Part shown: positions 1 through 64,000 of the stretch, piece after piece
Position numbering within the stretch: position 1 is the first letter of the stretch
Layout of the letters: each line of letters begins with the position of its first letter
Assembly (NCBI GenBank): GCA_017640505.1
Contig: JAEPQO010000004.1
Span: 186,001-250,000, forward strand
Direction of reading: 5' to 3'
DNA length: 64,000 bases
Source of the DNA: Rhodospirillales bacterium
GTDB lineage: Bacteria > Pseudomonadota > Alphaproteobacteria > Rhodospirillales > Casp-alpha2
Notes under the pieces: generated by a model
What the model saw: the letters and a program-made list of their open reading frames with translations, nothing else
Database searches by the model: none
What the model was told of the DNA's origin: nothing
Made by a program: the position numbers and the translations under genes

Positions 1-211
1 CCGTGCTGTCGCCCGGCGCCAGTGCGACGTTGTAACCGCCCTGCACCATACGCGTGCAGCCGCACTTGCCGAGCAATCCCTTCACCGCGACCGTCACCTC
101 CAGGTCGGGGTTGGCTGCCTTGGCGTGCAACGCACCGAACAATCCGGCACCGCCCGAGCCCAGGATCAGCACATCGGTCTTGGTTTCTTCGATCTGGATA
201 TTTTTGGACAT
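1..211 (-). CDS. SDH/fumarate-reductase-like flavoprotein, N-terminal fragment
   Basis: Only the first 70 residues are in the window; the gene runs off the left edge. Near the N-terminus is a dinucleotide-binding signature, DVLILGSGGAGLFGALHA, typical of the FAD-binding Rossmann fold of succinate dehydrogenase/fumarate reductase flavoproteins. It is followed by a KGLLGKCGCTRMVQGG segment like the one around the flavin site in that family. It starts 1 bp after the stop of the TauE/SafE gene, and the iron-sulfur and two membrane subunits lie upstream on the same strand, so it is probably the catalytic subunit of that complex. The true substrate (succinate, or another dicarboxylate) cannot be told from this fragment. 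Confidence 0.8.
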   Translation of the reverse strand, partial: MSKNIQIEETKTDVLILGSGGAGLFGALHAKAANPDLEVTVAVKGLLGKCGCTRMVQGGYNVALAPGDST

Positions 212-212
212 G

Positions 213-950
213 TCAGCGTCCTCCCGGATTGAGCAAGAGCAGCGCACCGGCGACAATCAGAAGCGCCAACACGCATTGCCGGAAACGCTTGTCATTGAAG
301 TGGCCATAGAGTCTGATACCGATCCAGGCGCCGATAGCAATAGCCGGGACGGCGATCAGAAACCGGTTCGCGGTCACCGGCGTCACCAGGCCGCCCAACG
401 CCAGCCAGCCGAGCGCCATGCCGTGCATCGCCAGGATATAGGGCTGCGTGACACCGCGCGCCTGTTCACGCGGCCAACCACGCTGCGTGCACCAAATGGC
501 GGGAATGAAACCGGACAACCCCGCGAACCCGCCGAGCACCCCGCCGACCCAGCCGATCGCACCGTCGAGCGCCCGTCCGCCGCGCGTAATCACCGGCAGA
601 TTGGCAAGTGCCAGCATCACCGTGCCATAGGCTACCAGTCCTGCGCCCGCGACCAGCTTGAACGTGCCGGGCTCGACGACCTTGAGCAACTGCGCGCCGA
701 TCGGCACACCGATCGCGCCGCCGACCAGAAATGGCCACAGGTGACGGAAATCCAGCCGCCGTTTCATCGATGCCAGCATGACGATATGCATTGCAAAGAA
801 ACAGGTGACGATCAGCGGCACGGCATCGGGTGGCGAAAAGAACTGCAACCAGATTGCCGCGGCGACCAGCGCATCGCCAAACCCGGCCGCACCCGCGACG
901 AACGACGCCGCGAAGGCCCCAAGCAGGATGATGGCAATCTCAGGTCCCAT
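213..950 (-). CDS. TauE/SafE-family membrane permease
   Basis: A 245-residue, almost entirely hydrophobic protein with about seven to eight membrane segments. It has the Gly-rich N-terminal repeat of the TauE/SafE (DUF81) sulfite/anion exporter family (AGAAGFGDALVAAA near residue 20) and a second matching half starting near GGVLGGFAGLSGF. Members export or import small organic or sulfur anions; the substrate is not predictable here. It is embedded in the dehydrogenase operon: its start overlaps the end of the cytochrome-b-like gene by 11 bp and its stop is 1 bp from the flavoprotein start. This suggests it moves the substrate or product of that enzyme. A second, different TauE/SafE gene lies at 4506-5264. 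Confidence 0.85.
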   Translation of the reverse strand: MGPEIAIILLGAFAASFVAGAAGFGDALVAAAIWLQFFSPPDAVPLIVTCFFAMHIVMLASMKRRLDFRHLWPFLVGGAIGVPIGAQLLKVVEPGTFKLVAGAGLVAYGTVMLALANLPVITRGGRALDGAIGWVGGVLGGFAGLSGFIPAIWCTQRGWPREQARGVTQPYILAMHGMALGWLALGGLVTPVTANRFLIAVPAIAIGAWIGIRLYGHFNDKRFRQCVLALLIVAGALLLLNPGGR

Positions 951-1284
951 TGAGCAGAAAGATCAGACCTGTGCAGACCGCGATTCCGGTGCCCACGGCA
1001 ACGGCGATACGCGAGCTTTCCCGGCTGCCGACGAATTCCAGTATGAGCAACCGCACACCACCGGTCAGGTGCGCCGCGAGCAGGATCACGAGCGCGGTCT
1101 CGAACAACTTGGCGACGGGCGTTTCGGCCCAACTCAGAAAACCGTCAAGGGTCGCCGCCCCTTCGATGGCTAGGCCCAGCACGTAAAAGTGGGCCGGCAA
1201 GAACAACGCCAACAGCAGTCCTGAAGCGCGATGCAGGACAAACGCCCAATAATGCGGATGATTGCGGTGAGCGGCTACCTTCAT
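940..1284 (-). CDS. SdhC-like cytochrome b membrane anchor subunit
   Basis: A 114-residue protein with three predicted membrane helices. It carries the SdhC-type signature HRASGLLL in the first helix and a conserved-looking His in AAHLTGGVRLL of the second helix region, a candidate haem ligand. The start at 1284 (MKVAAHRNHPHYW) is preferred because it overlaps the stop of the upstream membrane subunit by 4 bp (ATGA), a typical coupled junction. It anchors the flavoprotein and iron-sulfur subunits to the inner membrane and passes electrons to or from quinone in this family. Pairing with the 1281-1637 gene to make a two-protein anchor is inferred from operon order. Confidence 0.8.
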   Translation of the reverse strand: MKVAAHRNHPHYWAFVLHRASGLLLALFLPAHFYVLGLAIEGAATLDGFLSWAETPVAKLFETALVILLAAHLTGGVRLLILEFVGSRESSRIAVAVGTGIAVCTGLIFLLNGT

Positions 1285-1637
1285 AGCCCGGCACCCGCCT
1301 GATAAAGACCGATCACGGCGCGGAACCCCATCACCAGAATGACGAGACACAACACCGCCATGATCAGATGCGTCGCTTTCGGACTCAGCCCCGTCATTTC
1401 GTTCAGAATGGTGCGCACGCCGATCGGGGCATGCACCGCAACGGCAACGATAAAGACGGCATAGAACACGAACCAGACCGCGTTACCGGACACGCGCGTG
1501 ATGATCTCGGCTGCGCTGAGGCCGTCCTGCACCGCATAGATAATCATGCCCAGATGCACGAGAACGCAAAGGCCCAAGACGGCGGCACTTAGCCGCTGCC
1601 ACACCCAGAGCCTGGTTTCCACGCGTGCACTTGCCAT
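1281..1637 (-). CDS. SdhD/FrdC-like membrane anchor subunit
   Basis: A 118-residue protein with three hydrophobic helices. VHLGMIIY in helix 1 and VHAPIGVRTIL in helix 2 each carry a membrane-embedded His as in succinate dehydrogenase/fumarate reductase anchors. The start MASARVETRLW at 1637 is chosen because it overlaps the iron-sulfur subunit stop by one base (TGATG). It sits between the iron-sulfur gene and the SdhC-like gene, so the complex has two small cytochrome-type anchors. Sequence similarity in this family is low, so which protein is C and which is D is uncertain. Confidence 0.75.
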   Translation of the reverse strand: MASARVETRLWVWQRLSAAVLGLCVLVHLGMIIYAVQDGLSAAEIITRVSGNAVWFVFYAVFIVAVAVHAPIGVRTILNEMTGLSPKATHLIMAVLCLVILVMGFRAVIGLYQAGAGL

Positions 1638-2365
1638 CAGTCGCTCCCGCCGAGCAGCCCCTTGAACGCCGCCTTCGCGGTTTCCCGTTTGAGACCGGCA
1701 ATGGAATGGGTGGGGCTCAGGTGTTTCGGGCAATGCTCGACGCAGCCCTGCTGCGAGTGGCAGGCATGACAGCCGGCGTCACCGGCGACCGCGGCGAGAC
1801 GCACATCGTTGCCGCCATCGCGCTCATCATTGACCAGCGTCCAGGCGCGGTTGAGCGCCGCGGGACCGAGGTAATCCTTGTTCCAGTCGACGACATCGCA
1901 GGCCGCGTAGCAGACGCCGCAGCCGATACACTCGATCCCCGCAGAGGCCTGCTTTCGCTTTTTGTCATCCGGTGTGATGAAGTCGAAATCGTCATGACGG
2001 GTCTTGGTCGGATGAAACTTGCCTTCGGCGCGGTCCAGCTTGTCGAAGAAGTCGGTCATCTCGCAGGCGAGGTCCTTAACGACCTGCAGGTTCCTGAGCG
2101 GTGCCACCTGAAGCGTCCCGTCCGTCGCCACCTTGTCGACGTGGGTACGGCAGGTCCAGCGCGGCCGTCCGTTGACAGTCATGGCACACGACCCGCAAAC
2201 ACCGACACGGCAGGCAAAGCGGTAACTCAGGGTCGTGTCGATGTTGCGCTGAATATAAGTGATGACATCGAGAACGGTTTGGGACGGCTGACGAGGCACC
2301 TCGAAGCTCTCGAATTCGCCTTCCTCGGCACCGCGCCATACGGAAACTTTGATGGTGTTGCTCAT
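1637..2365 (-). CDS. SDH/fumarate-reductase-like iron-sulfur subunit
   Basis: A 242-residue SdhB/FrdB-type protein. The N-terminal ferredoxin domain holds the [2Fe-2S] ligands in CRVGVCGSC and a later TC (WTCRTH). The C-terminal domain carries CIGCGVCYAAC and two further Cys groups (CHACH and CVEHCPKH) for the [4Fe-4S] and [3Fe-4S] centres. It transfers electrons between the flavoprotein and the membrane anchors. The start at 2365 (MSNTIKVSVW) is favoured over an in-frame Met seven codons earlier because it matches the family N-terminus. It is the first gene of a five-gene minus-strand operon: Fe-S, anchor, anchor, TauE, flavoprotein. The odd operon suggests a specialised paralogue rather than the TCA-cycle enzyme. 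Confidence 0.88.
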   Translation of the reverse strand: MSNTIKVSVWRGAEEGEFESFEVPRQPSQTVLDVITYIQRNIDTTLSYRFACRVGVCGSCAMTVNGRPRWTCRTHVDKVATDGTLQVAPLRNLQVVKDLACEMTDFFDKLDRAEGKFHPTKTRHDDFDFITPDDKKRKQASAGIECIGCGVCYAACDVVDWNKDYLGPAALNRAWTLVNDERDGGNDVRLAAVAGDAGCHACHSQQGCVEHCPKHLSPTHSIAGLKRETAKAAFKGLLGGSD

Positions 2366-2456
2366 GGCACGGTTATACGCCCGCACCCGGCACTTAGCCA
2401 GCCAAAAGCATGAAATTACATTGATTTATCATATAGATACTTGATTTTTATTCATG
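2366..2456 (-). promoter_or_regulatory. AT-rich control region ahead of the dehydrogenase operon
   Basis: This 91-bp gap is much more AT-rich than its surroundings and lies directly upstream of the iron-sulfur subunit. At 2427-2439 it contains TATC-ATATA-GATA, the core of a weak inverted repeat that could be an operator or part of a -10 element. No convincing -35/-10 pair could be fixed by eye. Confidence 0.35.
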
Positions 2457-3332
2457 CTATCCCGACGCCTGTACAGCGGCGATCACACACCCGAACGCAT
2501 CGGTGGGGTGTAACCAGCGGACGCCGTTCGTATCGTGGACATCGAGACCGTTTTCACGCCAAAGCGAGGCCGCCTTTTCGGCATTCGCGGTTTTGACGGC
2601 GAACCCGGCAAGGCAAGGCGCGGCAAAGTGCGCCGCATCGAACGCGCCGGGGAATCTGTTCTCGAAGGCAGCCGGAGTGTAGACGCCGAGCGCGCCCCGC
2701 TCCGTCCGGATGCGCGCGATCCCTTCGTCCACCTCGAAATCCGTTGCATCGGCGAACGTGGCGAGAAACTGTACCGGCGCGGACGGTTCCGGCGTGACGA
2801 GAAAAACCTCATCGATCGTCTCCGCGCCATTGGCGTGCTTTTGATAGTCCTCTTTCCAGAACAGGTCCGGACGCCATTGCTTACACGTGAAAAAGCCGAG
2901 GTCCGGCAGACTTTCGTCACCCACGAAGGTCAGCGAGAAACCGACCGTTTCCTCGCTGCCGTCCGGCAGCTTGGCAAGCCGCTGGAACTCAAATGGTGCG
3001 TAAACATGCAGGTTTCTCTCCAGAAACTCGGCGCGATCGGCTTTTTCGTCCGCGCTGTCGAGCACCAGCATGGAAAACCCCTCCCGGCCTGAGAGAAAAT
3101 CACGGTTGAACGCAGCGAACGAAAAACTATCGCCGTCGGCTTCCGTGATGTCTTCGGGCTGGGTCACCGCAAGGACCTCGAGGAAACAGCCCTGCAGCTG
3201 CGCCAGCGTATTGCCGGTGCCGAACGGGTGCTGTGCCTGGGGCGTCATGGTAAAGCCCAGTTTTTCGTAATGCGCGCGCGCCTTTTTCAGGTCGTTAACG
3301 CACAAAACGAGATGATCTATTCCTCGTGGCAT
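2457..3332 (-). CDS. VOC-superfamily (glyoxalase-like) protein
   Basis: A 291-residue protein of the vicinal-oxygen-chelate fold. The N-terminal GIDHLVLCVNDLKKA is the usual first beta-alpha-beta module with a metal-ligand His, and a second module begins near TIDEVFLVTPEP. It resembles the Glyoxalase_3-type group of two-module lyases/isomerases/dioxygenases. The start MPRGIDHLV at 3332 is chosen because the domain begins immediately; the longer in-frame extension is unrelated in character. It is divergent from the enolase-superfamily gene 93 bp away and precedes the dehydrogenase operon on the same strand. The substrate is unknown; a role in the same catabolic route is an inference from position. 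Confidence 0.75.
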   Translation of the reverse strand: MPRGIDHLVLCVNDLKKARAHYEKLGFTMTPQAQHPFGTGNTLAQLQGCFLEVLAVTQPEDITEADGDSFSFAAFNRDFLSGREGFSMLVLDSADEKADRAEFLERNLHVYAPFEFQRLAKLPDGSEETVGFSLTFVGDESLPDLGFFTCKQWRPDLFWKEDYQKHANGAETIDEVFLVTPEPSAPVQFLATFADATDFEVDEGIARIRTERGALGVYTPAAFENRFPGAFDAAHFAAPCLAGFAVKTANAEKAASLWRENGLDVHDTNGVRWLHPTDAFGCVIAAVQASG

Positions 3333-3425
3333 GACCGAACCTTTCGTCTCTAATATGGTGGCGATGTTAGGGAGCCGCCACGCCGGTGACAACCGGGACA
3401 AAAGGCGGCCAAGGGAGAGCATCAC

Positions 3426-4502
3426 GTGCCGACGGACCGCATCAAAGGAATTCGCCTCGAACGCCTTCAGCTGCCGCTGACGGTGCCCTACAAACTTGCC
3501 TTCGGACCGGTCACCGCATTCGACACCGTAATTGCGGAAATTATCGACGACGACGGCAACCGCGGCTTCGGCGAAGCGACCATCCTGACCGGTTACACGC
3601 CGGAAACCGTCGACGGCTGCTGGCAGGCCATGCAGCAGCTCGCCGCAGCCATGTCAGGCGGATCGTACGAGGCCGCGAAGGCCACGGCGCTCGGCCATCA
3701 TCACGATGCACCGTTCACGGTCACGGCGCTGGTCAGCGCGATCGAAATGCTTGAGGGCCACCCGTTGCTGTCACCCGGCGATGACGTTGACGTGCCCCTG
3801 CTGGCGATACTGGGTGCGATGGACGAGAAAGGCATCAAGGCCGAAATCGACGGGCATGTTGCTGCGGGCTACAGCACGATCAAGGTCAAGATCGGCTGGA
3901 ACGTGGACGACGATCTGAAACGGACGGCATTCATCCAGTCCTGCCTCCCCGAAGGCGTCCGCATACGTATCGATGGCAATCAGGGCTATTCAAGAGACGA
4001 CGGCGTCAAATTCGCCTCCTGCGTCGATCCAGCGGGCGTGGAACTTCTGGAGCAGCCGTGTCACATGGACGACTGGGATGCATCAAAGGCCATTGCGGAA
4101 GTCACCAACGTACCGTTCATGCTGGACGAAAGCATTTACGGCAAACGCGAGATCGAACGTGCCGCAAAGATGGGCGGCGTCAGCTACATCAAACTGAAAC
4201 TGATGAAGGCGGGCAGCATCGACGACCTGGTGACCCAGCTGCAGATGATCCGAGATTTCGGCATGCAGCCTGTCCTCGGCAACGGCGTCGCCGCCGATAT
4301 CGGCTGCTGGATGGAATGCTGCGTCGCGCATCACATGATCGACAACGCCGGTGAAATGAACGGGTTTCTGAAACCGACGCGTTCGCTCTTCGCGGACCCG
4401 ATGTCCGTCCAGAATGGCGCTGTTCGATTGCCTGCCGCGATGCCCGACCTCGCAGATCACAAAAGCTTCGTCGTTGAGACGGCGCAGTTCGGCGAGTTCT
4501 GA
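3426..4502 (+). CDS. Enolase-superfamily enzyme, muconate-lactonizing (MLE) subgroup
   Basis: A 358-residue protein with the full set of MLE-subgroup active-site motifs: KVKIGW (the KxK Lys pair at the end of the second barrel strand), RIDGNQGY (metal Asp), LEQP (metal Glu), LDES (metal Asp) and KLKLMK (opposite catalytic Lys). The family includes muconate cycloisomerases, dipeptide epimerases and N-acylamino-acid racemases, all using proton abstraction next to a carboxylate. Start is GTG at 3426 with GGGAGAG a few bases upstream. The next gene, a TauE/SafE permease, begins 3 bp after the stop. Methylaspartate ammonia-lyase, which would fit the nearby glutamate mutase, is in the same superfamily, but the two-Lys pattern here argues for the MLE subgroup instead. 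Confidence 0.85.
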   Translation: MPTDRIKGIRLERLQLPLTVPYKLAFGPVTAFDTVIAEIIDDDGNRGFGEATILTGYTPETVDGCWQAMQQLAAAMSGGSYEAAKATALGHHHDAPFTVTALVSAIEMLEGHPLLSPGDDVDVPLLAILGAMDEKGIKAEIDGHVAAGYSTIKVKIGWNVDDDLKRTAFIQSCLPEGVRIRIDGNQGYSRDDGVKFASCVDPAGVELLEQPCHMDDWDASKAIAEVTNVPFMLDESIYGKREIERAAKMGGVSYIKLKLMKAGSIDDLVTQLQMIRDFGMQPVLGNGVAADIGCWMECCVAHHMIDNAGEMNGFLKPTRSLFADPMSVQNGAVRLPAAMPDLADHKSFVVETAQFGEF

Positions 4503-4505
4503 TCC

Positions 4506-5264
4506 GTGTTTGGACTGCCGGCCGACATCGTCATACTCCTCGCCTTCGCGATTTTCATGGGCGGAATTGCCAAGGGCATCAGCGGCGTCGCGCTGCCGAT
4601 CGTAACGCTGTCGATCGCACTTAACTTTGTCGAGCCACGGACCGGCCTGGCCGCGATCATTCTATCCATCGTCGTCACCAACGTGTGGCAAGCCTTCGGC
4701 GCGAGAAATATCCTGATACCGGTCCGGCGCTTCTGGTTCATGGCGATCGTGTTTCTGATCTTTCTTTATACCGGCTCATTGCTGGCCACCCGCGTCGAGA
4801 GTTGGGTACTGTTTCTCGTGATCGGCGGCGCCGCCATCGTGTTTACCGCGACTCAATTCTACAAACCCGACGCGCCGCCACTTACGCCCCGCACTGAAAA
4901 AATCGTCGGTCCTATTGTTGGCGTCATTGCCGGTCTGATGGGCGGCATGACTGTGGTCTGGGGGCCGCCAATCATGATGTTTCTTTTTCTCTTGCGTGCA
5001 GATAAGGAGATGTGGGTCGCATCGATTTCCTTCCTGTATCTGCTCGGTTCTGTGCCGCTCGCATTGTTCTATTACGACAACGGCATTCTTGCAGATGATA
5101 TGCTCTGGCTTTCGGCAGCCGCATGCATACCGGCCATGGCGGGGATCATGATCGGCGAGCGCATCCGCCGCTATATCAACGAAGCACTCTTTCGCAAGGT
5201 GCTGCTGATCATCATCTTCGTCGGCGGGCTCAATATGATTCGCCGGGCTTTCATGAGCATCTGA
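4506..5264 (+). CDS. TauE/SafE-family membrane permease (second copy)
   Basis: A 252-residue hydrophobic protein with about eight membrane segments and the two-half TauE/SafE architecture (GGIAKGISGVALPIVTLS at the N-terminus and AGLMGGMTVVWGPP in the second half). Start is GTG at 4506, 3 bp after the enolase-superfamily stop, so the two genes are almost certainly co-transcribed and translationally coupled. It probably transports the small carboxylate or sulfonate acted on by that enzyme; the direction of transport and the substrate are unknown. It is only distantly similar to the 213-950 permease. Confidence 0.85.
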   Translation: MFGLPADIVILLAFAIFMGGIAKGISGVALPIVTLSIALNFVEPRTGLAAIILSIVVTNVWQAFGARNILIPVRRFWFMAIVFLIFLYTGSLLATRVESWVLFLVIGGAAIVFTATQFYKPDAPPLTPRTEKIVGPIVGVIAGLMGGMTVVWGPPIMMFLFLLRADKEMWVASISFLYLLGSVPLALFYYDNGILADDMLWLSAAACIPAMAGIMIGERIRRYINEALFRKVLLIIIFVGGLNMIRRAFMSI

Positions 5265-5289
5265 GGCGAATTATTTAACTAAATTCGCC
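5265..5289. repeat. 8-bp inverted repeat after the TauE/SafE gene
   Basis: GGCGAATT at 5265-5272 and AATTCGCC at 5282-5289 form a perfect 8-bp stem with a 9-base loop directly after the permease stop. There is no T-run, so it is not a classic intrinsic terminator; it could slow decay of the mRNA end or be an operator for the following gene. Confidence 0.4.
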
Positions 5290-5332
5290 ATTGCAAATTC
5301 CCGATTGAGCGACATGAATTACGTCACACTGT

Positions 5333-5358
5333 TCGGGGGGACAGTTCGGGGGGACAGT
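5333..5358. repeat. Short tandem repeat at the 5' end of the PAS-type gene
   Basis: The string GTTCGGGGGGACA is repeated back to back (about 13 bp unit) and followed by another GTTCC. It lies in the 5' region of the PAS-type protein gene, in frame with an unlikely N-terminal extension. Such GGGGACAGTTC strings are also seen in dispersed repeats of other proteobacteria, so this may be a repeat remnant. Confidence 0.5.
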
Positions 5359-5373
5359 TCCATTTCTGCGTCT

Positions 5374-5895
5374 ATGCGCACCATCAACGTCGGGATCAGC
5401 GATCTACCGTCAGACCTGAAGGCCGTCCACGAATACTGGGACGCGCTGCGGGGCGAACGCATGGCGCCGTCATGGTCGGAGTTTGACCTGATCAGCCTGC
5501 CGGCCAACCTACTGCCGACGACTATGGTCGTTGACGTATATGAGCCGCTGGAGAAAAGCATCTTCCGTTATTGGGGCAGCAACTTGACGCTGATTCACGG
5601 TGCGGACATGACGTCTCGCCACCCCTACGACCTGAGCCCGCCGGAGTTCGGCCGTCAGGTCCTGGAAGATCATCGGGCCGTGATCGAAAAACGCGCCCCG
5701 ATGGGGTGGCATTATTCGTTCCTGGCCGTCGGCGGTTACATGCATTCGCACACCACGATTCGGCTGCCGCTCTCCAACAACGGGAGCAACGTGAATCACA
5801 TCCTCATTGTCGTCGATTTTTCGCGGGAAGCTCTCGATCTTATCCGGAAGACCAAACAAAACTTCGCCGAAGCCATGGAAAGCGGCGCAGAGTAG
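5374..5895 (+). CDS. PAS-domain regulatory protein (PAS_5 type)
   Basis: A protein of about 173 residues resembling the PAS_5 family that is common in Rhodospirillales: a helix-rich DLKAVHEYWDALRGERMAP start, a SLPANLLPTTMVVDV segment and a compact PAS core ending in ILIVVDFSREALDLI. These are usually single-domain cytoplasmic proteins of unknown signalling role. An earlier TTG at 5305 would add 23 residues, but that stretch encodes a Gly-rich tandem repeat with no family character, so ATG 5374 is preferred. It follows the permease gene on the same strand and is convergent with the quinone oxidoreductase gene, 8 bp away. Confidence 0.7.
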   Translation: MRTINVGISDLPSDLKAVHEYWDALRGERMAPSWSEFDLISLPANLLPTTMVVDVYEPLEKSIFRYWGSNLTLIHGADMTSRHPYDLSPPEFGRQVLEDHRAVIEKRAPMGWHYSFLAVGGYMHSHTTIRLPLSNNGSNVNHILIVVDFSREALDLIRKTKQNFAEAMESGAE

Positions 5896-5903
5896 CCGCG
5901 ACA

Positions 5904-6896
5904 CTAAACATCGAGCAGCAGCTTGCCGCGGGTCTTTCCCGCCTCAAGATATTCGTGTGCCGCACGGGCATCGCTGAGCGGGAAGTGCCGGTCGATGTTG
6001 ACCTTCAACTTACCCGTGGCGACCCAGCCGAACAGGTCTTTTCCCCGCCAGGCGATTTCTTCGGCATCGAACGTATAATCCCAAAGGTGCGGCCGGGTCA
6101 GAAAGATCGACCCGGCTTCCGCGAGGTCGAGCGGATCGATGGATTTCACCGCGCCCGACGCACCGCCGAACAGGGCGACGGTCCCGCGCCGGCGACACGC
6201 CTTCATCGACCCCGCAATGGTCGCCTGGCCGATGCCGTCATAGACCACGTCGACCCCGGCACCGTTCGTCATCTCAAGTGCGCGCTCGGCAAAATCTTCG
6301 TCGCGATAGAAAATCGGCTCACCGCCGTGCCCTTTGGAGATTTCAGCTTTCTCGGGCGTCGACACGGTGGTCAGGACTCGGGCACCGCGAAGGCGCGCAA
6401 TCTGCGTCAGCAATTGGCCGACGCCGCCCGCGCCCGCGTGCACGAGGGCGGTCTTGCCGGGACCGAGTTCAAAAAGCGAATGGCTCAGGTAATGCGCCGT
6501 CATGCCCTGGAGCATCAGCGTCACGGCATCACCCATGTTGACGTCATCAGGTATCTTCACAAGACGCCATGCCGGCACCGTGGCAAATTCGGCGTAACTG
6601 CCGAGCACCAGGCAATATGCAACGCGGTCGCCCGGCTTCACGTTGTCGACGCCGTCGCCGACCGCTTCGACGACACCGCCACCTTCCATGCCCGGCACGA
6701 ACGGCGGCGTGTTCTTATAGGTTTCGGATCGCTGATAAACGCCGCCCCGCACATAGACATCAATGAAGTTGATACCGGCAATCTCTGTTCTGACCAAGGC
6801 CTCCCCCGGCCCGGGCGCCGGTGTCGGCACGCCGGATTCGTACTTCAGCTCATCGGCGCCGCCATAGGCATTGACGCGGATCGCGTTCATGGTCAT
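5904..6896 (-). CDS. NADPH:quinone oxidoreductase, zinc-free MDR family
   Basis: A 330-residue medium-chain dehydrogenase/reductase of the quinone oxidoreductase type. The N-terminal GroES-like domain has GINFIDVYVRGG and ends before the Rossmann domain, which carries the nucleotide-binding HAGAGGVGQLL. It lacks the structural and catalytic zinc Cys/His set of alcohol dehydrogenases. The family reduces quinones or alpha,beta-unsaturated carbonyls with NADPH. It is the last gene of the glutamate mutase operon (25 bp after glmE), so it might reduce an unsaturated intermediate there; that is inference. Two Met starts six bases apart (6896 and 6890) are both possible; GGGAGAGTGAG precedes the first. 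Confidence 0.85.
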   Translation of the reverse strand: MTMNAIRVNAYGGADELKYESGVPTPAPGPGEALVRTEIAGINFIDVYVRGGVYQRSETYKNTPPFVPGMEGGGVVEAVGDGVDNVKPGDRVAYCLVLGSYAEFATVPAWRLVKIPDDVNMGDAVTLMLQGMTAHYLSHSLFELGPGKTALVHAGAGGVGQLLTQIARLRGARVLTTVSTPEKAEISKGHGGEPIFYRDEDFAERALEMTNGAGVDVVYDGIGQATIAGSMKACRRRGTVALFGGASGAVKSIDPLDLAEAGSIFLTRPHLWDYTFDAEEIAWRGKDLFGWVATGKLKVNIDRHFPLSDARAAHEYLEAGKTRGKLLLDV

Positions 6897-6921
6897 CTCA
6901 CTCTCCCAAGCTTCTTTTCGT

Positions 6922-8421
6922 TTATTCCGCCGCCCACGGGAACGGGATCAGGGTCTCCAGATTTTCCGACAGTTCGTAGACGCTGGAGACAGCGAGCTCG
7001 TGATCGAACGGCAAATTGTCCCGCGCCGCACGCTCGCGCAGTTTGTCGTGGTGATAGTCCATCACGTCCTTCGGGATGGGCATCTCACCGCAGTCGAAAA
7101 TGCGCAGGTACCCGTCCGCATCGCGCGCTGGCATGACGCGGCTTTTCATGTGATTGCTGGGTGACCATGGGATATCCATGACGCCCGCCTCGCAGGCACG
7201 GATGGTGCCGATGGCAACGTCGCCGTCGCCCATCTCCAGAATCTTGTCCATTACCGGTCTGACTTCGCGCGCGATCATATTGCACTCGGTCTTGAATTCC
7301 GGCATATCGTCGAGGCGGATGTGCCGCGCAAGATAGACCGCCATCCGCGTCGTCCGGAGACCGGCTGCATTTGCCTCCGGGGTCGGGATCCCGAACGCCT
7401 CGTGCGATGACTTGGTCGTCACGCTGACGGCGCCCCCGATGGCGGCGAGCGTGCCGCCGTAGGCAACGAGGGCCTCGCACTGCGCGTCGTCGTAAGGCCA
7501 CGCCCCCATCCAATGCAACGACGTCACCGGCGTAAAGATGTCGTCATGGCCGAGCCTCTGCAGATATTCCTGTGTCAGTTCGCGCGCCATCCTGATCGCC
7601 GCCGCATCCTGCACGAGGTGCAGCGTCTGGCCGAGTTCGAGACCGTAGTTCTTCACCCCCTGCCCGGCCGCGAGCAGCGCATCGATGATGCAGGTCAGAA
7701 TCGCAATCGACGGCGGAATGTTGGTGCCGGTCAGGAACCCCGGCTGACGCCGGTGCAGTTCGACGCCCAGGTCCTGATAGCGGGCGGCGAGACGGTCGAG
7801 GTACTGATAGTTCCGGATACCCTGCTCGATGGTCACTTCCTTGGTATACGACGCCGTGTAGGCTAGTCCGGATCCGAGATAACCCGAATACCCGGCAGCG
7901 AAGCCGACTTCCGATGTCAGGCGCGGCATCGATGTGCCGGAAAGAACGATCGCCGGTTTGTCGATGGCTTCGACCAGTTGCCGCGTCACCTTGGGGCCGT
8001 AGTTCACCATCGGGTAACCGTTGAGCATCGAACGTCCGGCCTTCTTGGATTCTTCGATGCCGTTCGCGGCGTTTTCCCACTGTTCGTTCCGGGTATAGCT
8101 GTCCGTCGTGGTCGGCACGATGTCGGCATGACCGTCCTTGTCGAGGCAGGTCATCAGTTCCTTCTGCAACTCCAGCGTCCCGAACCCGCCGCGCGGCTGC
8201 GTCAGGCAGCGCCCTTCCTCGTCGGCGCGGCGCATCACCCAGCCGAGCTGCTTATGTTTCGGCATGGCCAGGTGATAGGCCGCCGCCTCGTCAAGGTCGA
8301 TCTCGGCGCCGGTCGGCCAACGCGCGAGATTCCTCGCACGCATCTCATCGAAAATATCGTCCGGAATGCGATCCGCCGAAAACGGCAGGCCGTCCGGATC
8401 AAGCTGCGGGTGACCGGCCAT
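6922..8421 (-). CDS. glmE: Glutamate mutase epsilon (catalytic) subunit
   Basis: A 499-residue TIM-barrel protein matching methylaspartate (glutamate) mutase epsilon subunit. Recognisable family stretches include TQPRGGFGTLELQKELM, VTIEQGIRNYQYLDRL, FLTGTNIPPSIAIL and TSLHWMGAWPYDDAQ. It binds glutamate and, with GlmS carrying adenosylcobalamin, rearranges L-glutamate to (2S,3S)-3-methylaspartate. The start [14 protein letters not shown] at 8421 lies inside the end of glmL (23-bp overlap), consistent with coupled translation. The length is close to the usual 480-485 plus a short N-terminal extension. It is the third enzyme-complex gene of an operon ordered iclR, glmS, glmL, glmE. No methylaspartate ammonia-lyase of the classical type was found nearby. 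Confidence 0.92.
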   Translation of the reverse strand: MAGHPQLDPDGLPFSADRIPDDIFDEMRARNLARWPTGAEIDLDEAAAYHLAMPKHKQLGWVMRRADEEGRCLTQPRGGFGTLELQKELMTCLDKDGHADIVPTTTDSYTRNEQWENAANGIEESKKAGRSMLNGYPMVNYGPKVTRQLVEAIDKPAIVLSGTSMPRLTSEVGFAAGYSGYLGSGLAYTASYTKEVTIEQGIRNYQYLDRLAARYQDLGVELHRRQPGFLTGTNIPPSIAILTCIIDALLAAGQGVKNYGLELGQTLHLVQDAAAIRMARELTQEYLQRLGHDDIFTPVTSLHWMGAWPYDDAQCEALVAYGGTLAAIGGAVSVTTKSSHEAFGIPTPEANAAGLRTTRMAVYLARHIRLDDMPEFKTECNMIAREVRPVMDKILEMGDGDVAIGTIRACEAGVMDIPWSPSNHMKSRVMPARDADGYLRIFDCGEMPIPKDVMDYHHDKLRERAARDNLPFDHELAVSSVYELSENLETLIPFPWAAE

Positions 8422-9835
8422 GGATACCTTCCTTCCCGGATGCCGGATTGCCGGCGATGTTGTTGTGCGCGAACCGCAGTGCGGCGTCGGGCGCCGCATC
8501 CGCCAGCAGGCCGACGGCGTAAAGTGAATACGCATTGTCGATCATCAGCTTCGGTTTCTTCGGCCGCAGCGATTGTGCGTCTTCCTCATCGAACAGGGCC
8601 GCGTGCAGAATGTCGTCTGCCTGATCGCCATGCACCAGTACGCCTCCGGTGCCAATCACGGTCCCGACGGCGGTCAGATCCTTGCCGTACTGCACGGTCA
8701 CCGGCCCGGTGACCGATTGCTTGATTTCGATTCGACCGGCGTGGCGCTTCACGGCGCGTGCGACGGCGCTTCGGGCGAGGGCTGCATCGAAATCGCGTTC
8801 GTCGTCATTCTCGGGCAACCGCTCCGGGTCCGCTTCGATCGCCGCCAGGAACGCGTCGATCCGGTCGGCGGAAAATCCGCTTTCGCGCACGAAAGCGTCC
8901 TCACCGGCCGTGGCGACGATGGTGCGCGCATTGTGCCGCATGCCGAGATCGCCCTCGACGGTTCGCTTCGCATAGGGCTCGGGAAGACCGTACTGGATCA
9001 CGCTGCCGGAAACCGGTGCACCTTCGGCGATGGAATGCACATCGGTCGTCGCACCGCCGACGTCGACGACCAGCAGATCGCCCCATCCGGGGAACGCGTC
9101 GTTGCCCGCCGCCAGAAGCCGCGCCCCTTCCATCACCGCGGCGGGGGTCGGCATCAGGACGGCATCGAAACGCGCCTCAGCGCGGTCAATCCCCTTGGCA
9201 TGAACAATGCGTTCGATGAAAACGTCCCTGATTGCAGCCCGTGCAGGCTCCACATCAAGGACGTTGAATTCCGGCATGACGTTCCCGGCCACGCGCGCAT
9301 CGATGCCAGCGCCCTGCAACGTCTCTGCCACATCATCGGCGCACACGCGGTTCCCCGCGACAATCACCGGGCAGGCGAGACCGGCGGCGGCCAGTTTCTC
9401 TGCATTCCAGCGGATCGTTTCTTCGTTGCCACCGTCGGTGCCGCCCGCCAGCAACAGGATATCCGGCTTCTGCGCGGCAATGCCCGCCGCGTCCTTGTCC
9501 GTCAGCTTATAGGCATGTGCGCCGATCAGCTTGGCACCCGCACCCAACGCCGCAAGGCGCGCGGCCTCGGCGGTCAGTTCCTTGACCAGGCCGACCGTCA
9601 CCATGGCGAGACCGCCTGCGGCGCTCGATGATGCCAGCCGGTGGCGGAAATCGGGCAACGAACCCAGCGCCGTTTCCAGATCGCCAAGCGCGGCATCCAG
9701 GCCGACGTTGATATCGCTGGTGACCGTCGATGGCCCCTGCCCCGCACCGAGGATTGTCCCGGCGTCGAGATCGATCGCACGCAGCTTGGTATAGGTGCTG
9801 CCGAAGTCGATCAGGAGGGCGCTTTCTCCGCTCAT
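8399..9835 (-). CDS. glmL: Glutamate mutase accessory protein (ASKHA fold)
   Basis: A 478-residue GlmL/MutL protein. It has the ASKHA-type phosphate-1 motif [16 protein letters not shown] at the N-terminus and the second phosphate motif [13 protein letters not shown] mid-protein, with [11 protein letters not shown] between them. In glutamate mutase operons this protein is thought to act as a chaperone or reactivase that exchanges damaged cobalamin, by analogy with reactivating factors. It overlaps glmS by 4 bp and glmE by 23 bp, so the three are translated together. Confidence 0.92.
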
Positions 9836-10284
9836 GCGGCCGCGCCTCCGGCCCGGCCTTTCAGGTCTTGGTCCAGCATGTCGACGACGTCCGGTGTCCG
9901 TGTGCCGGGCGGAAAGGCGCGGTTGAACCCCATCTCGCGATAACGCGCCTCCACGTCGTTCCAGCTCTGCTTGCCGACCACCAGGTTGCCGCCCACGTAC
10001 AGCGTAATATCCTCAAGCCCCGCCTCGATGCACATATCGCGGAAGCCCCGGCAGTCCAGTTCCCCCTGCCCGTATAGCGACGAGACGAGAATCGCGTCGG
10101 CAGCGGTTTCGATCGCCGCCTTGATGAAATCCTCGGCCGGGGTCAGGGCACCGAGCGCGACCACCTTGTACCCTTCTTTTTCCAGCGCCATCGACAGAAT
10201 GCGGTTGCCGACGATGTGCGTATCGGCGCCGATGACGCCGGTCACCAATGTCAGCTTGCCGCGTTGCTCGGGCGTCAGGCTCAT
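9832..10284 (-). CDS. glmS: Glutamate mutase sigma (cobalamin-binding) subunit
   Basis: A 150-residue B12-binding domain protein. The cobalt-coordinating signature DxHxxG is present as D21-T-H23-I-V-G26, and the SSLYGQGE and GGNLVVGK loops that cradle the nucleotide tail follow at the expected places. It pairs with GlmE to form adenosylcobalamin-dependent glutamate mutase. Its first four bases overlap the end of the IclR regulator gene and its last four overlap glmL. No cobalamin riboswitch was recognised upstream of the operon, so control probably runs through the IclR protein. Confidence 0.93.
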
Positions 10285-11108
10285 TCCGCCGCATCCTTGT
10301 TCGCGTTCGGCGTTTCCGTCAGTTCGCGCATGATCTGTTCGATCTGCCGCGCGGTATCGCGCAAGCGATCAAGCTTGGAAACCGCCGTCTGCATCGACAT
10401 CCGCGCCGCCGGCGCATGCACCGAAAGCCCGGCGACAACCCGGTTTCTGGCATCGAACACCGGAACCGCGATGCCGATAATGCCGATCGTGTTTTCCTCG
10501 TTGTTGCAGGCATACCCCTGACGGCGGATCATTTTGAACTCGGCTTCCAGCAACTTCGGATCGGTGATCGAGAAATCCGTAAACCGCTGCAACGGCGCTG
10601 CATTGATGACGCGGCGGCGGCTTCGTGTCGGCAGATGCGCAACCAGAAGCTTGCCAAGCGCCGTTGCATGAAGCGACACGTGCGTGCCGACCCCCATCTG
10701 CAAACGCAGCGGCCAGGAACATTCGACACGGTCGATATAGACGACGCTGTCGCGGTCGAGTACGCCCAGATTACAGGTCTCGCCCAGTTCATGGACCAAC
10801 CCGCTCAGGATGGCCCGGACCGGGGACGCGTGCACAAAGGCCGACATCGCATCGGTGGCCAGCGACATCAGGTTGGGGCCAACGAGGTATTTATCCCCAT
10901 CCGGTGCACGCGTGATCATCAGCGTCTCTTCCAATTGTTTGACGACGCGAAATACCGTCGGCCGCGGCAGGTTCGTTCGTTCCGCGATGTCGTTCAGGCT
11001 GGGCGGTTTTTCCGCGGTCAGGATAACGGACAGCACGGTCATGCCCTTACCGAGCGCAGAGCCCGTATCCGGCGGGGTAATGTGCGGCAGTGTGTCTCCG
11101 TCAGGCAT
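10281..11108 (-). CDS. IclR-family transcriptional regulator
   Basis: A 275-residue regulator. A winged helix-turn-helix spans roughly residues 18-80 ([25 protein letters not shown] is the HTH region) and an IclR effector-binding domain follows, with [22 protein letters not shown] and a C-terminal [13 protein letters not shown]. Such proteins bind a small organic acid and control neighbouring catabolic genes. It is the promoter-proximal gene of the glutamate mutase operon and overlaps glmS by 4 bp, so it probably autoregulates the whole operon. The 5' region toward azlC contains two inverted repeats that are candidate operators. Confidence 0.9.
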
Positions 11109-11153
11109 GCGATCCTCCCAAATCTAGGCCACGGCACTCAAAGCAAAGCAGTT

Positions 11154-11201
11154 TTGCGCATATTACGCAATTAATTGGACTTATTTGTCTCGTTTTCGAG
11201 A
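11154..11201. promoter_or_regulatory. Two inverted repeats between iclR and azlC
   Basis: In the divergent intergenic region, TTGCG-N7-CGCAA lies at 11154-11170 and the perfect palindrome TCTCG-TTTT-CGAGA at 11188-11201. Either could be the operator of the IclR regulator, whose gene starts at 11108, or of the azlCD promoter. Which protein binds is not shown by the sequence. Confidence 0.4.
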
Positions 11202-11277
11202 AAAATGCAGGAAATTTGACATTTAAGGCTGCCGCCTCTTTGCGACAGCATGGCCGAACGGAAAAAAGGGGATCGCT

Positions 11278-12003
11278 ATTTCCACCGCCGAAAACCAGGA
11301 CATTGCCGTCTGGACGCTGTTCCGCCGGGGACTTCGCGACGGCTTCAGCCTGCCCGCGTTCATGGTCGCCGCCAGCATGGTCGGTTACGGCGCACTGGTA
11401 CATTCCGCGGACCTGAGCCTTGCGTTCGGCATCGTCTCGACGCTCGGGATCTGGGGCCTGCCGGGCCAGGTCGCGTTCATCGAATACATGCTGCTGGGCG
11501 CGCCGCTGGTGTCGATGATGATCGGTGTCTCTCTCGCCAACATGCGGTTTCTGCCGATGAGTATCTCGCTGGCCGCGTTGTTCCGCGGCTCCGGAAGCGG
11601 CTGGCGCTGGCGATATCTCTGGGTCCAGTTCATGTCCGTCAACACTTGGGTCGGTCTGATGCGCCGGGTGCCGGAGCTGACGCCGGATCAGCGGGGCGCG
11701 TTCTATGCCGGCTTTTCGACGATCTGCCTGATTGCCGGCGCGGTGGGTGTGTCTGCGGGATTTCTGATGGCCGAGGCATTACCGTTCTTCGTGACGGTAT
11801 CGCTGGTGTTCCTGAACCCGATCTACTTCGCGTTCGTGTTCGCCGCCATGCGCGCCCGTGCTGGCCTTCTGGCGTTCGCGGCGGGTGCGGTGGTCGGCCC
11901 GCCGGCTTACCTGCTGACACCGGAATGGAGCCTCCCGCTCGCCGGTATCATCGCCGGCAGCGTCGGCCATTTCACCGACCAATACCTGAAAGCAAGGACA
12001 TGA
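11278..12003 (+). CDS. azlC: AzlC-family amino-acid exporter, large subunit (start abnormal)
   Basis: About 235-242 residues with five to six membrane segments. It matches AzlC, the large subunit of the AzlCD branched-chain amino-acid exporter (GLRDGFSLPAFMVAASMVGYG at the N-terminus, GQVAFIEYMLLGAPLV, LNPIYFAFVFAAM). The reading frame is open from the stop at 11224, but it contains no ATG, GTG or TTG until ATG 11362, which would delete the conserved N-terminal helix. ATT at 11278 has AAAAAAGGGG just upstream and is used here as a provisional start. Alternatively an ATG at 11250 in another frame joins this frame if one base of the A6G4 run at 11262-11271 is removed. It overlaps azlD by 4 bp. 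See findings. Confidence 0.8.
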   Translation: MSTAENQDIAVWTLFRRGLRDGFSLPAFMVAASMVGYGALVHSADLSLAFGIVSTLGIWGLPGQVAFIEYMLLGAPLVSMMIGVSLANMRFLPMSISLAALFRGSGSGWRWRYLWVQFMSVNTWVGLMRRVPELTPDQRGAFYAGFSTICLIAGAVGVSAGFLMAEALPFFVTVSLVFLNPIYFAFVFAAMRARAGLLAFAAGAVVGPPAYLLTPEWSLPLAGIIAGSVGHFTDQYLKART

Positions 12004-12362
12004 GCAGCGGCATCCAGGAAATGTCGGCAACCGGCATCTGGGCACTGCTGTTCCTGGCCATTGCCTCGACCTATCTCTGGCGTGGACTCGGCACGATGAT
12101 CGCGGCCCGCATCGATCCCGAAAGCCGGGTCCTGCAATGGGTGTCGTGCGTGGCCTACGGCCTGCTGGCGGCGCTGATCTCGCGCATCCTGTTTCTGCCC
12201 GTCGGCGTACTGGAGGATACCTTGTTGGTGGACCGGCTCGGCGCGACCGCGTTCGGCTTCCTCCTGTTCTTCGTCTTCAAGCGCCATATCGGCGCTGGTA
12301 CGCTCGGCGCCGCGGGGGCGTTCATGCTTCTTGTCTGGGCGCGGACGCACGGTATCCTCTGA
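12000..12362 (+). CDS. azlD: AzlD-family amino-acid exporter, small subunit
   Basis: A 120-residue protein with four predicted membrane helices, matching AzlD: TYLWRGLGTMIAARID in the first part and GATAFGFLLFFVFKRHI near the end. It forms the exporter with AzlC. ATG at 12000 overlaps the azlC stop (ATGA). The downstream periplasmic protease gene begins 2 bp after its stop, so the three genes form one plus-strand operon. Confidence 0.85.
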   Translation: MSSGIQEMSATGIWALLFLAIASTYLWRGLGTMIAARIDPESRVLQWVSCVAYGLLAALISRILFLPVGVLEDTLLVDRLGATAFGFLLFFVFKRHIGAGTLGAAGAFMLLVWARTHGIL

Positions 12363-12364
12363 GC

Positions 12365-13474
12365 ATGCGACATCTTTTCATTGCCGGACTGGTACTTATC
12401 GCCACCGCCCTTGGCGGATCCGCAGCAGCACAGTCTTGCCGCGCCCCCGTGCCCGTCTGCAAGGCAGCGGAAAGCGTCGTCATGATTTCGTCGTTCGAAC
12501 CCATCGGCAGCGCCGTCGTGATCGGCGACGGCCTTCTTGTGACCAACCGCCACATGGTCGCCGACAACCCGGCTGCCAAGGTGACGCTCGCCGACGGCAC
12601 CGAGGTCGAAGCCCGTGTTGCACCGACGAGTTATCCGGGCGATCTCGTCGGCCTCGTCGCGCCGGGCGTTACCGCACCGGTGCTTGCACACAACGTCACG
12701 CCGACGATGGAAACGGATCTCTTTGTGATCGGCTTCGACGTCGGCAGGCAGGCCGTCCGCGTTTATGCGCCGGGACGCCTGATCGCACCGCGCGCCGATA
12801 CGGCGCTGGCAAGGCTGCATCACAATGCGCGCTCGCTACCCGGGAACTCCGGCGGCGCCCTGGTCGATGCCAACGGCAATCTGGTCGGGATCGTCGCATC
12901 CGGCGGCGAAGGCAGGAACGAAGCCATCGCTGTTTCCGAGCTTGCGCGCCTGCAGGCGCAGACCGCTCCGGACAAGGTCGACGCTTCGCAACTGATCGGC
13001 AGGGCCTATGTGCGCTGCGTCGAACGGCTCGATTCCGTGCGCGCACAGCGCGGGCCGTTGCCCGAAGGTGACGCCATCGAGATCGAGAATGCCTGTCTCG
13101 CCACGTCGAACCGTCAACTGATGGATGAAGCCGGCAAGACGTTCGGCACGCGCCGGGAACTGGACCGCGCCCTTCGAATGCTCGAAGCGTCCTATCGCAT
13201 GGATCCGAACGCGCCCAATGCGCTGATCTCGCTGGCCGTGACCTATCATATCGCCGGGCGGTTCACCGACGAAATTCCGATCCTCTACCGTGCGCTCGAA
13301 TTCATGCCCGACGAACCGCAGATTTTGCGCCTCGCCCTGCAGGCAGGAATCTGGGGCGGCGACCAGGCACTTGCCGACCGCGCCATGCAACAGATCGAGA
13401 GCGTGCTGCCGCAAATGGCACCCCCGGCGCGGCGGTTCTATGACGATCCACCGCCCGCACCGAAACTCAATTGA
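12365..13474 (+). CDS. Secreted trypsin-like serine protease with C-terminal TPR-like region
   Basis: A 369-residue protein with a cleavable signal peptide (hydrophobic residues 4-17, ending AAAQS). Chymotrypsin-fold catalytic residues are visible: H63 in TNRHMVA, D93 in GDLVGLVA and S162 in LPGNSGGAL. The S1-family domain occupies roughly residues 25-205. The rest is helical, and ALISLAVTYHIAGRFTDEIP resembles a tetratricopeptide repeat that may bind partners. It probably works in the periplasm. It is the last gene of the azlC-azlD operon and converges on another protease gene with only 7 bp between the stops. The biological substrate is unknown. Confidence 0.82.
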   Translation: MRHLFIAGLVLIATALGGSAAAQSCRAPVPVCKAAESVVMISSFEPIGSAVVIGDGLLVTNRHMVADNPAAKVTLADGTEVEARVAPTSYPGDLVGLVAPGVTAPVLAHNVTPTMETDLFVIGFDVGRQAVRVYAPGRLIAPRADTALARLHHNARSLPGNSGGALVDANGNLVGIVASGGEGRNEAIAVSELARLQAQTAPDKVDASQLIGRAYVRCVERLDSVRAQRGPLPEGDAIEIENACLATSNRQLMDEAGKTFGTRRELDRALRMLEASYRMDPNAPNALISLAVTYHIAGRFTDEIPILYRALEFMPDEPQILRLALQAGIWGGDQALADRAMQQIESVLPQMAPPARRFYDDPPPAPKLN

Positions 13475-13481
13475 TCGGCAT

Positions 13482-14756
13482 TCAAGGTCCGTCGAGCGGG
13501 TCCGGAATCCAGCCGTAGCGGGTTTGCTTCGGCCCCGGCAACGGGCGTGCGCGCTTCAGTATCCAGTCCCTGAGTTCGGGACCATGCCAGCCGGGATTGG
13601 CCGAAAGCGCACGAACCGCCAATGCGGTGATGCGCGGAACGGCGAAGCTCGAGCCCGATGCCTTTCCGGGTGCACCGCGGTGGTCGGTCACGCCCACCCG
13701 CTCGCCGGGCGCCATGATGTGGACGCTCTCGGTTCCCCAGTTGGACCCGTTTGCCAGCCGCCCGTCCAATTCTGATGACGTAACGACGATCGTGTTGGCG
13801 AGCCCGAGCGCCGCCGGATAAACCGGCGTCCGGTCGATATCGCGGCCGTCGTTGCCGGCTGATATGATGAACAGCATCCGCGGCTGCTTTTGCACCGCAT
13901 CGGCAAACGCCTGCCATTCTTCGCGGCTGTTCGAGCCCATGGCCAGATTGACGATCCGTACCCCCTGGTCCGCCAGCCACTGAACAGCCTCGGCCATCTT
14001 GCCCATATCGGGGCGCGGATAGCGGACCGGCACGACCCGCGCCATCGGCGCCTCGCGGATCAGCACGCTCATCACCGCGCTGCCGTGGTGCAGGGGAAAA
14101 AACGGAGATCGTCCGGTATCGATATCGAACGGCCTGTCGTCACCGTCCCAGAGATCGCGGCCGAGCAGTTTCCCCTGATCGGTTCGTGCAAGGCGACTCA
14201 AGAAAGGATCGATCGTATAGTTCACGCCGCTGTCGATCAGGCCGACGCTCACGCCGGCGGGATCCGTCGCGGCGGGGACCGGCGGATTGAGCACGATCAC
14301 GTTCGTGACCGTCGCGAGATCGCTTTCAAAGACCCTGATCGTTTGCGCGACACCGCTCGAGTCATAGTCAATCCCGCGCGCCTCGGTGATGCGGCATTCG
14401 TGGTCGGCGGTGATGCTGAAGATCGGTTTACCGTCATGCAGTTCGAACCCGACCCGGCGCAACCGCCCGCCCGGGAACAGGGCATTGACCTCAAGCCGGC
14501 GTCCATCTCTCAGCAACATGACGGTTTTAGCACGCCCCGGCGCCCCACCGAAGGATGCGACAGAATGCTCGATCAGACGCACGCCCTCGAATACCTCCCG
14601 GTAGCGTTGCGGGTCGCTGTACGGGGCCTCGCAGGCGACCTCAAGGGCCGGCCGAATGGCCGCCGCCGGTGTCTCCGCGCGGCCCGGCGCCGGCGGCATC
14701 AACGCCGCAATCAGGGCGAATGCAAGAATATGGCGGGTGGTAACGCTCTTCCGCAT
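13482..14756 (-). CDS. Secreted subtilisin-like (S8) serine protease
   Basis: A 424-residue protein with a signal peptide (residues 1-27, ending GRAE). After a 130-residue N-terminal region of unknown fold comes an S8 domain with catalytic D175 (GLIDSGVN), H224 (HHGSAVMS), the oxyanion Asn302 (ISAGNDG) and S370 (GSSFAVPR). The last replaces the usual GTSxAxP with GSSxAxP. It is likely periplasmic. The N-terminal region is not an obvious I9 propeptide. It is convergent with the trypsin-like protease gene, 7 bp apart. The two may form a functional pair, but this is inferred only from position. Confidence 0.85.
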   Translation of the reverse strand: MRKSVTTRHILAFALIAALMPPAPGRAETPAAAIRPALEVACEAPYSDPQRYREVFEGVRLIEHSVASFGGAPGRAKTVMLLRDGRRLEVNALFPGGRLRRVGFELHDGKPIFSITADHECRITEARGIDYDSSGVAQTIRVFESDLATVTNVIVLNPPVPAATDPAGVSVGLIDSGVNYTIDPFLSRLARTDQGKLLGRDLWDGDDRPFDIDTGRSPFFPLHHGSAVMSVLIREAPMARVVPVRYPRPDMGKMAEAVQWLADQGVRIVNLAMGSNSREEWQAFADAVQKQPRMLFIISAGNDGRDIDRTPVYPAALGLANTIVVTSSELDGRLANGSNWGTESVHIMAPGERVGVTDHRGAPGKASGSSFAVPRITALAVRALSANPGWHGPELRDWILKRARPLPGPKQTRYGWIPDPLDGP

Positions 14757-15180
14757 GATGCGGAACCGTGCGCCGGTGCGAACGCGACGTCAATGGACCT
14801 GTAACCGATTGTGCAGAAGCGGGTACCGGAGACGGATTAACCTGAGCGGCAGACGGCAACTTTCAACGGGGGGATGCTGCCACCGGACCGCCAGAGCCCG
14901 TCTCCGGTCTTTATCCCGCTCGCGCGGGGTCGTGTCTTGATCTTTACCAGGCAATCCTGATGCTCCACTTAAAGACGATCCGATTTTCGCCGCAACAGAT
15001 TCCGCGTGTATTGCACATATACGATCAGCGAAGGATGCTTGCGGCGGCATCGGCGGCGCGTTGCAAGATCAAGAAAATGATCCTGAAACGCGGAAAATGC
15101 CGTAAGTTGTTGATCGCAATGGGGGCGGACAAAGAGCGGCAGATGCAGGGCACGACACGGCGAAAGGTAAGGGGAACCAG
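14757..15180. other. 424-bp gap between protease and cyclase genes
   Basis: No convincing protein gene was seen. The stretch is flanked by divergent genes (protease to the left, cyclase to the right) and should carry both promoters. It contains an 11-bp perfect inverted repeat, ACCGGAGACGG at 14825-14835 and CCGTCTCCGGT at 14898-14908, separated by 62 bases, which could be a folded leader or small RNA. AAGGTAAGGGG at 15164-15174 serves as the ribosome-binding site of the cyclase. Confidence 0.5.
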
Positions 15181-16938
15181 GTGACGCCGACAAAATTCGA
15201 CATCTACGTGCGCCAAGGGGGTCGCTGGCGCCGCTTAGAAACAATCGAAGGTGGAGAAAAGGACGCAGCGGTGCGGCGCGCCGCCGAACTCGACCAGGGT
15301 GGCGAGTTCGACGGTGTCCGGGCGATGGCCGTGGTCGAATACGGTTCGGGACGGGCACCGCTCGAAACGCTGGCCTGGATCAGCCCGCACCTCAACAAGA
15401 TGGCCAACGTGCAACGGCAGATGAAAAATGCCGCGCGCGTGGCCGCAAGCGCAGAAGACGCGCCCGAAGGCCTGGAGACCGACGCACCCGATCCGGGTCT
15501 CGTCCAGTCCTTTATCGACGAACCGGTGGAGCAACCCGACCGCCCGGCCGAAAGCAAACCCGCGCCCACCGCGAAAGAGCCCGTCGAAGCGCCCGATCCG
15601 CTCAGAACGGCCGCCAAGATCGCCGGCGCCGTCGCGATTGCCTTTGCCATTACGGCCGTGCTGTTCGTACCGATCTCCGCAGGACTTCGCGGCCTCGGCA
15701 ACAACATGGGTCTCGGTACACAGGTGATCCAGAACTCGATCCTTGGCGCGACGCTACTGGTATTCCTCATTTCATCGGCATTTCTGATGACCCGCGTCTA
15801 TCGCGAGTACAAGGACCTGATGGACCAGGCAGAGACGATTGAGCCCACACCTGCTCCACCCCCCGTCCCGGTGCAGCCTCAGCCACGCCGCCGCACGGAA
15901 ACGGAAGACCTGACGTTGCCGCGCCGCCCGAAAAGCGAAGCGCCGGCACCATCCGTCGACGAAGACACTTCGACGTCGGAACATGCCCCTGCCGGGCAGA
16001 CAATACCGGCGGAACCCGAAAACGTCAGCATGACCGAGCAGATGCGCCGCGCCGTGCTGGAATTTCTGGCGGACTCTCTGGCCGCCATCAAGGACGAGGT
16101 GCCCCGCATGAACCAACACGTCGGCTTCGGCCTCAACCTGTTCGGCGCAGGCGCCGCCGAGCAATACGGCAAGCATGCGGGCCTGAAAAAGTTCCAGACC
16201 TTCGTACTGGTGCGCGAGGCCGTCGGCGCACTCGGGAATACGGCCGAACGCGTCGATTCTTTCTGCCGCAACTTCGAGGAATACCGCGCGCAGGAGCGTT
16301 ACCGGATGATGATCAACGCCGGTCGCCAGACCATGGCCAAGAAGATCGAAGGCGATCCGAATCCGTTCGACGACTTTGCCGACATCGTGAAGATGTGGAC
16401 CTCGGATTCCGCTGCCCGTGCGCAGGCACAGGGTATCGTCTGCATCATGTTCACGGATCTCGTCGGCTCGACCCAGATGACGCACGAACGCGGCGATTAC
16501 GGCGCGCAGGAAATTGTCCGCATCCATAACGCCATTGTGCGCACCGCTCTCGCCACCAATCACGGCAAGGAAGTGAAGCACACCGGCGACGGCATCATGG
16601 CCAGCTTTTCGACGGCACCCAATGCCGTCCGCGCGGCGATGCAGATCAGGGATTCGCTGGCCGAACACAATGCGCGCGACGACACGCTGCCCGTTCGGGT
16701 CCGCATGGGGCTGAATGCCGGCGAGGCGGTGCAGGAAGAAGACGACTTCTTCGGCACCACCGTGCAGTTAGCAGCCCGCGTCTGCGACAAGGCAGGCGAA
16801 GGCGAGGTCTTCATCACCGACAACGTGCGCGAGCTCTCCAAGGCGCAGGGCATCGGTTTCGAGGAAGCCGGCAAATACGAGATGAAAGGCGTCCCGGAAC
16901 CGATGACGCTGTTCCGTGTCACGCAGGCGATCGAATAG
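15181..16938 (+). CDS. Membrane-anchored class III adenylate/guanylate cyclase
   Basis: A 585-residue protein. Residues 1-70 form a small basic N-terminal domain of unknown type, followed by an acidic/Pro-rich stretch. Two membrane helices follow (around 140-165 and 178-200), then a second Pro-rich linker and a helical segment. The class III catalytic domain spans about 417-585: metal-binding D426 (FTDLVGST) and D470 (HTGDGIMASF) and the conserved Arg in QLAARVCD. The transition-state Asn of the usual NxAAR motif is Gln529. It should make cAMP or cGMP at the inner membrane. GTG at 15181 has a good ribosome-binding site. Its stop abuts the convergent eutC stop with no spacer. Confidence 0.85.
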   Translation: MTPTKFDIYVRQGGRWRRLETIEGGEKDAAVRRAAELDQGGEFDGVRAMAVVEYGSGRAPLETLAWISPHLNKMANVQRQMKNAARVAASAEDAPEGLETDAPDPGLVQSFIDEPVEQPDRPAESKPAPTAKEPVEAPDPLRTAAKIAGAVAIAFAITAVLFVPISAGLRGLGNNMGLGTQVIQNSILGATLLVFLISSAFLMTRVYREYKDLMDQAETIEPTPAPPPVPVQPQPRRRTETEDLTLPRRPKSEAPAPSVDEDTSTSEHAPAGQTIPAEPENVSMTEQMRRAVLEFLADSLAAIKDEVPRMNQHVGFGLNLFGAGAAEQYGKHAGLKKFQTFVLVREAVGALGNTAERVDSFCRNFEEYRAQERYRMMINAGRQTMAKKIEGDPNPFDDFADIVKMWTSDSAARAQAQGIVCIMFTDLVGSTQMTHERGDYGAQEIVRIHNAIVRTALATNHGKEVKHTGDGIMASFSTAPNAVRAAMQIRDSLAEHNARDDTLPVRVRMGLNAGEAVQEEDDFFGTTVQLAARVCDKAGEGEVFITDNVRELSKAQGIGFEEAGKYEMKGVPEPMTLFRVTQAIE

Positions 16939-17886
16939 TCAGCCTAGACGTTTCACGGCCAAATCCGAAATCGCCGTGTCCTGCACGCCGCATCCCGTGA
17001 GGTCGCAGATCGTAATTTGCTGATCGCCGGAGCGTCCCGGGTGCGTCCCCGCCGTCACATGGCCAAGTTCGATCACCTCGCCGTCGAACCCTGCCTTCTG
17101 CGCGCTTCTGAGTTCACCGCAATCGGCACATTGTTGCGGGCTGTCACAGATGACGAGGTCGGCTTTGGCCATCAACACCGGGTCAAGTTCGTTCTTGCCC
17201 GGCGCGTCAGAGCCCATGGCCGTTACGTGCGTTCCCGGCTGCACGGCATCCGCACTGAACAATGGCGACATGGCAGGTGTCGTCGTGACGATGACGTTCG
17301 ACGCACGTGCCAGGTCATCGGCGTCGGCGACGACGGTCACATCGAACGGCACGTCGGTGGCGAGCGCCTCTGCCTTCGCAGTATCGCGCCCCCAGACACG
17401 AACCTCGGCAATATCCCGGACCAGCGCGAGTGCCTGTAACTGCAGCCTTGCCTGCAGACCGGTACCGACGATGCCGGCGCGAATCGGTTCTGCAGGCGCC
17501 AGATGCCGCGCCGCCACGGCACCCGCTGCGGCGGTACGGATATCCGTCAAGTAACCGTTGTCGAGCAGGACGGCACGGACCTGCCCAGTCTCGGCATCCA
17601 GCACGGTCATCATCCCGCTCAGTGACGGCAGCCCGAGTTTTGGATTGTCGAAAAATCCGGTGCTCATCTTGACGCAGAAACCATCGAAGCCTTCGACGTA
17701 AGCGGTCTTGATGTCGACCTCGCCATGCTTTTCGGGTATATCGAGCCGCAGGATCGGCGGCATGATCGCCTTGCCCGCACTCAACGCCGTAAACGCGTCA
17801 GCAACACAATCGATGACATCGAGGTCGAGTTTTACCGTATCGCGGAGCGCATTCTCGCTGATGACGGGTGGGGTCGTTTCGGTCAT
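16939..17886 (-). CDS. eutC: Ornithine-cyclodeaminase-family protein EutC
   Basis: A 315-residue member of the ornithine cyclodeaminase/mu-crystallin family. The N-terminal half forms the substrate/dimer domain (FCVKMSTGFFDNPKLGLPS, LLDNGYLTDIRTAAAGAV). The Rossmann NAD(P) motif is GIVGTGLQARLQLQAL. The close pairing with a threonine-dehydratase-like gene and an N-acetyl-diaminobutyrate deacetylase-like gene identifies it as EutC of hydroxyectoine/ectoine breakdown, where EutB and EutC are thought to convert the hydroxylated intermediate to L-2,4-diaminobutyrate. It is the last gene of the operon, 9 bp after eutB. Plain ornithine cyclodeaminase or ketimine reductase activity remains possible. 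Confidence 0.8.
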   Translation of the reverse strand: MTETTPPVISENALRDTVKLDLDVIDCVADAFTALSAGKAIMPPILRLDIPEKHGEVDIKTAYVEGFDGFCVKMSTGFFDNPKLGLPSLSGMMTVLDAETGQVRAVLLDNGYLTDIRTAAAGAVAARHLAPAEPIRAGIVGTGLQARLQLQALALVRDIAEVRVWGRDTAKAEALATDVPFDVTVVADADDLARASNVIVTTTPAMSPLFSADAVQPGTHVTAMGSDAPGKNELDPVLMAKADLVICDSPQQCADCGELRSAQKAGFDGEVIELGHVTAGTHPGRSGDQQITICDLTGCGVQDTAISDLAVKRLG

Positions 17887-17895
17887 GACACTCCC

Positions 17896-18867
17896 TCAGC
17901 TGACGATCTCGAGGAACCGGCCCATATCCACGTTGCAGCCGCTGACGACGATCGCCGTCGGACCGGGGTTCAGGTTCAATCTTCCGGACACCAGCGCGCC
18001 GACGCCGACGGCGCCGCCGCCTTCCGCAACGATACGGTCTTCGCGGAACAATGTGCGCATGGCGGCCGCGATTTCGTCCTCGGTCAACAGAAGCGTCTCG
18101 TCGATCAGGCGCTTCGTGATCTCGAAGGTGTAGGCATTCTGCAGCCCGATACCGCCGCCCAGGCTGTCGGCGAGGCTCTCCACCTCCTCGACCGGAACCG
18201 GCTTGCCCGCACGCAGGCTTTCGATCATTGCCGCACCCCGGTCCATGGAGATGCCGATAAGCCGCGCCTGTGGACGAAGCGACTTGATTGCGATGGCGAT
18301 ACCGGCGAACAGGCCGCCGCCCGAAAGCGGCACCAGAACGTTGGCGACGTCCGGCATATCTTCGAGGATTTCGAGGCCGATGGTCCCCTGCCCGGCGATG
18401 ACGTGCGGCGTATCGAACGGATGAATGTACTTGAGGCCATCTTTCTCGATGCGCTCGAACGCCGCCGCCTCGGCGTCATCCTGAGAGCGCCCGACGATTA
18501 CCACCTCGGCCCCCAGCTTACGGATCGCGTCGACTTTCACGTCAGGCACCAGTTCCGACATATAGACGGCGCATTTAATGCCGAGCGCCTGCGCCGCATA
18601 GGCGACACCGCGGCCATGGTTGCCGGTGGAAACCGCAATGACGCCACGCGCCTTGTCCTCGTCGCTGAGCGACAGCAGCGCGTTCGTCGCGCCGCGCAGC
18701 TTGAAGGCGCCGGTATCCTGCATGGTTTCGAGCTTGAGCCGCACAGGATGACCGAAACGTTCGCTCAGCGATGGCGACAGCCGAAGCGGCGTCCGCGTCA
18801 CGCGCCCCGCGATGCGCCGGGCGGCGTCCCGAATATCGGTCAGGGTAACGGGCCTATCCGCACACAT
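17896..18867 (-). CDS. eutB: Threonine-dehydratase-like PLP enzyme EutB
   Basis: A 323-residue fold-type II PLP enzyme. The PLP-lysine lies in TGAFKLRGATNA, the phosphate-binding Gly loop is PLSGGGLFAG, and VVSGCNVDMGRF closes the C-terminus, as in hydroxyectoine-utilisation dehydratases. Compared with biosynthetic threonine deaminase it lacks the regulatory ACT domain. With EutC it is proposed to process the hydroxy-diaminobutyrate formed from hydroxyectoine. The start at 18867 (MCADRPVTLTDI) gives an 11-bp spacing from the doeB-like stop; an upstream Met would overlap it. The assignment rests on the eutB-eutC-doeB gene order as well as sequence. Confidence 0.8.
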   Translation of the reverse strand: MCADRPVTLTDIRDAARRIAGRVTRTPLRLSPSLSERFGHPVRLKLETMQDTGAFKLRGATNALLSLSDEDKARGVIAVSTGNHGRGVAYAAQALGIKCAVYMSELVPDVKVDAIRKLGAEVVIVGRSQDDAEAAAFERIEKDGLKYIHPFDTPHVIAGQGTIGLEILEDMPDVANVLVPLSGGGLFAGIAIAIKSLRPQARLIGISMDRGAAMIESLRAGKPVPVEEVESLADSLGGGIGLQNAYTFEITKRLIDETLLLTEDEIAAAMRTLFREDRIVAEGGGAVGVGALVSGRLNLNPGPTAIVVSGCNVDMGRFLEIVS

Positions 18868-18878
18868 GCGACGGCCTG

Positions 18879-19886
18879 CTATCCGGTCCAGGGTTCGGCG
18901 ATAACGGCGGCACAATCACCGCGGTTGATCAGGCCCGGCATATGTCGGCAGACGATTTGCCCGGAAACGCCGGCCGTCAATTCCGTCGGTGCGCGGTCAG
19001 GTTCTTCCAGGTAGTGCACCCGGGCGATGACATCGCCTTCGTTTACGTGCTCGCCCAGATCGCGGCAGATTTCGAACAGTCCCTCGGTCCGGGCACTCAC
19101 GAAGCAGCCGCCCTTGGGCGTGTGGATCAGCTTCGACGGCTCGGGGATATCCGGTTCCCCGTCGACGACACCGGTGTGCTTGAGGATGTTCATCACGCCG
19201 CGCTCAGCCACGGCGACGGTCTCGACCGTCGACGTCGCGGCACCGCCCAGTTCCGTCGAAACGAAGACCTTGCCCGCTTCCTCGACCACGGTATCGATCA
19301 TGCCGACGGCGTCCAGTTCCGTCAGGATCATCCCGTAAGGTGCGCCGAACGCCTTCAGCGCCGCCAGCGTCGCCGCCATCTGCGCCTCGTCCGGCAGGTC
19401 GTGAATAATGCTCATCGGCAGCAGGTTCATGGAACGCCCGCCGGCATGAATGTCGACAACCACGTCGGCGCGGCTGATCAGGCGCGTCGTCACGAAATGC
19501 GCGATCATATCGGTGATGGTGCCGCGCGCATCGCCCGGAAACGCCCGGTTCATATTGCCGCCGTCGATGGGCGACGTGCGTTTCCCGGCACGGAACGCGG
19601 GCAGGTTCAGCGCCGGCACGATGATGACGCGGCCCCGGACGTCCTCGGCCTCGAGGCTTGCGCGCAACTTCGTCAGCGCGACCGGGCCTTCGTACTCGTC
19701 ACCGTGATTGGCGCCGGTGAACAGCACGGTGGGGCCGTCACCGTTCCTGATCACCGTAATCGGCATCGGAATGGAGCCCCACGACGATTCATCCCGTGAC
19801 CACGGGATGATCATCGCACCATTCTGCTTACCGTCCCCGTCGAGGTCGATGTCGCAGGAAATCTTTGAGAATTCTTCGTCGCTCAT
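18879..19886 (-). CDS. doeB: DoeB/EutE-type N-acetyl-diaminobutyrate deacetylase
   Basis: A 335-residue zinc carboxypeptidase-like amidohydrolase of the succinylglutamate desuccinylase/aspartoacylase family. The zinc ligands are visible in GANHGDEYEG (His and Glu) and VVDIHAGGRS (His). PALNLPAFRAGKRTSPIDGGNMNR is the substrate-binding stretch with the Arg of this family. In ectoine breakdown DoeB removes the acetyl group from N-alpha-acetyl-L-2,4-diaminobutyrate. The ectoine hydrolase EutD/DoeA that normally precedes it is absent from this window; a gamma-glutamyltransferase-family gene sits in its place 49 bp upstream. Confidence 0.78.
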   Translation of the reverse strand: MSDEEFSKISCDIDLDGDGKQNGAMIIPWSRDESSWGSIPMPITVIRNGDGPTVLFTGANHGDEYEGPVALTKLRASLEAEDVRGRVIIVPALNLPAFRAGKRTSPIDGGNMNRAFPGDARGTITDMIAHFVTTRLISRADVVVDIHAGGRSMNLLPMSIIHDLPDEAQMAATLAALKAFGAPYGMILTELDAVGMIDTVVEEAGKVFVSTELGGAATSTVETVAVAERGVMNILKHTGVVDGEPDIPEPSKLIHTPKGGCFVSARTEGLFEICRDLGEHVNEGDVIARVHYLEEPDRAPTELTAGVSGQIVCRHMPGLINRGDCAAVIAEPWTG

Positions 19887-19935
19887 GGCCGGAGTGTGGG
19901 GGAACTCTCCGGCCCTTTCAAGCCGACGCCCGGAA

Positions 19936-21534
19936 TTAATATCCGACCGCGCAGCCGTCCTTGCGCGGCTCGGAACCGCCCGTAAGCACACCGTTCTCCC
20001 AGTTGATCCAGATCGCCTGAGATCCGCCGATGGGTTTCGCCGGCTTGATGCGCTTGTGGCCCATCTTTTCCAGTGCTGCGATGGTCTCGGCGGGGATCGT
20101 GCCTTCCATCTCGACCTCCATGGAGTTCTGGATCGGGAATACGCGTGGTGCGTCCTGCGCTTCCTGGATGTCCATGCCGAAGTCCAGCATCTTGGTCAGG
20201 AACTGCATGTGTCCGAAGGACTGGTATTGCCCACCCATGACGCCGAACGGCATGACGGCCTTGTCGCCCTCGCCGACCATCCCGGGGATGATCGTGTGCA
20301 GCGGCCGCTTGCCCGGCGCGATGCAGTTGAGATGCCCCTGTTCGAGGGCAAAGCCCTGCCCCCGGTTGGTCAGCACGACGCCCGATTTGGGCGCCATCAG
20401 GCCGGTGCCGAAGTTGGAGAACAGCGTGTTGATGAAGCTGCACGCGTTGCGGTCCTTATCGACAACGGAGATATAGACCGTGCTTTCGTTGACCGGCGCG
20501 GACACCGGCGGCAGCGGATCGAGCGCCTTCGCGGGATCGAAGTGCGCGGCGAGTTCCCTGGCGTGCGCATCCGACAGCAGCCAGTCGACCGGCACGTCCG
20601 CCTTGTTCGGGTCGGCGACATAGATGTTCCGGTCCTGATAGGCCAGACGTCCGAATTCGATCTCCATGTGCAGGCGTTCGACCGACAGCGGATCGACACC
20701 GTCGGTCGGCACGTCCTTGAGCATGTTGAGCAACAGGAGCGCGATGACACCCTGACCGTTCGGCGGACATTCATAGATGTCGTATCCACGGTAGTTGGTC
20801 GAGATCGGCGTCACGTATTCGCCCTCCGCCGCCTTGAAATCCTCCAGCGTATGCAGGCCGCCGAGCGATTGCAGGAATTCGACCATGTCCTCCGCAACAT
20901 CGCCGGTATAGAACGCGTCGCGGCCGTGTTCGGCGATCTTCGCCAGCGTCGCCGCCAGTTCCGGCTGGTGGTGCAGCTCGCCGCATTCCGGCAGGCGCCC
21001 GCCCGGCATGAAAACGCGGGACGTGTTGGGGCACCCCTTGATCAGTTCCTCGTTACTTTTGAAATCGGTGGAAACGCGGGACGACACGGGATAGCCGTCA
21101 CGCGCGTATTCGATGGCGGGCTGCAGCAGTTCGCCCAAATCCATCGAACCGTGATCCTTGACCAGCGTTTCCCAGGCGTCGATCACGCCCGGCACGATAA
21201 CGGCGTGCGGCGACTGGCGCTCGAGCGTCGTAATCCCGTTTTCGGCGTACCACTCGGGGGTCGCGGCAGCCGGCGCCCGGCCCGAACCGTTGAACGCGAT
21301 CATGTCCTTGATGGAACCGCCAGGGGCGTAGATGCAGAAGTTATCGCCGCCGATTCCGGTGGATTCCGGCTCGATCACGCACTGTACGGCGCAGGCCGCC
21401 ACGGCGGCGTCCATGGCATTGCCGCCACGGCGCAGAATATCAAGGCCAACCGCCGTCGAAATCGCGTGCGACGTTGCCACCATGCCATGTTTACCGAACG
21501 CCGGCGAACGGCCGGGTTTTTCCAAATCGCGCAT
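19936..21534 (-). CDS. Gamma-glutamyltransferase-family Ntn hydrolase
   Basis: A 532-residue protein of the gamma-glutamyltransferase family, which self-cleaves to expose an N-terminal Thr. The candidate nucleophile is T352 in NESTVYISVVD, followed by SNFGTGLM as in the family. Other signatures are GGNAMDAAVAA, EPESTGIGGDNF and PNGQGVIALLLL. No signal peptide is evident, so unlike most GGTs it is probably cytoplasmic. ATG at 21534 has AAGGA eight bases upstream. As the first gene of the operon with the doeB-like gene, eutB and eutC, it may hydrolyse an amide or gamma-glutamyl substrate linked to that pathway. The exact reaction is unknown. Confidence 0.85.
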   Translation of the reverse strand: MRDLEKPGRSPAFGKHGMVATSHAISTAVGLDILRRGGNAMDAAVAACAVQCVIEPESTGIGGDNFCIYAPGGSIKDMIAFNGSGRAPAAATPEWYAENGITTLERQSPHAVIVPGVIDAWETLVKDHGSMDLGELLQPAIEYARDGYPVSSRVSTDFKSNEELIKGCPNTSRVFMPGGRLPECGELHHQPELAATLAKIAEHGRDAFYTGDVAEDMVEFLQSLGGLHTLEDFKAAEGEYVTPISTNYRGYDIYECPPNGQGVIALLLLNMLKDVPTDGVDPLSVERLHMEIEFGRLAYQDRNIYVADPNKADVPVDWLLSDAHARELAAHFDPAKALDPLPPVSAPVNESTVYISVVDKDRNACSFINTLFSNFGTGLMAPKSGVVLTNRGQGFALEQGHLNCIAPGKRPLHTIIPGMVGEGDKAVMPFGVMGGQYQSFGHMQFLTKMLDFGMDIQEAQDAPRVFPIQNSMEVEMEGTIPAETIAALEKMGHKRIKPAKPIGGSQAIWINWENGVLTGGSEPRKDGCAVGY

Positions 21535-21578
21535 AGGAAATCCTTGTTCTTCTTGGGGTGCGTTTTGAACAATCTCTC

Positions 21579-21606
21579 TATGTAGTGAACATCCCCAAAT
21601 TGCCAA
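21579..21606 (-). promoter_or_regulatory. Possible promoter of the ggt-doeB-eutBC operon
   Basis: On the minus strand TTGGCA (21606-21601) is followed after 16 bases by TACATA (21584-21579), a fair sigma-70 match 45 bp before the gamma-glutamyltransferase start. The -10 box is only a partial match, so this is tentative. The same 200-bp gap must also hold the tctC promoter. Confidence 0.35.
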
Positions 21607-21734
21607 GGGTATTTATTTATGACGTCTATCTAGTCCATCCGAGTTTCGTCAGCTAAGCTTTCGTCAATTCAAAAAAGGGCAGCGTCACCCAATCCAGCTG
21701 CTTGAACAAACTCAACAACTAGGGAGAAAGTCAG

Positions 21735-22715
21735 ATGAAAAGCACCTACTTTAAAGGCCTCTGTGCCGCCGCCGCCGTCAGCGCGTTTACTGCGTTCGCG
21801 CCGGGCAATGCACACGCAGCACCGGAATTCTCGTGTTCGACCGCAAAGCTGATCGTACCGTGGAAAGCGGGGGGCGGCACCGCGGTCATTTTCAATATCT
21901 TCGAGAATATCATCAACAATGAGCTCAAAGCCGAGCCGAAGATCCAGGTTGTGACCATCTCCGGTCAGGGTGGCAACAAGGGCGCGAAGGAAGCGAAAGA
22001 CTCCAAGCCGGACGGCTGCACGCTTTTCGCCATCCACCAGAGCGCCATCGTCAGCTATCTGAACGGCCGCGTCGATTTTACGTGGGATGCGTTCGACATG
22101 GTGGCGCAGGTCACGTCGACCCCGGAAATCCTGGGGGCGTCCGGCAAGGCGCCGTGGAAGGATTTCGCCGAGTTCAAGAAGTTCGGGGTCGAAAACCCGG
22201 GCGAAGCCAAAACCGGCGCGACCTTCGGCTCCACCAGCCAGTTCATGTGGCTGCTGCTGGAAGACCTGACGGGCATGAAGTTCAAGTACGTGCCGTTCGA
22301 CGGTACGCGCGAACGTATGACGGCATTGCTGTCCAACACCGTCGATCTCGGCACCATTAACGTGGCGTCCGGCCGCAAGTACATCGAATCCGGTGAACTC
22401 AAGGCCTATGCCATCGCCGACGACGAACGCTCCAAGTTCCTGCCCGACCTGCCGACCCTGAAGGAACTCGGCGTCGACATGAACTACGCACTGGTCCGCG
22501 GTGTCGTCGCGCCGAAGGGTACGCCGGCCGACATGGTCGAGCACTGGTCGCAGGTCTTCAAGAAAGCGGCCGAGAACGAAAACCTGAAAAAGCAGCTCGA
22601 TGCCAAGGGAACGAACGTCAAATGGCTCGGGCCGAAAGCATATGCTGAGTGGTTCAAAAAGGAATACGACGACCACGAGCGCGTCGCTATCAAGATCGGC
22701 ATGTACAAGAAGTAA
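21735..22715 (+). CDS. tctC: Tripartite tricarboxylate transporter, binding protein TctC
   Basis: A 326-residue periplasmic binding protein with a signal peptide (KSTYFKGLCAAAAVSAFTAF, ending AHAAP). It shows the Bug/TctC family pattern, e.g. KLIVPWKAGGGTAVIFNIFE near the mature N-terminus and GTINVASGRKYIESGELKAYA in the second lobe. It captures a carboxylate in the periplasm for the TctAB membrane pair. AGGGAGAAAG precedes the ATG. A strong hairpin between this gene and tctB probably lets TctC be made in excess. The gene order with a 2-oxoacid decarboxylase suggests a keto-acid or its precursor as substrate (inference). Confidence 0.9.
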   Translation: MKSTYFKGLCAAAAVSAFTAFAPGNAHAAPEFSCSTAKLIVPWKAGGGTAVIFNIFENIINNELKAEPKIQVVTISGQGGNKGAKEAKDSKPDGCTLFAIHQSAIVSYLNGRVDFTWDAFDMVAQVTSTPEILGASGKAPWKDFAEFKKFGVENPGEAKTGATFGSTSQFMWLLLEDLTGMKFKYVPFDGTRERMTALLSNTVDLGTINVASGRKYIESGELKAYAIADDERSKFLPDLPTLKELGVDMNYALVRGVVAPKGTPADMVEHWSQVFKKAAENENLKKQLDAKGTNVKWLGPKAYAEWFKKEYDDHERVAIKIGMYKK

Positions 22716-22732
22716 GCCGATCAAAGATACCC

Positions 22733-22773
22733 GCCGGGGATGGCCATTTAGCCATCCCCGGCTTCCTTTTCTC
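22733..22773 (+). terminator. Hairpin between tctC and tctB (attenuator-type terminator)
   Basis: GCCGGGGATGGC at 22733-22744 and GCCATCCCCGGC at 22751-22762 form a perfect 12-bp stem with a 6-base loop, followed by TTCCTTTTCTC. It lies 18 bp after the tctC stop and 35 bp before tctB. It can end part of the transcripts and stabilise the tctC message, giving more binding protein than membrane protein. Confidence 0.85.
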
Positions 22774-22796
22774 TTGAGCAATTTAGGTGACCGGCC

Positions 22797-23285
22797 ATGA
22801 GCCGTATTAATCGCGATACCTACATCGCCATTTTTCTGATGGTGGCCTGGTGCGTATTCCTCTGGGCCAGCTTTGATATCCGGCAGATCGACTACGGCAC
22901 GATGGGTGCCGAAGTCTGGCCGCGCGGCATCCTTGTCATCCTTTTCGGACTTACGGCTGTCTATCTCTTTCAAAGCATCAAGGCCGGACCTGATGTGGCC
23001 GCTGACGAGCCGTTCACGATCGGCAATTGGCTACGGAAGTATCAGAACCCGCTCTGGTGCTACGGCCTTTATTTCATTTTCCTTTTGACCTTGCCCGTAT
23101 TCGGCATGCTCATCGGTGGCATCGCGCTTGTGTTCTGCCTGCTGACCGTTCTCGGCGAACGCACCCCACGTTTCCTGATGATTCACGCCGCCGTCGCCGT
23201 CATCTCGATTACAGGGATGTGGGCACTGTTCACCTTTGCACTCGGTGTGATCCTGCCGCAGGGCATGATCTTCACGACGCTCTGA
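22797..23285 (+). CDS. tctB: Tripartite tricarboxylate transporter, small membrane protein TctB
   Basis: A 162-residue protein with four membrane helices, in the usual position between tctC and tctA. Typical TctB layout: an N-terminal helix (DTYIAIFLMVAWCVFLWA), a periplasmic loop with GTMGAEVWPR, then three C-terminal helices. Its exact role in transport is not known for the family. AATTTAGGTGA precedes the ATG. Confidence 0.85.
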   Translation: MSRINRDTYIAIFLMVAWCVFLWASFDIRQIDYGTMGAEVWPRGILVILFGLTAVYLFQSIKAGPDVAADEPFTIGNWLRKYQNPLWCYGLYFIFLLTLPVFGMLIGGIALVFCLLTVLGERTPRFLMIHAAVAVISITGMWALFTFALGVILPQGMIFTTL

Positions 23286-23295
23286 GGGCCACGCC

Positions 23296-24981
23296 ATGAT
23301 CATAGAGAACATCATCCTCGCCGTTCAGGAACTGGCCACACTCAAGACGCTGGCGCTGATGGCCGTGGGAACGGTCGCCGGTCTTATCGCAGGGGCCATC
23401 CCGGGCTTTACCATCGCCATGGCGGTCGTCCTCACGCTGCCGTTCACGTTCGGCATGCCGCCCGCACAGGGCCTTGCGACCATGATCGGGGTCTTTGTCG
23501 GCGGGCTTTCAGGCGGCCTCATGTCGGGCATCCTGATCGGGATCCCCGGCACACCCAGTTCCGTCGCCACAACGTTCGACGGCTTTCCGATGGCGCGTGG
23601 CGGCAACCCCGGTCTGGCGCTGGGCCTCGGCGTCTGGTCCTCGTTTTTTGGCGGGATCATTTCGGCGGTGCTGCTGGTTACCCTCGCTCCGCAACTCGCG
23701 CGCATCGGCCTGGAATTCCAGCCCTGGGACTATTTCGCCCTGATCATGTTCGCGCTGACCATTGCCGCCAGCCTTGCCGGCGAGAACCTGATCAAGGGAC
23801 TGATCGCGGCCGCCTTCGGCCTGCTGGTGGCAACCATCGGCGAGGACAGCATCAACGGCATTGCACGTTTCAACTTCGGGTCCGACGCGTTGAAACAAGG
23901 CTTCGACTTCCTCCCGGTTCTGATCGGCCTTTTCGCATTCTCGCAGCTTCTGTCCGATATCGAAGACCGGGTGCGCGCCCGCAAGGCTTTGACGGAGACA
24001 GGCAGCGTCAGCGCCCGGATTGAACATCGCAAGGCCGCCATTCAGGTCTTGAAGAACTGGATCAACCTGATCCGCTCATCGTTCATCGGCGTCTTCACGG
24101 GTATCCTGCCGGCCGCCGGCAGCACGATCTCGAACATCCTCGCCTACGACCAGGCGAAGAAAGCGTCGAAGACACCGGAGAAATTCGGCACGGGCCATGC
24201 CGAGGGCATTGTTGCGCCAGAGTCCGCGAACAACGCAACGGCGGGTGGCGCGCTTATCACGATGATGGCACTCGGTATCCCTGGCGATATCGTCACCGCC
24301 GTCATGCTGGGTGCGCTGCTGATCCACGACGTGATCCCGAGCCCGAGCTTCATCAGCGACACGCCGGTACTGGCCTATGCCATCTTCATCGCGTTCTTCG
24401 TCGCCAATTTCCTGATGCTGATCCTTCAATCCGGCGCGCTTCGCCTGTTCGTGCTGGTGACGAAGGTCCGCATGTACATCCTCGCGAGCATCATTCTGGC
24501 GTATTGCGGTATCGGCATCTTCGCGCTCAACAATGTCACCTTCGACATGTGGACCCTGTTCTGGTTCGGCATCGTCGGGTACGTGATGCGCAACCTTGGC
24601 TTCCCGCTGGCACCGATGATCCTGGGTGTCGTGCTCGGCCGCATTGCCGAGCTGTGGCTGTCGCGCGCCACCGCAATCTCAACCGAGATCACGCCGTTCT
24701 TCACCCATCCCTGGTCGCTGTTCTTTATTATCCTGTCCGTGTTCTCGCTGTTCTTCTCGGCATATCAGACGCAACGCGGGAGGAAGACATGGACGCTTTT
24801 CTTCACACCGGCCTTGTTGGCGATGCTCTCCATTCCAATGTTTATGATGATCGGTACCGTTCGGCCGGTCCTGGGCGGCGTTCTTCTTGCCGCTTCGGCA
24901 TATCTGATTTTCAAACTGCATCGCCGCGGCTGGAAGGTCGACCCGAGCGATGCAGACGGGCATAGACTGACAGAAGGCTAA
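23296..24981 (+). CDS. tctA: Tripartite tricarboxylate transporter, large permease TctA
   Basis: A 561-residue permease with about twelve membrane helices and the two Gly-Pro-rich family motifs: AGAIPGFTIAMAVVLTLPFTF near the N-terminus (with GIPGTPSSVATTFDGFPMARGG) and the mid-protein repeat GILPAAGSTISNILAYDQAKKAS with ESANNATAGGALITMMALGIPGD. It is the sodium- or proton-coupled channel of the TTT system. It starts 10 bp after tctB and ends 7 bp before the decarboxylase alpha subunit, tying transport to that enzyme. Confidence 0.93.
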   Translation: MIIENIILAVQELATLKTLALMAVGTVAGLIAGAIPGFTIAMAVVLTLPFTFGMPPAQGLATMIGVFVGGLSGGLMSGILIGIPGTPSSVATTFDGFPMARGGNPGLALGLGVWSSFFGGIISAVLLVTLAPQLARIGLEFQPWDYFALIMFALTIAASLAGENLIKGLIAAAFGLLVATIGEDSINGIARFNFGSDALKQGFDFLPVLIGLFAFSQLLSDIEDRVRARKALTETGSVSARIEHRKAAIQVLKNWINLIRSSFIGVFTGILPAAGSTISNILAYDQAKKASKTPEKFGTGHAEGIVAPESANNATAGGALITMMALGIPGDIVTAVMLGALLIHDVIPSPSFISDTPVLAYAIFIAFFVANFLMLILQSGALRLFVLVTKVRMYILASIILAYCGIGIFALNNVTFDMWTLFWFGIVGYVMRNLGFPLAPMILGVVLGRIAELWLSRATAISTEITPFFTHPWSLFFIILSVFSLFFSAYQTQRGRKTWTLFFTPALLAMLSIPMFMMIGTVRPVLGGVLLAASAYLIFKLHRRGWKVDPSDADGHRLTEG

Positions 24982-24988
24982 TAAGAAA

Positions 24989-25498
24989 ATGGAATGGGGT
25001 AATGACATCTACAAGGCGATCAAGGAGGCCGGCGTCGGCCAGGTCGCCTATGTGCCGGACGCCGGGCACAAAATTCTGATCAATGCATGTATCGCCGACA
25101 ACGATATCAAGGCGGTTTCACTGACGACCGAGGAAGAAGGCATCGCGCTGTCCGCCGGCGCGTGGCTCGGTGGCGAGAAGTGCGTGATGCTGATGCAGTC
25201 GTCGGGAGTCGGCAACTGCATCAATATGCTGTCGCTGATCGAAACCTGCCGCTTTCCGTTTGCGGCCTTCGTCACCATGCGTGGCCAGTGGCACGAGTTC
25301 AATCCGTGGCAGATGCCGATGGGCACGACCACCCGCCAAGCGCTGGAAACGGCGGGTTGCCTCGTCGACGAGGTCGAGAACCCCGAAGATGTCGGCGCCA
25401 AGGCGGCGGCGACGCTGCACAAGGCCTTCGTCGGCCAACAATCGTCCGTGCTGCTGCTCAGCCAGCGCATGGTTCCCGTCAAGACGTTCGGCAAATAA
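24989..25498 (+). CDS. Two-subunit ThDP 2-oxoacid decarboxylase, alpha subunit
   Basis: A 169-residue protein equal to the pyrimidine-binding (N-terminal) domain of ThDP enzymes, as in the split ComD/ComE sulfopyruvate and phosphonopyruvate decarboxylases. The catalytic Glu lies in SLTTEEEGIALSAGAWLGG, and LMQSSGVGNCINMLSL and FVTMRGQWHEFNPWQMPMG are typical of this group. With the next gene it should decarboxylate a 2-oxoacid to an aldehyde. The adjacent TctCBA importer and the downstream aldehyde dehydrogenase support a compact catabolic route. Which acid (sulfopyruvate, phosphonopyruvate or another) cannot be decided. Confidence 0.82.
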   Translation: MEWGNDIYKAIKEAGVGQVAYVPDAGHKILINACIADNDIKAVSLTTEEEGIALSAGAWLGGEKCVMLMQSSGVGNCINMLSLIETCRFPFAAFVTMRGQWHEFNPWQMPMGTTTRQALETAGCLVDEVENPEDVGAKAAATLHKAFVGQQSSVLLLSQRMVPVKTFGK

Positions 25499-25508
25499 GG
25501 AGGAAGCC

Positions 25509-26108
25509 ATGAGTGAACGTGCAGAAAGTTTCCCCCTTCACCGCCGCGAGGTTGCCAAGACGCTGCTGCATGCCAGGGATGACATGCTGATCGTTACCGG
25601 GCTCGGGTCCACCAACTGGGATTTCACCGCAGCCGGCGACGCGCCGCGGATCTTTCCGCTGTGGGGCGCCATGGGCGGTGCCGTGCCGACGGGCCTGGGC
25701 CTCGCGCTGGCGCAACCGAACAAGCGCGTCCTGGTCGCGACCGGCGACGGCGAGATGCTGATGGGTATCGGCTCGCTGGCGACGGTTGCCGTGCAGGTGC
25801 CTAAGAACCTCGCGATCTGCGTCTTCGACAATGAACGCTATGGCGAGACCGGGATGCAGACCACGCACACCGCGTCCGTCGCCGATCTGGCGCTGACGGC
25901 GCAGGGTCTTGGCATCAAGGACACAGGCGTGATTGCCGACGAGGATGCGCTCAACGCGGACCTGAATGCGATCACCGCCGGCGATGGCCCGGTGTTCCGG
26001 GTGATCAAGGTGCGTGCCGAACCGCTCGATTTCGTTCTGCCGTCGAAAGACGGGGTTCACCTCAAGAACCGGTTCCGTCTCGATCTGCTGGGGTCGGACG
26101 CCGTCTGA
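25509..26108 (+). CDS. Two-subunit ThDP 2-oxoacid decarboxylase, beta subunit
   Basis: A 199-residue ThDP-binding (C-terminal) domain. The diphosphate/magnesium motif runs from GDGE (residues 79-82) to Asn108 in FDNERYGETGMQ, with the family's GAMGGAVPTGLGLAL just before. It pairs with the alpha subunit encoded 10 bp upstream to form the active site at the interface. ATG 25509 follows AGGAAGCC. The active enzyme would release CO2 and a small aldehyde, matching the aldehyde dehydrogenase gene further along the operon. Confidence 0.83.
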   Translation: MSERAESFPLHRREVAKTLLHARDDMLIVTGLGSTNWDFTAAGDAPRIFPLWGAMGGAVPTGLGLALAQPNKRVLVATGDGEMLMGIGSLATVAVQVPKNLAICVFDNERYGETGMQTTHTASVADLALTAQGLGIKDTGVIADEDALNADLNAITAGDGPVFRVIKVRAEPLDFVLPSKDGVHLKNRFRLDLLGSDAV

Positions 26109-26179
26109 CCGTTTGCGCACGGGTGCTGGATTCCCGGCACTTTTGCGCTAGCATGCGCGAAAGCCAATGGGAGGACACC

Positions 26180-26578
26180 ATGAACGCTCAGGACATGAGC
26201 GCCGTCGAGGCGTGCATTCAGAACTATTTCGAAGCGCTTTACACCGGCAATACGGAGCTGCTGATGGGCTCCGTGTTCCATCCGAACGCGCACCTATACG
26301 CCGCGGACATGGGGAACGGTTTCGTCGACTGGCCGATGGACGAGTTCCGTAAGGTCATCGAAAGCCGTCCGTCGCCGAAGGCTTCCGGCGCGGATCGGCG
26401 CGAACGCATCGTTTCCATGGACGAGGCCGGGCCGGACACGGTGATGGTCAAGGTCGAGGTGCTGGTCGGCACCCGCGAGTTCGTCGATTACCTGTCGGTG
26501 CTGAGGCTCGACGGAGAATGGAAGATCATTTCCAAGACATGCGTGATAATCAAGGATCACGCCGAGGCTGCGGCCTGA
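26180..26578 (+). CDS. NTF2-like (lumazine-binding type) small protein
   Basis: A 132-residue protein with the cone-shaped NTF2-like fold pattern: an N-terminal helix VEACIQNYFEALYTGNTELL, FHPNAHLYA, and a beta-rich C-terminus ending in LRLDGEWKIISKTCVII. Members bind or isomerise small ligands, and many are of unknown role; this one fits the Lumazine_bd_2-like group. ATG 26180 is chosen because GGGAGGACACC directly precedes it. It lies between the decarboxylase and the aldehyde dehydrogenase genes and is probably part of the same transcript. Confidence 0.75.
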   Translation: MNAQDMSAVEACIQNYFEALYTGNTELLMGSVFHPNAHLYAADMGNGFVDWPMDEFRKVIESRPSPKASGADRRERIVSMDEAGPDTVMVKVEVLVGTREFVDYLSVLRLDGEWKIISKTCVIIKDHAEAAA

Positions 26579-26602
26579 ACAACGACGCTTAGGGAGAGAG
26601 AC

Positions 26603-28078
26603 ATGAGCGAGCTTCAGAAATACCAGATGCTGATCGGTGGCGAATGGGTCGACGCGGCCGGCGGCGAAACGTTCGAGAGCATGAACCCGTATACGGGCGA
26701 GAACTGGGCGACGTTCCCGCGCGGCACGGCGGACGATGTCGACCGTGCCGTCGCTGCCGCCCGCAAGGCGTTCACCAGCGGCGACTGGCCGAAGATGACG
26801 GCAACCCAGCGCGGCCACCTGCTGCGCAAGCTCGGCGATCTCGTTGCCCAGCATGCCGAGGAACTGGCCCAGACCGAGGTCCGCGACAACGGCAAGCTTT
26901 TGGCGGAAATGGGCATGCAGCTCAAGTACGTGCCGCAGTGGTACTATTACTTCGGCGGCCTCGCCGACAAGATCGAGGGCGCGGTCACGCCGATCGATAA
27001 ACCCGATCACTTCCACTACACCCGCCACGAGCCGCTTGGCGTCGTCGGTGCGATCACGCCGTGGAACTCGCCGCTGCTGCTGGCCGCCTGGAAGCTTGCC
27101 CCGGCGCTCGCGGCCGGGAACACGGTGGTGTTGAAACCGTCCGAATTCACGTCGGCATCCTCGCTTGAATACGCGCGGCTGTTCGAGGAAGCGGGCTTCC
27201 CGCCCGGCGTCGTCAACGTCGTCACCGGTTTCGGGCACGAGGTCGGCGCCGCGCTGACCGAACACCCGGGCGTCGACAAGATCACGTTTACCGGCGGTCC
27301 GGAAACCGGGCGGCGCGTCTATCAGACCGGTGCGTCCCAGTTCAAGCGCGTGTCGCTGGAGCTCGGCGGCAAATCGCCCAACATCGTGTTCGATGACTGC
27401 GACATGGAAAACGCGGTGAAGGGTGCAATTTCCGGCATCTTCGCCGCGACCGGCCAGACCTGCATCGCGGGCTCGCGCCTTCTGGTGCAGGAAAGCATTC
27501 ACGACGAGTTCGTCGACAAGCTGATCGCGATGGCCAAGACCGCCAAGATGGGTGACCCGATGCTGATGGACACGCAGGTCGGCCCCGTCACCACGGTGCC
27601 GCAGTACGAAAAGATCCTGAGCTACATTGACGTCGCCAAGGGCGAAGGCGCGGAAGTGCGCCTGGGCGGCGATAAGGCCGATGCGGGCAAGTACTTCGTG
27701 CAACCGACCGTGTTCACCGGCGTCAACAACAAGATGCGGATCGCCCAGGAAGAGGTCTTCGGCCCCATCCTTTCGGTGATCCCGTTTAAGGACGAGGAAG
27801 AAGCCATCCACGTCGGCAACGACGTCGTCTACGGCCTCGCGGCGGGCGTGTGGACGCAGAACATGCGGCGCGCGTTTACGATGTCGCAGCAGCTTCGCGC
27901 CGGGTCGATCTGGGTCAACACCTACCGCGCGGTCAGCTACATGGCGCCGTTCGGCGGCTACAAGAGCTCGGGCCTCGGCCGTGAAAACGGTCAGAACGCC
28001 ATTTACGAGTTCATGCAGACGAAATCGGTGTGGATGTCCTATGCCGAGGACACCCCCAACCCGTTCATCATGAGATGA
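26603..28078 (+). CDS. NAD(P)-dependent aldehyde dehydrogenase
   Basis: A 491-residue aldehyde dehydrogenase. The catalytic Cys is C287 in GQTCIAGSR, the general-base Glu lies in LELGGKSPN, and the Asn of the oxyanion hole lies in TPWNSPLLL. It oxidises an aldehyde to the acid. AGGGAGAGAG precedes the ATG. Its placement after the decarboxylase subunits suggests it consumes the aldehyde they release. The stop overlaps the start of the SDR gene (ATGA), so the two are co-translated. Confidence 0.93.
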   Translation: MSELQKYQMLIGGEWVDAAGGETFESMNPYTGENWATFPRGTADDVDRAVAAARKAFTSGDWPKMTATQRGHLLRKLGDLVAQHAEELAQTEVRDNGKLLAEMGMQLKYVPQWYYYFGGLADKIEGAVTPIDKPDHFHYTRHEPLGVVGAITPWNSPLLLAAWKLAPALAAGNTVVLKPSEFTSASSLEYARLFEEAGFPPGVVNVVTGFGHEVGAALTEHPGVDKITFTGGPETGRRVYQTGASQFKRVSLELGGKSPNIVFDDCDMENAVKGAISGIFAATGQTCIAGSRLLVQESIHDEFVDKLIAMAKTAKMGDPMLMDTQVGPVTTVPQYEKILSYIDVAKGEGAEVRLGGDKADAGKYFVQPTVFTGVNNKMRIAQEEVFGPILSVIPFKDEEEAIHVGNDVVYGLAAGVWTQNMRRAFTMSQQLRAGSIWVNTYRAVSYMAPFGGYKSSGLGRENGQNAIYEFMQTKSVWMSYAEDTPNPFIMR

Positions 28079-28815
28079 GTGCGCCGAAAACCGTCCTCGT
28101 CACCGGCGGCTCCCGGGGCATTGGGGCCGCCGTGGTGAAACGGTTCGCGCTGGAAGACTGGCGCGTGATCTTCACCTATGTCGCCAACGATGCGGCGGCG
28201 GCGAAGGTCGCCGACGAGAGCGGCGCCCGCGCCATCAAGGGCGATGTGGGATCGGAAGCGGATATCCTGGCGCTGTTCAGGACGCTCGACGATGAACACA
28301 TTTATGTCGACGCCGTCGTCAACAACGCGGGCATCACGGGTCCGAAACGCCGCATGGACGAAGCGACATGGGACACGGTGATGGACGTGCTGCGCGTCAA
28401 CGTGGCGGGTTCGGTCGCCATGTGCCGTGAAGCCGTGAAACGCATGTCGACGGCACATGGCGGCCGTGGCGGTGCCATCGTCAACATTTCGTCGACGGCG
28501 ACCCTGCAAGGCAGCCCCAACCAGTGGGTCGATTACGCGGGCTCCAAAGGCGCCATCGACATCATCACCAAGGGCCTTGCACGCGAGGTCGGCGAGGAAG
28601 GCATCCGCGTCAACGCCGTCGCGCCCGGTTACACCATGACCGACATGTCGCGCGAGGGCGATATCGCCGGACGGTTCGAATCTTTTCGTCACGAGGTCCC
28701 GCTGGGCCGCATCGGCACGGTCGAGGAAGTCGCAGCGGGGATTTACTGGCTTTGCAGTGACGAGGCGTCGTACATCACCGGCTGCGTCCTGCCGGTCGCG
28801 GGGGGCCGGGTTTAG
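28075..28815 (+). CDS. Short-chain dehydrogenase/reductase (SDR)
   Basis: A 246-residue classical SDR. It has the cofactor-binding VTGGSRGIGAAV near residue 10, NNAGITG, catalytic Ser in NISSTATLQG, and the YAGSK active-site Tyr/Lys pair. The C-terminal YITGCVLPVAGG is typical of the FabG-like group. It likely reduces or oxidises a small alcohol/ketone of the same pathway. It starts inside the aldehyde dehydrogenase stop codon (4-bp overlap). Confidence 0.87.
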   Translation: MSAPKTVLVTGGSRGIGAAVVKRFALEDWRVIFTYVANDAAAAKVADESGARAIKGDVGSEADILALFRTLDDEHIYVDAVVNNAGITGPKRRMDEATWDTVMDVLRVNVAGSVAMCREAVKRMSTAHGGRGGAIVNISSTATLQGSPNQWVDYAGSKGAIDIITKGLAREVGEEGIRVNAVAPGYTMTDMSREGDIAGRFESFRHEVPLGRIGTVEEVAAGIYWLCSDEASYITGCVLPVAGGRV

Positions 28816-28842
28816 AGCAATAGAGAAGAACCATGGGTGCCG

Positions 28843-28980
28843 ATGATTGATTTCGTGCTCGAAGTCTTAGGGCAATTCTTCACCTTTTCCAAACAACCCA
28901 AGTGGTTGAACTGGATCACTTACGCTCTCTGCGCAACAATTGCGGTGGTGTTTGTTCTAGCGCTATTTAATGGCAGGTGA
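28843..28980 (+). CDS. 45-residue single-helix membrane protein (hypothetical)
   Basis: A short open frame not matching any family known to me. It encodes 45 residues: an amphipathic start (MIDFVLEVLGQFFTFSKQP), then WLNWITYALC leading into one membrane helix of about 18 hydrophobic residues, and a short NGR tail. Codon use is unlike the neighbours (TTA, CTA and TTG leucines; more AT-rich), which could mean a foreign or relaxed gene. GAGAAGAA about 12 bases upstream is a possible ribosome-binding site. It lies just after the SDR gene and before a repeat. It may be a real small protein or chance. Confidence 0.45.
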   Translation: MIDFVLEVLGQFFTFSKQPKWLNWITYALCATIAVVFVLALFNGR

Positions 28981-28986
28981 TTGCCG

Positions 28987-29097
28987 CCCCCTCACCTGTC
29001 CTCTCCCCCATTTCATGGCGGAGAGGGACTCTCGTATCGATGCACGTACGGCTCTTATCCCTCTCCCCCTCTGAGGGGGAGAGGTTAGGTGAGGGGG
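28987..29097. repeat. 111-bp inverted-repeat element
   Basis: Outer arms CCCCCTCACCT (28987-28997) and AGGTGAGGGGG (29087-29097) are perfect inverted copies. Inside lie two more hairpins: CCTCTCC/GGAGAGG (29000-29026) and CCTCTCCCCC/GGGGGAGAGG (29060-29084). This is the usual form of dispersed intergenic repeats of proteobacteria, and the folded RNA could act as a terminator between the convergent SDR and hydrolase genes. Confidence 0.75.
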
Positions 29098-29104
29098 TGC
29101 AGCC

Positions 29105-29893
29105 TCAGGGCCGGAACATCAGCATTGTCTGGATGAAGCGCTGCAGCACCGGTTTGATGCCGGCGGCCAGGTCTTCGCGATAACCGAACGGATAGACCTC
29201 GTCCATGTAGGTCGCCCAGCTCAGTTCCAGCTGCACGGCATGGATATCGTTTGCCGGATCGCCGTAATGGCGCGTGATGTAGCCGCCGATGTAGCGACCG
29301 TTCATCTTCCACGTATAGCCCGCGGCTTCCCCGGCAACGGCTTCCAGGTTTTCCTGCAGGCGCGGGGCGCAGCTTTCGCCGTTGTTGGTGCCAAGGTTGA
29401 TGTCCCAGAGCTTGCCGTCGAAAAACCGCGGCAGTTCGCTCTTGATCGAATGCGCGTCCCACAAAAGCGCATAGCCGTGCTCCGCCTTGATCGCGGCCAG
29501 CGTCTCGGCCAGCTTGGCGTGATAGGGCGTGTGATACGCATCGCGGCGGGCCTCGATCTCGGCGTCGTCCGGTTCCTCGCCCGGCTTGTAGATCGGCTCC
29601 CGCTGACCGGTCCTGAGCGGTAGCAGCCCTTCGGTGTCCTGACCCGGATAAAGATTCACGTTCTCCGGCGGCCGGTTGAGATCGACGCAATAACGGCTGT
29701 GTGTCGCGCCCAGCATGTGCGCCCCCATGGCCGGCGCGAAATCATAAAGCGTCGGAATGTTCCAGTCGGTATCAGCGACCAGCAAGGCCTCGTCCGTCAT
29801 GCGCGGTTTCAGGTCATCCGGGATATGCGTGCCGGGATGCGGCGCACTGATCAGAAGCGGCGCCGTGCCGGGCAGGTAGTCGAAGATGTCCAT
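29105..29893 (-). CDS. N-formylglutamate amidohydrolase family protein
   Basis: A 262-residue member of the N-formylglutamate deformylase family. Typical segments are LLISAPHPGTHIP near the N-terminus, SRYCVDLNRPPEN, LLWDAHSIKSELP and GGYITRHYGDP; the Asp/His residues in these segments are the likely metal site. HutG-type enzymes release formate from N-formylglutamate at the end of histidine degradation. No other hut genes are present, so the substrate may be another N-formyl amino acid. It is translationally coupled to the upstream nitrilase (TAATG overlap), suggesting sequential hydrolysis of an amide and a formyl group (inference). Confidence 0.85.
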   Translation of the reverse strand: MDIFDYLPGTAPLLISAPHPGTHIPDDLKPRMTDEALLVADTDWNIPTLYDFAPAMGAHMLGATHSRYCVDLNRPPENVNLYPGQDTEGLLPLRTGQREPIYKPGEEPDDAEIEARRDAYHTPYHAKLAETLAAIKAEHGYALLWDAHSIKSELPRFFDGKLWDINLGTNNGESCAPRLQENLEAVAGEAAGYTWKMNGRYIGGYITRHYGDPANDIHAVQLELSWATYMDEVYPFGYREDLAAGIKPVLQRFIQTMLMFRP

Positions 29894-30744
29894 TATTCGG
29901 CGGCGTCCGCCTTGGCCGGTTCCGGCTTATCATAAGGTCGGTCGTGTTTCAGCGCCGGGATGCGCGCGCGCACCTTGGCGACCTCGGCCGGATCGATCTC
30001 GGCGATGACCACGGCTTCCTCGTCCTCGGGTCCTTCGGCGAGGATGTCGCCCCACGGGCCGATGACCAGCGAATGGCCATAGGTGCGCGCCTTGCCGTGG
30101 CGTCCGGACTGACACGTTGCCAATACGAAGCACCCGGTCTCGATGGCCCGCGCCCGCAGCAACACGTGCCAGTGATCCTGCCCGGTCTTATGCGTGAACG
30201 CCGCCGGTACGGTCAGGAAATCCGCCCCCGCCTTGGCAAGATCGCGGTAGAGGTGCGGAAAGCGCACGTCGTAGCAGATCGAAAGGCCGAGCTTGCCCCA
30301 CGGCGTATCGGTGACGACGGCGCGCTCGCCCGGCGCCAGGCTGGCCGATTCCCGGTAACGGTCGTCGTCGCCCAGATTGACGTCGAACAGGTGAATTTTC
30401 TCGTACGTCGCCCGCACGATGCCCTGATCGTCGATCACATACTGCCGGTTATAGGCACGGCCGTCGGGCGCCGGTACGGTGATCGATCCCAGGTCGATCC
30501 AGACCCCCAGCTCCTTGGCGAGATCGGCAAACAACGGCAGCGCCGGGTGCGATTCTTCCGGCAACGGGCCGGTATGAATGCCCTCGTCATCGATGTCGTA
30601 GCACGAAAAGAACTCGGCAAACTGCAGCAAATCGGCACCTTCGGCCGCCGCCTGGCGGGCCATTTCCTCGGCCCGGACGAGGGTCTGCTGCATATCTCCG
30701 CTCGCGCACGTCTGCACCAGCGCCACCTTGAATTTTTCTGACAT
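29893..30744 (-). CDS. Carbon-nitrogen hydrolase (nitrilase superfamily, Nit-type)
   Basis: A 283-residue nitrilase-superfamily amidase with the Glu-Lys-Cys triad: Glu in LLQFAEFFSC, Lys in TYEKIHLFDV and Cys in LSICYDVRFP. The pattern most resembles Nit/omega-amidase type enzymes that hydrolyse amides of keto or dicarboxylic acids. The start at 30744 is supported by GGGAGTATGAT just upstream. It overlaps the N-formylglutamate hydrolase start by one base and is divergent from the acyl-CoA synthetase gene. The substrate is not known. Confidence 0.88.
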   Translation of the reverse strand: MSEKFKVALVQTCASGDMQQTLVRAEEMARQAAAEGADLLQFAEFFSCYDIDDEGIHTGPLPEESHPALPLFADLAKELGVWIDLGSITVPAPDGRAYNRQYVIDDQGIVRATYEKIHLFDVNLGDDDRYRESASLAPGERAVVTDTPWGKLGLSICYDVRFPHLYRDLAKAGADFLTVPAAFTHKTGQDHWHVLLRARAIETGCFVLATCQSGRHGKARTYGHSLVIGPWGDILAEGPEDEEAVVIAEIDPAEVAKVRARIPALKHDRPYDKPEPAKADAAE

Positions 30745-30879
30745 ATCATACTCCCATGTCTGAAATTGTTTAATCACGGCGTCGCGAGGCTGTCCAGTAA
30801 CGCGGTCATTACGCGGGCCTTCCGGGATCGGGATTGGGGTGCTATCTATGAGGCAACAATAATGCCTGGGGAGGTGCCG

Positions 30880-32571
30880 ATGTCCGAAACGTCTTCGGAT
30901 GGCAATATCTACGAACAGGGCCTCGACAAGAACGAAGCCAACTTCAAGCCGCTGACGCCGCTTTCATATCTCGACTGGGCGGCGCGTGTCTTTCCGAACA
31001 AGACAGCCGTCATCCATGGCCCGCATCGCTTTACGTGGGCCGAATTCGACGAACGCTGCCGCCGGCTCGCGAGCGCGCTGCAAAAGCGCGGCATCGGTAT
31101 CGGCGATACGGTTTCAGTGATGTCGCCGAACGCGCCGGCAATGCTGGAAGCGCATTATGGCGTGCCGATGTCGGGTGCGGTGCTGAACGCGCTTAATTTC
31201 CGCCTCGATGCGGAAACCATCGCCTTCATCCTCGCCCACGCCGAAACCAAGATCCTGATCACCGACCGCGAGTTCTCGGACGTGATTCACGAGGCCATCG
31301 GCATTCTCGACAACCCGGACCTCATCGTGGTCGACATCGACGATCCGCTGGCCAAGGGCGGCCGCCTGATCGGCTCGATGACGTACGAGGACCTTTTGGC
31401 CGAGGGCGATGCGGGCCATGTCTGGCAGCCGCCCGCCGACGAATGGCAGGCGATCTGCCTGAATTATACGTCGGGCACGACGGGGAATCCGAAGGGTGTC
31501 GTCTATCACCATCGCGGCGCGTACCTGAACACCATGAGCAATGCGCTCGTGTTCCGGCTCGGTCCGGAAAGCGTCTATCTCTGGACACTGCCGATGTTCC
31601 ACTGCAACGGCTGGACCTACACCTGGGCGGTAACCGCCGTCGGCGGCACGCACGTGTGCCTGCGCGAAGTAGACCCGGCGCTGATCTTCCCGTTGATCGA
31701 GGAACACCGAGTGACCCACATGTGCGGCGCGCCGATCGTACTCAACATGCTGGTGCACGCGCCTGCCGACGTGAAACGCAGCTTCGACCATACGATCGAG
31801 GTCGCGACCGGCGGCGCGGCGCCGCCGTCGACCGTCATTTCGCGGATGGAGTCCATGGGCTTCAACGTGACCCACATGTACGGCCTGACGGAGACGTATG
31901 GCCCGTCGACGATCTGCGTCTTCCAGGACGACTGGGCGGATATGCCGCTCGAGGAGAAGGCCGCCAAGATGGCGCGCCAGGGCGTGCGCACGCCGGGACA
32001 GTTCCACCAGACGGTGCGCGACCCGGAGACCATGGAACTGGTCCCCGAAGACGGCGAGACCATCGGCGAAATCATGTTCCAGTCCAATACCGTGATGCGT
32101 GGGTATCTAAAGAACCCGAGTGCCAGCGCGGAAGCCTTCCGCGGCGGCTGGTACCATACCGGCGATTTGGCCGTGCAGCACGCGGACGGCTACATCGAGG
32201 TCAAGGACCGCTCCAAGGACATCATCATCTCGGGCGGCGAAAACATCTCGTCGCTGGAGGTCGAGGAATGCCTTTATAAGCATCCGGGCGTGATGGATTG
32301 CGCCGTCGTCGCCATGCCGTCGGAAAAGTGGGGCGAAACACCCCTCGCCTTCGTAACCCCGACGGCCGAGGCCGAAGGCGTGCTGACGGCAGAGGAACTG
32401 ATCGATTACTGCAAGGAACACATGGCGCGATTCAAGGCCCCCACGCGGGTCGAGTTCGGCGCGCTGCCGAAAACCTCGACCGGGAAGATCCAGAAGTTCG
32501 TGTTGCGCGAACGCGCACAGAATGAATTGCGCGAGACCGCGGCCGAGCTTGCCGAAGAAAAGGACGACTGA
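30880..32571 (+). CDS. Acyl-CoA synthetase (AMP-forming)
   Basis: A 563-residue ANL-superfamily ligase. The P-loop-like motif is LNYTSGTTGNPKGVVYHH, the adenylate-binding motif is MYGLTETYGPST, the hinge region is YIEVKDRSKDIIISGGENIS, and the catalytic Lys lies in KTSTGKIQKF. It activates a fatty or other carboxylic acid to its CoA thioester. The start at 30880 follows GGGGAGGTGCCG and fits the family N-terminus. The downstream SDR starts directly after its stop (TGAATG), and an acyl-CoA dehydrogenase gene lies further on, so it likely begins a beta-oxidation-like pathway. The chain length preferred is unknown. Confidence 0.9.
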   Translation: MSETSSDGNIYEQGLDKNEANFKPLTPLSYLDWAARVFPNKTAVIHGPHRFTWAEFDERCRRLASALQKRGIGIGDTVSVMSPNAPAMLEAHYGVPMSGAVLNALNFRLDAETIAFILAHAETKILITDREFSDVIHEAIGILDNPDLIVVDIDDPLAKGGRLIGSMTYEDLLAEGDAGHVWQPPADEWQAICLNYTSGTTGNPKGVVYHHRGAYLNTMSNALVFRLGPESVYLWTLPMFHCNGWTYTWAVTAVGGTHVCLREVDPALIFPLIEEHRVTHMCGAPIVLNMLVHAPADVKRSFDHTIEVATGGAAPPSTVISRMESMGFNVTHMYGLTETYGPSTICVFQDDWADMPLEEKAAKMARQGVRTPGQFHQTVRDPETMELVPEDGETIGEIMFQSNTVMRGYLKNPSASAEAFRGGWYHTGDLAVQHADGYIEVKDRSKDIIISGGENISSLEVEECLYKHPGVMDCAVVAMPSEKWGETPLAFVTPTAEAEGVLTAEELIDYCKEHMARFKAPTRVEFGALPKTSTGKIQKFVLRERAQNELRETAAELAEEKDD

Positions 32572-33333
32572 ATGACCACCACACTGATGGGCGGCAAGAC
32601 GGTGCTGGTCACCGGCGCTTCTTCCGGGCTGGGCCAGCATTTCGCCCGCGTGCTTGCGGGGGCGGGCGCCAAGGTGGCCCTCGCCGCGCGCCGCCGCGAC
32701 CGGCTGGAGACACTGGCGGGCGAGATCACGGATGCAGGCGGCACCGCCATCGCCGTCGGCATGGATGTCACCGACCGCGATAGCGTCACGGCGGCGTTGG
32801 ACGAAGTCGCGGCCGAACTGTCGGTCCCCGAAGTGCTGGTCAACAACGCTGGGATCGCCACGGGTGCCGGGGCGCTCGACGTCACGGACGCCGACTGGCA
32901 CAAGGTGATGGATACCAACCTCGAAGGGTCCTGGATCGTCGCGCAGGAAACGGCGCGCCGGATGAAGGACGCGGGCGGCGGCAACATCATCAACACGGCC
33001 TCGATCCTCGGCATTCGCGTCTCGGCGGGCGTTGCACCCTATGCAATCTCGAAAGCCGGCGTGATCCAGATGACCAAGGTGCTGGCGCTCGAACTGGCGC
33101 GTCACGGTATCCGCGTCAACGCGCTGGCGCCGGGTTATATCGAGACGGACCTGAACGAGGATTACCTCAATTCCGAACACGGCCAGGCCATGATCAAGCG
33201 CGTGCCGATGCGCCGATGCGGACGGCTGCACGATCTCGACGGACCGCTGTTATTACTGGCATCGGACGCGTCTGCCTATATGACCGGTGCGGTCATTCCC
33301 GTCGACGGCGGACATCTGGTGAATACGCTCTAG
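32572..33333 (+). CDS. Short-chain dehydrogenase/reductase, FabG-like
   Basis: A 253-residue SDR with the cofactor motif VTGASSGLGQHF, NNAGIATG, active-site residues in NTASILGI and YAISKAG, and a C-terminal YMTGAVIPVDGGHL. Acidic/basic residues after the Gly motif (AARRRDRLE) suggest NADP(H). The start is immediately after the acyl-CoA synthetase stop, so it is co-transcribed and probably acts on a hydroxyacyl- or ketoacyl-CoA intermediate. It is convergent with the RimK-fusion gene, 32 bp away. Confidence 0.88.
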   Translation: MTTTLMGGKTVLVTGASSGLGQHFARVLAGAGAKVALAARRRDRLETLAGEITDAGGTAIAVGMDVTDRDSVTAALDEVAAELSVPEVLVNNAGIATGAGALDVTDADWHKVMDTNLEGSWIVAQETARRMKDAGGGNIINTASILGIRVSAGVAPYAISKAGVIQMTKVLALELARHGIRVNALAPGYIETDLNEDYLNSEHGQAMIKRVPMRRCGRLHDLDGPLLLLASDASAYMTGAVIPVDGGHLVNTL

Positions 33334-33365
33334 CAGAGCGTAACGCGAAACGCCGGGGCACGGGC

Positions 33366-34811
33366 TCAGGTCTCGCCGCCCAGTCCTTCGAACGTTTCCT
33401 TGATGTTCTTGCGGCTCGGACGGCGCGGTTTACGCCGGACGCGGGTCTTGACGTTATTCTCGACGTATTCGATCAGTTTACTCGCGATGTTCTGGCCCGA
33501 CGCGCGCTCAATTCCCTGAAAGCCGGGTGACGAGTTGATCTCAAGCACCTTGGGGCCGTTGTCGGAACGCAGGATATCGACACCCGCGACACCAAGCCCG
33601 ATGACCTTGGCGGCCTTCACGGCAATGGCACGCTCTTCCTTGGAAAGCTTGGTCGGCTGCACGTCTCCACCCTGGTGCACGTTGGCACGAAACTCGCCTT
33701 CCTCGGCCTGCCGTTTCATCGCCGCGACCACCTTGCCGCCGATGACCAGACAGCGGACGTCGACACCGGCCGCTTCCTTGATGAACTCCTGCACCAGGAA
33801 ATTGGCGCGAAGGCCGCGAAAGGCGCCGATCACGCTTTCCGCCGCCTTGCGGGTTTCGCCCAGCACCACGCCCTTGCCCTGCGTGCCTTCCATCAGCTTC
33901 ACGATCAGCGGCGCACCGCCGACGATCTCGATCAGTTCCTTGGTGTCGTGCGGCGAGTGCGCGAAAGCCGTCACCGGCATGTCGATCTGGTGCTGCGCGA
34001 GGATCTGGTGTGCATAAAGCTTGTCTCGAGATGCCCCGATCGCGTTCGCCTTGTTGATACAGAACGACCCCATCAGGTCGAACTGCCGCACCACCGCCAG
34101 ACCATACGACGTGACCGACGCACCGATGCGCGGGATCACGGCATCGTACTGCGGCAGCACGCGGCCGTCGTAGTGGACCTCGGGCGCCATCGAGTTGATG
34201 TTCATGTAGCACCGCGTGGTGTTGATGACTTCACACACATGGCCGCGTTCCTCGGCCGCTTGCACGATTCGCTGGCTCGTGTAGCTGTTCGGTTCACGCG
34301 TCAAAAGACCGATCCGTAACGTCCGCAAACTCGATTTCGTCTTCTTGACCTTGCGATAAAGATCGTAAGAGAGCTTCGCCTGCTGGTACGACTTGTTCGG
34401 ATCGACGATCATGTTGTCGCCGATGGCGCGGCGGCCCAACAGCATCCTGTATTGCATGTTGTCACGATTGGTCAGCGAAACCTCGATCGGCCAGGTCTTG
34501 TCGCCGATGCGCACCGGGGTCTCGATGACGTATCGCCATTCGCTCTCGCCGTTGGAACTCGTCACCTCGCGCCGGTCAACGACCTTGGCCGAACACAGTA
34601 TCTCGATTTCGGGGCGGTCCGGAATCGGGTGCACCTTGAAACGCACGTGCGGATTCTTGTCACCGCCGAACGGTTCGATCGCATATGCATGCAATGCCGA
34701 AGTTCGGGCACCGGTATCAATCTTTGCAATGAGGCCGGGGATTTCCAAATTGGGCAGGGCGACCCATTCTTCCCACCCCAGGACGGTCTGCTTGGTATTG
34801 TTGTCGGCCAT
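33366..34811 (-). CDS. RimB-RimK fusion: aspartyl-protease-like domain plus ATP-grasp ligase
   Basis: A 481-residue two-domain protein. Residues about 8-145 form a RimB-type (PF05618-like) domain with the retropepsin-like motif [12 protein letters not shown] (D32). Residues about 165-460 form an ATP-grasp ligase of the RimK type, with [18 protein letters not shown] and the metal-binding [14 protein letters not shown]. RimK adds glutamate residues to ribosomal protein S6 or related targets, and RimB is a partner protease. Joining them in one chain may couple addition and removal. The C-terminal 25 residues are very basic ([10 protein letters not shown]). It stands alone between acyl-CoA genes. 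Confidence 0.85.
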
Positions 34812-34979
34812 CGGGCTCCGTTCCGCTCGTCAAACGTTGTGTTGCATGCAAGACTGCGTGCGACATTACCCGACCCGATAGGGGACACACAAACCCGGGT
34901 CGTTATCGCTGTCGACAAGAAAATAGGGAAGGAAGGTGCCGCTTCGACGGCGGCGCTGGAACAGGGAGGAAGAGAACAA

Positions 34980-35855
34980 ATGCCATACGCCGAACGCGAC
35001 GGGGTGAAGATCTATTACGAGGAAACGGGCGAAGGCACGCCGATCCTGTTCCTGCACGAATATGGCGGCGACCGGCGCAGCTGGGAGCCGCAAGTGCGGC
35101 ATTTCTCGCGCGATCACCGCTGCATCGTCATGTGCGCGCGCGGCTATCCGCCCTCCGACGTGCCGGAAGACGAGAGCCTTTACGGTCAGGACCATGCCAA
35201 CGCGGATGCCATCGCGGTGCTGGATGCCGCCGGTGTCGACACGGCCATCGTCATCGGTCTTTCCATGGGCGGCTATACCGGTCTCCGCCTCGCTATCCAT
35301 TATCCGGACCGGGTCATGGCGCTCGTGGCCGCGTCGGCGGGTGCGGGTTCGCTACGTGAAGGGTTCCAGGTCTTCCGCGACGAAGCCTTCGCGCGGTCCG
35401 AGGAATACCTTGAAGCGGGCAGGATGCTGGCCGAGCCGTTCGCCAATGGCCCGACGCGCACGCAGCTGAAGCGGAAGGATATCCGCGGCTGGGAGGAATT
35501 CCGTGATCAGCTCGCCGAACATCCGGCCATCGGTGCCGCCTATACGCTGCGCCACGTGCAGGGCGGGCGGCCGTCGCTTTACGATTTCGAGGCCGAGTTC
35601 AACGCCTGCACCGTACCGACGCTGTTGCTGGTCGGCGACGAGGACGATGTTTGTCTTGATGTGAACGTGTGGCTGAAGCGCGCCATGCCGACGTCGGGGC
35701 TCCGCGTGTTCGCGAAGTCGGGGCACCTGATCAACCTGGAAGACCCGGCAGCCTTCAACGCCGAGATCGCCGATTTCCTGCGAGCCTACTTTACCGGTGC
35801 GTGGCCGGAACGCGAACCGTTCGACGGCAACTACGCGGGCATCGGGCCGCGCTGA
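34980..35855 (+). CDS. Alpha/beta hydrolase
   Basis: A 291-residue alpha/beta hydrolase. The nucleophile elbow is GLSMGGYTG (S95), the acid is in LLLVGDEDD, and the catalytic His is in KSGHLINLEDP. The N-terminal MPYAERDGVKIYYEETGEG matches epoxide hydrolase/3-oxoadipate enol-lactonase-like members. ACAGGGAGGAAGAG precedes the ATG at 34980. It lies 66 bp before an acyl-CoA dehydrogenase gene in the same direction. It may cleave a thioester or lactone; the substrate is unknown. Confidence 0.85.
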   Translation: MPYAERDGVKIYYEETGEGTPILFLHEYGGDRRSWEPQVRHFSRDHRCIVMCARGYPPSDVPEDESLYGQDHANADAIAVLDAAGVDTAIVIGLSMGGYTGLRLAIHYPDRVMALVAASAGAGSLREGFQVFRDEAFARSEEYLEAGRMLAEPFANGPTRTQLKRKDIRGWEEFRDQLAEHPAIGAAYTLRHVQGGRPSLYDFEAEFNACTVPTLLLVGDEDDVCLDVNVWLKRAMPTSGLRVFAKSGHLINLEDPAAFNAEIADFLRAYFTGAWPEREPFDGNYAGIGPR

Positions 35856-35921
35856 GCCTCAGGCCTTGAGCGCCCCGCCCGCGCGGGCCAAAATCGGGCG
35901 AGCACATTTCAAGAGGAAGAC

Positions 35922-37133
35922 ATGGACTTCACATTATCACCCGAGGTCGAGGAAACACGCCTCGCCATCCGCAAGTTCGTCGAGGAACGCATCATGCCGC
36001 TGGAAGAGGACCCGGCGAGCTATGACGATCACGAGAACATCGACCTGGATCTTTTGAAACAGGTGCAGTCGGAGGCCCGCGACCGCGGCCTCTGGTGTCT
36101 GTCGATGCCCAAGGAACGCGGCGGGCGCGGTTTCGATACCGTCGGCATGGCGGCGTGTTACGAGGAAATGAACCGTTCGATCTTCGGGCCCGTGTGTTTC
36201 AATGCGGCAGCCCCCGACGACGGCAACATGTACGTGCTCAACAAGGTCGCGACCGACGAGCAGAAAGAGAAATGGCTGCAGCCGATCATCGACGGCAAGG
36301 TCCGGTCCTCCATCGTCATGACCGAACCGGCGCCGGGCGCGGGTTCGGACCCGGGCGGCATGATGCTGACCCGCGCCGAGAAGAAAGGCGACAAGTGGGT
36401 CGTGCAGGGCCGGAAATGGTTCATCACCGGGGCCGGCGTCGCCGATCATTTCATCCTGCTGGCGCGCACGTCGGACGAGCCGCGCCGCAACCTGACCGCG
36501 TTCCTGTTCCACAAGGATACACCCGGTTGGGAGATCGAGCGCCGCATCCCGATCATGGGCCCGGAAGAACACGGCGGGCACTGCGAGCTGATGTTCAACG
36601 GCATGGAAATCCCCGACGAGAACCGCCTGATGGGCGTGGGTGAAGGCATGAAGTGCGTGCAGATCCGGCTTGGCACCGCGCGCCTGACGCACTGCATGCG
36701 CTGGCTCGGCCTCGCCAAGCGCTCGCTCGAGATCGCCAACGAATACATCTCCAACCGCGATGCCTTCGGCTCCAAGCTGTCGAAACGCGAAAGCGTGCAG
36801 TTGCTGTTGGGCGACGCGGCGATGGATATCGAGATCGGACGCCTGTTGACGATGAAGGCCGCCTGGGCCTTGGATCAGGGCTCGCGGGCGCGCAAGGAGG
36901 TCTCCATGGCCAAGGTTGCGGTCGCCGACGTGCTGTTCAAGGCCGTCGACACGGCGATCCAGCTCAACGGCGCACGCGGCTATTCCAAGGACACCGTGCT
37001 TGAGTGGATCTACCGCTATGCCCGGCAGGCGAAGCTCGTCGACGGCGCGTCGGAAGTCCACAAGATGGTGCTCGCCGGCGCACTCGCCGAGAACGGCATG
37101 GACTTCTGGAGCTGGGGAAACCCTGAGCAGTGA
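35922..37133 (+). CDS. Acyl-CoA dehydrogenase
   Basis: A 403-residue flavoprotein of the acyl-CoA dehydrogenase family. Characteristic stretches are VMTEPAPGAGSDP (FAD/substrate loop), WFITGAGVADHF, RLTHCMRWLG and IQLNGARGYSKDTVLEWIYRYAR at the C-terminal end. The pattern fits the ACAD10/11-like branch, often paired with an APH-type kinase gene, exactly as here (4-bp overlap with the next gene). It introduces a 2,3-double bond in acyl-CoA. AAGAGGAAGAC precedes the ATG. Confidence 0.92.
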   Translation: MDFTLSPEVEETRLAIRKFVEERIMPLEEDPASYDDHENIDLDLLKQVQSEARDRGLWCLSMPKERGGRGFDTVGMAACYEEMNRSIFGPVCFNAAAPDDGNMYVLNKVATDEQKEKWLQPIIDGKVRSSIVMTEPAPGAGSDPGGMMLTRAEKKGDKWVVQGRKWFITGAGVADHFILLARTSDEPRRNLTAFLFHKDTPGWEIERRIPIMGPEEHGGHCELMFNGMEIPDENRLMGVGEGMKCVQIRLGTARLTHCMRWLGLAKRSLEIANEYISNRDAFGSKLSKRESVQLLLGDAAMDIEIGRLLTMKAAWALDQGSRARKEVSMAKVAVADVLFKAVDTAIQLNGARGYSKDTVLEWIYRYARQAKLVDGASEVHKMVLAGALAENGMDFWSWGNPEQ

Positions 37134-38482
37134 GCGGGCGCAACGACGACGCCGTCACCAACATGGACCGGGACGCCATCAAGCGGCTCGAGGTCTGGCT
37201 CGCACGCCAGTCCGGCGGCCGCGCACAGGTGCGCGACCTGAAGCAGCTGTCCGGTGGCGCCATTCAGGAAAACTGGGCACTGTCGCTGGACCTGGAAGGC
37301 GGTGACTGGCCGGGATCACACGACCTGGTGCTCCGCAAGGATGCGCCTTCGAACGTCGCCGTTTCACACGGCCGCGCCGAGGAGTTCGCGATCCTCAAAC
37401 ATGCCCATGACGCCGGCGCCACCGTGCCGGTGCCGTGCGTTCTGTGCGAGGACAACGACGTGCTGGGGACGCCTTTTTTCATCATGCACCGCGCCGAAGG
37501 CACGGCGGCCGGGCACAAGCTCGTCAAGATGGACGCCAACGACGCGCTGGCCGAGGATCTTGGCCGCAACCTCGCCCGCATCCACACCATCAAGGACACG
37601 CCCGATCTTGCCTTCGTCGCCAAGCCGGACGGCCCCGCCGCGATGTCGTCGGTCAACGAGTACCGCCGCCATCTTGACGACCTGCCGGGATCGCATCCGG
37701 CACTCGAATGGGGACTGGCGTGGCTGGAGGCGAACGCGCCATCCGGCGATGAGATTGTCTTCAGTCACCGCGATTACCGCACCGGCAACTACATGGTCAC
37801 CGACGGCAAGCTGACGGCGATTCTGGATTGGGAGTTCGCCGGCTGGTCCGATCCGATGGAGGACATCGGCTGGCTGACGGCCAAGTGCTGGCGCTTCGGC
37901 GCCAACGACCGGGTATGCGGCGGCGTCGGTTCGCTGGACGCACTGATCCGTGGATATGAGGCCGAAAGCGGGCGCACCGTCGACCGCCCGATGGTCGCAT
38001 ATTGGCAGGTGATGGCGACCATGCGCTGGGCGGTGATTGCGCTGCAGCAGGCCGACCGCTTCGTCACCGGCGGCGAGCGCAACCTGGAACTCGCGCTGAC
38101 GGCGCACATCGTACCGGAACTGGAAATGCAGATCCTGGACGCCACGGCACCCGTCGACCCGGCGCCGTTGCCCGACGGCGTTCAGCCCGTCCGCCCCGAC
38201 CCGTCGCTCGACGCGCTGCTCGGCATTGCCCGGGATATTGTCAGAAACGATCTCGCCAGCGTGCTCGACGGCGATGCGCGCTACAAGGCCCTGATGGCGG
38301 CCAATGCGCTCGGTATCGTTGAGCGGCAGATTACGGGGCTTTCCGTCGGCGCCGACGACGAGGGGCGCAAGGAAATGGCGGCGCGCATCCGGGACGGCGA
38401 CGGTACGGTGAAAGACCACGCGCAACTGCTGGCCGAGGTCCGCGCCACGCTCAAGGAGAGCAATCCGCGCGCGCTCGGCTAA
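37130..38482 (+). CDS. APH-type phosphotransferase of the ACAD10/11 context
   Basis: A 450-residue protein. Residues about 20-290 form an aminoglycoside-phosphotransferase/choline-kinase fold, with the catalytic loop FSHRDYRTGNYMV (Asp and Asn) and the metal site AILDWEFAGWSDPMED. The C-terminal 120 residues are a helical domain like DUF6285. In animals the same kinase is fused to acyl-CoA dehydrogenase (ACAD10/11), where it phosphorylates 4-hydroxyacyl-CoAs so they can enter beta-oxidation. The GTG start overlaps the dehydrogenase stop (GTGA), so the pair here may do the same. Function is inferred from that analogy. Confidence 0.83.
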   Translation: MSGRNDDAVTNMDRDAIKRLEVWLARQSGGRAQVRDLKQLSGGAIQENWALSLDLEGGDWPGSHDLVLRKDAPSNVAVSHGRAEEFAILKHAHDAGATVPVPCVLCEDNDVLGTPFFIMHRAEGTAAGHKLVKMDANDALAEDLGRNLARIHTIKDTPDLAFVAKPDGPAAMSSVNEYRRHLDDLPGSHPALEWGLAWLEANAPSGDEIVFSHRDYRTGNYMVTDGKLTAILDWEFAGWSDPMEDIGWLTAKCWRFGANDRVCGGVGSLDALIRGYEAESGRTVDRPMVAYWQVMATMRWAVIALQQADRFVTGGERNLELALTAHIVPELEMQILDATAPVDPAPLPDGVQPVRPDPSLDALLGIARDIVRNDLASVLDGDARYKALMAANALGIVERQITGLSVGADDEGRKEMAARIRDGDGTVKDHAQLLAEVRATLKESNPRALG

Positions 38483-38496
38483 ACCGCATTCCGCAC

Positions 38497-38702
38497 AAAA
38501 AAAACCCCCCGGGGACGAACCCCGGGGGCGAGTTTTAAACAGGGAGGCTTCACGTCTGGGAGACGCGAGGGGCCGGAGACCGGTCCCTCTATTCCGGACA
38601 GGGCGTCCGGAAACTGGGTGGAACCCTTTGGAGATACTGCGCTTTCAGCGCGATCATCCGGTTCCAAATTCCGTCTTCGTTGCTGCGTTGCAACATCGAA
38701 TG
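38497..38702 (-). ncRNA. Candidate structured small RNA, about 205 nt
   Basis: Read on the minus strand, this stretch folds into a chain of stems: GTTGC/GCAAC, GGAACC...GGTTCC enclosing GCGCT-GAA-AGCGC, TTCCGGAC/GTCCGGAA (38592-38612), GAGGGACCGG/CCGGCCCCTC (38567-38589), CGTCT/AGACG (38553-38565), and finally the 9-bp GC stem followed by T8 (38497-38504), a perfect intrinsic terminator. A CCTCCC segment lies unpaired between the last two stems and is complementary to Shine-Dalgarno sequences, as in known alphaproteobacterial regulatory RNAs. Upstream is TATATAAAA as a -10 candidate, and the preceding lysR gene has its own terminator. The open frame here looks meaningless. I do not recognise the RNA family. 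Confidence 0.7.
38505..38536 (+). terminator. Terminator after the APH-type kinase gene (bidirectional)
   Basis: CCCCCGGGG at 38506-38514 and CCCCGGGGG at 38520-38528 form a 9-bp GC stem with a 5-base loop, 23 bp after the kinase stop. On the plus strand a short TTTT follows. On the minus strand the same stem is followed by eight T, so it also ends the small RNA read from the right. Confidence 0.85.
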
Positions 38703-38707
38703 CACGT

Positions 38708-38738
38708 TTTATATAGGCAGGCTGTGTTGGCACACCAG
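38708..38738 (-). promoter_or_regulatory. Possible promoter of the small RNA
   Basis: On the minus strand TATATAAAA (38715-38707) gives a good -10 box (TATAAA, 5 of 6) shortly before the predicted RNA start near 38702. A -35 box at the right distance is weak (CTGGTG), so an activator or another sigma factor might be needed. Confidence 0.45.
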
Positions 38739-38740
38739 AG

Positions 38741-38780
38741 AAAAACGGGAAATGCAGCCATGCATTCAGCGCATGGCTGC
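38741..38780 (-). terminator. Terminator of the lysR gene
   Basis: GCAGCCATGC (38754-38763) and GCATGGCTGC (38771-38780) form a perfect 10-bp stem with a 7-base loop, 11 bp after the lysR stop on the minus strand. It is followed by ATTTCCCGTTTTT. It separates lysR from the small RNA gene. Confidence 0.8.
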
Positions 38781-38791
38781 GTGGGCCGCCG

Positions 38792-39694
38792 CTATCGCTT
38801 GATGGGCGCCAGTTTTTCCACGATGAAGTCGCGGAAGGCCACGATTCTGGCGGAATCCCTCAGCTCTTCCGGATAGACGAAATACATGTTCAATTCCGGC
38901 CCCTGCAATTCCGGCAGGACTTCAACGAGACTCCCCAGTTCCCGGCCCATGTATTCGGGCAGGGCACCGAGGCCGAGCCCACTTTGCACTGCACGCAAGA
39001 TCCCGTAGATCGAGTTGACGCGCAGCACGGGCTTACGCGGAATACCGTCCCGGGCATGTTCGGTCAGCAACCAGTTGAGGTTCGCCGCCGGCGGGCGGGC
39101 ATCTTCGCCGTAAACGACGATCCGGTGCTTATCCAGATCGCGTGCGTTCTTGGGCATGCCGTTCTGCTGCAGATACTCCGGCGCCGCATAGACCTTGTAA
39201 TGCAGCGTCATCAGGTGGCGCTGCACCAGATCGGGCTGCGTCGGCGGCGTCAGGCGAATGGCGACGTCGGCCTGGCGCATGGAAAGATCGAGCTCGGTAT
39301 CGGCAAGGACCAGCGAGACCTCGATCTCCGGGAAGCGGTTGACGAACTCCTTCATGCGCGACGCCAGGAACACCGAGCCAAAGGCGACGGTCGACGAGAT
39401 CTTCAACGCGCCCTGCGGGCGTTCCTTGTTTTCCGCCAGTTGCGTCTGTACGCGGGCCAACTGCGCGAACACGTTGTGCGCGGTGTCAAAAAGGGTTTCG
39501 CCCTGTTCCGTCAGGATCAAGCCGCGCGCGTGGCGGTGAAACAGCGGTGTGCCCAGGCTCTGTTCGAGCGCGGATACCTGGCGGCTGACCGCCGACTGGC
39601 TCAGATTGAGCGTTTCACCGGCATGCGTGAAACTGCCGGCTTCGGCGACGGCGTGAAAGACCCTGAGTTTGTCCCAATCGATCGGCACCGCCAC
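38792..39694 (-). CDS. LysR-family transcriptional regulator
   Basis: A 300-residue LysR regulator. The N-terminal helix-turn-helix is GSFTHAGETLNLSQSAVSRQV, and the two-lobed effector domain begins near residue 95 (GALKISSTVAFGS). The group with NLNWLLTE and the VNSIYGILRAVQSGLGLGALP stretch is close to regulators found next to trxB in Rhodospirillales. GTG at 39694 lies right at AAAGGGG; a second GTG at 39688 has better spacing, so the protein may be two residues shorter. It lies 33 bp after trxB on the same strand, so it may share the trxB promoter. Its target genes are unknown. Confidence 0.88.
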   Translation of the reverse strand: MAVPIDWDKLRVFHAVAEAGSFTHAGETLNLSQSAVSRQVSALEQSLGTPLFHRHARGLILTEQGETLFDTAHNVFAQLARVQTQLAENKERPQGALKISSTVAFGSVFLASRMKEFVNRFPEIEVSLVLADTELDLSMRQADVAIRLTPPTQPDLVQRHLMTLHYKVYAAPEYLQQNGMPKNARDLDKHRIVVYGEDARPPAANLNWLLTEHARDGIPRKPVLRVNSIYGILRAVQSGLGLGALPEYMGRELGSLVEVLPELQGPELNMYFVYPEELRDSARIVAFRDFIVEKLAPIKR

Positions 39695-39727
39695 CCCCTT
39701 TGGCCGGCCAGTTGTTGTTTGGCCGGT

Positions 39728-40696
39728 TTATTCGGCGGCCGCCGCTTCCTGGTTCTCGTGCTCGGCCAGGAACTTCTCAGCCTCGAGCGCCGCCATGCAG
39801 CCGGTCCCGGCGGCGGTCACCGCCTGACGGTACACGCGGTCCTGAACGTCGCCGGCGGCGTACACGCCTTCGACGCTGGTCTGCGCCGTCCCCGGCTGGG
39901 TTTTGATGTAGTTGTCTTCCCACATGTCGAGCTGGCCGGCGAACAGGTTCGTGTTCGGGTCATGGCCGATGGCGATGAAGACTCCGTCGACGGCAATATC
40001 CTGCGTATCGCCGGACTTGGTATTCTTGAGACGTGCGCCGGTGACCCCCTTGCCGCCCTGCTCGCCCAGAATTTCTTCAAGCGTGTGGTCCCAGATTACC
40101 TCGATCTTCTCGTTCCGGAACAGGCGTTCCTGCATGATCTTTTCCGCGCGCAGCTCGTCGCGGCGATGCACCAGATAGACCTTGGTCGCATGGTTGGTCA
40201 GGTAAAGCGCCTCTTCGACCGCTGTGTTGCCGCCGCCGATCACGGCGACCTCCTTGCCGCGGTAGAAGAACCCGTCACAGGTCGCGCACGCGGAAACGCC
40301 GAAGCCCATGAACTTCTGTTCGCTTTCCAGACCGAGCCAGCGCGCGCTGGCGCCCGTCGCGATGATCAGAGTTTCGCCGAAATACTCGGCGCCGGAATCG
40401 CCGACGGCACGGAACGGCCGTTTCGACAGATCGACCTCGACGATGGTGTCCTCGATCATCTCGGTGCCGACGTGCTTGGCCTGCTCGTACATCTGCTCCA
40501 TCAGCCACGGCCCCTGGATGACCTCGGCGAAACCGGGGTAATTCTCGACCTCGGTGGTGATGGTGAGCTGTCCGCCCGGCTGGATACCCCGGATCAGAAC
40601 CGGTTCCAGGCTCGCCCGCGCCGCATAGATCGCGGCCGTATACCCGGCGGCGCCGGAACCGATGATCAGGACTTTGGTGTGGCGGGGCTCGGACAT
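39728..40696 (-). CDS. trxB: Thioredoxin-disulfide reductase
   Basis: A 322-residue flavoprotein with FAD-binding [16 protein letters not shown] at the N-terminus, the redox pair C137-A-T-C140 in [18 protein letters not shown]-binding [13 protein letters not shown], and the C-terminal [23 protein letters not shown]. It passes electrons from NADPH to thioredoxin. AGGAGAAAACC precedes the ATG. It is divergent from the Lrp-type regulator, with a 177-bp gap that contains a strong palindrome. Confidence 0.96.
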
Positions 40697-40830
40697 GGTT
40701 TTCTCCTGCGGGGGCGTCGCGACATGGTTAATTCGGAAGTTTTCCTAAATAAGCCGAACCGCGCGCCGACGCAACGGACGGATGACGGCGTTTGCGGATA
40801 CGGCGGGCTCCACCGGGATACGCAATTATG

Positions 40831-40851
40831 TTGCGCAATATCATTGCGCAA
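40831..40851. promoter_or_regulatory. Palindromic operator upstream of the Lrp-type regulator
   Basis: TTGCGCAAT-ATC-ATTGCGCAA is a perfect 9-bp inverted repeat with a 3-bp centre. Its right arm contains TTGCGC (40844-40849), a possible -35 box, with GATACG at 40866-40871 as -10 (16-bp spacing). A protein bound here would block or reset that promoter, so it is a good autoregulatory site for the Lrp/AsnC protein encoded just downstream. It also faces the trxB promoter. Confidence 0.7.
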
Positions 40852-40873
40852 ATGCCCGTTTTGATGATACGAG

Positions 40874-41401
40874 ATGATTCAAAATCGGCACATCGAACAG
40901 GATACTCCGTTGCAAAAAGTAAAACTCGACGCCATCGACCTCCGGATTCTCCGCGACCTGCAGGATGACGGCCGGATCACCAATGTCGACCTTGCCGCCC
41001 GCGCCGGGATTTCGGCGCCGCCGTGCCTGAGGCGCGTGCGCGCGTTGGAAGAAGCCGGCTTCATCCATGGCTACCATGCCGAGATCGACGGCGGTCTCAT
41101 GGGCTACAAGGAAATGTTCTTCGCGCTTGTCGGGCTCGACAGCCAGTCACAAACCGTGCTCAAGGGCTTCGAGGACCTGATGGCCGAGTGGCCCGAAGTC
41201 CGCGAATGTCACATGGTCCGCGGTGGCGGCGATTTTCTGCTCAAGGTCGTGGCGCGTGACAAGGAACACCGCGACAAGCTGACCATGGGCATCACGTCCG
41301 CCGATCACGTCACCACGGTGACGACGCTGGAGACGATCCGCACGTCCAAGAACCAGCCCGGCGTGCCGGTCGACCCGGAAGCCGCCGACGAAGAGGACTA
41401 G
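40874..41401 (+). CDS. Lrp/AsnC-family transcriptional regulator
   Basis: A 163-175 residue Lrp/AsnC protein. LDAIDLRILRDLQDDGRITNVDLAARAGIS is the N-terminal helix-turn-helix, and the C-terminal RAM ligand-binding domain starts near GYKEMFFALVGLD. ATG 40874 lies at or before the predicted transcription start. A TTG at 40910, preceded by AGGA (8 bases away), gives the normal family N-terminus (QKVKLDAIDLRIL) and may be the true start. It is convergent with greA, 15 bp away. Lrp proteins sense amino acids; the targets here are unknown apart from likely self-control. Confidence 0.87.
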   Translation: MIQNRHIEQDTPLQKVKLDAIDLRILRDLQDDGRITNVDLAARAGISAPPCLRRVRALEEAGFIHGYHAEIDGGLMGYKEMFFALVGLDSQSQTVLKGFEDLMAEWPEVRECHMVRGGGDFLLKVVARDKEHRDKLTMGITSADHVTTVTTLETIRTSKNQPGVPVDPEAADEED

Positions 41402-41416
41402 GACCCGGCGCCCGGC

Positions 41417-41890
41417 TCAGGCCCAGTTGACCTCGCAGATTTCGTAGGATTTGCCGCCACCGGGCGTCGCCACTTCGACGACATCGCCGATGGTCTTGCC
41501 GATCAGCGCACGCGCCAGCGGCGACGTAACGGAGATCTTGCCCTCGTCCAGGTTGGCTTCGAGCGCGCCGACGATGCGGTACGTCGTTTCCTCGTCGGTG
41601 TCGGTATCGGCGACCAGAACGAACGCGCCGAATTTCACGGTGTCGCCCGTCATGTGCTGGGTGTCGATGGCTTCGGCGCGGCTGGTGACATCTTCCAGTT
41701 CGGCGATACGGCCTTCGATAAACCCTTGGCGTTCGCGCGCGGCATGGTATTCCGCGTTCTCCGAAAGATCGCCGTGTTCGCGTGCCTCGGCGATCGCCTT
41801 GATCACCGCCGGCCGCTCTTCGGACTTCAGGCGTCTCAGTTCCTGTTCAAGGGCCACAAGACCCTCGCGCGTCATCGGCACACGTTCCAT
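41417..41890 (-). CDS. greA: Transcription elongation factor GreA
   Basis: A 157-residue GreA. The N-terminal coiled coil carries the acidic tip ([19 protein letters not shown]) that reaches the RNA polymerase active site to trigger cleavage of backtracked RNA. The C-terminal FKBP-like domain ends in [23 protein letters not shown]. It follows carB on the same strand after 108 bp, a conserved order in alphaproteobacteria. GGGGGAAAT precedes the ATG. Confidence 0.96.
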
Positions 41891-41998
41891 ATTTCCCCCG
41901 GCCGGCAGACCCGGCCCTCCTCAAAATATTCCCGCTCAGAACGACATTTCGGATCACCAAGAGGCGATCACCGAAACGACATCATTTAAGGGAAAAGC

Positions 41999-45346
<3,348 letters not shown>

Positions 45347-45349
45347 GTC

Positions 45350-46549
45350 TTATTTCGCCTCGTCCATCAGATCGGTGAAGCGTTTGAACAGGTAATGACT
45401 GTCGGTCGGGCCGGGCGACGCTTCCGGGTGGTACTGGACGCTGAACACCGGGTGGCCTTCGAGGCGGACACCTTCGTTGGAGCCGTCGAACAGCGAGACG
45501 TGCGTCTCGACCACACCCTTCGGCAGGTTTTTCGCGTCGACCGCAAAGCCGTGGTTTTGACTGGTGATTTCGACCCGGCCGGTGGTCAGGTCCTTGACCG
45601 GCTGGTTCCCGCCGCGGTGGCCCTGGTGCATCTTGACCGTGGTGCAGCCGAGCGCACGGGCCAGAAGCTGGTGGCCGAGGCAGATGCCGAACACCGGCTT
45701 GCCGGTCTCGATCAGGTCGCGCAGCACAGGTTCGGCGTAGACGCCGGTGGCCGCCGGATCGCCCGGGCCGTTGGAGAGGAAGATGCCGTCCGGCTCGTGC
45801 GAGAGGATTTCGTCCGTCGACGCCGTCGCCGGCACCACGGTGACGTTGCAGCCGGCGCTGGCGAGACAGCGCAGGATGTTGCGCTTAATGCCGTAATCGA
45901 TGGCGACAACGTTGTATTTCGGGTTTTCCAACGCCCCGTAACCGTCTTCGATGGTCCAGGTCGTTTCCGACCAGTGATAGGTCTGGTGGCAGGTGACTTC
46001 CTTGGCGAGGTCCATGCCTTCGAGGCCGGGCCAGGCCTTGGCCTTCTCGACCAGCGCCGGAATATCGAAGTCGCCGTCGGGCGCATGCACGATGACGCCG
46101 GTCGGCGCGCCACCGTCCCGGATCTTGCGGGTCAGGCGCCGCGTGTCGACACCCGAGATGCCGGGCAGGTCCATCGACTTGAGCCAGGCGTCCAGGTGCT
46201 GGGTCGCGCGCCAGTTGGCGGGCTCGGTGATGTCGGCCCTTAAAATACAACCCCGGGCGGCCGGGGTTATGGTTTCGATGTCTTCGGGGTTGGTGCCCAC
46301 GTTGCCGATGTGCGGGAACGTGAAGGTAATGATCTGACCCGCGTAACTGGGGTCGGTCATGATTTCCTGGTATCCGGTGATCGAGGTGTTGAAGCACACC
46401 TCGCCGACCGCCTCGCCGGCGGCGCCGACGCCGCGGCCCCAGAACACCGATCCATCCGCCAAGACGACGGCAGCGGTCGCGCCATGCGGCGCGCGCAAAG
46501 ACTCCGCACCCTTGTGATCGGGCGCAGTTGTTTCTACTTTTTGTGTCAC
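45350..46549 (-). CDS. carA: Carbamoyl-phosphate synthase small (glutaminase) subunit
   Basis: A 399-residue protein. The N-terminal CarA domain includes FNTSITGYQEIMTDPSYAGQI, and the class I glutamine amidotransferase domain has the nucleophile Cys in GICLGHQLLARA and the His/Glu pair in VQYHPEASPGP. It supplies ammonia to CarB. GTG at 46549 (TQKVETTAPD) is chosen because the promoter lies at 46587-46615, so the longer in-frame extension up to 46615 cannot be transcribed. Confidence 0.95.
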   Translation of the reverse strand: MTQKVETTAPDHKGAESLRAPHGATAAVVLADGSVFWGRGVGAAGEAVGEVCFNTSITGYQEIMTDPSYAGQIITFTFPHIGNVGTNPEDIETITPAARGCILRADITEPANWRATQHLDAWLKSMDLPGISGVDTRRLTRKIRDGGAPTGVIVHAPDGDFDIPALVEKAKAWPGLEGMDLAKEVTCHQTYHWSETTWTIEDGYGALENPKYNVVAIDYGIKRNILRCLASAGCNVTVVPATASTDEILSHEPDGIFLSNGPGDPAATGVYAEPVLRDLIETGKPVFGICLGHQLLARALGCTTVKMHQGHRGGNQPVKDLTTGRVEITSQNHGFAVDAKNLPKGVVETHVSLFDGSNEGVRLEGHPVFSVQYHPEASPGPTDSHYLFKRFTDLMDEAK

Positions 46550-46586
46550 GATATTTGCCAGCCGGGTCCGGTTTTGACTGGCAGAG

Positions 46587-46615
46587 TAGATACGCAAAGG
46601 CCCACGCCGCGTCAA
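46587..46615 (-). promoter_or_regulatory. Sigma-70-type promoter of carAB
   Basis: On the minus strand TTGACG (46615-46610) and TATCTA (46592-46587) are separated by exactly 17 bases, ending about 38 bp before the carA GTG. This is one of the best promoter matches in the window. Confidence 0.7.
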
Positions 46616-46673
46616 GAGGATGCGGGAATTATTTTAATCGTTTTAAATCAGTGCGTTACGAATTTTTATCCGG

Positions 46674-46700
46674 TTGTCACTGGTGCCCCGATGCTATAAC
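46674..46700 (+). promoter_or_regulatory. Possible promoter of yqeY
   Basis: TTGTCA at 46674-46679 and TATAAC at 46695-46700 lie 15 bases apart, 34 bp before the yqeY ATG. The spacing is short, so strength is uncertain, but both boxes are good matches. Confidence 0.45.
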
Positions 46701-46734
46701 GTCCGGGCCGCTCGACAAATGAGGGGAAGATTCC

Positions 46735-47193
46735 ATGCTTCGACAGCAGTTGAATGACATGCTCAAGGACGCCATGCGCGCCAAGGAAGAACGCAAGGTG
46801 TCGACCATCCGCCTGATCAACGCGGCGCTCAAGGACCGCGATATCCAGGCCCGCGCCAAGGGTAACACCGACGGTATTTCGGAAGACGAAATCCTCGGTC
46901 TGCTGCAATCCATGGTGAAACAGCGCCGCGACAGCATCGAGGCCTATTCCAAGGGCGGCCGTCCCGACCTGGCGCAACAGGAATCGGAAGAGATTTCGTG
47001 CATCGAGGCGTTCCTGCCGCAGCAGCTTTCCGCCGACGAACAGGATGCCGCCATCGACGAAGCCGTGACCAAGTCCGGTGCCGAGAGCATCAAGGACATG
47101 GGTAAGGTGATGGCGTACCTGAAGGAGCACTATGCGGGACGCATGGACTTCTCGAAGGCCGCTGGCACCGTGAAAGCCAAGCTGGGCGCCTGA
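46735..47193 (+). CDS. yqeY: GatB/YqeY-domain protein
   Basis: A 152-residue YqeY protein. Its helical domain, homologous to the C-terminal tRNA-binding part of amidotransferase GatB, runs through the whole chain (STIRLINAALKDRDIQAR, SIEAYSKGGRPDLAQQE, GKVMAYLKEHYAGRMDFSKA). Its role is thought to be tRNA-linked but is not established. It sits between carA (divergent) and dnaG, as in many alphaproteobacteria. Confidence 0.93.
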   Translation: MLRQQLNDMLKDAMRAKEERKVSTIRLINAALKDRDIQARAKGNTDGISEDEILGLLQSMVKQRRDSIEAYSKGGRPDLAQQESEEISCIEAFLPQQLSADEQDAAIDEAVTKSGAESIKDMGKVMAYLKEHYAGRMDFSKAAGTVKAKLGA

Positions 47194-47204
47194 TCCGATA
47201 TTTT

Positions 47205-47275
47205 GTCATTCCCGCGAAAGCGGGAACCCAAAAAAACCGACGGAGCCACTGGGTCCCCGCCTTCGCGGGGATGAC
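47205..47275. repeat. 71-bp intergenic repeat with 26-nt inverted ends
   Basis: The ends are matching 26-nt blocks (47205-47230 and 47250-47275), each itself a hairpin: TTCCCGC-GAAA-GCGGGAA and TCCCCGC-CTTC-GCGGGGA, bordered by GTCAT and ATGAC. This GTCATTCCCGCGAAAGCGGGAA form is a widespread dispersed repeat of proteobacteria. It lies 11 bp after yqeY and could act as its terminator or stabiliser. Confidence 0.85.
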
Positions 47276-47386
47276 GGCGTGGTATCTGTGGATGAAATTG
47301 GGATAACTGATCGATTCCGCGCGATCCGCGCCCTTCCACGGCGGCCCGCCCGGGAGTAGATTAATCCGTTCACCTGCGGAGCCGCC

Positions 47387-49201
47387 ATGAGCACCTTTAC
47401 CCCCGAGTTTCTGGACGAGATCAGACGGCGCGTGTCGATCTCCGACGTTGTCGGGCGCACGGTCAGGCTCAAGGAGCGTGCACGGGGCGACTTCTGGGGC
47501 CTGTCGCCGTTCACCAAGGAAAAGACGCCGAGCTTCCATGTTCTAGAGGACAAGGGATTTTACAAGTGCTTCTCGACACAGAACTCTGGTGACATCTTCA
47601 CCTTCCTGATCGAGGTCGAAGGCATGAGCTTTCCGGAAGCCGTCGAACAGTTGGCGGCCGAAGCAGGGCTCGAGATGCCGCGCGATACGCCCGAGGAAAA
47701 GCAGCGCTACGAAAAGCGCAAGACGCTTGCCGATGTCAACGAGGCGGCAGCCAAGTTCTTCGAGAAGATGCTGCGCATGCCGGAAGGGCGCGGCGCGCTC
47801 GAGTACCTGAAGAAACGCGGTCTCGACGATGCCACCATCCGCACCTGGCGGCTGGGCTTTGCCCCCGATGCCCGGGGCGCGCTGAAAGCCGCGCTCGGCC
47901 GCGAAAACATCGCCAAAGAGCTGATGATCGAGGCCGGCCTGTTGCGGGTGCCGGATAACGGCGATCCCTACGACTGGTTCCGCGGCCGGGTGATGTTCCC
48001 GATCCAGGACCGGCGCGGCGGGGTTATCGGTTTCGGCGGGCGTATCCTCGGCGACGGTGAGCCCAAATACCTGAACAGCCCGGAAACGCCGCTGTTCCAG
48101 AAACGCTATGCCCTTTACGGCCTGCACATGGCGGCCGCCCCGGCGCGCAAGGCGGGTCGCATCATCGTCTGCGAGGGCTACATGGACGTGATCGGGCTTG
48201 CGCTGGCCGGTTACGACAACGCGGTCGCGCCGCTGGGTACGGCGTTGACCGAAGACCAGCTCAAGGATCTCTGGCGCGTGGTGCGCGAGCCGGTGATGTG
48301 CTTCGACGGTGACGAGGCCGGCCAGCGCGCCGCCTTCCGCGCCGCCGAACGCGCCTTGCCGATCATACAGGCGGGCCAGGCGCTGCGGTTTGCGATCCTG
48401 CCCAAGGGCGAGGACCCGGACAGCCTCGTCCGTTCGCAGGGCAGAAAAGCGTTCGAAGACGTGCTGGCGGGGGCCCTGCCGCTCTCTGAAATGATCTGGC
48501 GCGAGATCACCCAGGGGCGCATGCCCAATACGCCGGAAGACCGCGCCGACGTGCAGCAGAAACTGGACCAGCGCGCGCGCGATATCTCGGATGCCACGTT
48601 CCGGCGGCATTTTTCCGACTTCTTCTCACGCAAACTCTGGGGTGAACGCGGCGCCCAGCCGCAGGGGCGCGGCGGCGGTACGCGGCCGTTCACGCCGCGC
48701 AAGGGTTTCGGCAAGACCAAGGTGGAAGGCGCCGTCATGGCGGATGCGCGCAGCGAAACCAGCAGCATCACGCCCGCCGACGTGCTCCGGGAACGTATTT
48801 TGCTCTCGACCCTGATCAACCATCCCGAGATATTCGATGAAGTTGAAGAACGCCTTGGAATGCTTGAGTTTTCAGCGGTCGAGCTTGACAATTTGCGCCA
48901 GCAGGTCTTAAACACCCTCGCCCGGCATGAAAGCCTTGACTCCGAGGGACTTCGAAACCACCTCTCGGAGGAAGGATTTCATGTCGAAATCGGCATGCTT
49001 TTGAGCAAAAACGTCTATATGCACGCCCGGTTCGCAAGACCGGACAGCGACGTTAAAGAGGCTCTGGACGGGTGGCGCGACACCTGGGAGAGACTCACCG
49101 CGAAGGCCCACGACGGGGAGTTGCGTCAGGCCGAAGCGGCGTTGGGGGAAGACACAACGGAACTGACTTTCGGCCGAATGAAGGCGCTGAAGGTCAACTG
49201 A
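47387..49201 (+). CDS. dnaG: DNA primase with degenerate zinc-binding site
   Basis: A 604-residue DnaG. The N-terminal zinc-ribbon region (1-95) is recognisable by EKTPSFHV and SGDIFTFL, but three of the four usual metal ligands are gone: GLS40PFT43 replaces GLCPFH, and C61FST64 replaces CFGC. The RNA polymerase core follows (YDWFRGRVMFPIQD, GFGGRIL), with the TOPRIM motifs CEGYMDV and CFDGDEAG intact. The C-terminal 150 residues form the helicase-binding domain. It makes RNA primers at replication forks. Only 53 bp separate it from rpoD, so the macromolecular-synthesis order dnaG-rpoD is kept. Confidence 0.95.
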   Translation: MSTFTPEFLDEIRRRVSISDVVGRTVRLKERARGDFWGLSPFTKEKTPSFHVLEDKGFYKCFSTQNSGDIFTFLIEVEGMSFPEAVEQLAAEAGLEMPRDTPEEKQRYEKRKTLADVNEAAAKFFEKMLRMPEGRGALEYLKKRGLDDATIRTWRLGFAPDARGALKAALGRENIAKELMIEAGLLRVPDNGDPYDWFRGRVMFPIQDRRGGVIGFGGRILGDGEPKYLNSPETPLFQKRYALYGLHMAAAPARKAGRIIVCEGYMDVIGLALAGYDNAVAPLGTALTEDQLKDLWRVVREPVMCFDGDEAGQRAAFRAAERALPIIQAGQALRFAILPKGEDPDSLVRSQGRKAFEDVLAGALPLSEMIWREITQGRMPNTPEDRADVQQKLDQRARDISDATFRRHFSDFFSRKLWGERGAQPQGRGGGTRPFTPRKGFGKTKVEGAVMADARSETSSITPADVLRERILLSTLINHPEIFDEVEERLGMLEFSAVELDNLRQQVLNTLARHESLDSEGLRNHLSEEGFHVEIGMLLSKNVYMHARFARPDSDVKEALDGWRDTWERLTAKAHDGELRQAEAALGEDTTELTFGRMKALKVN

Positions 49202-49254
49202 ATTTGGGGTCGCCGGTCGCCGTCACGGCACCGGACGTGTAGGGGTTTTATAGA

Positions 49255-51303
<2,049 letters not shown>

Positions 51304-51328
51304 GTTTTTCGGAACGAAACCGTTTTCG

Positions 51329-51358
51329 GGCCCCGTCGCACCAGCGGCGGGGCCTTTT
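51329..51358 (+). terminator. Intrinsic terminator after rpoD
   Basis: GGCCCCGTCGC (51329-51339) pairs with GCGGCGGGGCC (51344-51354) across a 4-base loop, with one T-G pair, followed by TTTT. It lies 26 bp after the rpoD stop and ends just before the convergent kinase gene stop. Confidence 0.9.
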
Positions 51359-51359
51359 C

Positions 51360-53708
51360 CTATCCGGAGGCGGCGCGGGTCGGGTGCGCGGTAATGCCGA
51401 CGGCCGCGTTGCGCGGGAAACTCACCGTCACCGTGGTGCCTTCCCCGAGCGTGCTGACGATATGTAATTCGCCGACGTGACTGTCGATCAGCGCCTTCAC
51501 GATCGCCAGACCGAGCCCGGCGCCTTCCTGCGCCTTGTGCGGGTCCGACGTCGCCTGGGTAAAAGGTTTCGTCACGTCGCGAAGACGGTCGGCGGGAATG
51601 CCGGCCCCGGTGTCGCTGACATCGATCATGCAGTAATCGTCCGTTTCACGCGCCGAGATGGTCACGCGCCCCCCTGCCGCGGTGAATTTAACGGCATTTG
51701 ACAAAAGGTTCAGAATGATCTGGGAAACCGCCCGGCTGTCACCGCGTAGCGGCGCCAGCCCGTCGGGGATATCCCGAACAAGCTCGATGCCGCCGAGAAT
51801 TTCCGCACGCTCGAAACTGGTGACGCAGTTCTCGACGGCTTCGCGGACGTCGATCTCCTCAACATCGAGGTGCAACTCACCGGACTCGATCGCCGCGATA
51901 TCCAGCACGTCGTCAACCAGCGACAGCATATGCCTGGCGCTGAACAGGATATTGCCGACGTAATTGTCGTATGTGTCCGAGCCCAGGGGGCCGAAGTACC
52001 GCTCCCGCATCATTTCAGAGAACCCGAGGATCGCGTTCAGCGGCGTTCGGAACTCATGGCTCAGTTTGGCCATGAATTCGGACTTCGCACTGTTCGCCAG
52101 TTCCGCCTCTTCAAGCGCGTGCTGTAATCTTTTGGTGGCGCTCTTGAGGACTGTCATGTCGCGGCCGACCCCCCTGTACCCTTTGAAAGCGCCGGCCTGG
52201 TCGACCACCGGCTTGCCGCTGATGCTGATATCGCGGGTTTCGCCATCCGGACGGGTCCAAACCATCTCGAAATTCGCGAACGGCTCGCGGCGGGCGAGTT
52301 GGCCGACATGATTTCGCCATTTCGGCGATTCGAACACCTCTTTGCCTTCAAACAGTTCCTGCCGGGATTTGCCGAGAATTTGCTTGGCGCGAAGTCCGAA
52401 CGTCTCTTCCACGCCGTCGGAGATATAGCTGAACCGCAGGTTTTCATCCGACTCCCAGAACCAGTCCGCACCCAGCGAAGCGAACTCGCGAAACCGCTCT
52501 TCATTTTCGATCAAGGCGCTTTCCGCGGTTTTGCGGCGCGCGATCGAGCGCAGCAGCGCAACGATGATGACGATTAGCAGCGCGAATACAGCGAGCGCAC
52601 TCCAGATTTCGGTTCTGAACTCGTCGTAGATGGATCGCGGCCGGTTCTGCACAATGGCGCCTTCGGGCAGATCGCCCATATCGATCCCCAGTCGCTTCAT
52701 CACGTCATACTCGAAGACGTAGTGCGTTGGCGCATCCTGCAGGGGGATCGCGCGCGGATCTTCGCCATCAAGAACACGTACCCCCAGGTTCGCCGCCATC
52801 AATCCCTGTTCCCGGGCGGTGCTCAGTTTGCCGCCCAGACCGATGCCGCCGTTCGTCGTCGCCTGCCAGAAATGGAACATGGGGGCCGGCGAGACGTCAG
52901 TGATCACGTCGCGAACGTCGTTGTACGACCTGAATGTCCCCGTCTCATCGAACGCATAGGCGAAACTGAAGACGATGTCGTCCGGTGAAATCCGTTTTGC
53001 GATCTCGACGATATCCTCGAACGGCCTATCCAGATGGAACTCAACCTCGACATCGCTTTTCGAGTTCTCGAAGTAGTCTTGCGCCAGGCGCGGACCGGCA
53101 CCGCTCATCCTCTTGTTGCCGAATATGACGATCTTCTTCGCATCCGGGCGCAACTGACGTGCGAGGTCGATCGTCGGCTTGTAGTCCCGCAGCTCCTTGA
53201 CTCCGGTAAACGCCATCCCGGGGGGGAACGCGATGTCATCCAATCCATACACATCGCTGAAGATCACGGGCGTTCCCGCGAACAGCTCGTTGTATTTGAG
53301 GGCGACGAACTTCAGGGCATCGGTATCGGTCGTCACGATCAGGTCGAACTTCCGTCCGCCATGACGCCATATCAGATAGTCGGCAAACCTGTCATAGTCG
53401 TACGGTGCGGGCTGCGTAACGACGTCCATTTGCTCCATGGAAACGGACGCATCGATCCCGGCTTTCCGAATGCCTTGCATGAAGCCTTCGACCTGACCGT
53501 CCGTCCACGACATGCCCCAGTGGTAGGAATGGATCATCAGGATCCGCTTGGTGTCTTCCCTGGCATGCAGGACCGACGAAAAACTCACCGCGAAAAACAG
53601 GGCCAGAAAGCACATCCGGAGGCGCGAACGAGAGAACCCGAATGCGCGTGCGAGGGCCCGTCGGCAGCGCCCACGCCCAGTCGTGCCGGCATCGATCATG
53701 ATGTTCAC
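51360..53708 (-). CDS. Sensor histidine kinase with ABC-substrate-binding-like periplasmic domain
   Basis: A 782-residue membrane kinase. After a signal/anchor helix (about 30-48) comes a periplasmic domain of about 300 residues resembling the ABC_sub_bind (PF04392-like) family (RILMIHSYHWGMSWTDGQVEGF, KKIVIFGNKRMSGAG). A second helix (about 370-392) follows, then a PAS domain (EERFREFASLGADWFWESDENLRF), the HisKA box with phospho-acceptor H551 (SHEFRTPLN), and the ATPase motifs NLLSNAVKF, DTGAGIP and GAGLGLAIV. No receiver domain or partner response regulator gene is adjacent. GTG at 53708 is the likely start. It may sense a small extracellular solute through the binding domain. Confidence 0.88.
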   Translation of the reverse strand: MNIMIDAGTTGRGRCRRALARAFGFSRSRLRMCFLALFFAVSFSSVLHAREDTKRILMIHSYHWGMSWTDGQVEGFMQGIRKAGIDASVSMEQMDVVTQPAPYDYDRFADYLIWRHGGRKFDLIVTTDTDALKFVALKYNELFAGTPVIFSDVYGLDDIAFPPGMAFTGVKELRDYKPTIDLARQLRPDAKKIVIFGNKRMSGAGPRLAQDYFENSKSDVEVEFHLDRPFEDIVEIAKRISPDDIVFSFAYAFDETGTFRSYNDVRDVITDVSPAPMFHFWQATTNGGIGLGGKLSTAREQGLMAANLGVRVLDGEDPRAIPLQDAPTHYVFEYDVMKRLGIDMGDLPEGAIVQNRPRSIYDEFRTEIWSALAVFALLIVIIVALLRSIARRKTAESALIENEERFREFASLGADWFWESDENLRFSYISDGVEETFGLRAKQILGKSRQELFEGKEVFESPKWRNHVGQLARREPFANFEMVWTRPDGETRDISISGKPVVDQAGAFKGYRGVGRDMTVLKSATKRLQHALEEAELANSAKSEFMAKLSHEFRTPLNAILGFSEMMRERYFGPLGSDTYDNYVGNILFSARHMLSLVDDVLDIAAIESGELHLDVEEIDVREAVENCVTSFERAEILGGIELVRDIPDGLAPLRGDSRAVSQIILNLLSNAVKFTAAGGRVTISARETDDYCMIDVSDTGAGIPADRLRDVTKPFTQATSDPHKAQEGAGLGLAIVKALIDSHVGELHIVSTLGEGTTVTVSFPRNAAVGITAHPTRAASG

Positions 53709-53815
53709 GATGATCCCACCCGGATGTTTTCCTCAAACGAATTATTTCACTATTCAGCATCGTCGGCCACCGACACATAATAAATTGTGAATACTACTTA
53801 GGCGCAGATACACAG

Positions 53816-53842
53816 AAAAACCGGCGCCCAAAGGCGCCGGTT
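53816..53842 (-). terminator. Terminator after the first ABC binding-protein gene
   Basis: AACCGGCGCC (53819-53828) and GGCGCCGGTT (53833-53842) form a perfect 10-bp stem with a 4-base loop. On the minus strand the T-run of the last stem arm and the next bases (AAAAA on plus at 53816-53820) complete an intrinsic terminator 24 bp after the gene stop. Confidence 0.9.
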
Positions 53843-53866
53843 CAATTTTCAGTCTTCACTGGAGGA

Positions 53867-54877
53867 TTATTCGGAGAGCGTTTTTTCGAGGTACTCCGGC
53901 TTTAGGAAAGCTTCGAATTCGGCCCGCGACAGAAGCTTGGGCAGACGTTCCTGTTCGACCAGAAAGCTTGCCGTCGACAGGAGCGTGTCAATGAACTGAC
54001 CGTTCTTCTTCGACGTGCCCATGTACTGCGCAGTGAGCTGCTTGGGGCACGGCACCATCTCGGTCCCCTTCATCATGCGCGTCGCATCTTCGAGGCTGAG
54101 TTCGAGTTCCTTGGCGATGATCTTCGCGGTCTCGCCCGGATTGTTGAGCCAGAAATCGATGCCCTTGCACTCGGCCGCGATGAACTTTTCAACATAGTCC
54201 GGGTACTTCTCCGCGAAACGGTTCATGACGACGCCGACATCCCACGTCGGGTAGCCGCGCGATGCCATGATCCCGGACGTCATGAAGATATGACCGCCGT
54301 CTTTCACCGCCTTGTTCAGGTTCGGCTCCCAGAACCAGGCCGCGTCAATATCGCCACGCGCCCAGGAAACGGCGATGTCGTTCGGGCGCAGGTCGAGAAT
54401 CTTCATCGACGCCGGGTCGATGCCTTCGTCGGCGAGCGCTTTCAGAAGCAGGTAGTGCGTGGTCGAACCGAACGGTGCGGCCAGCGTCTTGCCCTTCAGG
54501 TCTTTCCAGCTCTTGATGCCGGCGCTCGTGCGAACGGCCATGGCCTCCACGTAGTCCAGCATGTTCAGAACCATGATGCCCTGGATCGGCAGCCCGCGGG
54601 TCACGCCGATTGCGGTCGGCGGGTTGCCCAGACCGCCGAAATCGATCTGGTCCGCCGCGATCGCACGCAGCATGTCACCGCCGCCGCCGACCTTGATGTA
54701 TTTGATCTCCACACCCGGCATCTCTTTCTGGACTAGGCCCAGGCTTTTGGTCACCAACTGGGCGTTCACAAGGTTCAGATAACCGATGGTAACCGACTTC
54801 GGTGCTTCGGCGCTGGCCGAGCCCGCGGCAAACGCGATGGACGCGCTTACCAGCAGTGATTTCACTAAGTTTTTCAT
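53867..54877 (-). CDS. NrtA/TauA-type ABC transporter substrate-binding protein (system 1)
   Basis: A 336-residue periplasmic binding protein with a signal peptide (ending SASAEAP). Family features: SVTIGYLNLVNAQLVTKSLG, GGGDMLRAIAADQIDFGGLGNPPTAIG and DLKGKTLAAPFGSTTHYLLLKAL, as in nitrate, taurine and alkanesulfonate binders. It is the third gene after the M20 hydrolase and a permease, 72 bp downstream of the permease, with its own terminator. The ligand is unknown; the Crp-linked context suggests an organic nitrogen or sulfonate compound. Confidence 0.88.
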   Translation of the reverse strand: MKNLVKSLLVSASIAFAAGSASAEAPKSVTIGYLNLVNAQLVTKSLGLVQKEMPGVEIKYIKVGGGGDMLRAIAADQIDFGGLGNPPTAIGVTRGLPIQGIMVLNMLDYVEAMAVRTSAGIKSWKDLKGKTLAAPFGSTTHYLLLKALADEGIDPASMKILDLRPNDIAVSWARGDIDAAWFWEPNLNKAVKDGGHIFMTSGIMASRGYPTWDVGVVMNRFAEKYPDYVEKFIAAECKGIDFWLNNPGETAKIIAKELELSLEDATRMMKGTEMVPCPKQLTAQYMGTSKKNGQFIDTLLSTASFLVEQERLPKLLSRAEFEAFLKPEYLEKTLSE

Positions 54878-54949
54878 CTTTCCGTCTCCGCTGTTTGCAT
54901 GATTTTTTCCTTTGTTTCCTCCTTGTACGGCCCCTTGTTTATTGCCGGG

Positions 54950-55822
54950 CTACGTTCGGCGCACCCGGGTCCAGGGCATTAAAATTCTTCCGATCAGGCG
55001 CATGATCCCGTCGAGGACCACCCCCGTAAGGCCGAGCACGATCAGCCCCATGATGACGACATCGCTCAGCAGGAACTTGGCGGCGTCCCAGATCATCCAG
55101 CCGATCCCCGCGGTCGCCGCGACGATCTCGGCAGCGACCAGAACGGTGTAGGTAAAGCCGAGCGATATCCGCATGCCGGTCAGAATGGTCGGCCCGGCCG
55201 CTGGCAGATAGACGTGCCAAATCAGCTGCGATGTGGTTGCGCCGAGCGCCTTGGCTGCGCGCAGATAGACCATGTCGATCCCGCGCACAGCCTGAATGGT
55301 TGCGATAATCACCCCCGGCAGACCGGCGAGAAAAAGCAACGCGAGCTTCGACTCCTCGCCGATCCCGAGCCACATCACCAGCAGGGTATAAAGACCAAGC
55401 GGCGGCAGCGGCCGGTAAAACTCGATAAACGGTTCGAAGAATGCGTTGGCTGAACGCGAGACACCCATGGCGATACCAAGCGGTATCCCGACAAGACAGG
55501 CGAGACCAAAGCCGGCGAGTATTCGATAAAGGCTGACGCCGACATGCTCCAGCAGGGTCGCACCCTGATAGCCTCTGAAAGCGACTTTCATGAACGACTT
55601 GTAGATGGCCTCCGGCCCCGGCAGGAACAGCTCGTTGGCGATCCCCGTTTCCGTCACGAACACCCAGGCCACCATCATCAGAAACACGGAACCGCACGAA
55701 ATCGCGACGTAACGGGACCTGAGCCGGGCAAGGATCTGCGCGGGCTCAACAACGCGCCGCTTCGCGCGCGGCGGCGGCGTTACGTCGGGCATTTCCGGAT
55801 CTGCGGCCTTGGGTTCGGGCAT
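54950..55822 (-). CDS. ABC transporter permease, TauC/SsuC type (system 1)
   Basis: A 290-residue inner-membrane protein with six helices after a 45-residue cytoplasmic N-terminal tail rich in Pro and Arg. The ATPase-docking loop has the EAA pattern, KALGATTSQLIWHVYLPAAGPTILTG. It pairs with the binding protein encoded next. It overlaps the M20 hydrolase gene by one base. No ATPase gene is in this operon; the only one nearby is at 57253-58110, which may be shared. Confidence 0.9.
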   Translation of the reverse strand: MPEPKAADPEMPDVTPPPRAKRRVVEPAQILARLRSRYVAISCGSVFLMMVAWVFVTETGIANELFLPGPEAIYKSFMKVAFRGYQGATLLEHVGVSLYRILAGFGLACLVGIPLGIAMGVSRSANAFFEPFIEFYRPLPPLGLYTLLVMWLGIGEESKLALLFLAGLPGVIIATIQAVRGIDMVYLRAAKALGATTSQLIWHVYLPAAGPTILTGMRISLGFTYTVLVAAEIVAATAGIGWMIWDAAKFLLSDVVIMGLIVLGLTGVVLDGIMRLIGRILMPWTRVRRT

Positions 55823-57111
55823 TATTCGGCAACCCCCAGGATGTCCATGATGGTCAGCGCATAGATCTTCGTCGCCGCGAGCGACTTCTTGATGGAAATC
55901 GACTCGTTGACCGGCGCCCAGCCGTCTTCGCCTGGACCGAACGTGACGGCGTTCATGCCGGCTTCACGCCACCGGATGGTGTCGTTGAAGGCGTTCTTGC
56001 GGTTGATGTTGGGTTCGCCGCCGATGATCTTGGCGTAGTTCCGGCGAATCGAGACGCACGGTTCTTCCTCGGCGCCAACCGGCGTCGTCGGTTCGACAAA
56101 CAGCGACCCGGGCACCTGTTCGATGCTGAAAGAGACGTCGTTACGACCGCCGAGGTGTCCCGAAACCACATCGCCGATATCGGCAATGATTGATTCCAGG
56201 GTCATCCCCGGAACGATCCCGACCACCCCAAGTGTCAGCGCGCAGTCGTCGGGCGTGAACTGCATTTCCCCAGGGATGCCGCCACGAATCCTGAGCACGC
56301 TGAGGCACGGCGGCGTATTGCCCATGAGCTCTGTGACCTCGTGGGTGAACTCCAGATCATTGAGCTTGGGGATGAGTTCCGCCGCAACGGTGACGGCATT
56401 CACGCCCGTATCGGGCCGCCAGAGATGGGATTTGACGCCTGTCAGAGACAACGTGATCAGGCAGTGTCCCGAGTTCGCCGCCGAGATGTTCATGCCCCAT
56501 TCCTGATCATCCCAACCCCAGGCGGTCGGCTCGGCCGTGATCGAATAATCGGCCTTCAGCCCAACGGTCTGCGACATGAAGATGGACCCGTGCACGCCAT
56601 CCTTTTCTTCATCAACCGTGTAACAACAAATCAGATCACCCTTCAGCTTCACGCCCTCATCGATGACCGCTTTGACGGCGACGAGCGATGCCGCCAGATT
56701 GGCACGCGTGTCGGATGTCCCACGCGCATAGAGCCAGTCGCCGTGGCGTGTCGCGGCAAACGGATCGCCGCCGCACATATCCCACTTTTCAGGTTCAACC
56801 GCCGGGTACGTATCCAAGTGGTCGTTCATCATCAGGCTGACGCCGCCTTCGGTCCCTTTCAGGATTCCCAGTACATTTGGACGATGTCGCTGGGATTCGT
56901 GCATCGTCACCTCGAAGCCCATCGTTTCGAGCTTGCCGGCAACGTAGACCGCGATCGCTTCTTCTTCGCCCGCCGGGATATCGGGATCAATCGGGTTGCA
57001 CGAACGAGGCTGTCCGGTGCGCACCATTTCCGTGGTCAGATCGAGCCAGTCCTGTTCGTCGATACGATCCAGTACGCGCTGTTGCAGGTCGGTAAATTCG
57101 CTGTCGAGCAT
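55822..57111 (-). CDS. M20-family metallo-deacylase/peptidase (ArgE/DapE-like)
   Basis: A 429-residue M20 hydrolase. The first zinc ligands lie in LMMNDHLDTYPAV; the bridging Asp is in ARGTSDTRANLAAS; the catalytic Glu pair is in YTVDEEKDGVHGS; further ligands are in ITAEPTAWGW. It removes an acyl or aminoacyl group from a small amide substrate in the cytoplasm. ATG at 57111 is preferred to a TTG six bases upstream because GAGGA lies six bases before the ATG. It leads an operon with the system 1 permease and binding protein and has a variant GCAAATATTTGC site upstream. It probably cleaves the substrate that transporter brings in. Confidence 0.87.
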   Translation of the reverse strand: MLDSEFTDLQQRVLDRIDEQDWLDLTTEMVRTGQPRSCNPIDPDIPAGEEEAIAVYVAGKLETMGFEVTMHESQRHRPNVLGILKGTEGGVSLMMNDHLDTYPAVEPEKWDMCGGDPFAATRHGDWLYARGTSDTRANLAASLVAVKAVIDEGVKLKGDLICCYTVDEEKDGVHGSIFMSQTVGLKADYSITAEPTAWGWDDQEWGMNISAANSGHCLITLSLTGVKSHLWRPDTGVNAVTVAAELIPKLNDLEFTHEVTELMGNTPPCLSVLRIRGGIPGEMQFTPDDCALTLGVVGIVPGMTLESIIADIGDVVSGHLGGRNDVSFSIEQVPGSLFVEPTTPVGAEEEPCVSIRRNYAKIIGGEPNINRKNAFNDTIRWREAGMNAVTFGPGEDGWAPVNESISIKKSLAATKIYALTIMDILGVAE

Positions 57112-57189
57112 CGTCAATCCTCAGCCGTTGGTCGCCGGTCATTCCCGGTGCATGGCCTTATTCAGCGAGGATTCCAGCGCACCAAACAC

Positions 57190-57201
57190 GCAAATATTGG
57201 C
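57190..57201. promoter_or_regulatory. GCAAATATTGGC, a one-mismatch copy of the cluster palindrome
   Basis: This 12-mer differs at one base from GCAAATATTTGC, found at 60024 and 60934. It lies 79 bp before the M20 gene. On the minus strand TGAATA (57164-57159) sits about two bases from the ideal class II -10 position relative to its centre. It is a candidate site for the Crp/Fnr-type regulator of this cluster. Confidence 0.5.
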
Positions 57202-57252
57202 GCCTGAATTGAACAAACTTGTATCTTTTCGGGGAAACGGCGCCGGCGGTCG

Positions 57253-58110
57253 TTACTTGGCGCGATCCATCTGTTGCTCGAACGCGCGCAGGCTTTCGGT
57301 ACGAATCGTATCCATGCATGACCGCTTAAGTTCGGCATAAGCCGGATCGACCACGATGTCCGTGGCTCGCGGCCGCCCGAGCGTGACCTCCAGCTCCTGC
57401 ACGATGCGTCCTGGACTGGCGCTCATGACGAAGATCCGGTCTGACAGGAAAATCGCCTCGTCGATGTCGTGCGTAACGAAGACGATCGTCGTGTTGAAGT
57501 CCTTCCAGATCTTCAGAAGGTTCTCCTGCATCATCAGCCGCGTCTGGGCGTCGAGTGCCCCGAACGGTTCATCCATCAGCAGAATGTTGGGCCGGTTCGC
57601 AAGCGCGCGGGCAATGGCAACGCGCTGTTGCATGCCGCCCGAAAGGGTCTGCGGCTTGGCGTCCGCGAAAGCGGCCAGACCGACTGTTTCAAGCAGCTCG
57701 TCGGCAATTTCGAATGCCTCGCTGTCCGATGTGCCGAGCATCCGCGGGCCAAAGGCAACATTGCCGCGCACCGACTTCCACGGGAACAGCGACGCCGTCT
57801 GGAACACCATGCTGCGGTCGGCGCCGGGGCCATCGACCGTTCTGCCGTCGATGCGCACCGCGCCTTCACTCGGCGCCTCGAACCCGGCGATGACGTTGAG
57901 CAGCGTCGACTTGCCGCACCCCGATGGTCCGAGAATACAGACGAACTCGCCACTTTCGATGTGCGCCGACACGCGGTCGACGGCGATGAAGGTGCTCTCG
58001 CCCTCGCCGAATATGATGCTGACCTTGTCGATATCGATGTTGCCCGGTTTCTGCATCTTGGCGCCGTTCAGCGACTCGGCTGTCTTTGTATTGGGAGCGC
58101 TGTACGTCAT
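57253..58110 (-). CDS. ABC transporter ATPase, TauB/SsuB/NrtD type
   Basis: A 285-residue ATPase. Walker A is LGPSGCGKSTLL, the Q-loop lies in MVFQTASLFPWKSV, the ABC signature is LSGGMQQRVAIARAL, Walker B is ILLMDEPFGALDA, and the switch His is VFVTHDIDEA. It drives the nitrate/taurine-type importers. ATG 58110 overlaps the preceding permease stop (ATGA); a GTG two codons earlier is also possible. It is the only ATPase in the cluster although there are two permease/binding-protein pairs. Confidence 0.93.
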   Translation of the reverse strand: MTYSAPNTKTAESLNGAKMQKPGNIDIDKVSIIFGEGESTFIAVDRVSAHIESGEFVCILGPSGCGKSTLLNVIAGFEAPSEGAVRIDGRTVDGPGADRSMVFQTASLFPWKSVRGNVAFGPRMLGTSDSEAFEIADELLETVGLAAFADAKPQTLSGGMQQRVAIARALANRPNILLMDEPFGALDAQTRLMMQENLLKIWKDFNTTIVFVTHDIDEAIFLSDRIFVMSASPGRIVQELEVTLGRPRATDIVVDPAYAELKRSCMDTIRTESLRAFEQQMDRAK

Positions 58111-58916
58111 GTCCACCAGACCACTTTTGTCGAAAGAAGAGAGAACAACTTGTCGGCGATGGCCGAGATCAGACCGAGCATCACGAGCCCGCCCAGCATC
58201 TGGCCCATCTGCAGGTTCTGCTGCGCAATGTCGATCCGGTAAGCGAGGCCTGCGAAGGTGCCTGCCAGTTCGGCGGCGACGAGGGTGTAGAAGGAAATGC
58301 TGACCGACGTGCGCAGGCCGACAAAGATGAACGGCAGCGCACCGGGAAACAGCACCTCTGAGAGCATTCTCTTTTCCGGCGTTCCCAGCACGCGGGCGGC
58401 ACGGATCAAACGTTCGTCCACTCGCTGCACGCCCAGATGCGCAGACACCCAGACGGTGAAGAACACACCCCAGAAAACGAGGAAGTACTTTCCCAGTTCA
58501 CCGAGCCCGAACCAGAGGATGACAATGGGCACGAAGGCGATCGGCGGGATCGGCCGCAGCAACTGGAAGACCGGCCCCAGCAGGTTGGAGATCAGCTGGT
58601 GGCGGCCGGTCAGGATACCGATGACGATTCCGGCGACGGCGCCGGCAAGGAAGCCGACAACCACGCGCGATACGCTCATGCCGAAATCGATGAAAAGCTG
58701 TCCGCTTGCTGTCCACTCGACGATCGCGGCAGCGACCGTGGACGGCGGCGGGAACAACACCACATTCACGATCCCGGACCGGGAAACCAGTTCCCACAGG
58801 CCGAAAAAGAACGGGATCGAACCCGCCAGGGCGAGACGGTTCAACATCTCGCCCCGGCGTCGAGCCGACGCACGTGCAACACCCTTATCGGCGCCGGTCT
58901 CTGCTTGGTCCGTCAT
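58107..58916 (-). CDS. ABC transporter permease, TauC/SsuC type (system 2)
   Basis: A permease of about 269 residues with six helices and the EAA docking loop (RAARVLGTPEKRMLSEVLFPGALPFIF). The N-terminal tail is basic. ATG at 58916 and a TTG at 58922 are both plausible starts; GAGG lies five bases before the TTG. It is 13 bp or less from the system 2 binding protein stop and overlaps the ATPase gene by 4 bp, giving the operon order binding protein, permease, ATPase. Confidence 0.9.
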   Translation of the reverse strand: MTDQAETGADKGVARASARRRGEMLNRLALAGSIPFFFGLWELVSRSGIVNVVLFPPPSTVAAAIVEWTASGQLFIDFGMSVSRVVVGFLAGAVAGIVIGILTGRHQLISNLLGPVFQLLRPIPPIAFVPIVILWFGLGELGKYFLVFWGVFFTVWVSAHLGVQRVDERLIRAARVLGTPEKRMLSEVLFPGALPFIFVGLRTSVSISFYTLVAAELAGTFAGLAYRIDIAQQNLQMGQMLGGLVMLGLISAIADKLFSLLSTKVVWWT

Positions 58917-58929
58917 GTGCAACCGCGCC

Positions 58930-59904
58930 TCAGTAAATGGTCACACGTTCGGGCGCGATGGCCTTCAGCGGCCCCGTGTCGATCACGGTGGCAAAGTCGG
59001 GCATCGTCGCACCCGGCGGATGGTTGCCGGACTCCAGACGCCATGCCGCATGTGCCGTCAGGACGTCGAGCTGCTTCTGGTCGAGCACGACATTGTAGAT
59101 GTAGTCCTTCCATATCGCGGCAAGGTCGTCACGCTTCATGCCGGCCACCTCGGCGACGATGGAAATCGCCTCTTCCTGGTTTGCCTTCATCCACGCTTCG
59201 GCATCGAGCAACGCCTTGAGAAACGCGCTGACGAGTTCGGGGTTCTTTGCCAGGTAGTCCTTCATGACGACGATATTGAAGGTTTCCGCGTAAATACCCT
59301 TGGTATCGAGTTCAACGGCCTTGTCACCAAGCGTCTTGAGACCGTTGGAGATGTGCGGCTCCCATGTGTTGTAGCCGTCGATGTCACCGGCCGCCAACGC
59401 CGGCAGCATGTCCTGCGGGCGGAGGTTGGTCAGCGTCACGTCGTCCTTGGTCAGACCCGCTTTCTTAAGCAGGGCAACGGTATAGACCTCGCTGCCGGTC
59501 CCCGCGGTGAAGGCCAGCTTCTTGCCCTTGAGATCGGCAAGCGAGCCGATCTTCGATCCGGCCGCGGTCAGTGTCTTGAGGTCGGAATACTCCATCCGTG
59601 CCAGAAACGCGATTGGCTGCTTTGCCATCGCCGCCGCCGTGGTCGGGGCCTCGGCCGTCGTTGCGATCTGCGCGGCACCGCCCAGCACCGCGTTCAGACA
59701 TTGCTTACCGGACGTGAACCCGCTGACGCTGATGTCGAGCCCGTGCTTTTCAAAGAACCCTTTTTTCTTCGCCACGATGGTCACACCGGAAATCGGTGAC
59801 ATGTTCTGCGCCAGCGTCGCTTCGAATTTCGCAGCGTCCGCCGGCCCTGGAACAACGGTGGCCATGATCGCCATCGCTGCGCCGAATTGCTTCAAGTAAC
59901 GCAT
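58930..59904 (-). CDS. NrtA/SsuA-type ABC transporter substrate-binding protein (system 2)
   Basis: A 324-residue binding protein with a signal peptide (ending GPADAAKF). It shows the family fold: GVTIVAKKKGFFEKHGLDISV, GFTSGKQCLNAVLGGAAQIATTAEAP, DLKGKKLAFTAGTGSEVYTVALLKKAG. It delivers its ligand to the permease encoded 8-14 bp downstream. It is divergent from the Crp/Fnr regulator gene, and the gap between them holds a perfect GCAAATATTTGC site. Confidence 0.9.
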   Translation of the reverse strand: MRYLKQFGAAMAIMATVVPGPADAAKFEATLAQNMSPISGVTIVAKKKGFFEKHGLDISVSGFTSGKQCLNAVLGGAAQIATTAEAPTTAAAMAKQPIAFLARMEYSDLKTLTAAGSKIGSLADLKGKKLAFTAGTGSEVYTVALLKKAGLTKDDVTLTNLRPQDMLPALAAGDIDGYNTWEPHISNGLKTLGDKAVELDTKGIYAETFNIVVMKDYLAKNPELVSAFLKALLDAEAWMKANQEEAISIVAEVAGMKRDDLAAIWKDYIYNVVLDQKQLDVLTAHAAWRLESGNHPPGATMPDFATVIDTGPLKAIAPERVTIY

Positions 59905-60146
59905 TTATTTCTCCTCTCGCTGCGGAACACCCGCAACATGTGAATTCCCTGTTTCCTCTATGCCGAACGTTGTCGGCTTGCATACGTGACTGTCAGCTTC
60001 TCCGCGAACGCGCCGTTGCGTGAGCAAATATTTGCGTGGCTATGCGGATGATGTTCCTTTTTTCATCATTTTTTACATTTGCACATTTTCATAGCCACTG
60101 ATAGCGTGAATGTTGCAGCGCACAATATTCAGGAGCGGATTCCGCC
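59905..60146. promoter_or_regulatory. Divergent control region between ABC system 2 and the Crp-type gene
   Basis: A 242-bp gap that must hold both promoters. It contains GCAAATATTTGC at 60024-60035 roughly midway. The right part is AT-rich (TTTTTTCATCATTTTTTACA near 60057-60076). No sigma-70 -10 box sits at the class II distance on either side, so this site may repress, or act from a more distant position. Confidence 0.5.
60024..60035. promoter_or_regulatory. Palindrome GCAAATATTTGC (site 1)
   Basis: A perfect 12-bp palindrome between the divergent ABC binding-protein gene and the Crp/Fnr regulator. The same 12-mer occurs at 60934 and, with one change, at 57190. Its placement suggests the local Crp/Fnr protein binds here to control itself and the transporter. 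Confidence 0.65.
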
Positions 60147-60902
60147 ATGGCGCCCAACGAAACGAGCCGTCTCGACAAGCCCCGGTCATCGGAGGATTTG
60201 CTGTCTCCCGGGATGGTGGTGCACCTGACGGAAGACGGCGCGCCGATCGCCGGCGGCCCCGATATTTTGCAGATGCTCACAGCCGAGGAATTCGCTGCCC
60301 TCGCCGCCGCGGGGCGTGAAACGACGTACGCCACGGACCAGCACCTGTTCAAGCAGGGCGATCCGCACGACGGCATTCATTTCATCAAGTCGGGGCGCGT
60401 GCGGTCCTATTACGTCTCTCCTGGCGGCCGTGAAATCACCCTCGCGTACTGGCCGAAAGGTCACTTCGTCGGTGCGCCGCAGATCCTGGGCGGCGGCGAG
60501 CACATGTGGACATCCATTGCCGTTGAGCCGACGGTCGGGCTCTGGCTGCCCGGCGCGAAGCTCCGCGAACTCATCAACGGAACCCCCAATCTTGCTAACG
60601 CGGTGATCGAAGGGCTTGTCTACAAAAGCATGTGTTACACCGCGCTGCTGCAGATCATGGGGACACAGTCCAAGACCAGCCGCCTCGGGCACCTGTTGCT
60701 TACGGTGGCCAGCGCGGCAGAGAACAACCGCGCCGTGGTGCGCCAGCACTTCACCCAGGAAGAACTCGCCAACATGGTCGGCTCGACACGGCAGTCCATC
60801 TCCTCGTCGCTCGACAAGTTCGAAAATCAGGGATTGATCGAACGCAATGGCGACAGGATCGTCATTACCGACGTCAACGGACTGCGCGGTCTTTGCGACT
60901 GA
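60147..60902 (+). CDS. Crp/Fnr-family transcriptional regulator
   Basis: A 251-residue regulator. A cyclic-nucleotide-binding-like beta-barrel spans about 45-150 (QHLFKQGDPHDGIHFIKSGRVRSYYV), followed by a long dimer helix and the C-terminal winged helix (FTQEELANMVGSTRQSISSSLDKFENQGLIERNGDRIVI). The recognition helix TRQSISSSLDKF lacks the Glu of Crp/Fnr that reads TGTGA/TTGAT sites, in keeping with a different operator. There is no Cys cluster, so it is not an oxygen-sensing Fnr. It sits between an ABC importer operon and an amidase gene, and palindromes GCAAATATTTGC flank it on both sides. It is therefore the likely local switch. Confidence 0.88.
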   Translation: MAPNETSRLDKPRSSEDLLSPGMVVHLTEDGAPIAGGPDILQMLTAEEFAALAAAGRETTYATDQHLFKQGDPHDGIHFIKSGRVRSYYVSPGGREITLAYWPKGHFVGAPQILGGGEHMWTSIAVEPTVGLWLPGAKLRELINGTPNLANAVIEGLVYKSMCYTALLQIMGTQSKTSRLGHLLLTVASAAENNRAVVRQHFTQEELANMVGSTRQSISSSLDKFENQGLIERNGDRIVITDVNGLRGLCD

Positions 60903-60933
60903 CGCCGGCCGCGAAAAACGGCCGTCTGCTCCT

Positions 60934-60945
60934 GCAAATATTTGC
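60934..60945 (+). promoter_or_regulatory. Palindrome GCAAATATTTGC (site 2), upstream of the amidase
   Basis: An exact copy of site 1, 32 bp after the Crp gene stop and 95 bp before the amidase. A -10-like box CATGAT lies at 60969-60974; its first base is 29.5 bp from the palindrome centre, exactly the class II (centre at -41.5) activator arrangement of Crp/Fnr proteins. Confidence 0.7.
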
Positions 60946-61039
60946 TCGTGGCATACACAAGGGCCGGACATGATTTCGGACGGCCCAGGTTTTCGCGTCT
61001 AGTGGGGACGACCTCGGCCCGATTGGAGTAAGCCGCGAC

Positions 61040-62452
61040 ATGTCCGAAATTAGCCTCTCGTTTCAAAATTTATCTCAGGCATACCGAAGCGGCGCATTGA
61101 CGCCGACTGCCGTGGTCGCGGCTCTGCTGCAAAAGACAGAAACACGCGGCGACGACGGCGTCTGGATCCATCGGCTGCCGGCTGACGACATCATGGCCCG
61201 TGCCGCCGAGCTGGAAGCCCTTCCGGCCGGTGAACGCGCTCAACTCCCGCTTTTCGGATTGCCGTTCAGCGTCAAGGACTGCATCGATATCGCCGGCCTG
61301 CCGACTACATCGGCCTGCCCCGCATACGAATACATCGCGGATCGGACAAACTTTGCCGTGGCCAGGGCCATCGACGCCGGGGCCATCCTGATCGGCAAGA
61401 CCAACATGGACCAGTTCGCGACCGGCGTCGTCGGCGTTCGTACACCCTATGGGGTCGCCCGGAACCCGCACAACGCCGACTACATCCCCGGCGGCTCCAG
61501 TTCCGGCGCGGCCGTTTCGGTCTCTGCCGGGCTTTGCGCTTTCGCTTTCGGCACCGACACCGGCGGGTCAGGACGCGTGCCCGCCAGCTACAATAACATC
61601 GTCGGCCTCAAGCCGACGCTCGGCCTGTTCAGCCGCACCGACATGGTGAATGCGAGCAAGCACTTCGATACGATTACGGTCTATGCGCTTACCACCGATG
61701 ATGCCCTGACCGTCCTGCAGACATGCCAGGCTGTCGACGAGACGGACGTGTACGGACGTGCCGCGCCGCCGGCAGCAGCGACAAAACACGTCGATAACCT
61801 GCGCCTCCTGATTCCGGCGAAGAAGGATCTCGAGTTCTTCGGCAACACGGAAGCCGAGGCGCTATATATCGAAGGCATCGTGACTTTAAAGAATATGGGC
61901 CATGAAATTGCCGAGATCGATTTCGGGGTATTCGCTGAAACCAGCAACATGATGTTCGAGCCGCCGTGGCTCGCCGAACGCTATGCCGCCGTCGGCACCT
62001 TCATCGACGCGCATCCGGATGCCGTCGACCCCGTGGTGCGGGAGGTTATCCAGTCGTCCAAAACGGCGACAGCCGCTGACGCATTCGGTGCCATCTACAA
62101 GCTGCACGAGAATGCACATCGCATCCGCGCCGCATTCAATGACGCCGACCTTATCGTCGTGCCGACCGTCGGCACCGTCTACAAGGTTGCCGACGTCATG
62201 GCCGACCCGATCCGGACCAATGCGACCAACGGCCGGTACCTGAACTTCGTCAGCATGGCGGATCTCGCGGCGATCGCGGTGCCCAACGGGTTTGTGGCGG
62301 ACGGCGTGCCCATGGGGATCACGTTCGTCGGCCCGGCCTTCAGCGATGCCTTTCTTGCGGCATTCGCCGGCACCTTCCATCGTGCGCGCGTCGCGACGCT
62401 GGGCGCGACCGGCGCACCGAACACGCAACCGGAACACCAGCCCGCCGCCTAG
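61040..62452 (+). CDS. Amidase-signature hydrolase, allophanate-hydrolase-like
   Basis: A 470-residue amidase. The Ser-Ser-Lys triad is visible: K79 (PFSVKDCID), a cis-Ser in GGSSSGAA (153-155) and nucleophile S177 (TDTGGSGRVPA). LPFSVKDCIDIAGLPTTSACPAY and the IPGGSSSG and RVPASYNNIVGLKPTLGLFS regions are those of the allophanate hydrolase (AtzF/DUR1-like) branch. Allophanate hydrolases are usually near 600 residues; the C-terminal allophanate domain is missing here, so the substrate may be a different urea-like or amide compound. It is preceded by a Crp-type site and -10 box, and presumably processes a compound imported by the ABC systems. Confidence 0.87.
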   Translation: MSEISLSFQNLSQAYRSGALTPTAVVAALLQKTETRGDDGVWIHRLPADDIMARAAELEALPAGERAQLPLFGLPFSVKDCIDIAGLPTTSACPAYEYIADRTNFAVARAIDAGAILIGKTNMDQFATGVVGVRTPYGVARNPHNADYIPGGSSSGAAVSVSAGLCAFAFGTDTGGSGRVPASYNNIVGLKPTLGLFSRTDMVNASKHFDTITVYALTTDDALTVLQTCQAVDETDVYGRAAPPAAATKHVDNLRLLIPAKKDLEFFGNTEAEALYIEGIVTLKNMGHEIAEIDFGVFAETSNMMFEPPWLAERYAAVGTFIDAHPDAVDPVVREVIQSSKTATAADAFGAIYKLHENAHRIRAAFNDADLIVVPTVGTVYKVADVMADPIRTNATNGRYLNFVSMADLAAIAVPNGFVADGVPMGITFVGPAFSDAFLAAFAGTFHRARVATLGATGAPNTQPEHQPAA

Positions 62453-62559
62453 GCAGAATGGTGGCGGAATACGGCATTCCATTCTCTGATTGTTGTCAGT
62501 TCAATTATTACGTGTTTTACTTTTTGCCGTTCTCTCATTTTCCGCAGAGGAACTGAGGC
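62453..62559. other. AT-rich gap before the subtilisin-like gene
   Basis: 107 bp, richer in T than its surroundings (TTACTTTTTGCCGTTCTC). It should hold the promoter of the protease gene. TTGTCA near 62493 is a possible -35 box, but no good -10 was fixed. AGAGGAACTGAGGC serves as ribosome-binding site. Confidence 0.4.
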
Positions 62560-64000
62560 GTGGCGATTTTCAACGATGAGATTATTGACAGCCTCTTGTA
62601 CGACATGCCGGGCGGCCGCCGGCTGTTGCAGGAATCTCCGGTCATGCCCGGCCTTTGGGCGAACATCGCGAAAGACCCGGATAACAGATTTCAGGTATTG
62701 ATCACGCCTCATCGGGATGCGCGCACCGCGAACGCGGCGCGGTATCTGCGCCAGGACCTGTCGTACACGGACGACAGGTTGCAGGAGATGTTCGGCCATT
62801 ACTATCCCATCGGCGAGGCCAGACTGGCCCCGCTTGGCAGCCAGATTTCCGCCACCCTTTCGTTTCCGGAGCTGATCTTCAAGATCTGCACGCACACCAG
62901 ATGGTGGCGCGGTCTCGTCCTCGGCGACATCGACGACCACCGGAAACCTTTACACCAAGACCAAATTCGCGAATGCCTGATAATGGAGCTGGTCGAACCC
63001 GGCTACACCAGAACGACGTACCCGGAGAACCAGCCCCTGCCTTCCAGCATCATCTGGCTGGTCCGGCTGGTCGGCGCGATCCACATGAGCCACCGCATCG
63101 ACAGAGACGCCGCGGAGCCCTCGGCACAGGAGGAGTTCCAGGACAGGCTCGCCGGCCTGTTGGGTATCGGTGAACGCGGGCAAGACCCGGGCGATCGTCT
63201 GCGCGCGGCAGAAGAAATCGTTTCCTATGTATATCCCGCGTTCGAACCTTCGCTCGTAGAGACACCGGACGCCGAAGCCCTCGAAACGGACGGCGGCTTC
63301 ATGATGCACCGGATTTCGACGGACCGCCCGGTGGAACTGGCCGTCAATGATTCGGCCCGGACCATCAAGGCCGATGCGGCGCGCAACCTGTTCGGACTGC
63401 ACTGCAACGGCTTGACCTGGGCTGTCGTCGACAGCGGCATCGATGTGAAACATCCGGCGTTTCGCGACGAGAAAACCGGTGAGACCCGTGTCACCGACGT
63501 GTTCGATTTCAGCATCCTTCGCCGCCTGAACGATCTCGCCGATGTGGAACAGGCAATGTCGTCGCACCAGGATCTGCTGTTTCAGGAACTGTTACGCCGC
63601 CAGGAACGGGACGGCATGGACGACCGGGTCATGAGAATTCTCGCATCCCATCGCGACCGGCTGGAACAGGGGCTCGACATCGATTATTCGCTGATCGAAC
63701 CGCTTTTGCGTGACCGCCGCCCCGAGGTTCCGCAACTGTCCCACGGCACCCACGTTGCCGGCATTCTCGGCGCGGACTGGCAGGAAAACGACCGCACCAT
63801 CATGCGAGGTGTGTGCCCCGATATCCGGCTGATCGACATTCGTGTTTTCAAAAAAGGCCTGAAGGCGCTGGAGTCCGATGTCGTCGCGGCGATGGAGTTC
63901 ATCCGCCACCTGAATGAACGGCACGAATACATGACGGTGCACGGCGTCAACCTGAGCATCGCCATCGAACAGGACCTTCGCGCCGGCAACGCCTGCGGCC
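62560..64000 (+). CDS. Large subtilisin-like (S8) protease, truncated by the window edge
   Basis: 480 residues are visible with no stop. The start is GTG at 62560 (AIFNDEIIDSLLYDMPGG), with AGAGGA nine bases upstream. The first 285 residues are an N-terminal extension of unknown fold with no signal peptide. The S8 domain then begins: catalytic D291 in TWAVVDSGIDVKHPAF, a long helical insertion (about 315-385), and H395 in LSHGTHVAGILGAD. The catalytic Ser is beyond the window. This layout (cytoplasmic, long N-terminal region) recalls S8 proteases of unknown or defence-linked roles. It follows the amidase gene after 107 bp. Confidence 0.85.
   Translation, partial: MAIFNDEIIDSLLYDMPGGRRLLQESPVMPGLWANIAKDPDNRFQVLITPHRDARTANAARYLRQDLSYTDDRLQEMFGHYYPIGEARLAPLGSQISATLSFPELIFKICTHTRWWRGLVLGDIDDHRKPLHQDQIRECLIMELVEPGYTRTTYPENQPLPSSIIWLVRLVGAIHMSHRIDRDAAEPSAQEEFQDRLAGLLGIGERGQDPGDRLRAAEEIVSYVYPAFEPSLVETPDAEALETDGGFMMHRISTDRPVELAVNDSARTIKADAARNLFGLHCNGLTWAVVDSGIDVKHPAFRDEKTGETRVTDVFDFSILRRLNDLADVEQAMSSHQDLLFQELLRRQERDGMDDRVMRILASHRDRLEQGLDIDYSLIEPLLRDRRPEVPQLSHGTHVAGILGADWQENDRTIMRGVCPDIRLIDIRVFKKGLKALESDVVAAMEFIRHLNERHEYMTVHGVNLSIAIEQDLRAGNACG

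Follow-up and report, generated by a model that had tools for sequence, protein, structure and literature searches.

The described system that comes closest to the locus analysed here is EutABCDE/DoeAB, known from Ruegeria pomeroyi, Halomonas elongata and Sinorhizobium meliloti, in which members of the EutE, EutB and EutC families share one operon. Among the EutD-linked clusters that we compared, the genes stand in the order eutB–eutC–eutD–eutE. Putative ectoine catabolism has also been assigned, in the cited part of a 2026 Vibrio paper (PMC13188858), to an EutD-EutB-cyclodeaminase layout in Bacillota, in which EutB, a cyclodeaminase and an aldehyde dehydrogenase (ALDH) occur without EutE or EnuR, an EutD-like M24 protein is kept, an M20 peptidase and PucR are present, and another peptidase-family enzyme perhaps acts as the deacylase.

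The DNA considered here, referred to as the window, consists of 64,000 nucleotides of contig JAEPQO010000004.1 (assembly GCA_017640505.1; forward strand, 186,001 to 250,000), within which all feature positions are numbered. Like EutABCDE/DoeAB, it unites the EutE, EutB and EutC families in a single operon, but its cluster shows no EutD, EnuR, EutA, Ueh or Ehu, its gene order differs, and it adds a tripartite tricarboxylate transporter (TTT) and an operon with a thiamine-pyrophosphate (TPP) enzyme and an ALDH (Table 1). It differs from the Bacillota clusters in its GGT-family gene, which does not appear in the stretch of such a cluster that was inspected. As transcribed, and as read from NCBIfam matches and the ORF map, the genes run ggt–eutE–eutB–eutC, all on the minus strand (16939-21534), in a tight operon with a gap of ~50 bp between ggt and eutE. 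A preliminary description of this segment had correctly recognised eutC-, eutB- and doeB-type genes (profile matches agree, EutC passing one of two models), the absence of EutD from the operon (NCBIfam scan) and the leading position of an apparently cytoplasmic GGT-family protein (ATG at 21534, AAGGA upstream, no signal peptide evident by eye). Its further statements, that the genes are in the usual order and that GGT stands in place of the ectoine hydrolase, do not hold: the gene order is unlike that of the EutD-linked clusters, and the GGT-family gene, which heads the operon, is thus not at the place of EutD. The adjoining divergent operon (21735-28815, tctCBA–tppAB–SnoaL–ALDH–SDR) was absent from that description. 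An alignment of seven sequences of the region between the operons gave no evident shared operator. The tctB-type and tctA-type ORFs are conserved in position among the compared loci.

Table 1. Features of the two divergent operons, numbered within the window
Feature	Position	Strand	Basis and remarks
eutC-like ornithine-cyclodeaminase-family protein	16939..17886	-	PRK08291 passed, TIGR02992 not
eutB-like PLP dehydratase/ammonia-lyase	17896..18867	-	PRK07476 and TIGR02991 passed; start inferred, open frame reaches 18915
eutE/doeB-like N-acyl amino acid deacylase	18879..19886	-	TIGR02994 431 bits, cut-off 402.7; start inferred, open frame reaches 19991
ggt-family gene, 532 aa	19936..21534	-	Ntn-hydrolase fold; first gene of operon; PF01019 469 bits; TIGR00066 398.4, cut-off 357.85
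Intergenic stretch separating the divergent operons	21535..21734		ORF map
tctC-type TTT solute-binding protein	21735..22715	+	PF03401 100.5 bits
tctB-type small membrane subunit	22797..23285	+	No NCBIfam match; named from position and length only
tctA-type large membrane subunit	23296..24981	+	No NCBIfam match; named from position and length only
tppA, N-terminal subunit of two-subunit TPP 2-oxoacid decarboxylase, ComD-like	24989..25498	+	TIGR03845 109.8 bits, cut-off 147.95; TEEEG motif
tppB, C-terminal TPP-binding subunit, ComE-like	25509..26108	+	PF02775; TIGR03846 120 bits, cut-off 221.5; GDG-x-N motif; start inferred
SnoaL/lumazine-binding-like small protein	26180..26578	+	PF12893; start inferred
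ALDH	26603..28078	+	TIGR01804 536.1 bits, cut-off 668.6; GQTC and LELGGKS motifs
Short-chain dehydrogenase (SDR)	28075..28815	+	PF13561/PF00106; start inferred

EutE passes its family model (canonical control, 568.5 bits) and is the single EutE found in the genome, which speaks against a complete eut cluster elsewhere. EutB passes both of its models (476.2 and 453.0 bits, the latter against a cut-off of 413.35 and a canonical control of 481.7), and EutC scores 435 bits with PRK08291 (cut-off 408) and 407.6 with TIGR02992 (cut-off 471.65; canonical control 525.8). The BhcB and BhcD proteins of the beta-hydroxyaspartate cycle are of the same fold families as the window proteins and presumably have the logic of a dehydratase and an imine reductase in common with them; the window proteins score far under the Bhc cut-offs (220 versus 550 and 180.1 versus 500). 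In the divergent operon, the scores of the TPP pair are below the ComDE cut-offs and led us to reject sulfopyruvate decarboxylase as its identity, and the family nearest to the ALDH is betaine-aldehyde dehydrogenase, again with a score under the cut-off. Three loci with TPP relatives from outside the genus (L301-L303) gave no lead in their gene neighbourhoods.

The positions of these proteins in trees were estimated from rows subsampled by script to about 1 in 3 to 1 in 8 of the EutD-linked sequences. In the EutE tree, 32 EutD-linked rows fall inside a 35-row clade (support 100) that does not include the window EutE, which a second, careful tree again placed outside the corresponding 19-row clade (100/100). 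The 35-row clade also includes three rows labelled as lacking EutD, two of which (L118 and L165) do have it by tblastn, while the third (L171) begins at a contig end; two eutD-labelled rows, L105 and the distant L060, lie beyond it. In the EutB tree the genus rows are likewise outside the EutD-linked clade (27 rows, support 98), the root side of the tree being unresolved once Priestia EutB is added, and in the unrooted EutC tree four genus rows are set apart at 100. On these tree positions, a related compound is somewhat favoured over ectoine or hydroxyectoine as the substrate, as the preliminary description had allowed. Most columns that are invariant in EutD-linked proteins are nevertheless retained by EutE (87/103, the window being the only genus row) and EutB (69/87, five genus rows), so that an ectoine-pathway substrate is still conceivable for both. 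By tblastn, an EutD homologue accompanies 73 of the best 80 of 510 EutE loci and is lacking at the three genus loci among them; the neighbourhoods of three EutE-like loci without EutD (L049, L053 and L096) gave no lead.

The closest relative of the GGT-family protein with a solved structure is 2nlz (367.8 bits), a cephalosporin-acylase-like member of the family with which it shares an NRG...HTIIPG signature. It retains the equivalents of T391 and T409; its nucleophile threonine is T376 in the 556-aa frame. The equivalents of R114, N411, Q430, D433, S462 and S463, which we take from the E. coli enzyme to be the gamma-glutamyl-binding residues, are S, F, R, G, H and T in all seven genus sequences, none of the six being kept; the same pattern is found, with four single-letter exceptions, in 17 loci outside the genus, and a GGT paralogue of the same genome (L001) retains R114, D433 and S462. 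The protein thus has the fold and the catalytic threonine of gamma-glutamyltransferase (EC 2.3.2.2) and lacks its gamma-glutamyl-binding residues. The loss of these pocket residues argues against gamma-glutamyl chemistry, and with the nucleophile threonine still in place the sequence favours an amidase or acylase. Of the two intermediates suggested in the preliminary description, a gamma-glutamyl compound is accordingly disfavoured and an N-acyl compound plausible.

GGT, EutE, EutB, TctA and both TPP genes occur in 7/8 genomes of the genus and at 7/7 genus loci, as counted by tblastn because the ORF caller had misassigned the strand at some loci of high GC content (e.g., L107). EutC is present at four of the seven loci, absence here meaning no match in the contigs fetched rather than in whole genomes, and for one genome (G157, 58% complete) the search covered just EutE and the EutD-like protein. 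Loci L100, L101, L102, L103, L104, L169 and L175 are taken as the same records as G046, G153, G156, G140, G088, G137 and G051, and are not independent of them; L288 and L289 are one genome. The tctCBA genes of G046 and G156 are distant (42-65% identity, as against 83-94% for other cluster genes), ALDH is absent at the G154 locus and SnoaL at those of G153 and G154. The genes flanking the cluster are likewise syntenic across the genus, so that recurrence within it carries limited weight and does not prove a single pathway.

We consider the chances about even that both divergent operons work together as a single catabolic unit, whose enzymes belong to the families of ectoine degradation but are probably not orthologues of the ectoine enzymes. 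Given its different arrangement, its unusual amide-cutting enzyme and the second set of genes beside it, the cluster may digest a compound related to ectoine. The TTT importer would bring an acylated carboxylate into the cell, the GGT-family Ntn-hydrolase would cleave an amide bond in the cytoplasm, and the EutE-like zinc enzyme would remove an N-acyl (probably acetyl) group from an alpha-amino acid that is probably beta-hydroxylated. EutB could then eliminate water or ammonia from the freed beta-hydroxy alpha-amino acid to yield an imine or a 2-oxo acid; EutC, where present, might reduce the imine, the TPP pair would decarboxylate the 2-oxo acid and ALDH would oxidise the resulting aldehyde. 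The route through a 2-oxo acid fits the genus loci without EutC, since EutB and the TPP pair are still present there. Beta-alanine would be the predicted end product for 3-hydroxy-2,4-diaminobutyrate as the amino acid. It counts against this reading that the TPP and ALDH proteins score below the equivalog cut-offs of Table 1, which assigns them no substrate. We propose only tentatively, and as an unlikely outcome, an EutD-independent sister pathway of ectoine catabolism in which a GGT-family amidase, an EutE-type deacylase and EutB supply a TPP decarboxylase and an ALDH. Its substrate would be an N-acylated hydroxy-amino acid not described so far, which might derive from hydroxyectoine and be degraded to beta-alanine.

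A serious rival, which we judge possible if somewhat unlikely, is dispersed catabolism of ectoine or hydroxyectoine, in which an EutD-like protein encoded on contig C4 is the ring-opening enzyme, the window EutE, EutB and EutC finish the pathway in trans, and GGT performs another or an accessory step. This M24 protein is full length (490.6 bits), matches Halomonas DoeA with 384 bits and keeps the position of Glu255, presumably the catalytic position of DoeA. Its orthologues (79-100%) occur in 6/8 genus genomes, its own included, with a 97-residue fragment in a seventh; relatives of this EutD type adjoin EutB, with EutE close by, in Minwuiaceae (L105) and line up with EutB and a cyclodeaminase in Priestia megaterium, the layout noted above for Bacillota, and L166 pairs an EutD from outside the DoeA clade with a canonical EutE inside the EutD-linked clade. 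Dispersal is also supported by the doe genes scattered in Methylobacter and others, as described in the cited part of PMC7192451, and by an unlinked EnuR-like MocR regulator on contig C6 (473.7 bits, cut-off 480; 31-36% identical to the EnuRs of canonical loci), which stands near an EutB-family dehydratase (185.2 bits, cut-off 413.35). The C4 protein is, however, below the TIGR02993 cut-off of 613 and lies, like the L166 EutD and the distant L060 row, beyond the clade that holds Halomonas DoeA (100/100, 17 rows); the root of a separate EutD tree, with the genome's own M24 proteins as outgroup, was badly placed by very long branches and was not used. The genus orthologues keep 98 of the 136 columns invariant in EutD-linked proteins, and the C4 gene sits among ABC-transporter, AraC, RACo and pterin-methyltransferase genes, in a corrinoid-methyltransferase locus. 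Moreover, G153 has the window unit and no EutD-like match, G157 has the EutD-like protein and no window-type EutE, and no EnuR or known ectoine transporter was seen in the window cluster. The genome search found no EutA or EhuB over cut-off (best EhuB score 35.2 against 190.9), and a comparison with the reference set alone showed, in the regions around the EnuR-like MocR gene and the gene for the EutA-like protein, an EutB-family dehydratase (33%) and an M24 protein (23%) but neither EutE nor EutC. The earlier suggestion of a ring-opening enzyme elsewhere is thus borne out as far as a full-length candidate goes and weakened by its score, tree position and locus; neither it nor the regulator reaches its cut-off, and no complete eutD-containing cluster was found in the genome.

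Two other explanations concern GGT itself. It might be a neighbour with its own job, as a general amidase or acylase, while EutE, EutB and EutC act without it on a small N-acetyl-hydroxy amino acid, which we regard as quite improbable. A sample of 385 genomes from the class has the same subclass in 107, the present one included (E<=1e-150), and its relatives outside the genus (55-62% identity) lie in unrelated gene contexts: 17/17 fetched outside loci had no tblastn match to EutE, EutB, EutC, the EutD-like protein, TppA, TppB or TctA, nor had seven plasmid stretches with GGT relatives, so that the association with eut genes rests on one genus. The link is also loose in two members, where ~1.1 kb holding a lyase-family ORF (G153) or ~0.8 kb (G154) separates ggt from eutE. 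Against this, ggt is present at every genus locus and in the window directly precedes eutE at the head of a tight operon. That GGT opens the ectoine ring as a non-homologous replacement of EutD is highly improbable in our view: it shares an operon with EutE and EutB from which EutD is absent, but it is not at EutD's position, its partners are outside the EutD-linked clades, members of its subclass commonly occur with no eut genes close by and EhuB is not over cut-off. Within the set of papers searched, we found nothing that joins ectoine, hydroxyectoine and gamma-glutamyltransferase, or TTT with a GGT-family protein, and no pairing among sulfopyruvate decarboxylase, TTT and gamma-glutamyltransferase.

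Two surveys of ectoine degraders take, in their cited parts, EutD or eutD-eutE pairs as the starting point (PMC13188858, PMC8739950), and surveys of this kind would miss an EutD-independent pathway, if there is one. Annotation based on cut-offs would give the names EutE and EutB to two of the window genes. Should our reading of the two operons be right, these labels would overstate the use of ectoine in this Rhodospirillales-type lineage, and there would be one more route for amino acids that are acylated and rich in nitrogen.

The four minus-strand genes claimed in the preliminary description are genuine by their family matches. In NCBIfam profile searches of the window, EutE (431 bits, cut-off 402.7), EutB (453.0 bits, cut-off 413.35) and the GGT-family protein (TIGR00066) score above their cut-offs, and EutC exceeds that of PRK08291 and falls below that of TIGR02992 (407.6 versus 471.65). 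With the same models, a canonical ectoine cluster used as control (L055), from a member of the same taxonomic order, gave 568.5 (EutE), 481.7 (EutB) and 525.8 (EutC), with EutD at 735 bits, so that all three window proteins score lower than the canonical ones. The order is ggt-eutE-eutB-eutC, as opposed to eutB-eutC-eutD-eutE in clusters that also encode EutD ("EutD-linked"); the "usual order" first ascribed to these genes thus does not hold, and a GGT "in place of" EutD is true of gene content only, the ggt gene not being at EutD's position.

Judged from sequence, the window cluster is an ectoine system by homology and is probably not orthologous to it. Named genomes gave 510 EutE loci, and in the best 80 of these the fetched stretch held an EutD homologue in 73, a GGT without EutD in three (all from this genus) and neither in four, of which three sit on a short contig or where a contig ends. 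In one EutE tree a 35-row clade (support 100) contains 32 EutD-linked rows and leaves the genus outside; in a second, careful tree the genus is again outside a 19-row EutD-linked clade (100/100) and stands, with modest support (87/71), beside an EutE-like protein of genome G140, whose stretch has EutB and lacks EutD. The genus is also outside the EutD-linked clade of the EutB tree (support 98), where the deepest forks lose resolution once Priestia EutB is added, and in the unrooted EutC tree its four proteins form their own branch (support 100). The genus proteins preserve the majority of the columns that do not vary among EutD-linked proteins, with 87 of 103 in EutE (the window as single genus row), 69 of 87 in EutB (five genus rows) and 99 of 119 in EutC (four genus rows), so they probably carry out the same type of chemistry, possibly on an altered substrate.

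The unit is larger than these four genes, since a second row starts ~200 bp upstream of the ggt operon on the opposite strand, comprising tctCBA (tctC by profile match, tctB and tctA by position and length), a two-subunit TPP enzyme (ComD/ComE-like, both under their cut-offs), a SnoaL-like protein, an aldehyde dehydrogenase (ALDH) and a short-chain dehydrogenase (SDR). The locus is present in seven of the eight genus genomes compared; in the eighth (G157, 58% complete), searched with EutE and the EutD-like protein, the one trace of it was a partial EutE match of 45%. GGT, EutE, EutB, TctA and both TPP subunits occur in 7/7 loci, ALDH in six, the SnoaL-like protein in five and EutC in four; the G155 locus is spread over two contigs with EutE in two pieces, and the G154 EutE is broken into two frames. 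Transporter genes are distant in G046 and G156 (42-65% identity, versus 83-94% for the remaining genes), which suggests that the enzymes, rather than the importer, are kept together as a set. Gaps of ~1.1 kb (G153) and ~0.8 kb (G154) between ggt and eutE count against such a set, and the flanking genes are likewise syntenic within the genus, which counts against reading recurrence as linkage. An Sbt-type bicarbonate transporter gene occupies the eutC position in G153. Elsewhere in the window, the hutG and amidase genes are convergent with the SDR gene, and an IclR-type regulator lies beside the glutamate mutase set (second-best family BhcR, 160.8 versus a cut-off of 350).

Features of the window and of related loci (cut-offs in brackets)
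Feature	Location	Content or match
Glutamate mutase set	window 6922-11108	MutE 444 bits (390.1), GlmL 566.1 (475), MutS 184 (135.8)
ggt operon	window 16939-21534, minus	
Divergent operon	window 21735-28815, plus	
HutG, N-formylglutamate deformylase	window 29105-30777	321.5 bits (278.75)
Nitrilase-fold amidase, nearest deaminated glutathione amidase	window 29105-30777	205.7 bits (500)
EutD-like locus, source contig C4	L045:4082-19350	ABC transporter, AraC-type regulator, RACo, pterin-methyltransferase genes; conserved
G153, between ggt and eutE	L086:7942-11718	248-aa ORF matching latter two thirds of beta-eliminating-lyase family
Granulosicoccaceae eut locus	L166:9642-11493 onward	
Minwuiaceae locus	L105:9986-16601	MTTB-family gene, thymidylate synthase, DHFR, EutB, EutD-like on one strand; EutE opposite
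G142 locus	L221:7352-10227	Distant GGT-family gene (32%) directly adjoining EutD-type M24 gene (46% to C4 protein)
EutA-like racemase, source contig C5	L317:6255-8182	168 bits (318); adjoins M24 protein, 60.6 bits to EutD

The best solved relative of the GGT-family protein is the cephalosporin-acylase-like 2nlz (367.8 bits; E. coli GGT, 252.2). By the numbering of E. coli GGT, T409 and the nucleophile T391 are conserved, and R114/N411/Q430/D433/S462/S463 are S/F/R/G/H/T in 7/7 genus proteins; the functional roles of all eight positions are those of the E. coli enzyme. GGTs of 17 outside loci have the same letters save N411 = Y in two and D433 = S in two, with T409 = S in eight; by contrast, a paralogue of the source genome (L001) retains R114, D433 and S462. 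With none of the six pocket residues kept, on the roles assumed for them, the gamma-glutamyl intermediate proposed earlier is disfavoured and seems unlikely in the pathway; an amide or acyl substrate is plausible. The subclass is found in 107 of 385 genomes of the class, source included (E<=1e-150), and was seen linked to eut-type genes in one genus only; tblastn (E<=1e-6) detected no EutE, EutB, EutC or EutD-like match near the outside GGTs at any of the 17 loci or seven plasmid stretches. Plasmid-borne GGTs of two Rhodobacterales (L323 and L324; 60-61% identity) have, at a distance of a few kb, genes annotated as ehuACD, a betaine-aldehyde dehydrogenase with 40% identity to the ALDH of the window, and a carbon-nitrogen hydrolase, joined in L324 by an Xaa-Pro-peptidase-family protein and a TPP decarboxylase; tblastn gave no EutE match on either stretch. 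Among the papers searched, none treats ectoine, hydroxyectoine and gamma-glutamyltransferase together, and none pairs tripartite tricarboxylate transporters (TTT) with a gamma-glutamyltransferase family protein.

The suggestion that the ring-opening enzyme is encoded elsewhere stands in part: the source genome, with one EutE by profile search, has on contig C4 one full-length EutD-like M24 protein (490.6 bits; runner-up 130.2), which is below the cut-off of 613 and outside the clade of Halomonas DoeA. That this protein opens the ring in trans of the window EutE, EutB and EutC, as a dispersed (hydroxy)ectoine catabolism, we consider a serious rival explanation, though the less likely one. It aligns with DoeA at 384 bits and conserves the position of Glu255, which we take to be catalytic. 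In a careful EutD tree, a clade with 100/100 support unites DoeA with 16 EutE-linked proteins and excludes it, and it falls in an unresolved remainder with Minwuiaceae, Priestia, haloarchaeal and other proteins. The clade is no strict test of function, because the EutD of L166 lies outside (as does that of L060) though the L166 EutE is inside the EutD-linked clade. Real support comes from relatives with eut-type neighbours, that of Minwuiaceae adjoining EutB with EutE and an MTTB-family gene nearby, and that of Priestia standing in the row eutB-M24-cyclodeaminase-M20-homoserine-dehydrogenase-ALDH. What speaks against the rival is that the window unit occurs in G153, where the genus genome search found no C4-type match, and that G157 is the reverse. 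Orthologues (79-100% identity) occur in six of the eight genus genomes, source included, and G154 has a 97-residue fragment. In 6/6 fetched loci the gene has an ABC transporter and an AraC regulator as neighbours, the same in each, with RACo and pterin-methyltransferase genes near where the contig extends far enough; the protein may hydrolyse a methylated compound of ectoine-like or betaine type.

As for other ectoine hallmarks in the source genome, the best EutA-like protein is not linked to the window cluster, and EhuB was not found over its cut-off (best 35.2 versus 190.9). An unlinked MocR protein on contig C6 is nearly accepted by the EnuR-type model NF052286 (473.7, cut-off 480) and is 31-36% identical to EnuRs at canonical loci, which themselves match the L055 EnuR at mostly 47-51%, at 35-39% in a second set and at 90-94% for its nearest relatives; an EutB-family dehydratase (185.2 bits) is encoded near it.

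In the published proposal for hydroxyectoine, the intact ring is inverted, dehydrated and reduced by EutA, EutB and EutC (PMC5924519), and the EnuR paper calls their precise activities unknown (PMC8739950). For the window unit itself we infer both substrate and step order as follows. The TTT system would bring in an acylated carboxylate, the GGT-family enzyme would cleave its amide, EutE would then take off the N-acyl group, and EutB would remove water or ammonia from the deacylated product; EutC, where encoded, may reduce an imine, and its not being seen on the contigs fetched for three of the seven genus loci fits an EutB that yields a 2-oxo acid by ammonia-lyase action. The TPP pair would decarboxylate that 2-oxo acid, and the ALDH would carry out the final oxidation.

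Follow-up and report, generated by a model that had tools for sequence, protein, structure and literature searches.

The position of this locus raises the question of what lies between a lysR gene and an APH gene that converge on it. The window analyzed here is a stretch of 64,000 nucleotides from a Rhodospirillales bacterium, and Pfam identifies the neighbors of the element as lysR, trxB, and APH. The gap holds a structured RNA of about 206 nt on the minus strand (about 38702-38497). The likely answer, with a probability of roughly 0.8, is that it is a trans-acting RNA of a new family, activated by a LysR-type regulator and blocking Shine-Dalgarno sites in an AbcR-like manner. An earlier note had read it as a structured small RNA not described before, in which an anti-Shine-Dalgarno motif is exposed, and this reading is supported by a conserved core, covariation, a promoter, a terminator, and the absence of coding. 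The features of the locus are as follows.

39728-40696, minus strand: trxB, thioredoxin reductase (Pfam Pyr_redox_2), upstream of lysR
38792-39694, minus strand: lysR-type regulator, positional counterpart of LsrB/VtlR (Pfam HTH_1 and LysR_substrate; orthologue search; synteny)
38760-38774, minus strand: probable LysR-type (LsrB/VtlR-like) operator ATGC-N7-GCAT (T-N11-A), centered at about -65 (94 of 147 loci)
38735-38737, minus strand: weak -35-like TGG, kept at +37 to +39 from the start of the operator box
38710-38715, minus strand: -10 element TATATA (TAnnnT clusters at +59 to +65 from the box across loci)
38497-38702, minus strand: gene for the small RNA, with a transcript predicted at about 206 nt (fold z -4.2; promoter spacing; terminator)
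38677-38699, minus strand: 5' hairpin or palindrome GTTGCAACGCAGCAAC (TGC-N3-GCA recurs in predicted RNAs)
38619-38666, minus strand: genus-specific hairpin GGAACC...GGUUCC (fold; no matches to the 5' half outside the genus)
38592-38612, minus strand: hairpin UUUCCGGAC...GUCCGGAAA (fold)
38567-38589, minus strand: hairpin B, abutting the core on its 5' side (helix recurrence and covariation)
38552-38566, minus strand: core hairpin GCGUCU-CCC-AGACGU with an exposed CCC loop (inner stem invariant; loop unpaired)
38538-38551, minus strand: largely single-stranded anti-Shine-Dalgarno stretch GAAGCCUCCCUGUU (near-invariant; CCUCCC unpaired)
38497-38528, minus strand: intrinsic terminator, 9 bp and T8 (sequence; terminator-type helices in 136 of 147 loci)

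The element is more stably folded than shuffled sequence. Its minimum free energy is -96.8 kcal/mol, whereas shuffled versions average -76.5 (z -4.19, equaled by none of 200 shuffles), and the fold has six stem-loops, counting the terminator. The terminator stem is a perfect 9-bp CCCCCGGGG/CCCCGGGGG helix (38506-38528) with T8 at 38504-38497, and CCUCCC at 38547-38542 is single-stranded, with an unpaired probability of about 0.8-0.95. The minus-strand -10 sequence (CC)TATATA at 38715-38710 gives a predicted start near 38702; transcription itself is inferred, as there are no transcript data. The earlier note had claimed a minus-strand structured segment of about 205 nt, its own -10 box, a perfect 9-bp GC terminator with eight T, and an unpaired CCUCCC, and all of these held. 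So did its statements that no Rfam family is recognizable in the RNA and that it is not 6S: a scan against Rfam 15 found no family at gathering score for the element, and 6S RNA (RF00013) was found not here but at G000:C6:516269-516428 (65 bits).

The 3' half of the element, consisting of GTCTCCCAGACGTGAAGCCTCCCTGTT and the terminator, is near-invariant and is present in 105 of 385 alphaproteobacterial genomes. The search pattern derived from this 3' module was GTCTNCNAGACGTNANGCCTCCC, and the reversed pattern used as a control had no matches in the same 385 genomes. Positions left free in the pattern or lying outside it (TGTT, 3' of the core) are 88-100% conserved too. The core pattern is absent from about 260 sampled Pseudomonadota outside Alphaproteobacteria, and in a phylum-wide sample (n=399) it was found in 11, every one alphaproteobacterial. 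A scan of named genomes gave at least 119 core contigs, which fit Alphaproteobacteria wherever the class is named. Carriers include Azospirillum, Magnetospirillum, Thalassospira, Kiloniella, Nisaea, Roseomonas and other Acetobacteraceae, Reyranella, Minwuia, Inquilinus, Caedibacter, and numerous MAGs. Among mobile elements, the plasmid search found a core copy on one Tistrella megaplasmid, and the phage search did not find the core. A text search of the literature with the core sequence returned only unrelated human and mouse work, and the core is missing from the main text of an Azospirillum RNA-seq paper. Some genomes (L129, Thalassospira australica, at 1728-2123; G257; G046) have the core in two to four copies, and the Thalassospira copies are in tandem, recalling the arrangement of AbcR1/2. 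The core also occurs in L148, L169, and L192, MAGs labeled 'Rhizobium sp. Q54', labels that may be wrong.

Outside the genus the RNA is conserved only in part. Full-length matches are confined to same-genus genomes, and beyond them only the 3' module still matches; the claim of five or six hairpins held within the genus, and the parts conserved outside it are the 3' module and the 5' palindrome only. Helices, operators, and terminators were counted in a set of 147 dereplicated loci. A helix of at least 5 bp abuts the core on its 5' side in 113 of these, compared to 21-28 after shuffling. The earlier note had proposed comparing the stems among relatives, and by this comparison hairpin B covaries, with 28 double-change cells (a count reached in 0 of 500 shuffles), while the core is near-invariant. 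Covariation was tallied for hairpin B and the core alone, because MAFFT misregisters stems across the terminator. The inner stem of the core is invariant and therefore provides no covariation evidence; its invariance hints at a constraint beyond Shine-Dalgarno pairing. Terminator-type helices are found in 136 of the loci, and their stem sequences differ. Across loci the predicted RNAs are 141 nt long in the median, and their median fold z is -5.5 (60 tested). Of 91 predicted RNAs, 44 have TGC-N3-GCA in their first 70 nt, compared to 1-5 when shuffled, and this conserved palindrome begins 5-14 nt past the predicted start. In the window the palindrome, GTTGC..GCAGCAAC (38677-38699), likewise lies just past the predicted start; it is the sequence that is kept and not pairing alone, and the palindrome might serve as a further site for protein binding, a second one.

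The order trxB-lysR-sRNA is conserved, a point that the earlier note had missed along with the apparent operator and the correspondence to the rhizobial AbcR1 locus. An orthologue search with the window LysR found a counterpart in 178 of 289 genomes of the class. The trxB gene precedes lysR, in the same orientation, at 188 of 218 loci; at the remainder it was not found in the fetched stretch, and none of the loci contradicts the order. In the opposite direction, 87 of the 119 core contigs, which were found without using lysR, carry a lysR counterpart on the same strand, no more than 3 kb upstream; for most of the other 32, too little upstream sequence is available. In a lysR-anchored search, a covariance model of the hairpin and core matches most of 89 loci, and matches extend to about 50% LysR identity. 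The median distance from the lysR stop to the core is 215 nt. The downstream neighbors of the RNA differ between genomes. In the window, the APH-type protein (37130-38482) has a C-terminal DUF6285 stretch by Pfam.

The sequence upstream of the RNA resembles a LysR-regulated promoter. The earlier note had described a 10-bp hairpin as a terminator of lysR. The hairpin, GCAGCCATGC/GCATGGCTGC, is real, but it contains ATGC-N7-GCAT and more plausibly represents a LysR-type operator, because its sequence, its 7-nt spacer, and its distance to the promoter are conserved. This reading is likely, although there are no binding data, and the hairpin may also assist lysR termination. ATGC-N7-GCAT is found at 94 of the 147 loci, where 0.75 are expected from shuffles; the strict pattern is not matched in the other 53. 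Spacers of 5, 6, 8, and 9 are at or near background, and the five central bases are free. Since TGG is at +37 and TAnnnT at +59 to +65, the operator is centered about 65 bp before the start, and activating LysR-type sites are usually centered at about this distance. In Sinorhizobium meliloti, AbcR1 requires LsrB, and the LsrB consensus GCAT-N3-TG-N3-T is at -61 to -49 of the abcR1 promoter (PabcR1). The extended half-site GCATGGCTGCATT of the window, at 38763-38751, spans -61 to -49 relative to the predicted start, to within one or two positions, so that the operator consensus and its promoter position are shared with AbcR1.

The locus and operator are common with the AbcR locus, while the RNA family differs. 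The ar15/AbcR family has been described from Rhizobiaceae and Brucellaceae, and the gene order in Agrobacterium is trxB-vtlR-abcR1-abcR2. The order and strand of trxB, lysR, and the small RNA are the same in the window. In Rhizobiaceae-like genomes (L247, L248), tandem ar15 RNAs with scores of 77-127 bits are found downstream of a lysR counterpart of about 50% identity. The ar15 covariance model (RF02345) has no match in the window genome (E<=10) and none in the window at a lax threshold; the 77-127 bits of L247 and L248 served as positive controls. An ar15 scan of the 289 class genomes also gave no match, but just 12 candidates per genome were scored and absence is not claimed. The window RNA resembles AbcR in its exposed anti-Shine-Dalgarno sites, its 3' terminator, and its inferred targets, likely uptake genes. 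It differs in that it is usually single, its core and hairpins are different, and its regulator lacks cysteines. AbcR has an exposed UCCUCCC-type loop; the window RNA has something analogous but not identical, in that its CCUCCC strand and its CCC loop are unpaired, but the motif reads GCCUCCC and lies outside the 5' hairpin loop. AbcR also binds Hfq and regulates mRNAs of ABC transporters; on the side of the window RNA there is Shine-Dalgarno complementarity with a modest enrichment of solute-binding proteins. The window LysR has zero cysteines and the ar15-linked LysR proteins have 3-4; S. meliloti LsrB has been described as sensing via two cysteines. The signal of the window LysR thus probably differs from that of LsrB, and it is possible either that thiol sensing was lost or that the ancestral signal was different.

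Other alphaproteobacterial RNAs share some of these properties. SorY (RF02651) and SorX (RF02784) of Rhodobacter have a hairpin, a ACCUCCCUGUU-like single strand, and a terminator. At a lax threshold the 3' part of the element matches SorX (27.2 bits, gathering 46.6) and anti-hemB, and weak SorX matches of 27-37 bits extend to relatives; SorY is not among the window matches at that threshold. Membership in SorX/SorY was rejected on the sub-gathering SorX score and the missing SorY match. In L251, which is Rhodobacteraceae-like by inference, a SorY-like RNA is at the lysR locus (62 bits, below threshold), and the covariance model of the present family (R1) gives it 13 bits (E 0.0045). Common descent of the window RNA with the AbcR and SorY-like RNAs is possible but has not been shown. 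CcsR/cuckoo RNAs are alphaproteobacterial small RNAs with anti-Shine-Dalgarno-type motifs like the window RNA. Those of Rhodobacter are co-transcribed with a DUF1127 gene, and RNase E cuts them out of a precursor; membership was rejected, as no DUF1127 gene adjoins (the neighbors are lysR, trxB, and APH). NfeR1 (ar14) is an LsrB-activated, multi-hairpin RNA with anti-Shine-Dalgarno motifs, but each of its three hairpins has a CCUCCUCCC motif. The window RNA does not show this pattern and has no ar14 match, and this family was rejected as well. MmgR/SisA (ar8, suhB RF00519) has a similar single-stranded CCUCCCU ahead of the terminator, together with the 10-mer UUUCCUCCCU and an FGase neighbor, both absent here; it was rejected since the core is GAAGCCUCCCUGUU and not UUUCCUCCCU and there is no suhB match in the window. 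Overall the family is uncatalogued in Rfam 15 and in the literature searched, and it is AbcR-like without being a member of ar15.

The complementarity of the RNA to ribosome-binding sites is evident in its own genome, while transporter targets are inferred. The 8-base complement CAGGGAGG occurs close before ATG at 7 sites, compared to 2 for the reversed pattern. The CAGGGAGG-N-ATG sites include a TRAP transporter gene and an SBP_bac_5 gene, which encodes a family-5 solute-binding protein and matches at nine bases. The Shine-Dalgarno sequence of an alpha/beta-hydrolase gene (34962-34982), the first gene of the convergent ACAD/APH operon, is also CAGGGAGG, a perfect complement of the core. One own-genome covariance match, L256, proved to be the reverse strand of a solute-binding-protein ribosome-binding site and prompted the target test. 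In related genome G022, 5 of 12 ORFs of at least 80 aa with CAGGGAGG encode solute-binding proteins, compared to 1 of 17 with AAAGGAGG; one ORF of the control set was listed twice, and all control proteins bar one were classified by eye. This enrichment is modest and only suggestive, as the sample is small and any Shine-Dalgarno sequence resembles the seed. A second own-genome match, L254, is inside a CDS and was rejected as spurious. The same genome has a second candidate anti-Shine-Dalgarno RNA at G000:C6:502703-502751 (L255, 1501-1549), in which ...GACGCCTCCCTGTAAAACTCGCC is followed by a terminator; the covariance model gives it 14.7 bits (E 0.09), and it matches no Rfam family.

In the proposed mechanism, the adjacent LysR-type regulator, the LsrB/VtlR counterpart, would bind ATGC-N7-GCAT at about -65 and activate a promoter whose -35 is weak, giving an RNA of about 206 nt that stops at its own terminator. 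The CCC loop of the core hairpin and GAAGCCUCCCUGUU, the two sites exposed in this RNA, would base-pair with ribosome-binding sites, CAGGGAGGC for example, and prevent translation, probably with a preference for solute-uptake mRNAs and perhaps with the help of Hfq. This action would resemble that of AbcR1 at the corresponding rhizobial locus. Regulator binding, Hfq binding, and repression are all inferred.

Three other explanations can be considered. The functional RNA could be only the 3' module of about 90 nt, released by RNase E from lysR read-through or a precursor, as for SorX or CcsR. The conservation of the 3' module but not the 5' half beyond the genus, the weak SorX matches of the window and relatives, the cutting of CcsR RNAs from a precursor, and the discussion of SorX in the literature among 3'-end-derived small RNAs are consistent with this. 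However, a promoter with fixed operator, -35, and -10 spacing sits between lysR and the RNA, and the 5' palindrome is conserved 5-14 nt past the predicted start, making this alternative unlikely. Less plausible still, the element could be mainly a terminator or attenuator without trans activity, as its position between convergent genes and its strong terminal hairpin would allow; but the near-invariant unpaired core, the hairpin covariation, and the operator persist while the downstream neighbors change. An encoded small protein is all but excluded: an 84-aa open frame (38479-38733, minus strand) overlaps the element, but no coding signature, for which the earlier note had proposed looking, was found in relatives, frames are lost even within the genus, lengths differ by non-multiples of three, and the constraint acts on RNA structure.

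The LysR-activated, AbcR-like RNA remains the preferred reading, and a bolder, less probable version of it can be entertained. The LysR-sRNA unit may be ancestral to Alphaproteobacteria, with the RNA remodeled into ar15 in Rhizobiaceae, a SorY-like RNA in the Rhodobacteraceae-like genome, and the window family, and the frozen core of about 30 nt, stem included, may do more than occlude Shine-Dalgarno sites, for instance if a partner RNA or a protein dedicated to it recognizes the core. AbcR has so far been studied as a virulence and symbiosis RNA of rhizobia and Brucella. If the present reading is true, a circuit of regulator and RNA would be general across Alphaproteobacteria, and a family outside Rfam would serve Azospirillum, Magnetospirillum, Thalassospira, Acetobacteraceae, and many uncultured lineages. 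Orphan trxB-linked LysR genes would become testable circuits, and the locus would be an example of a single site and operator with changing RNA families. The frozen core stem raises a question that Shine-Dalgarno pairing alone does not answer.
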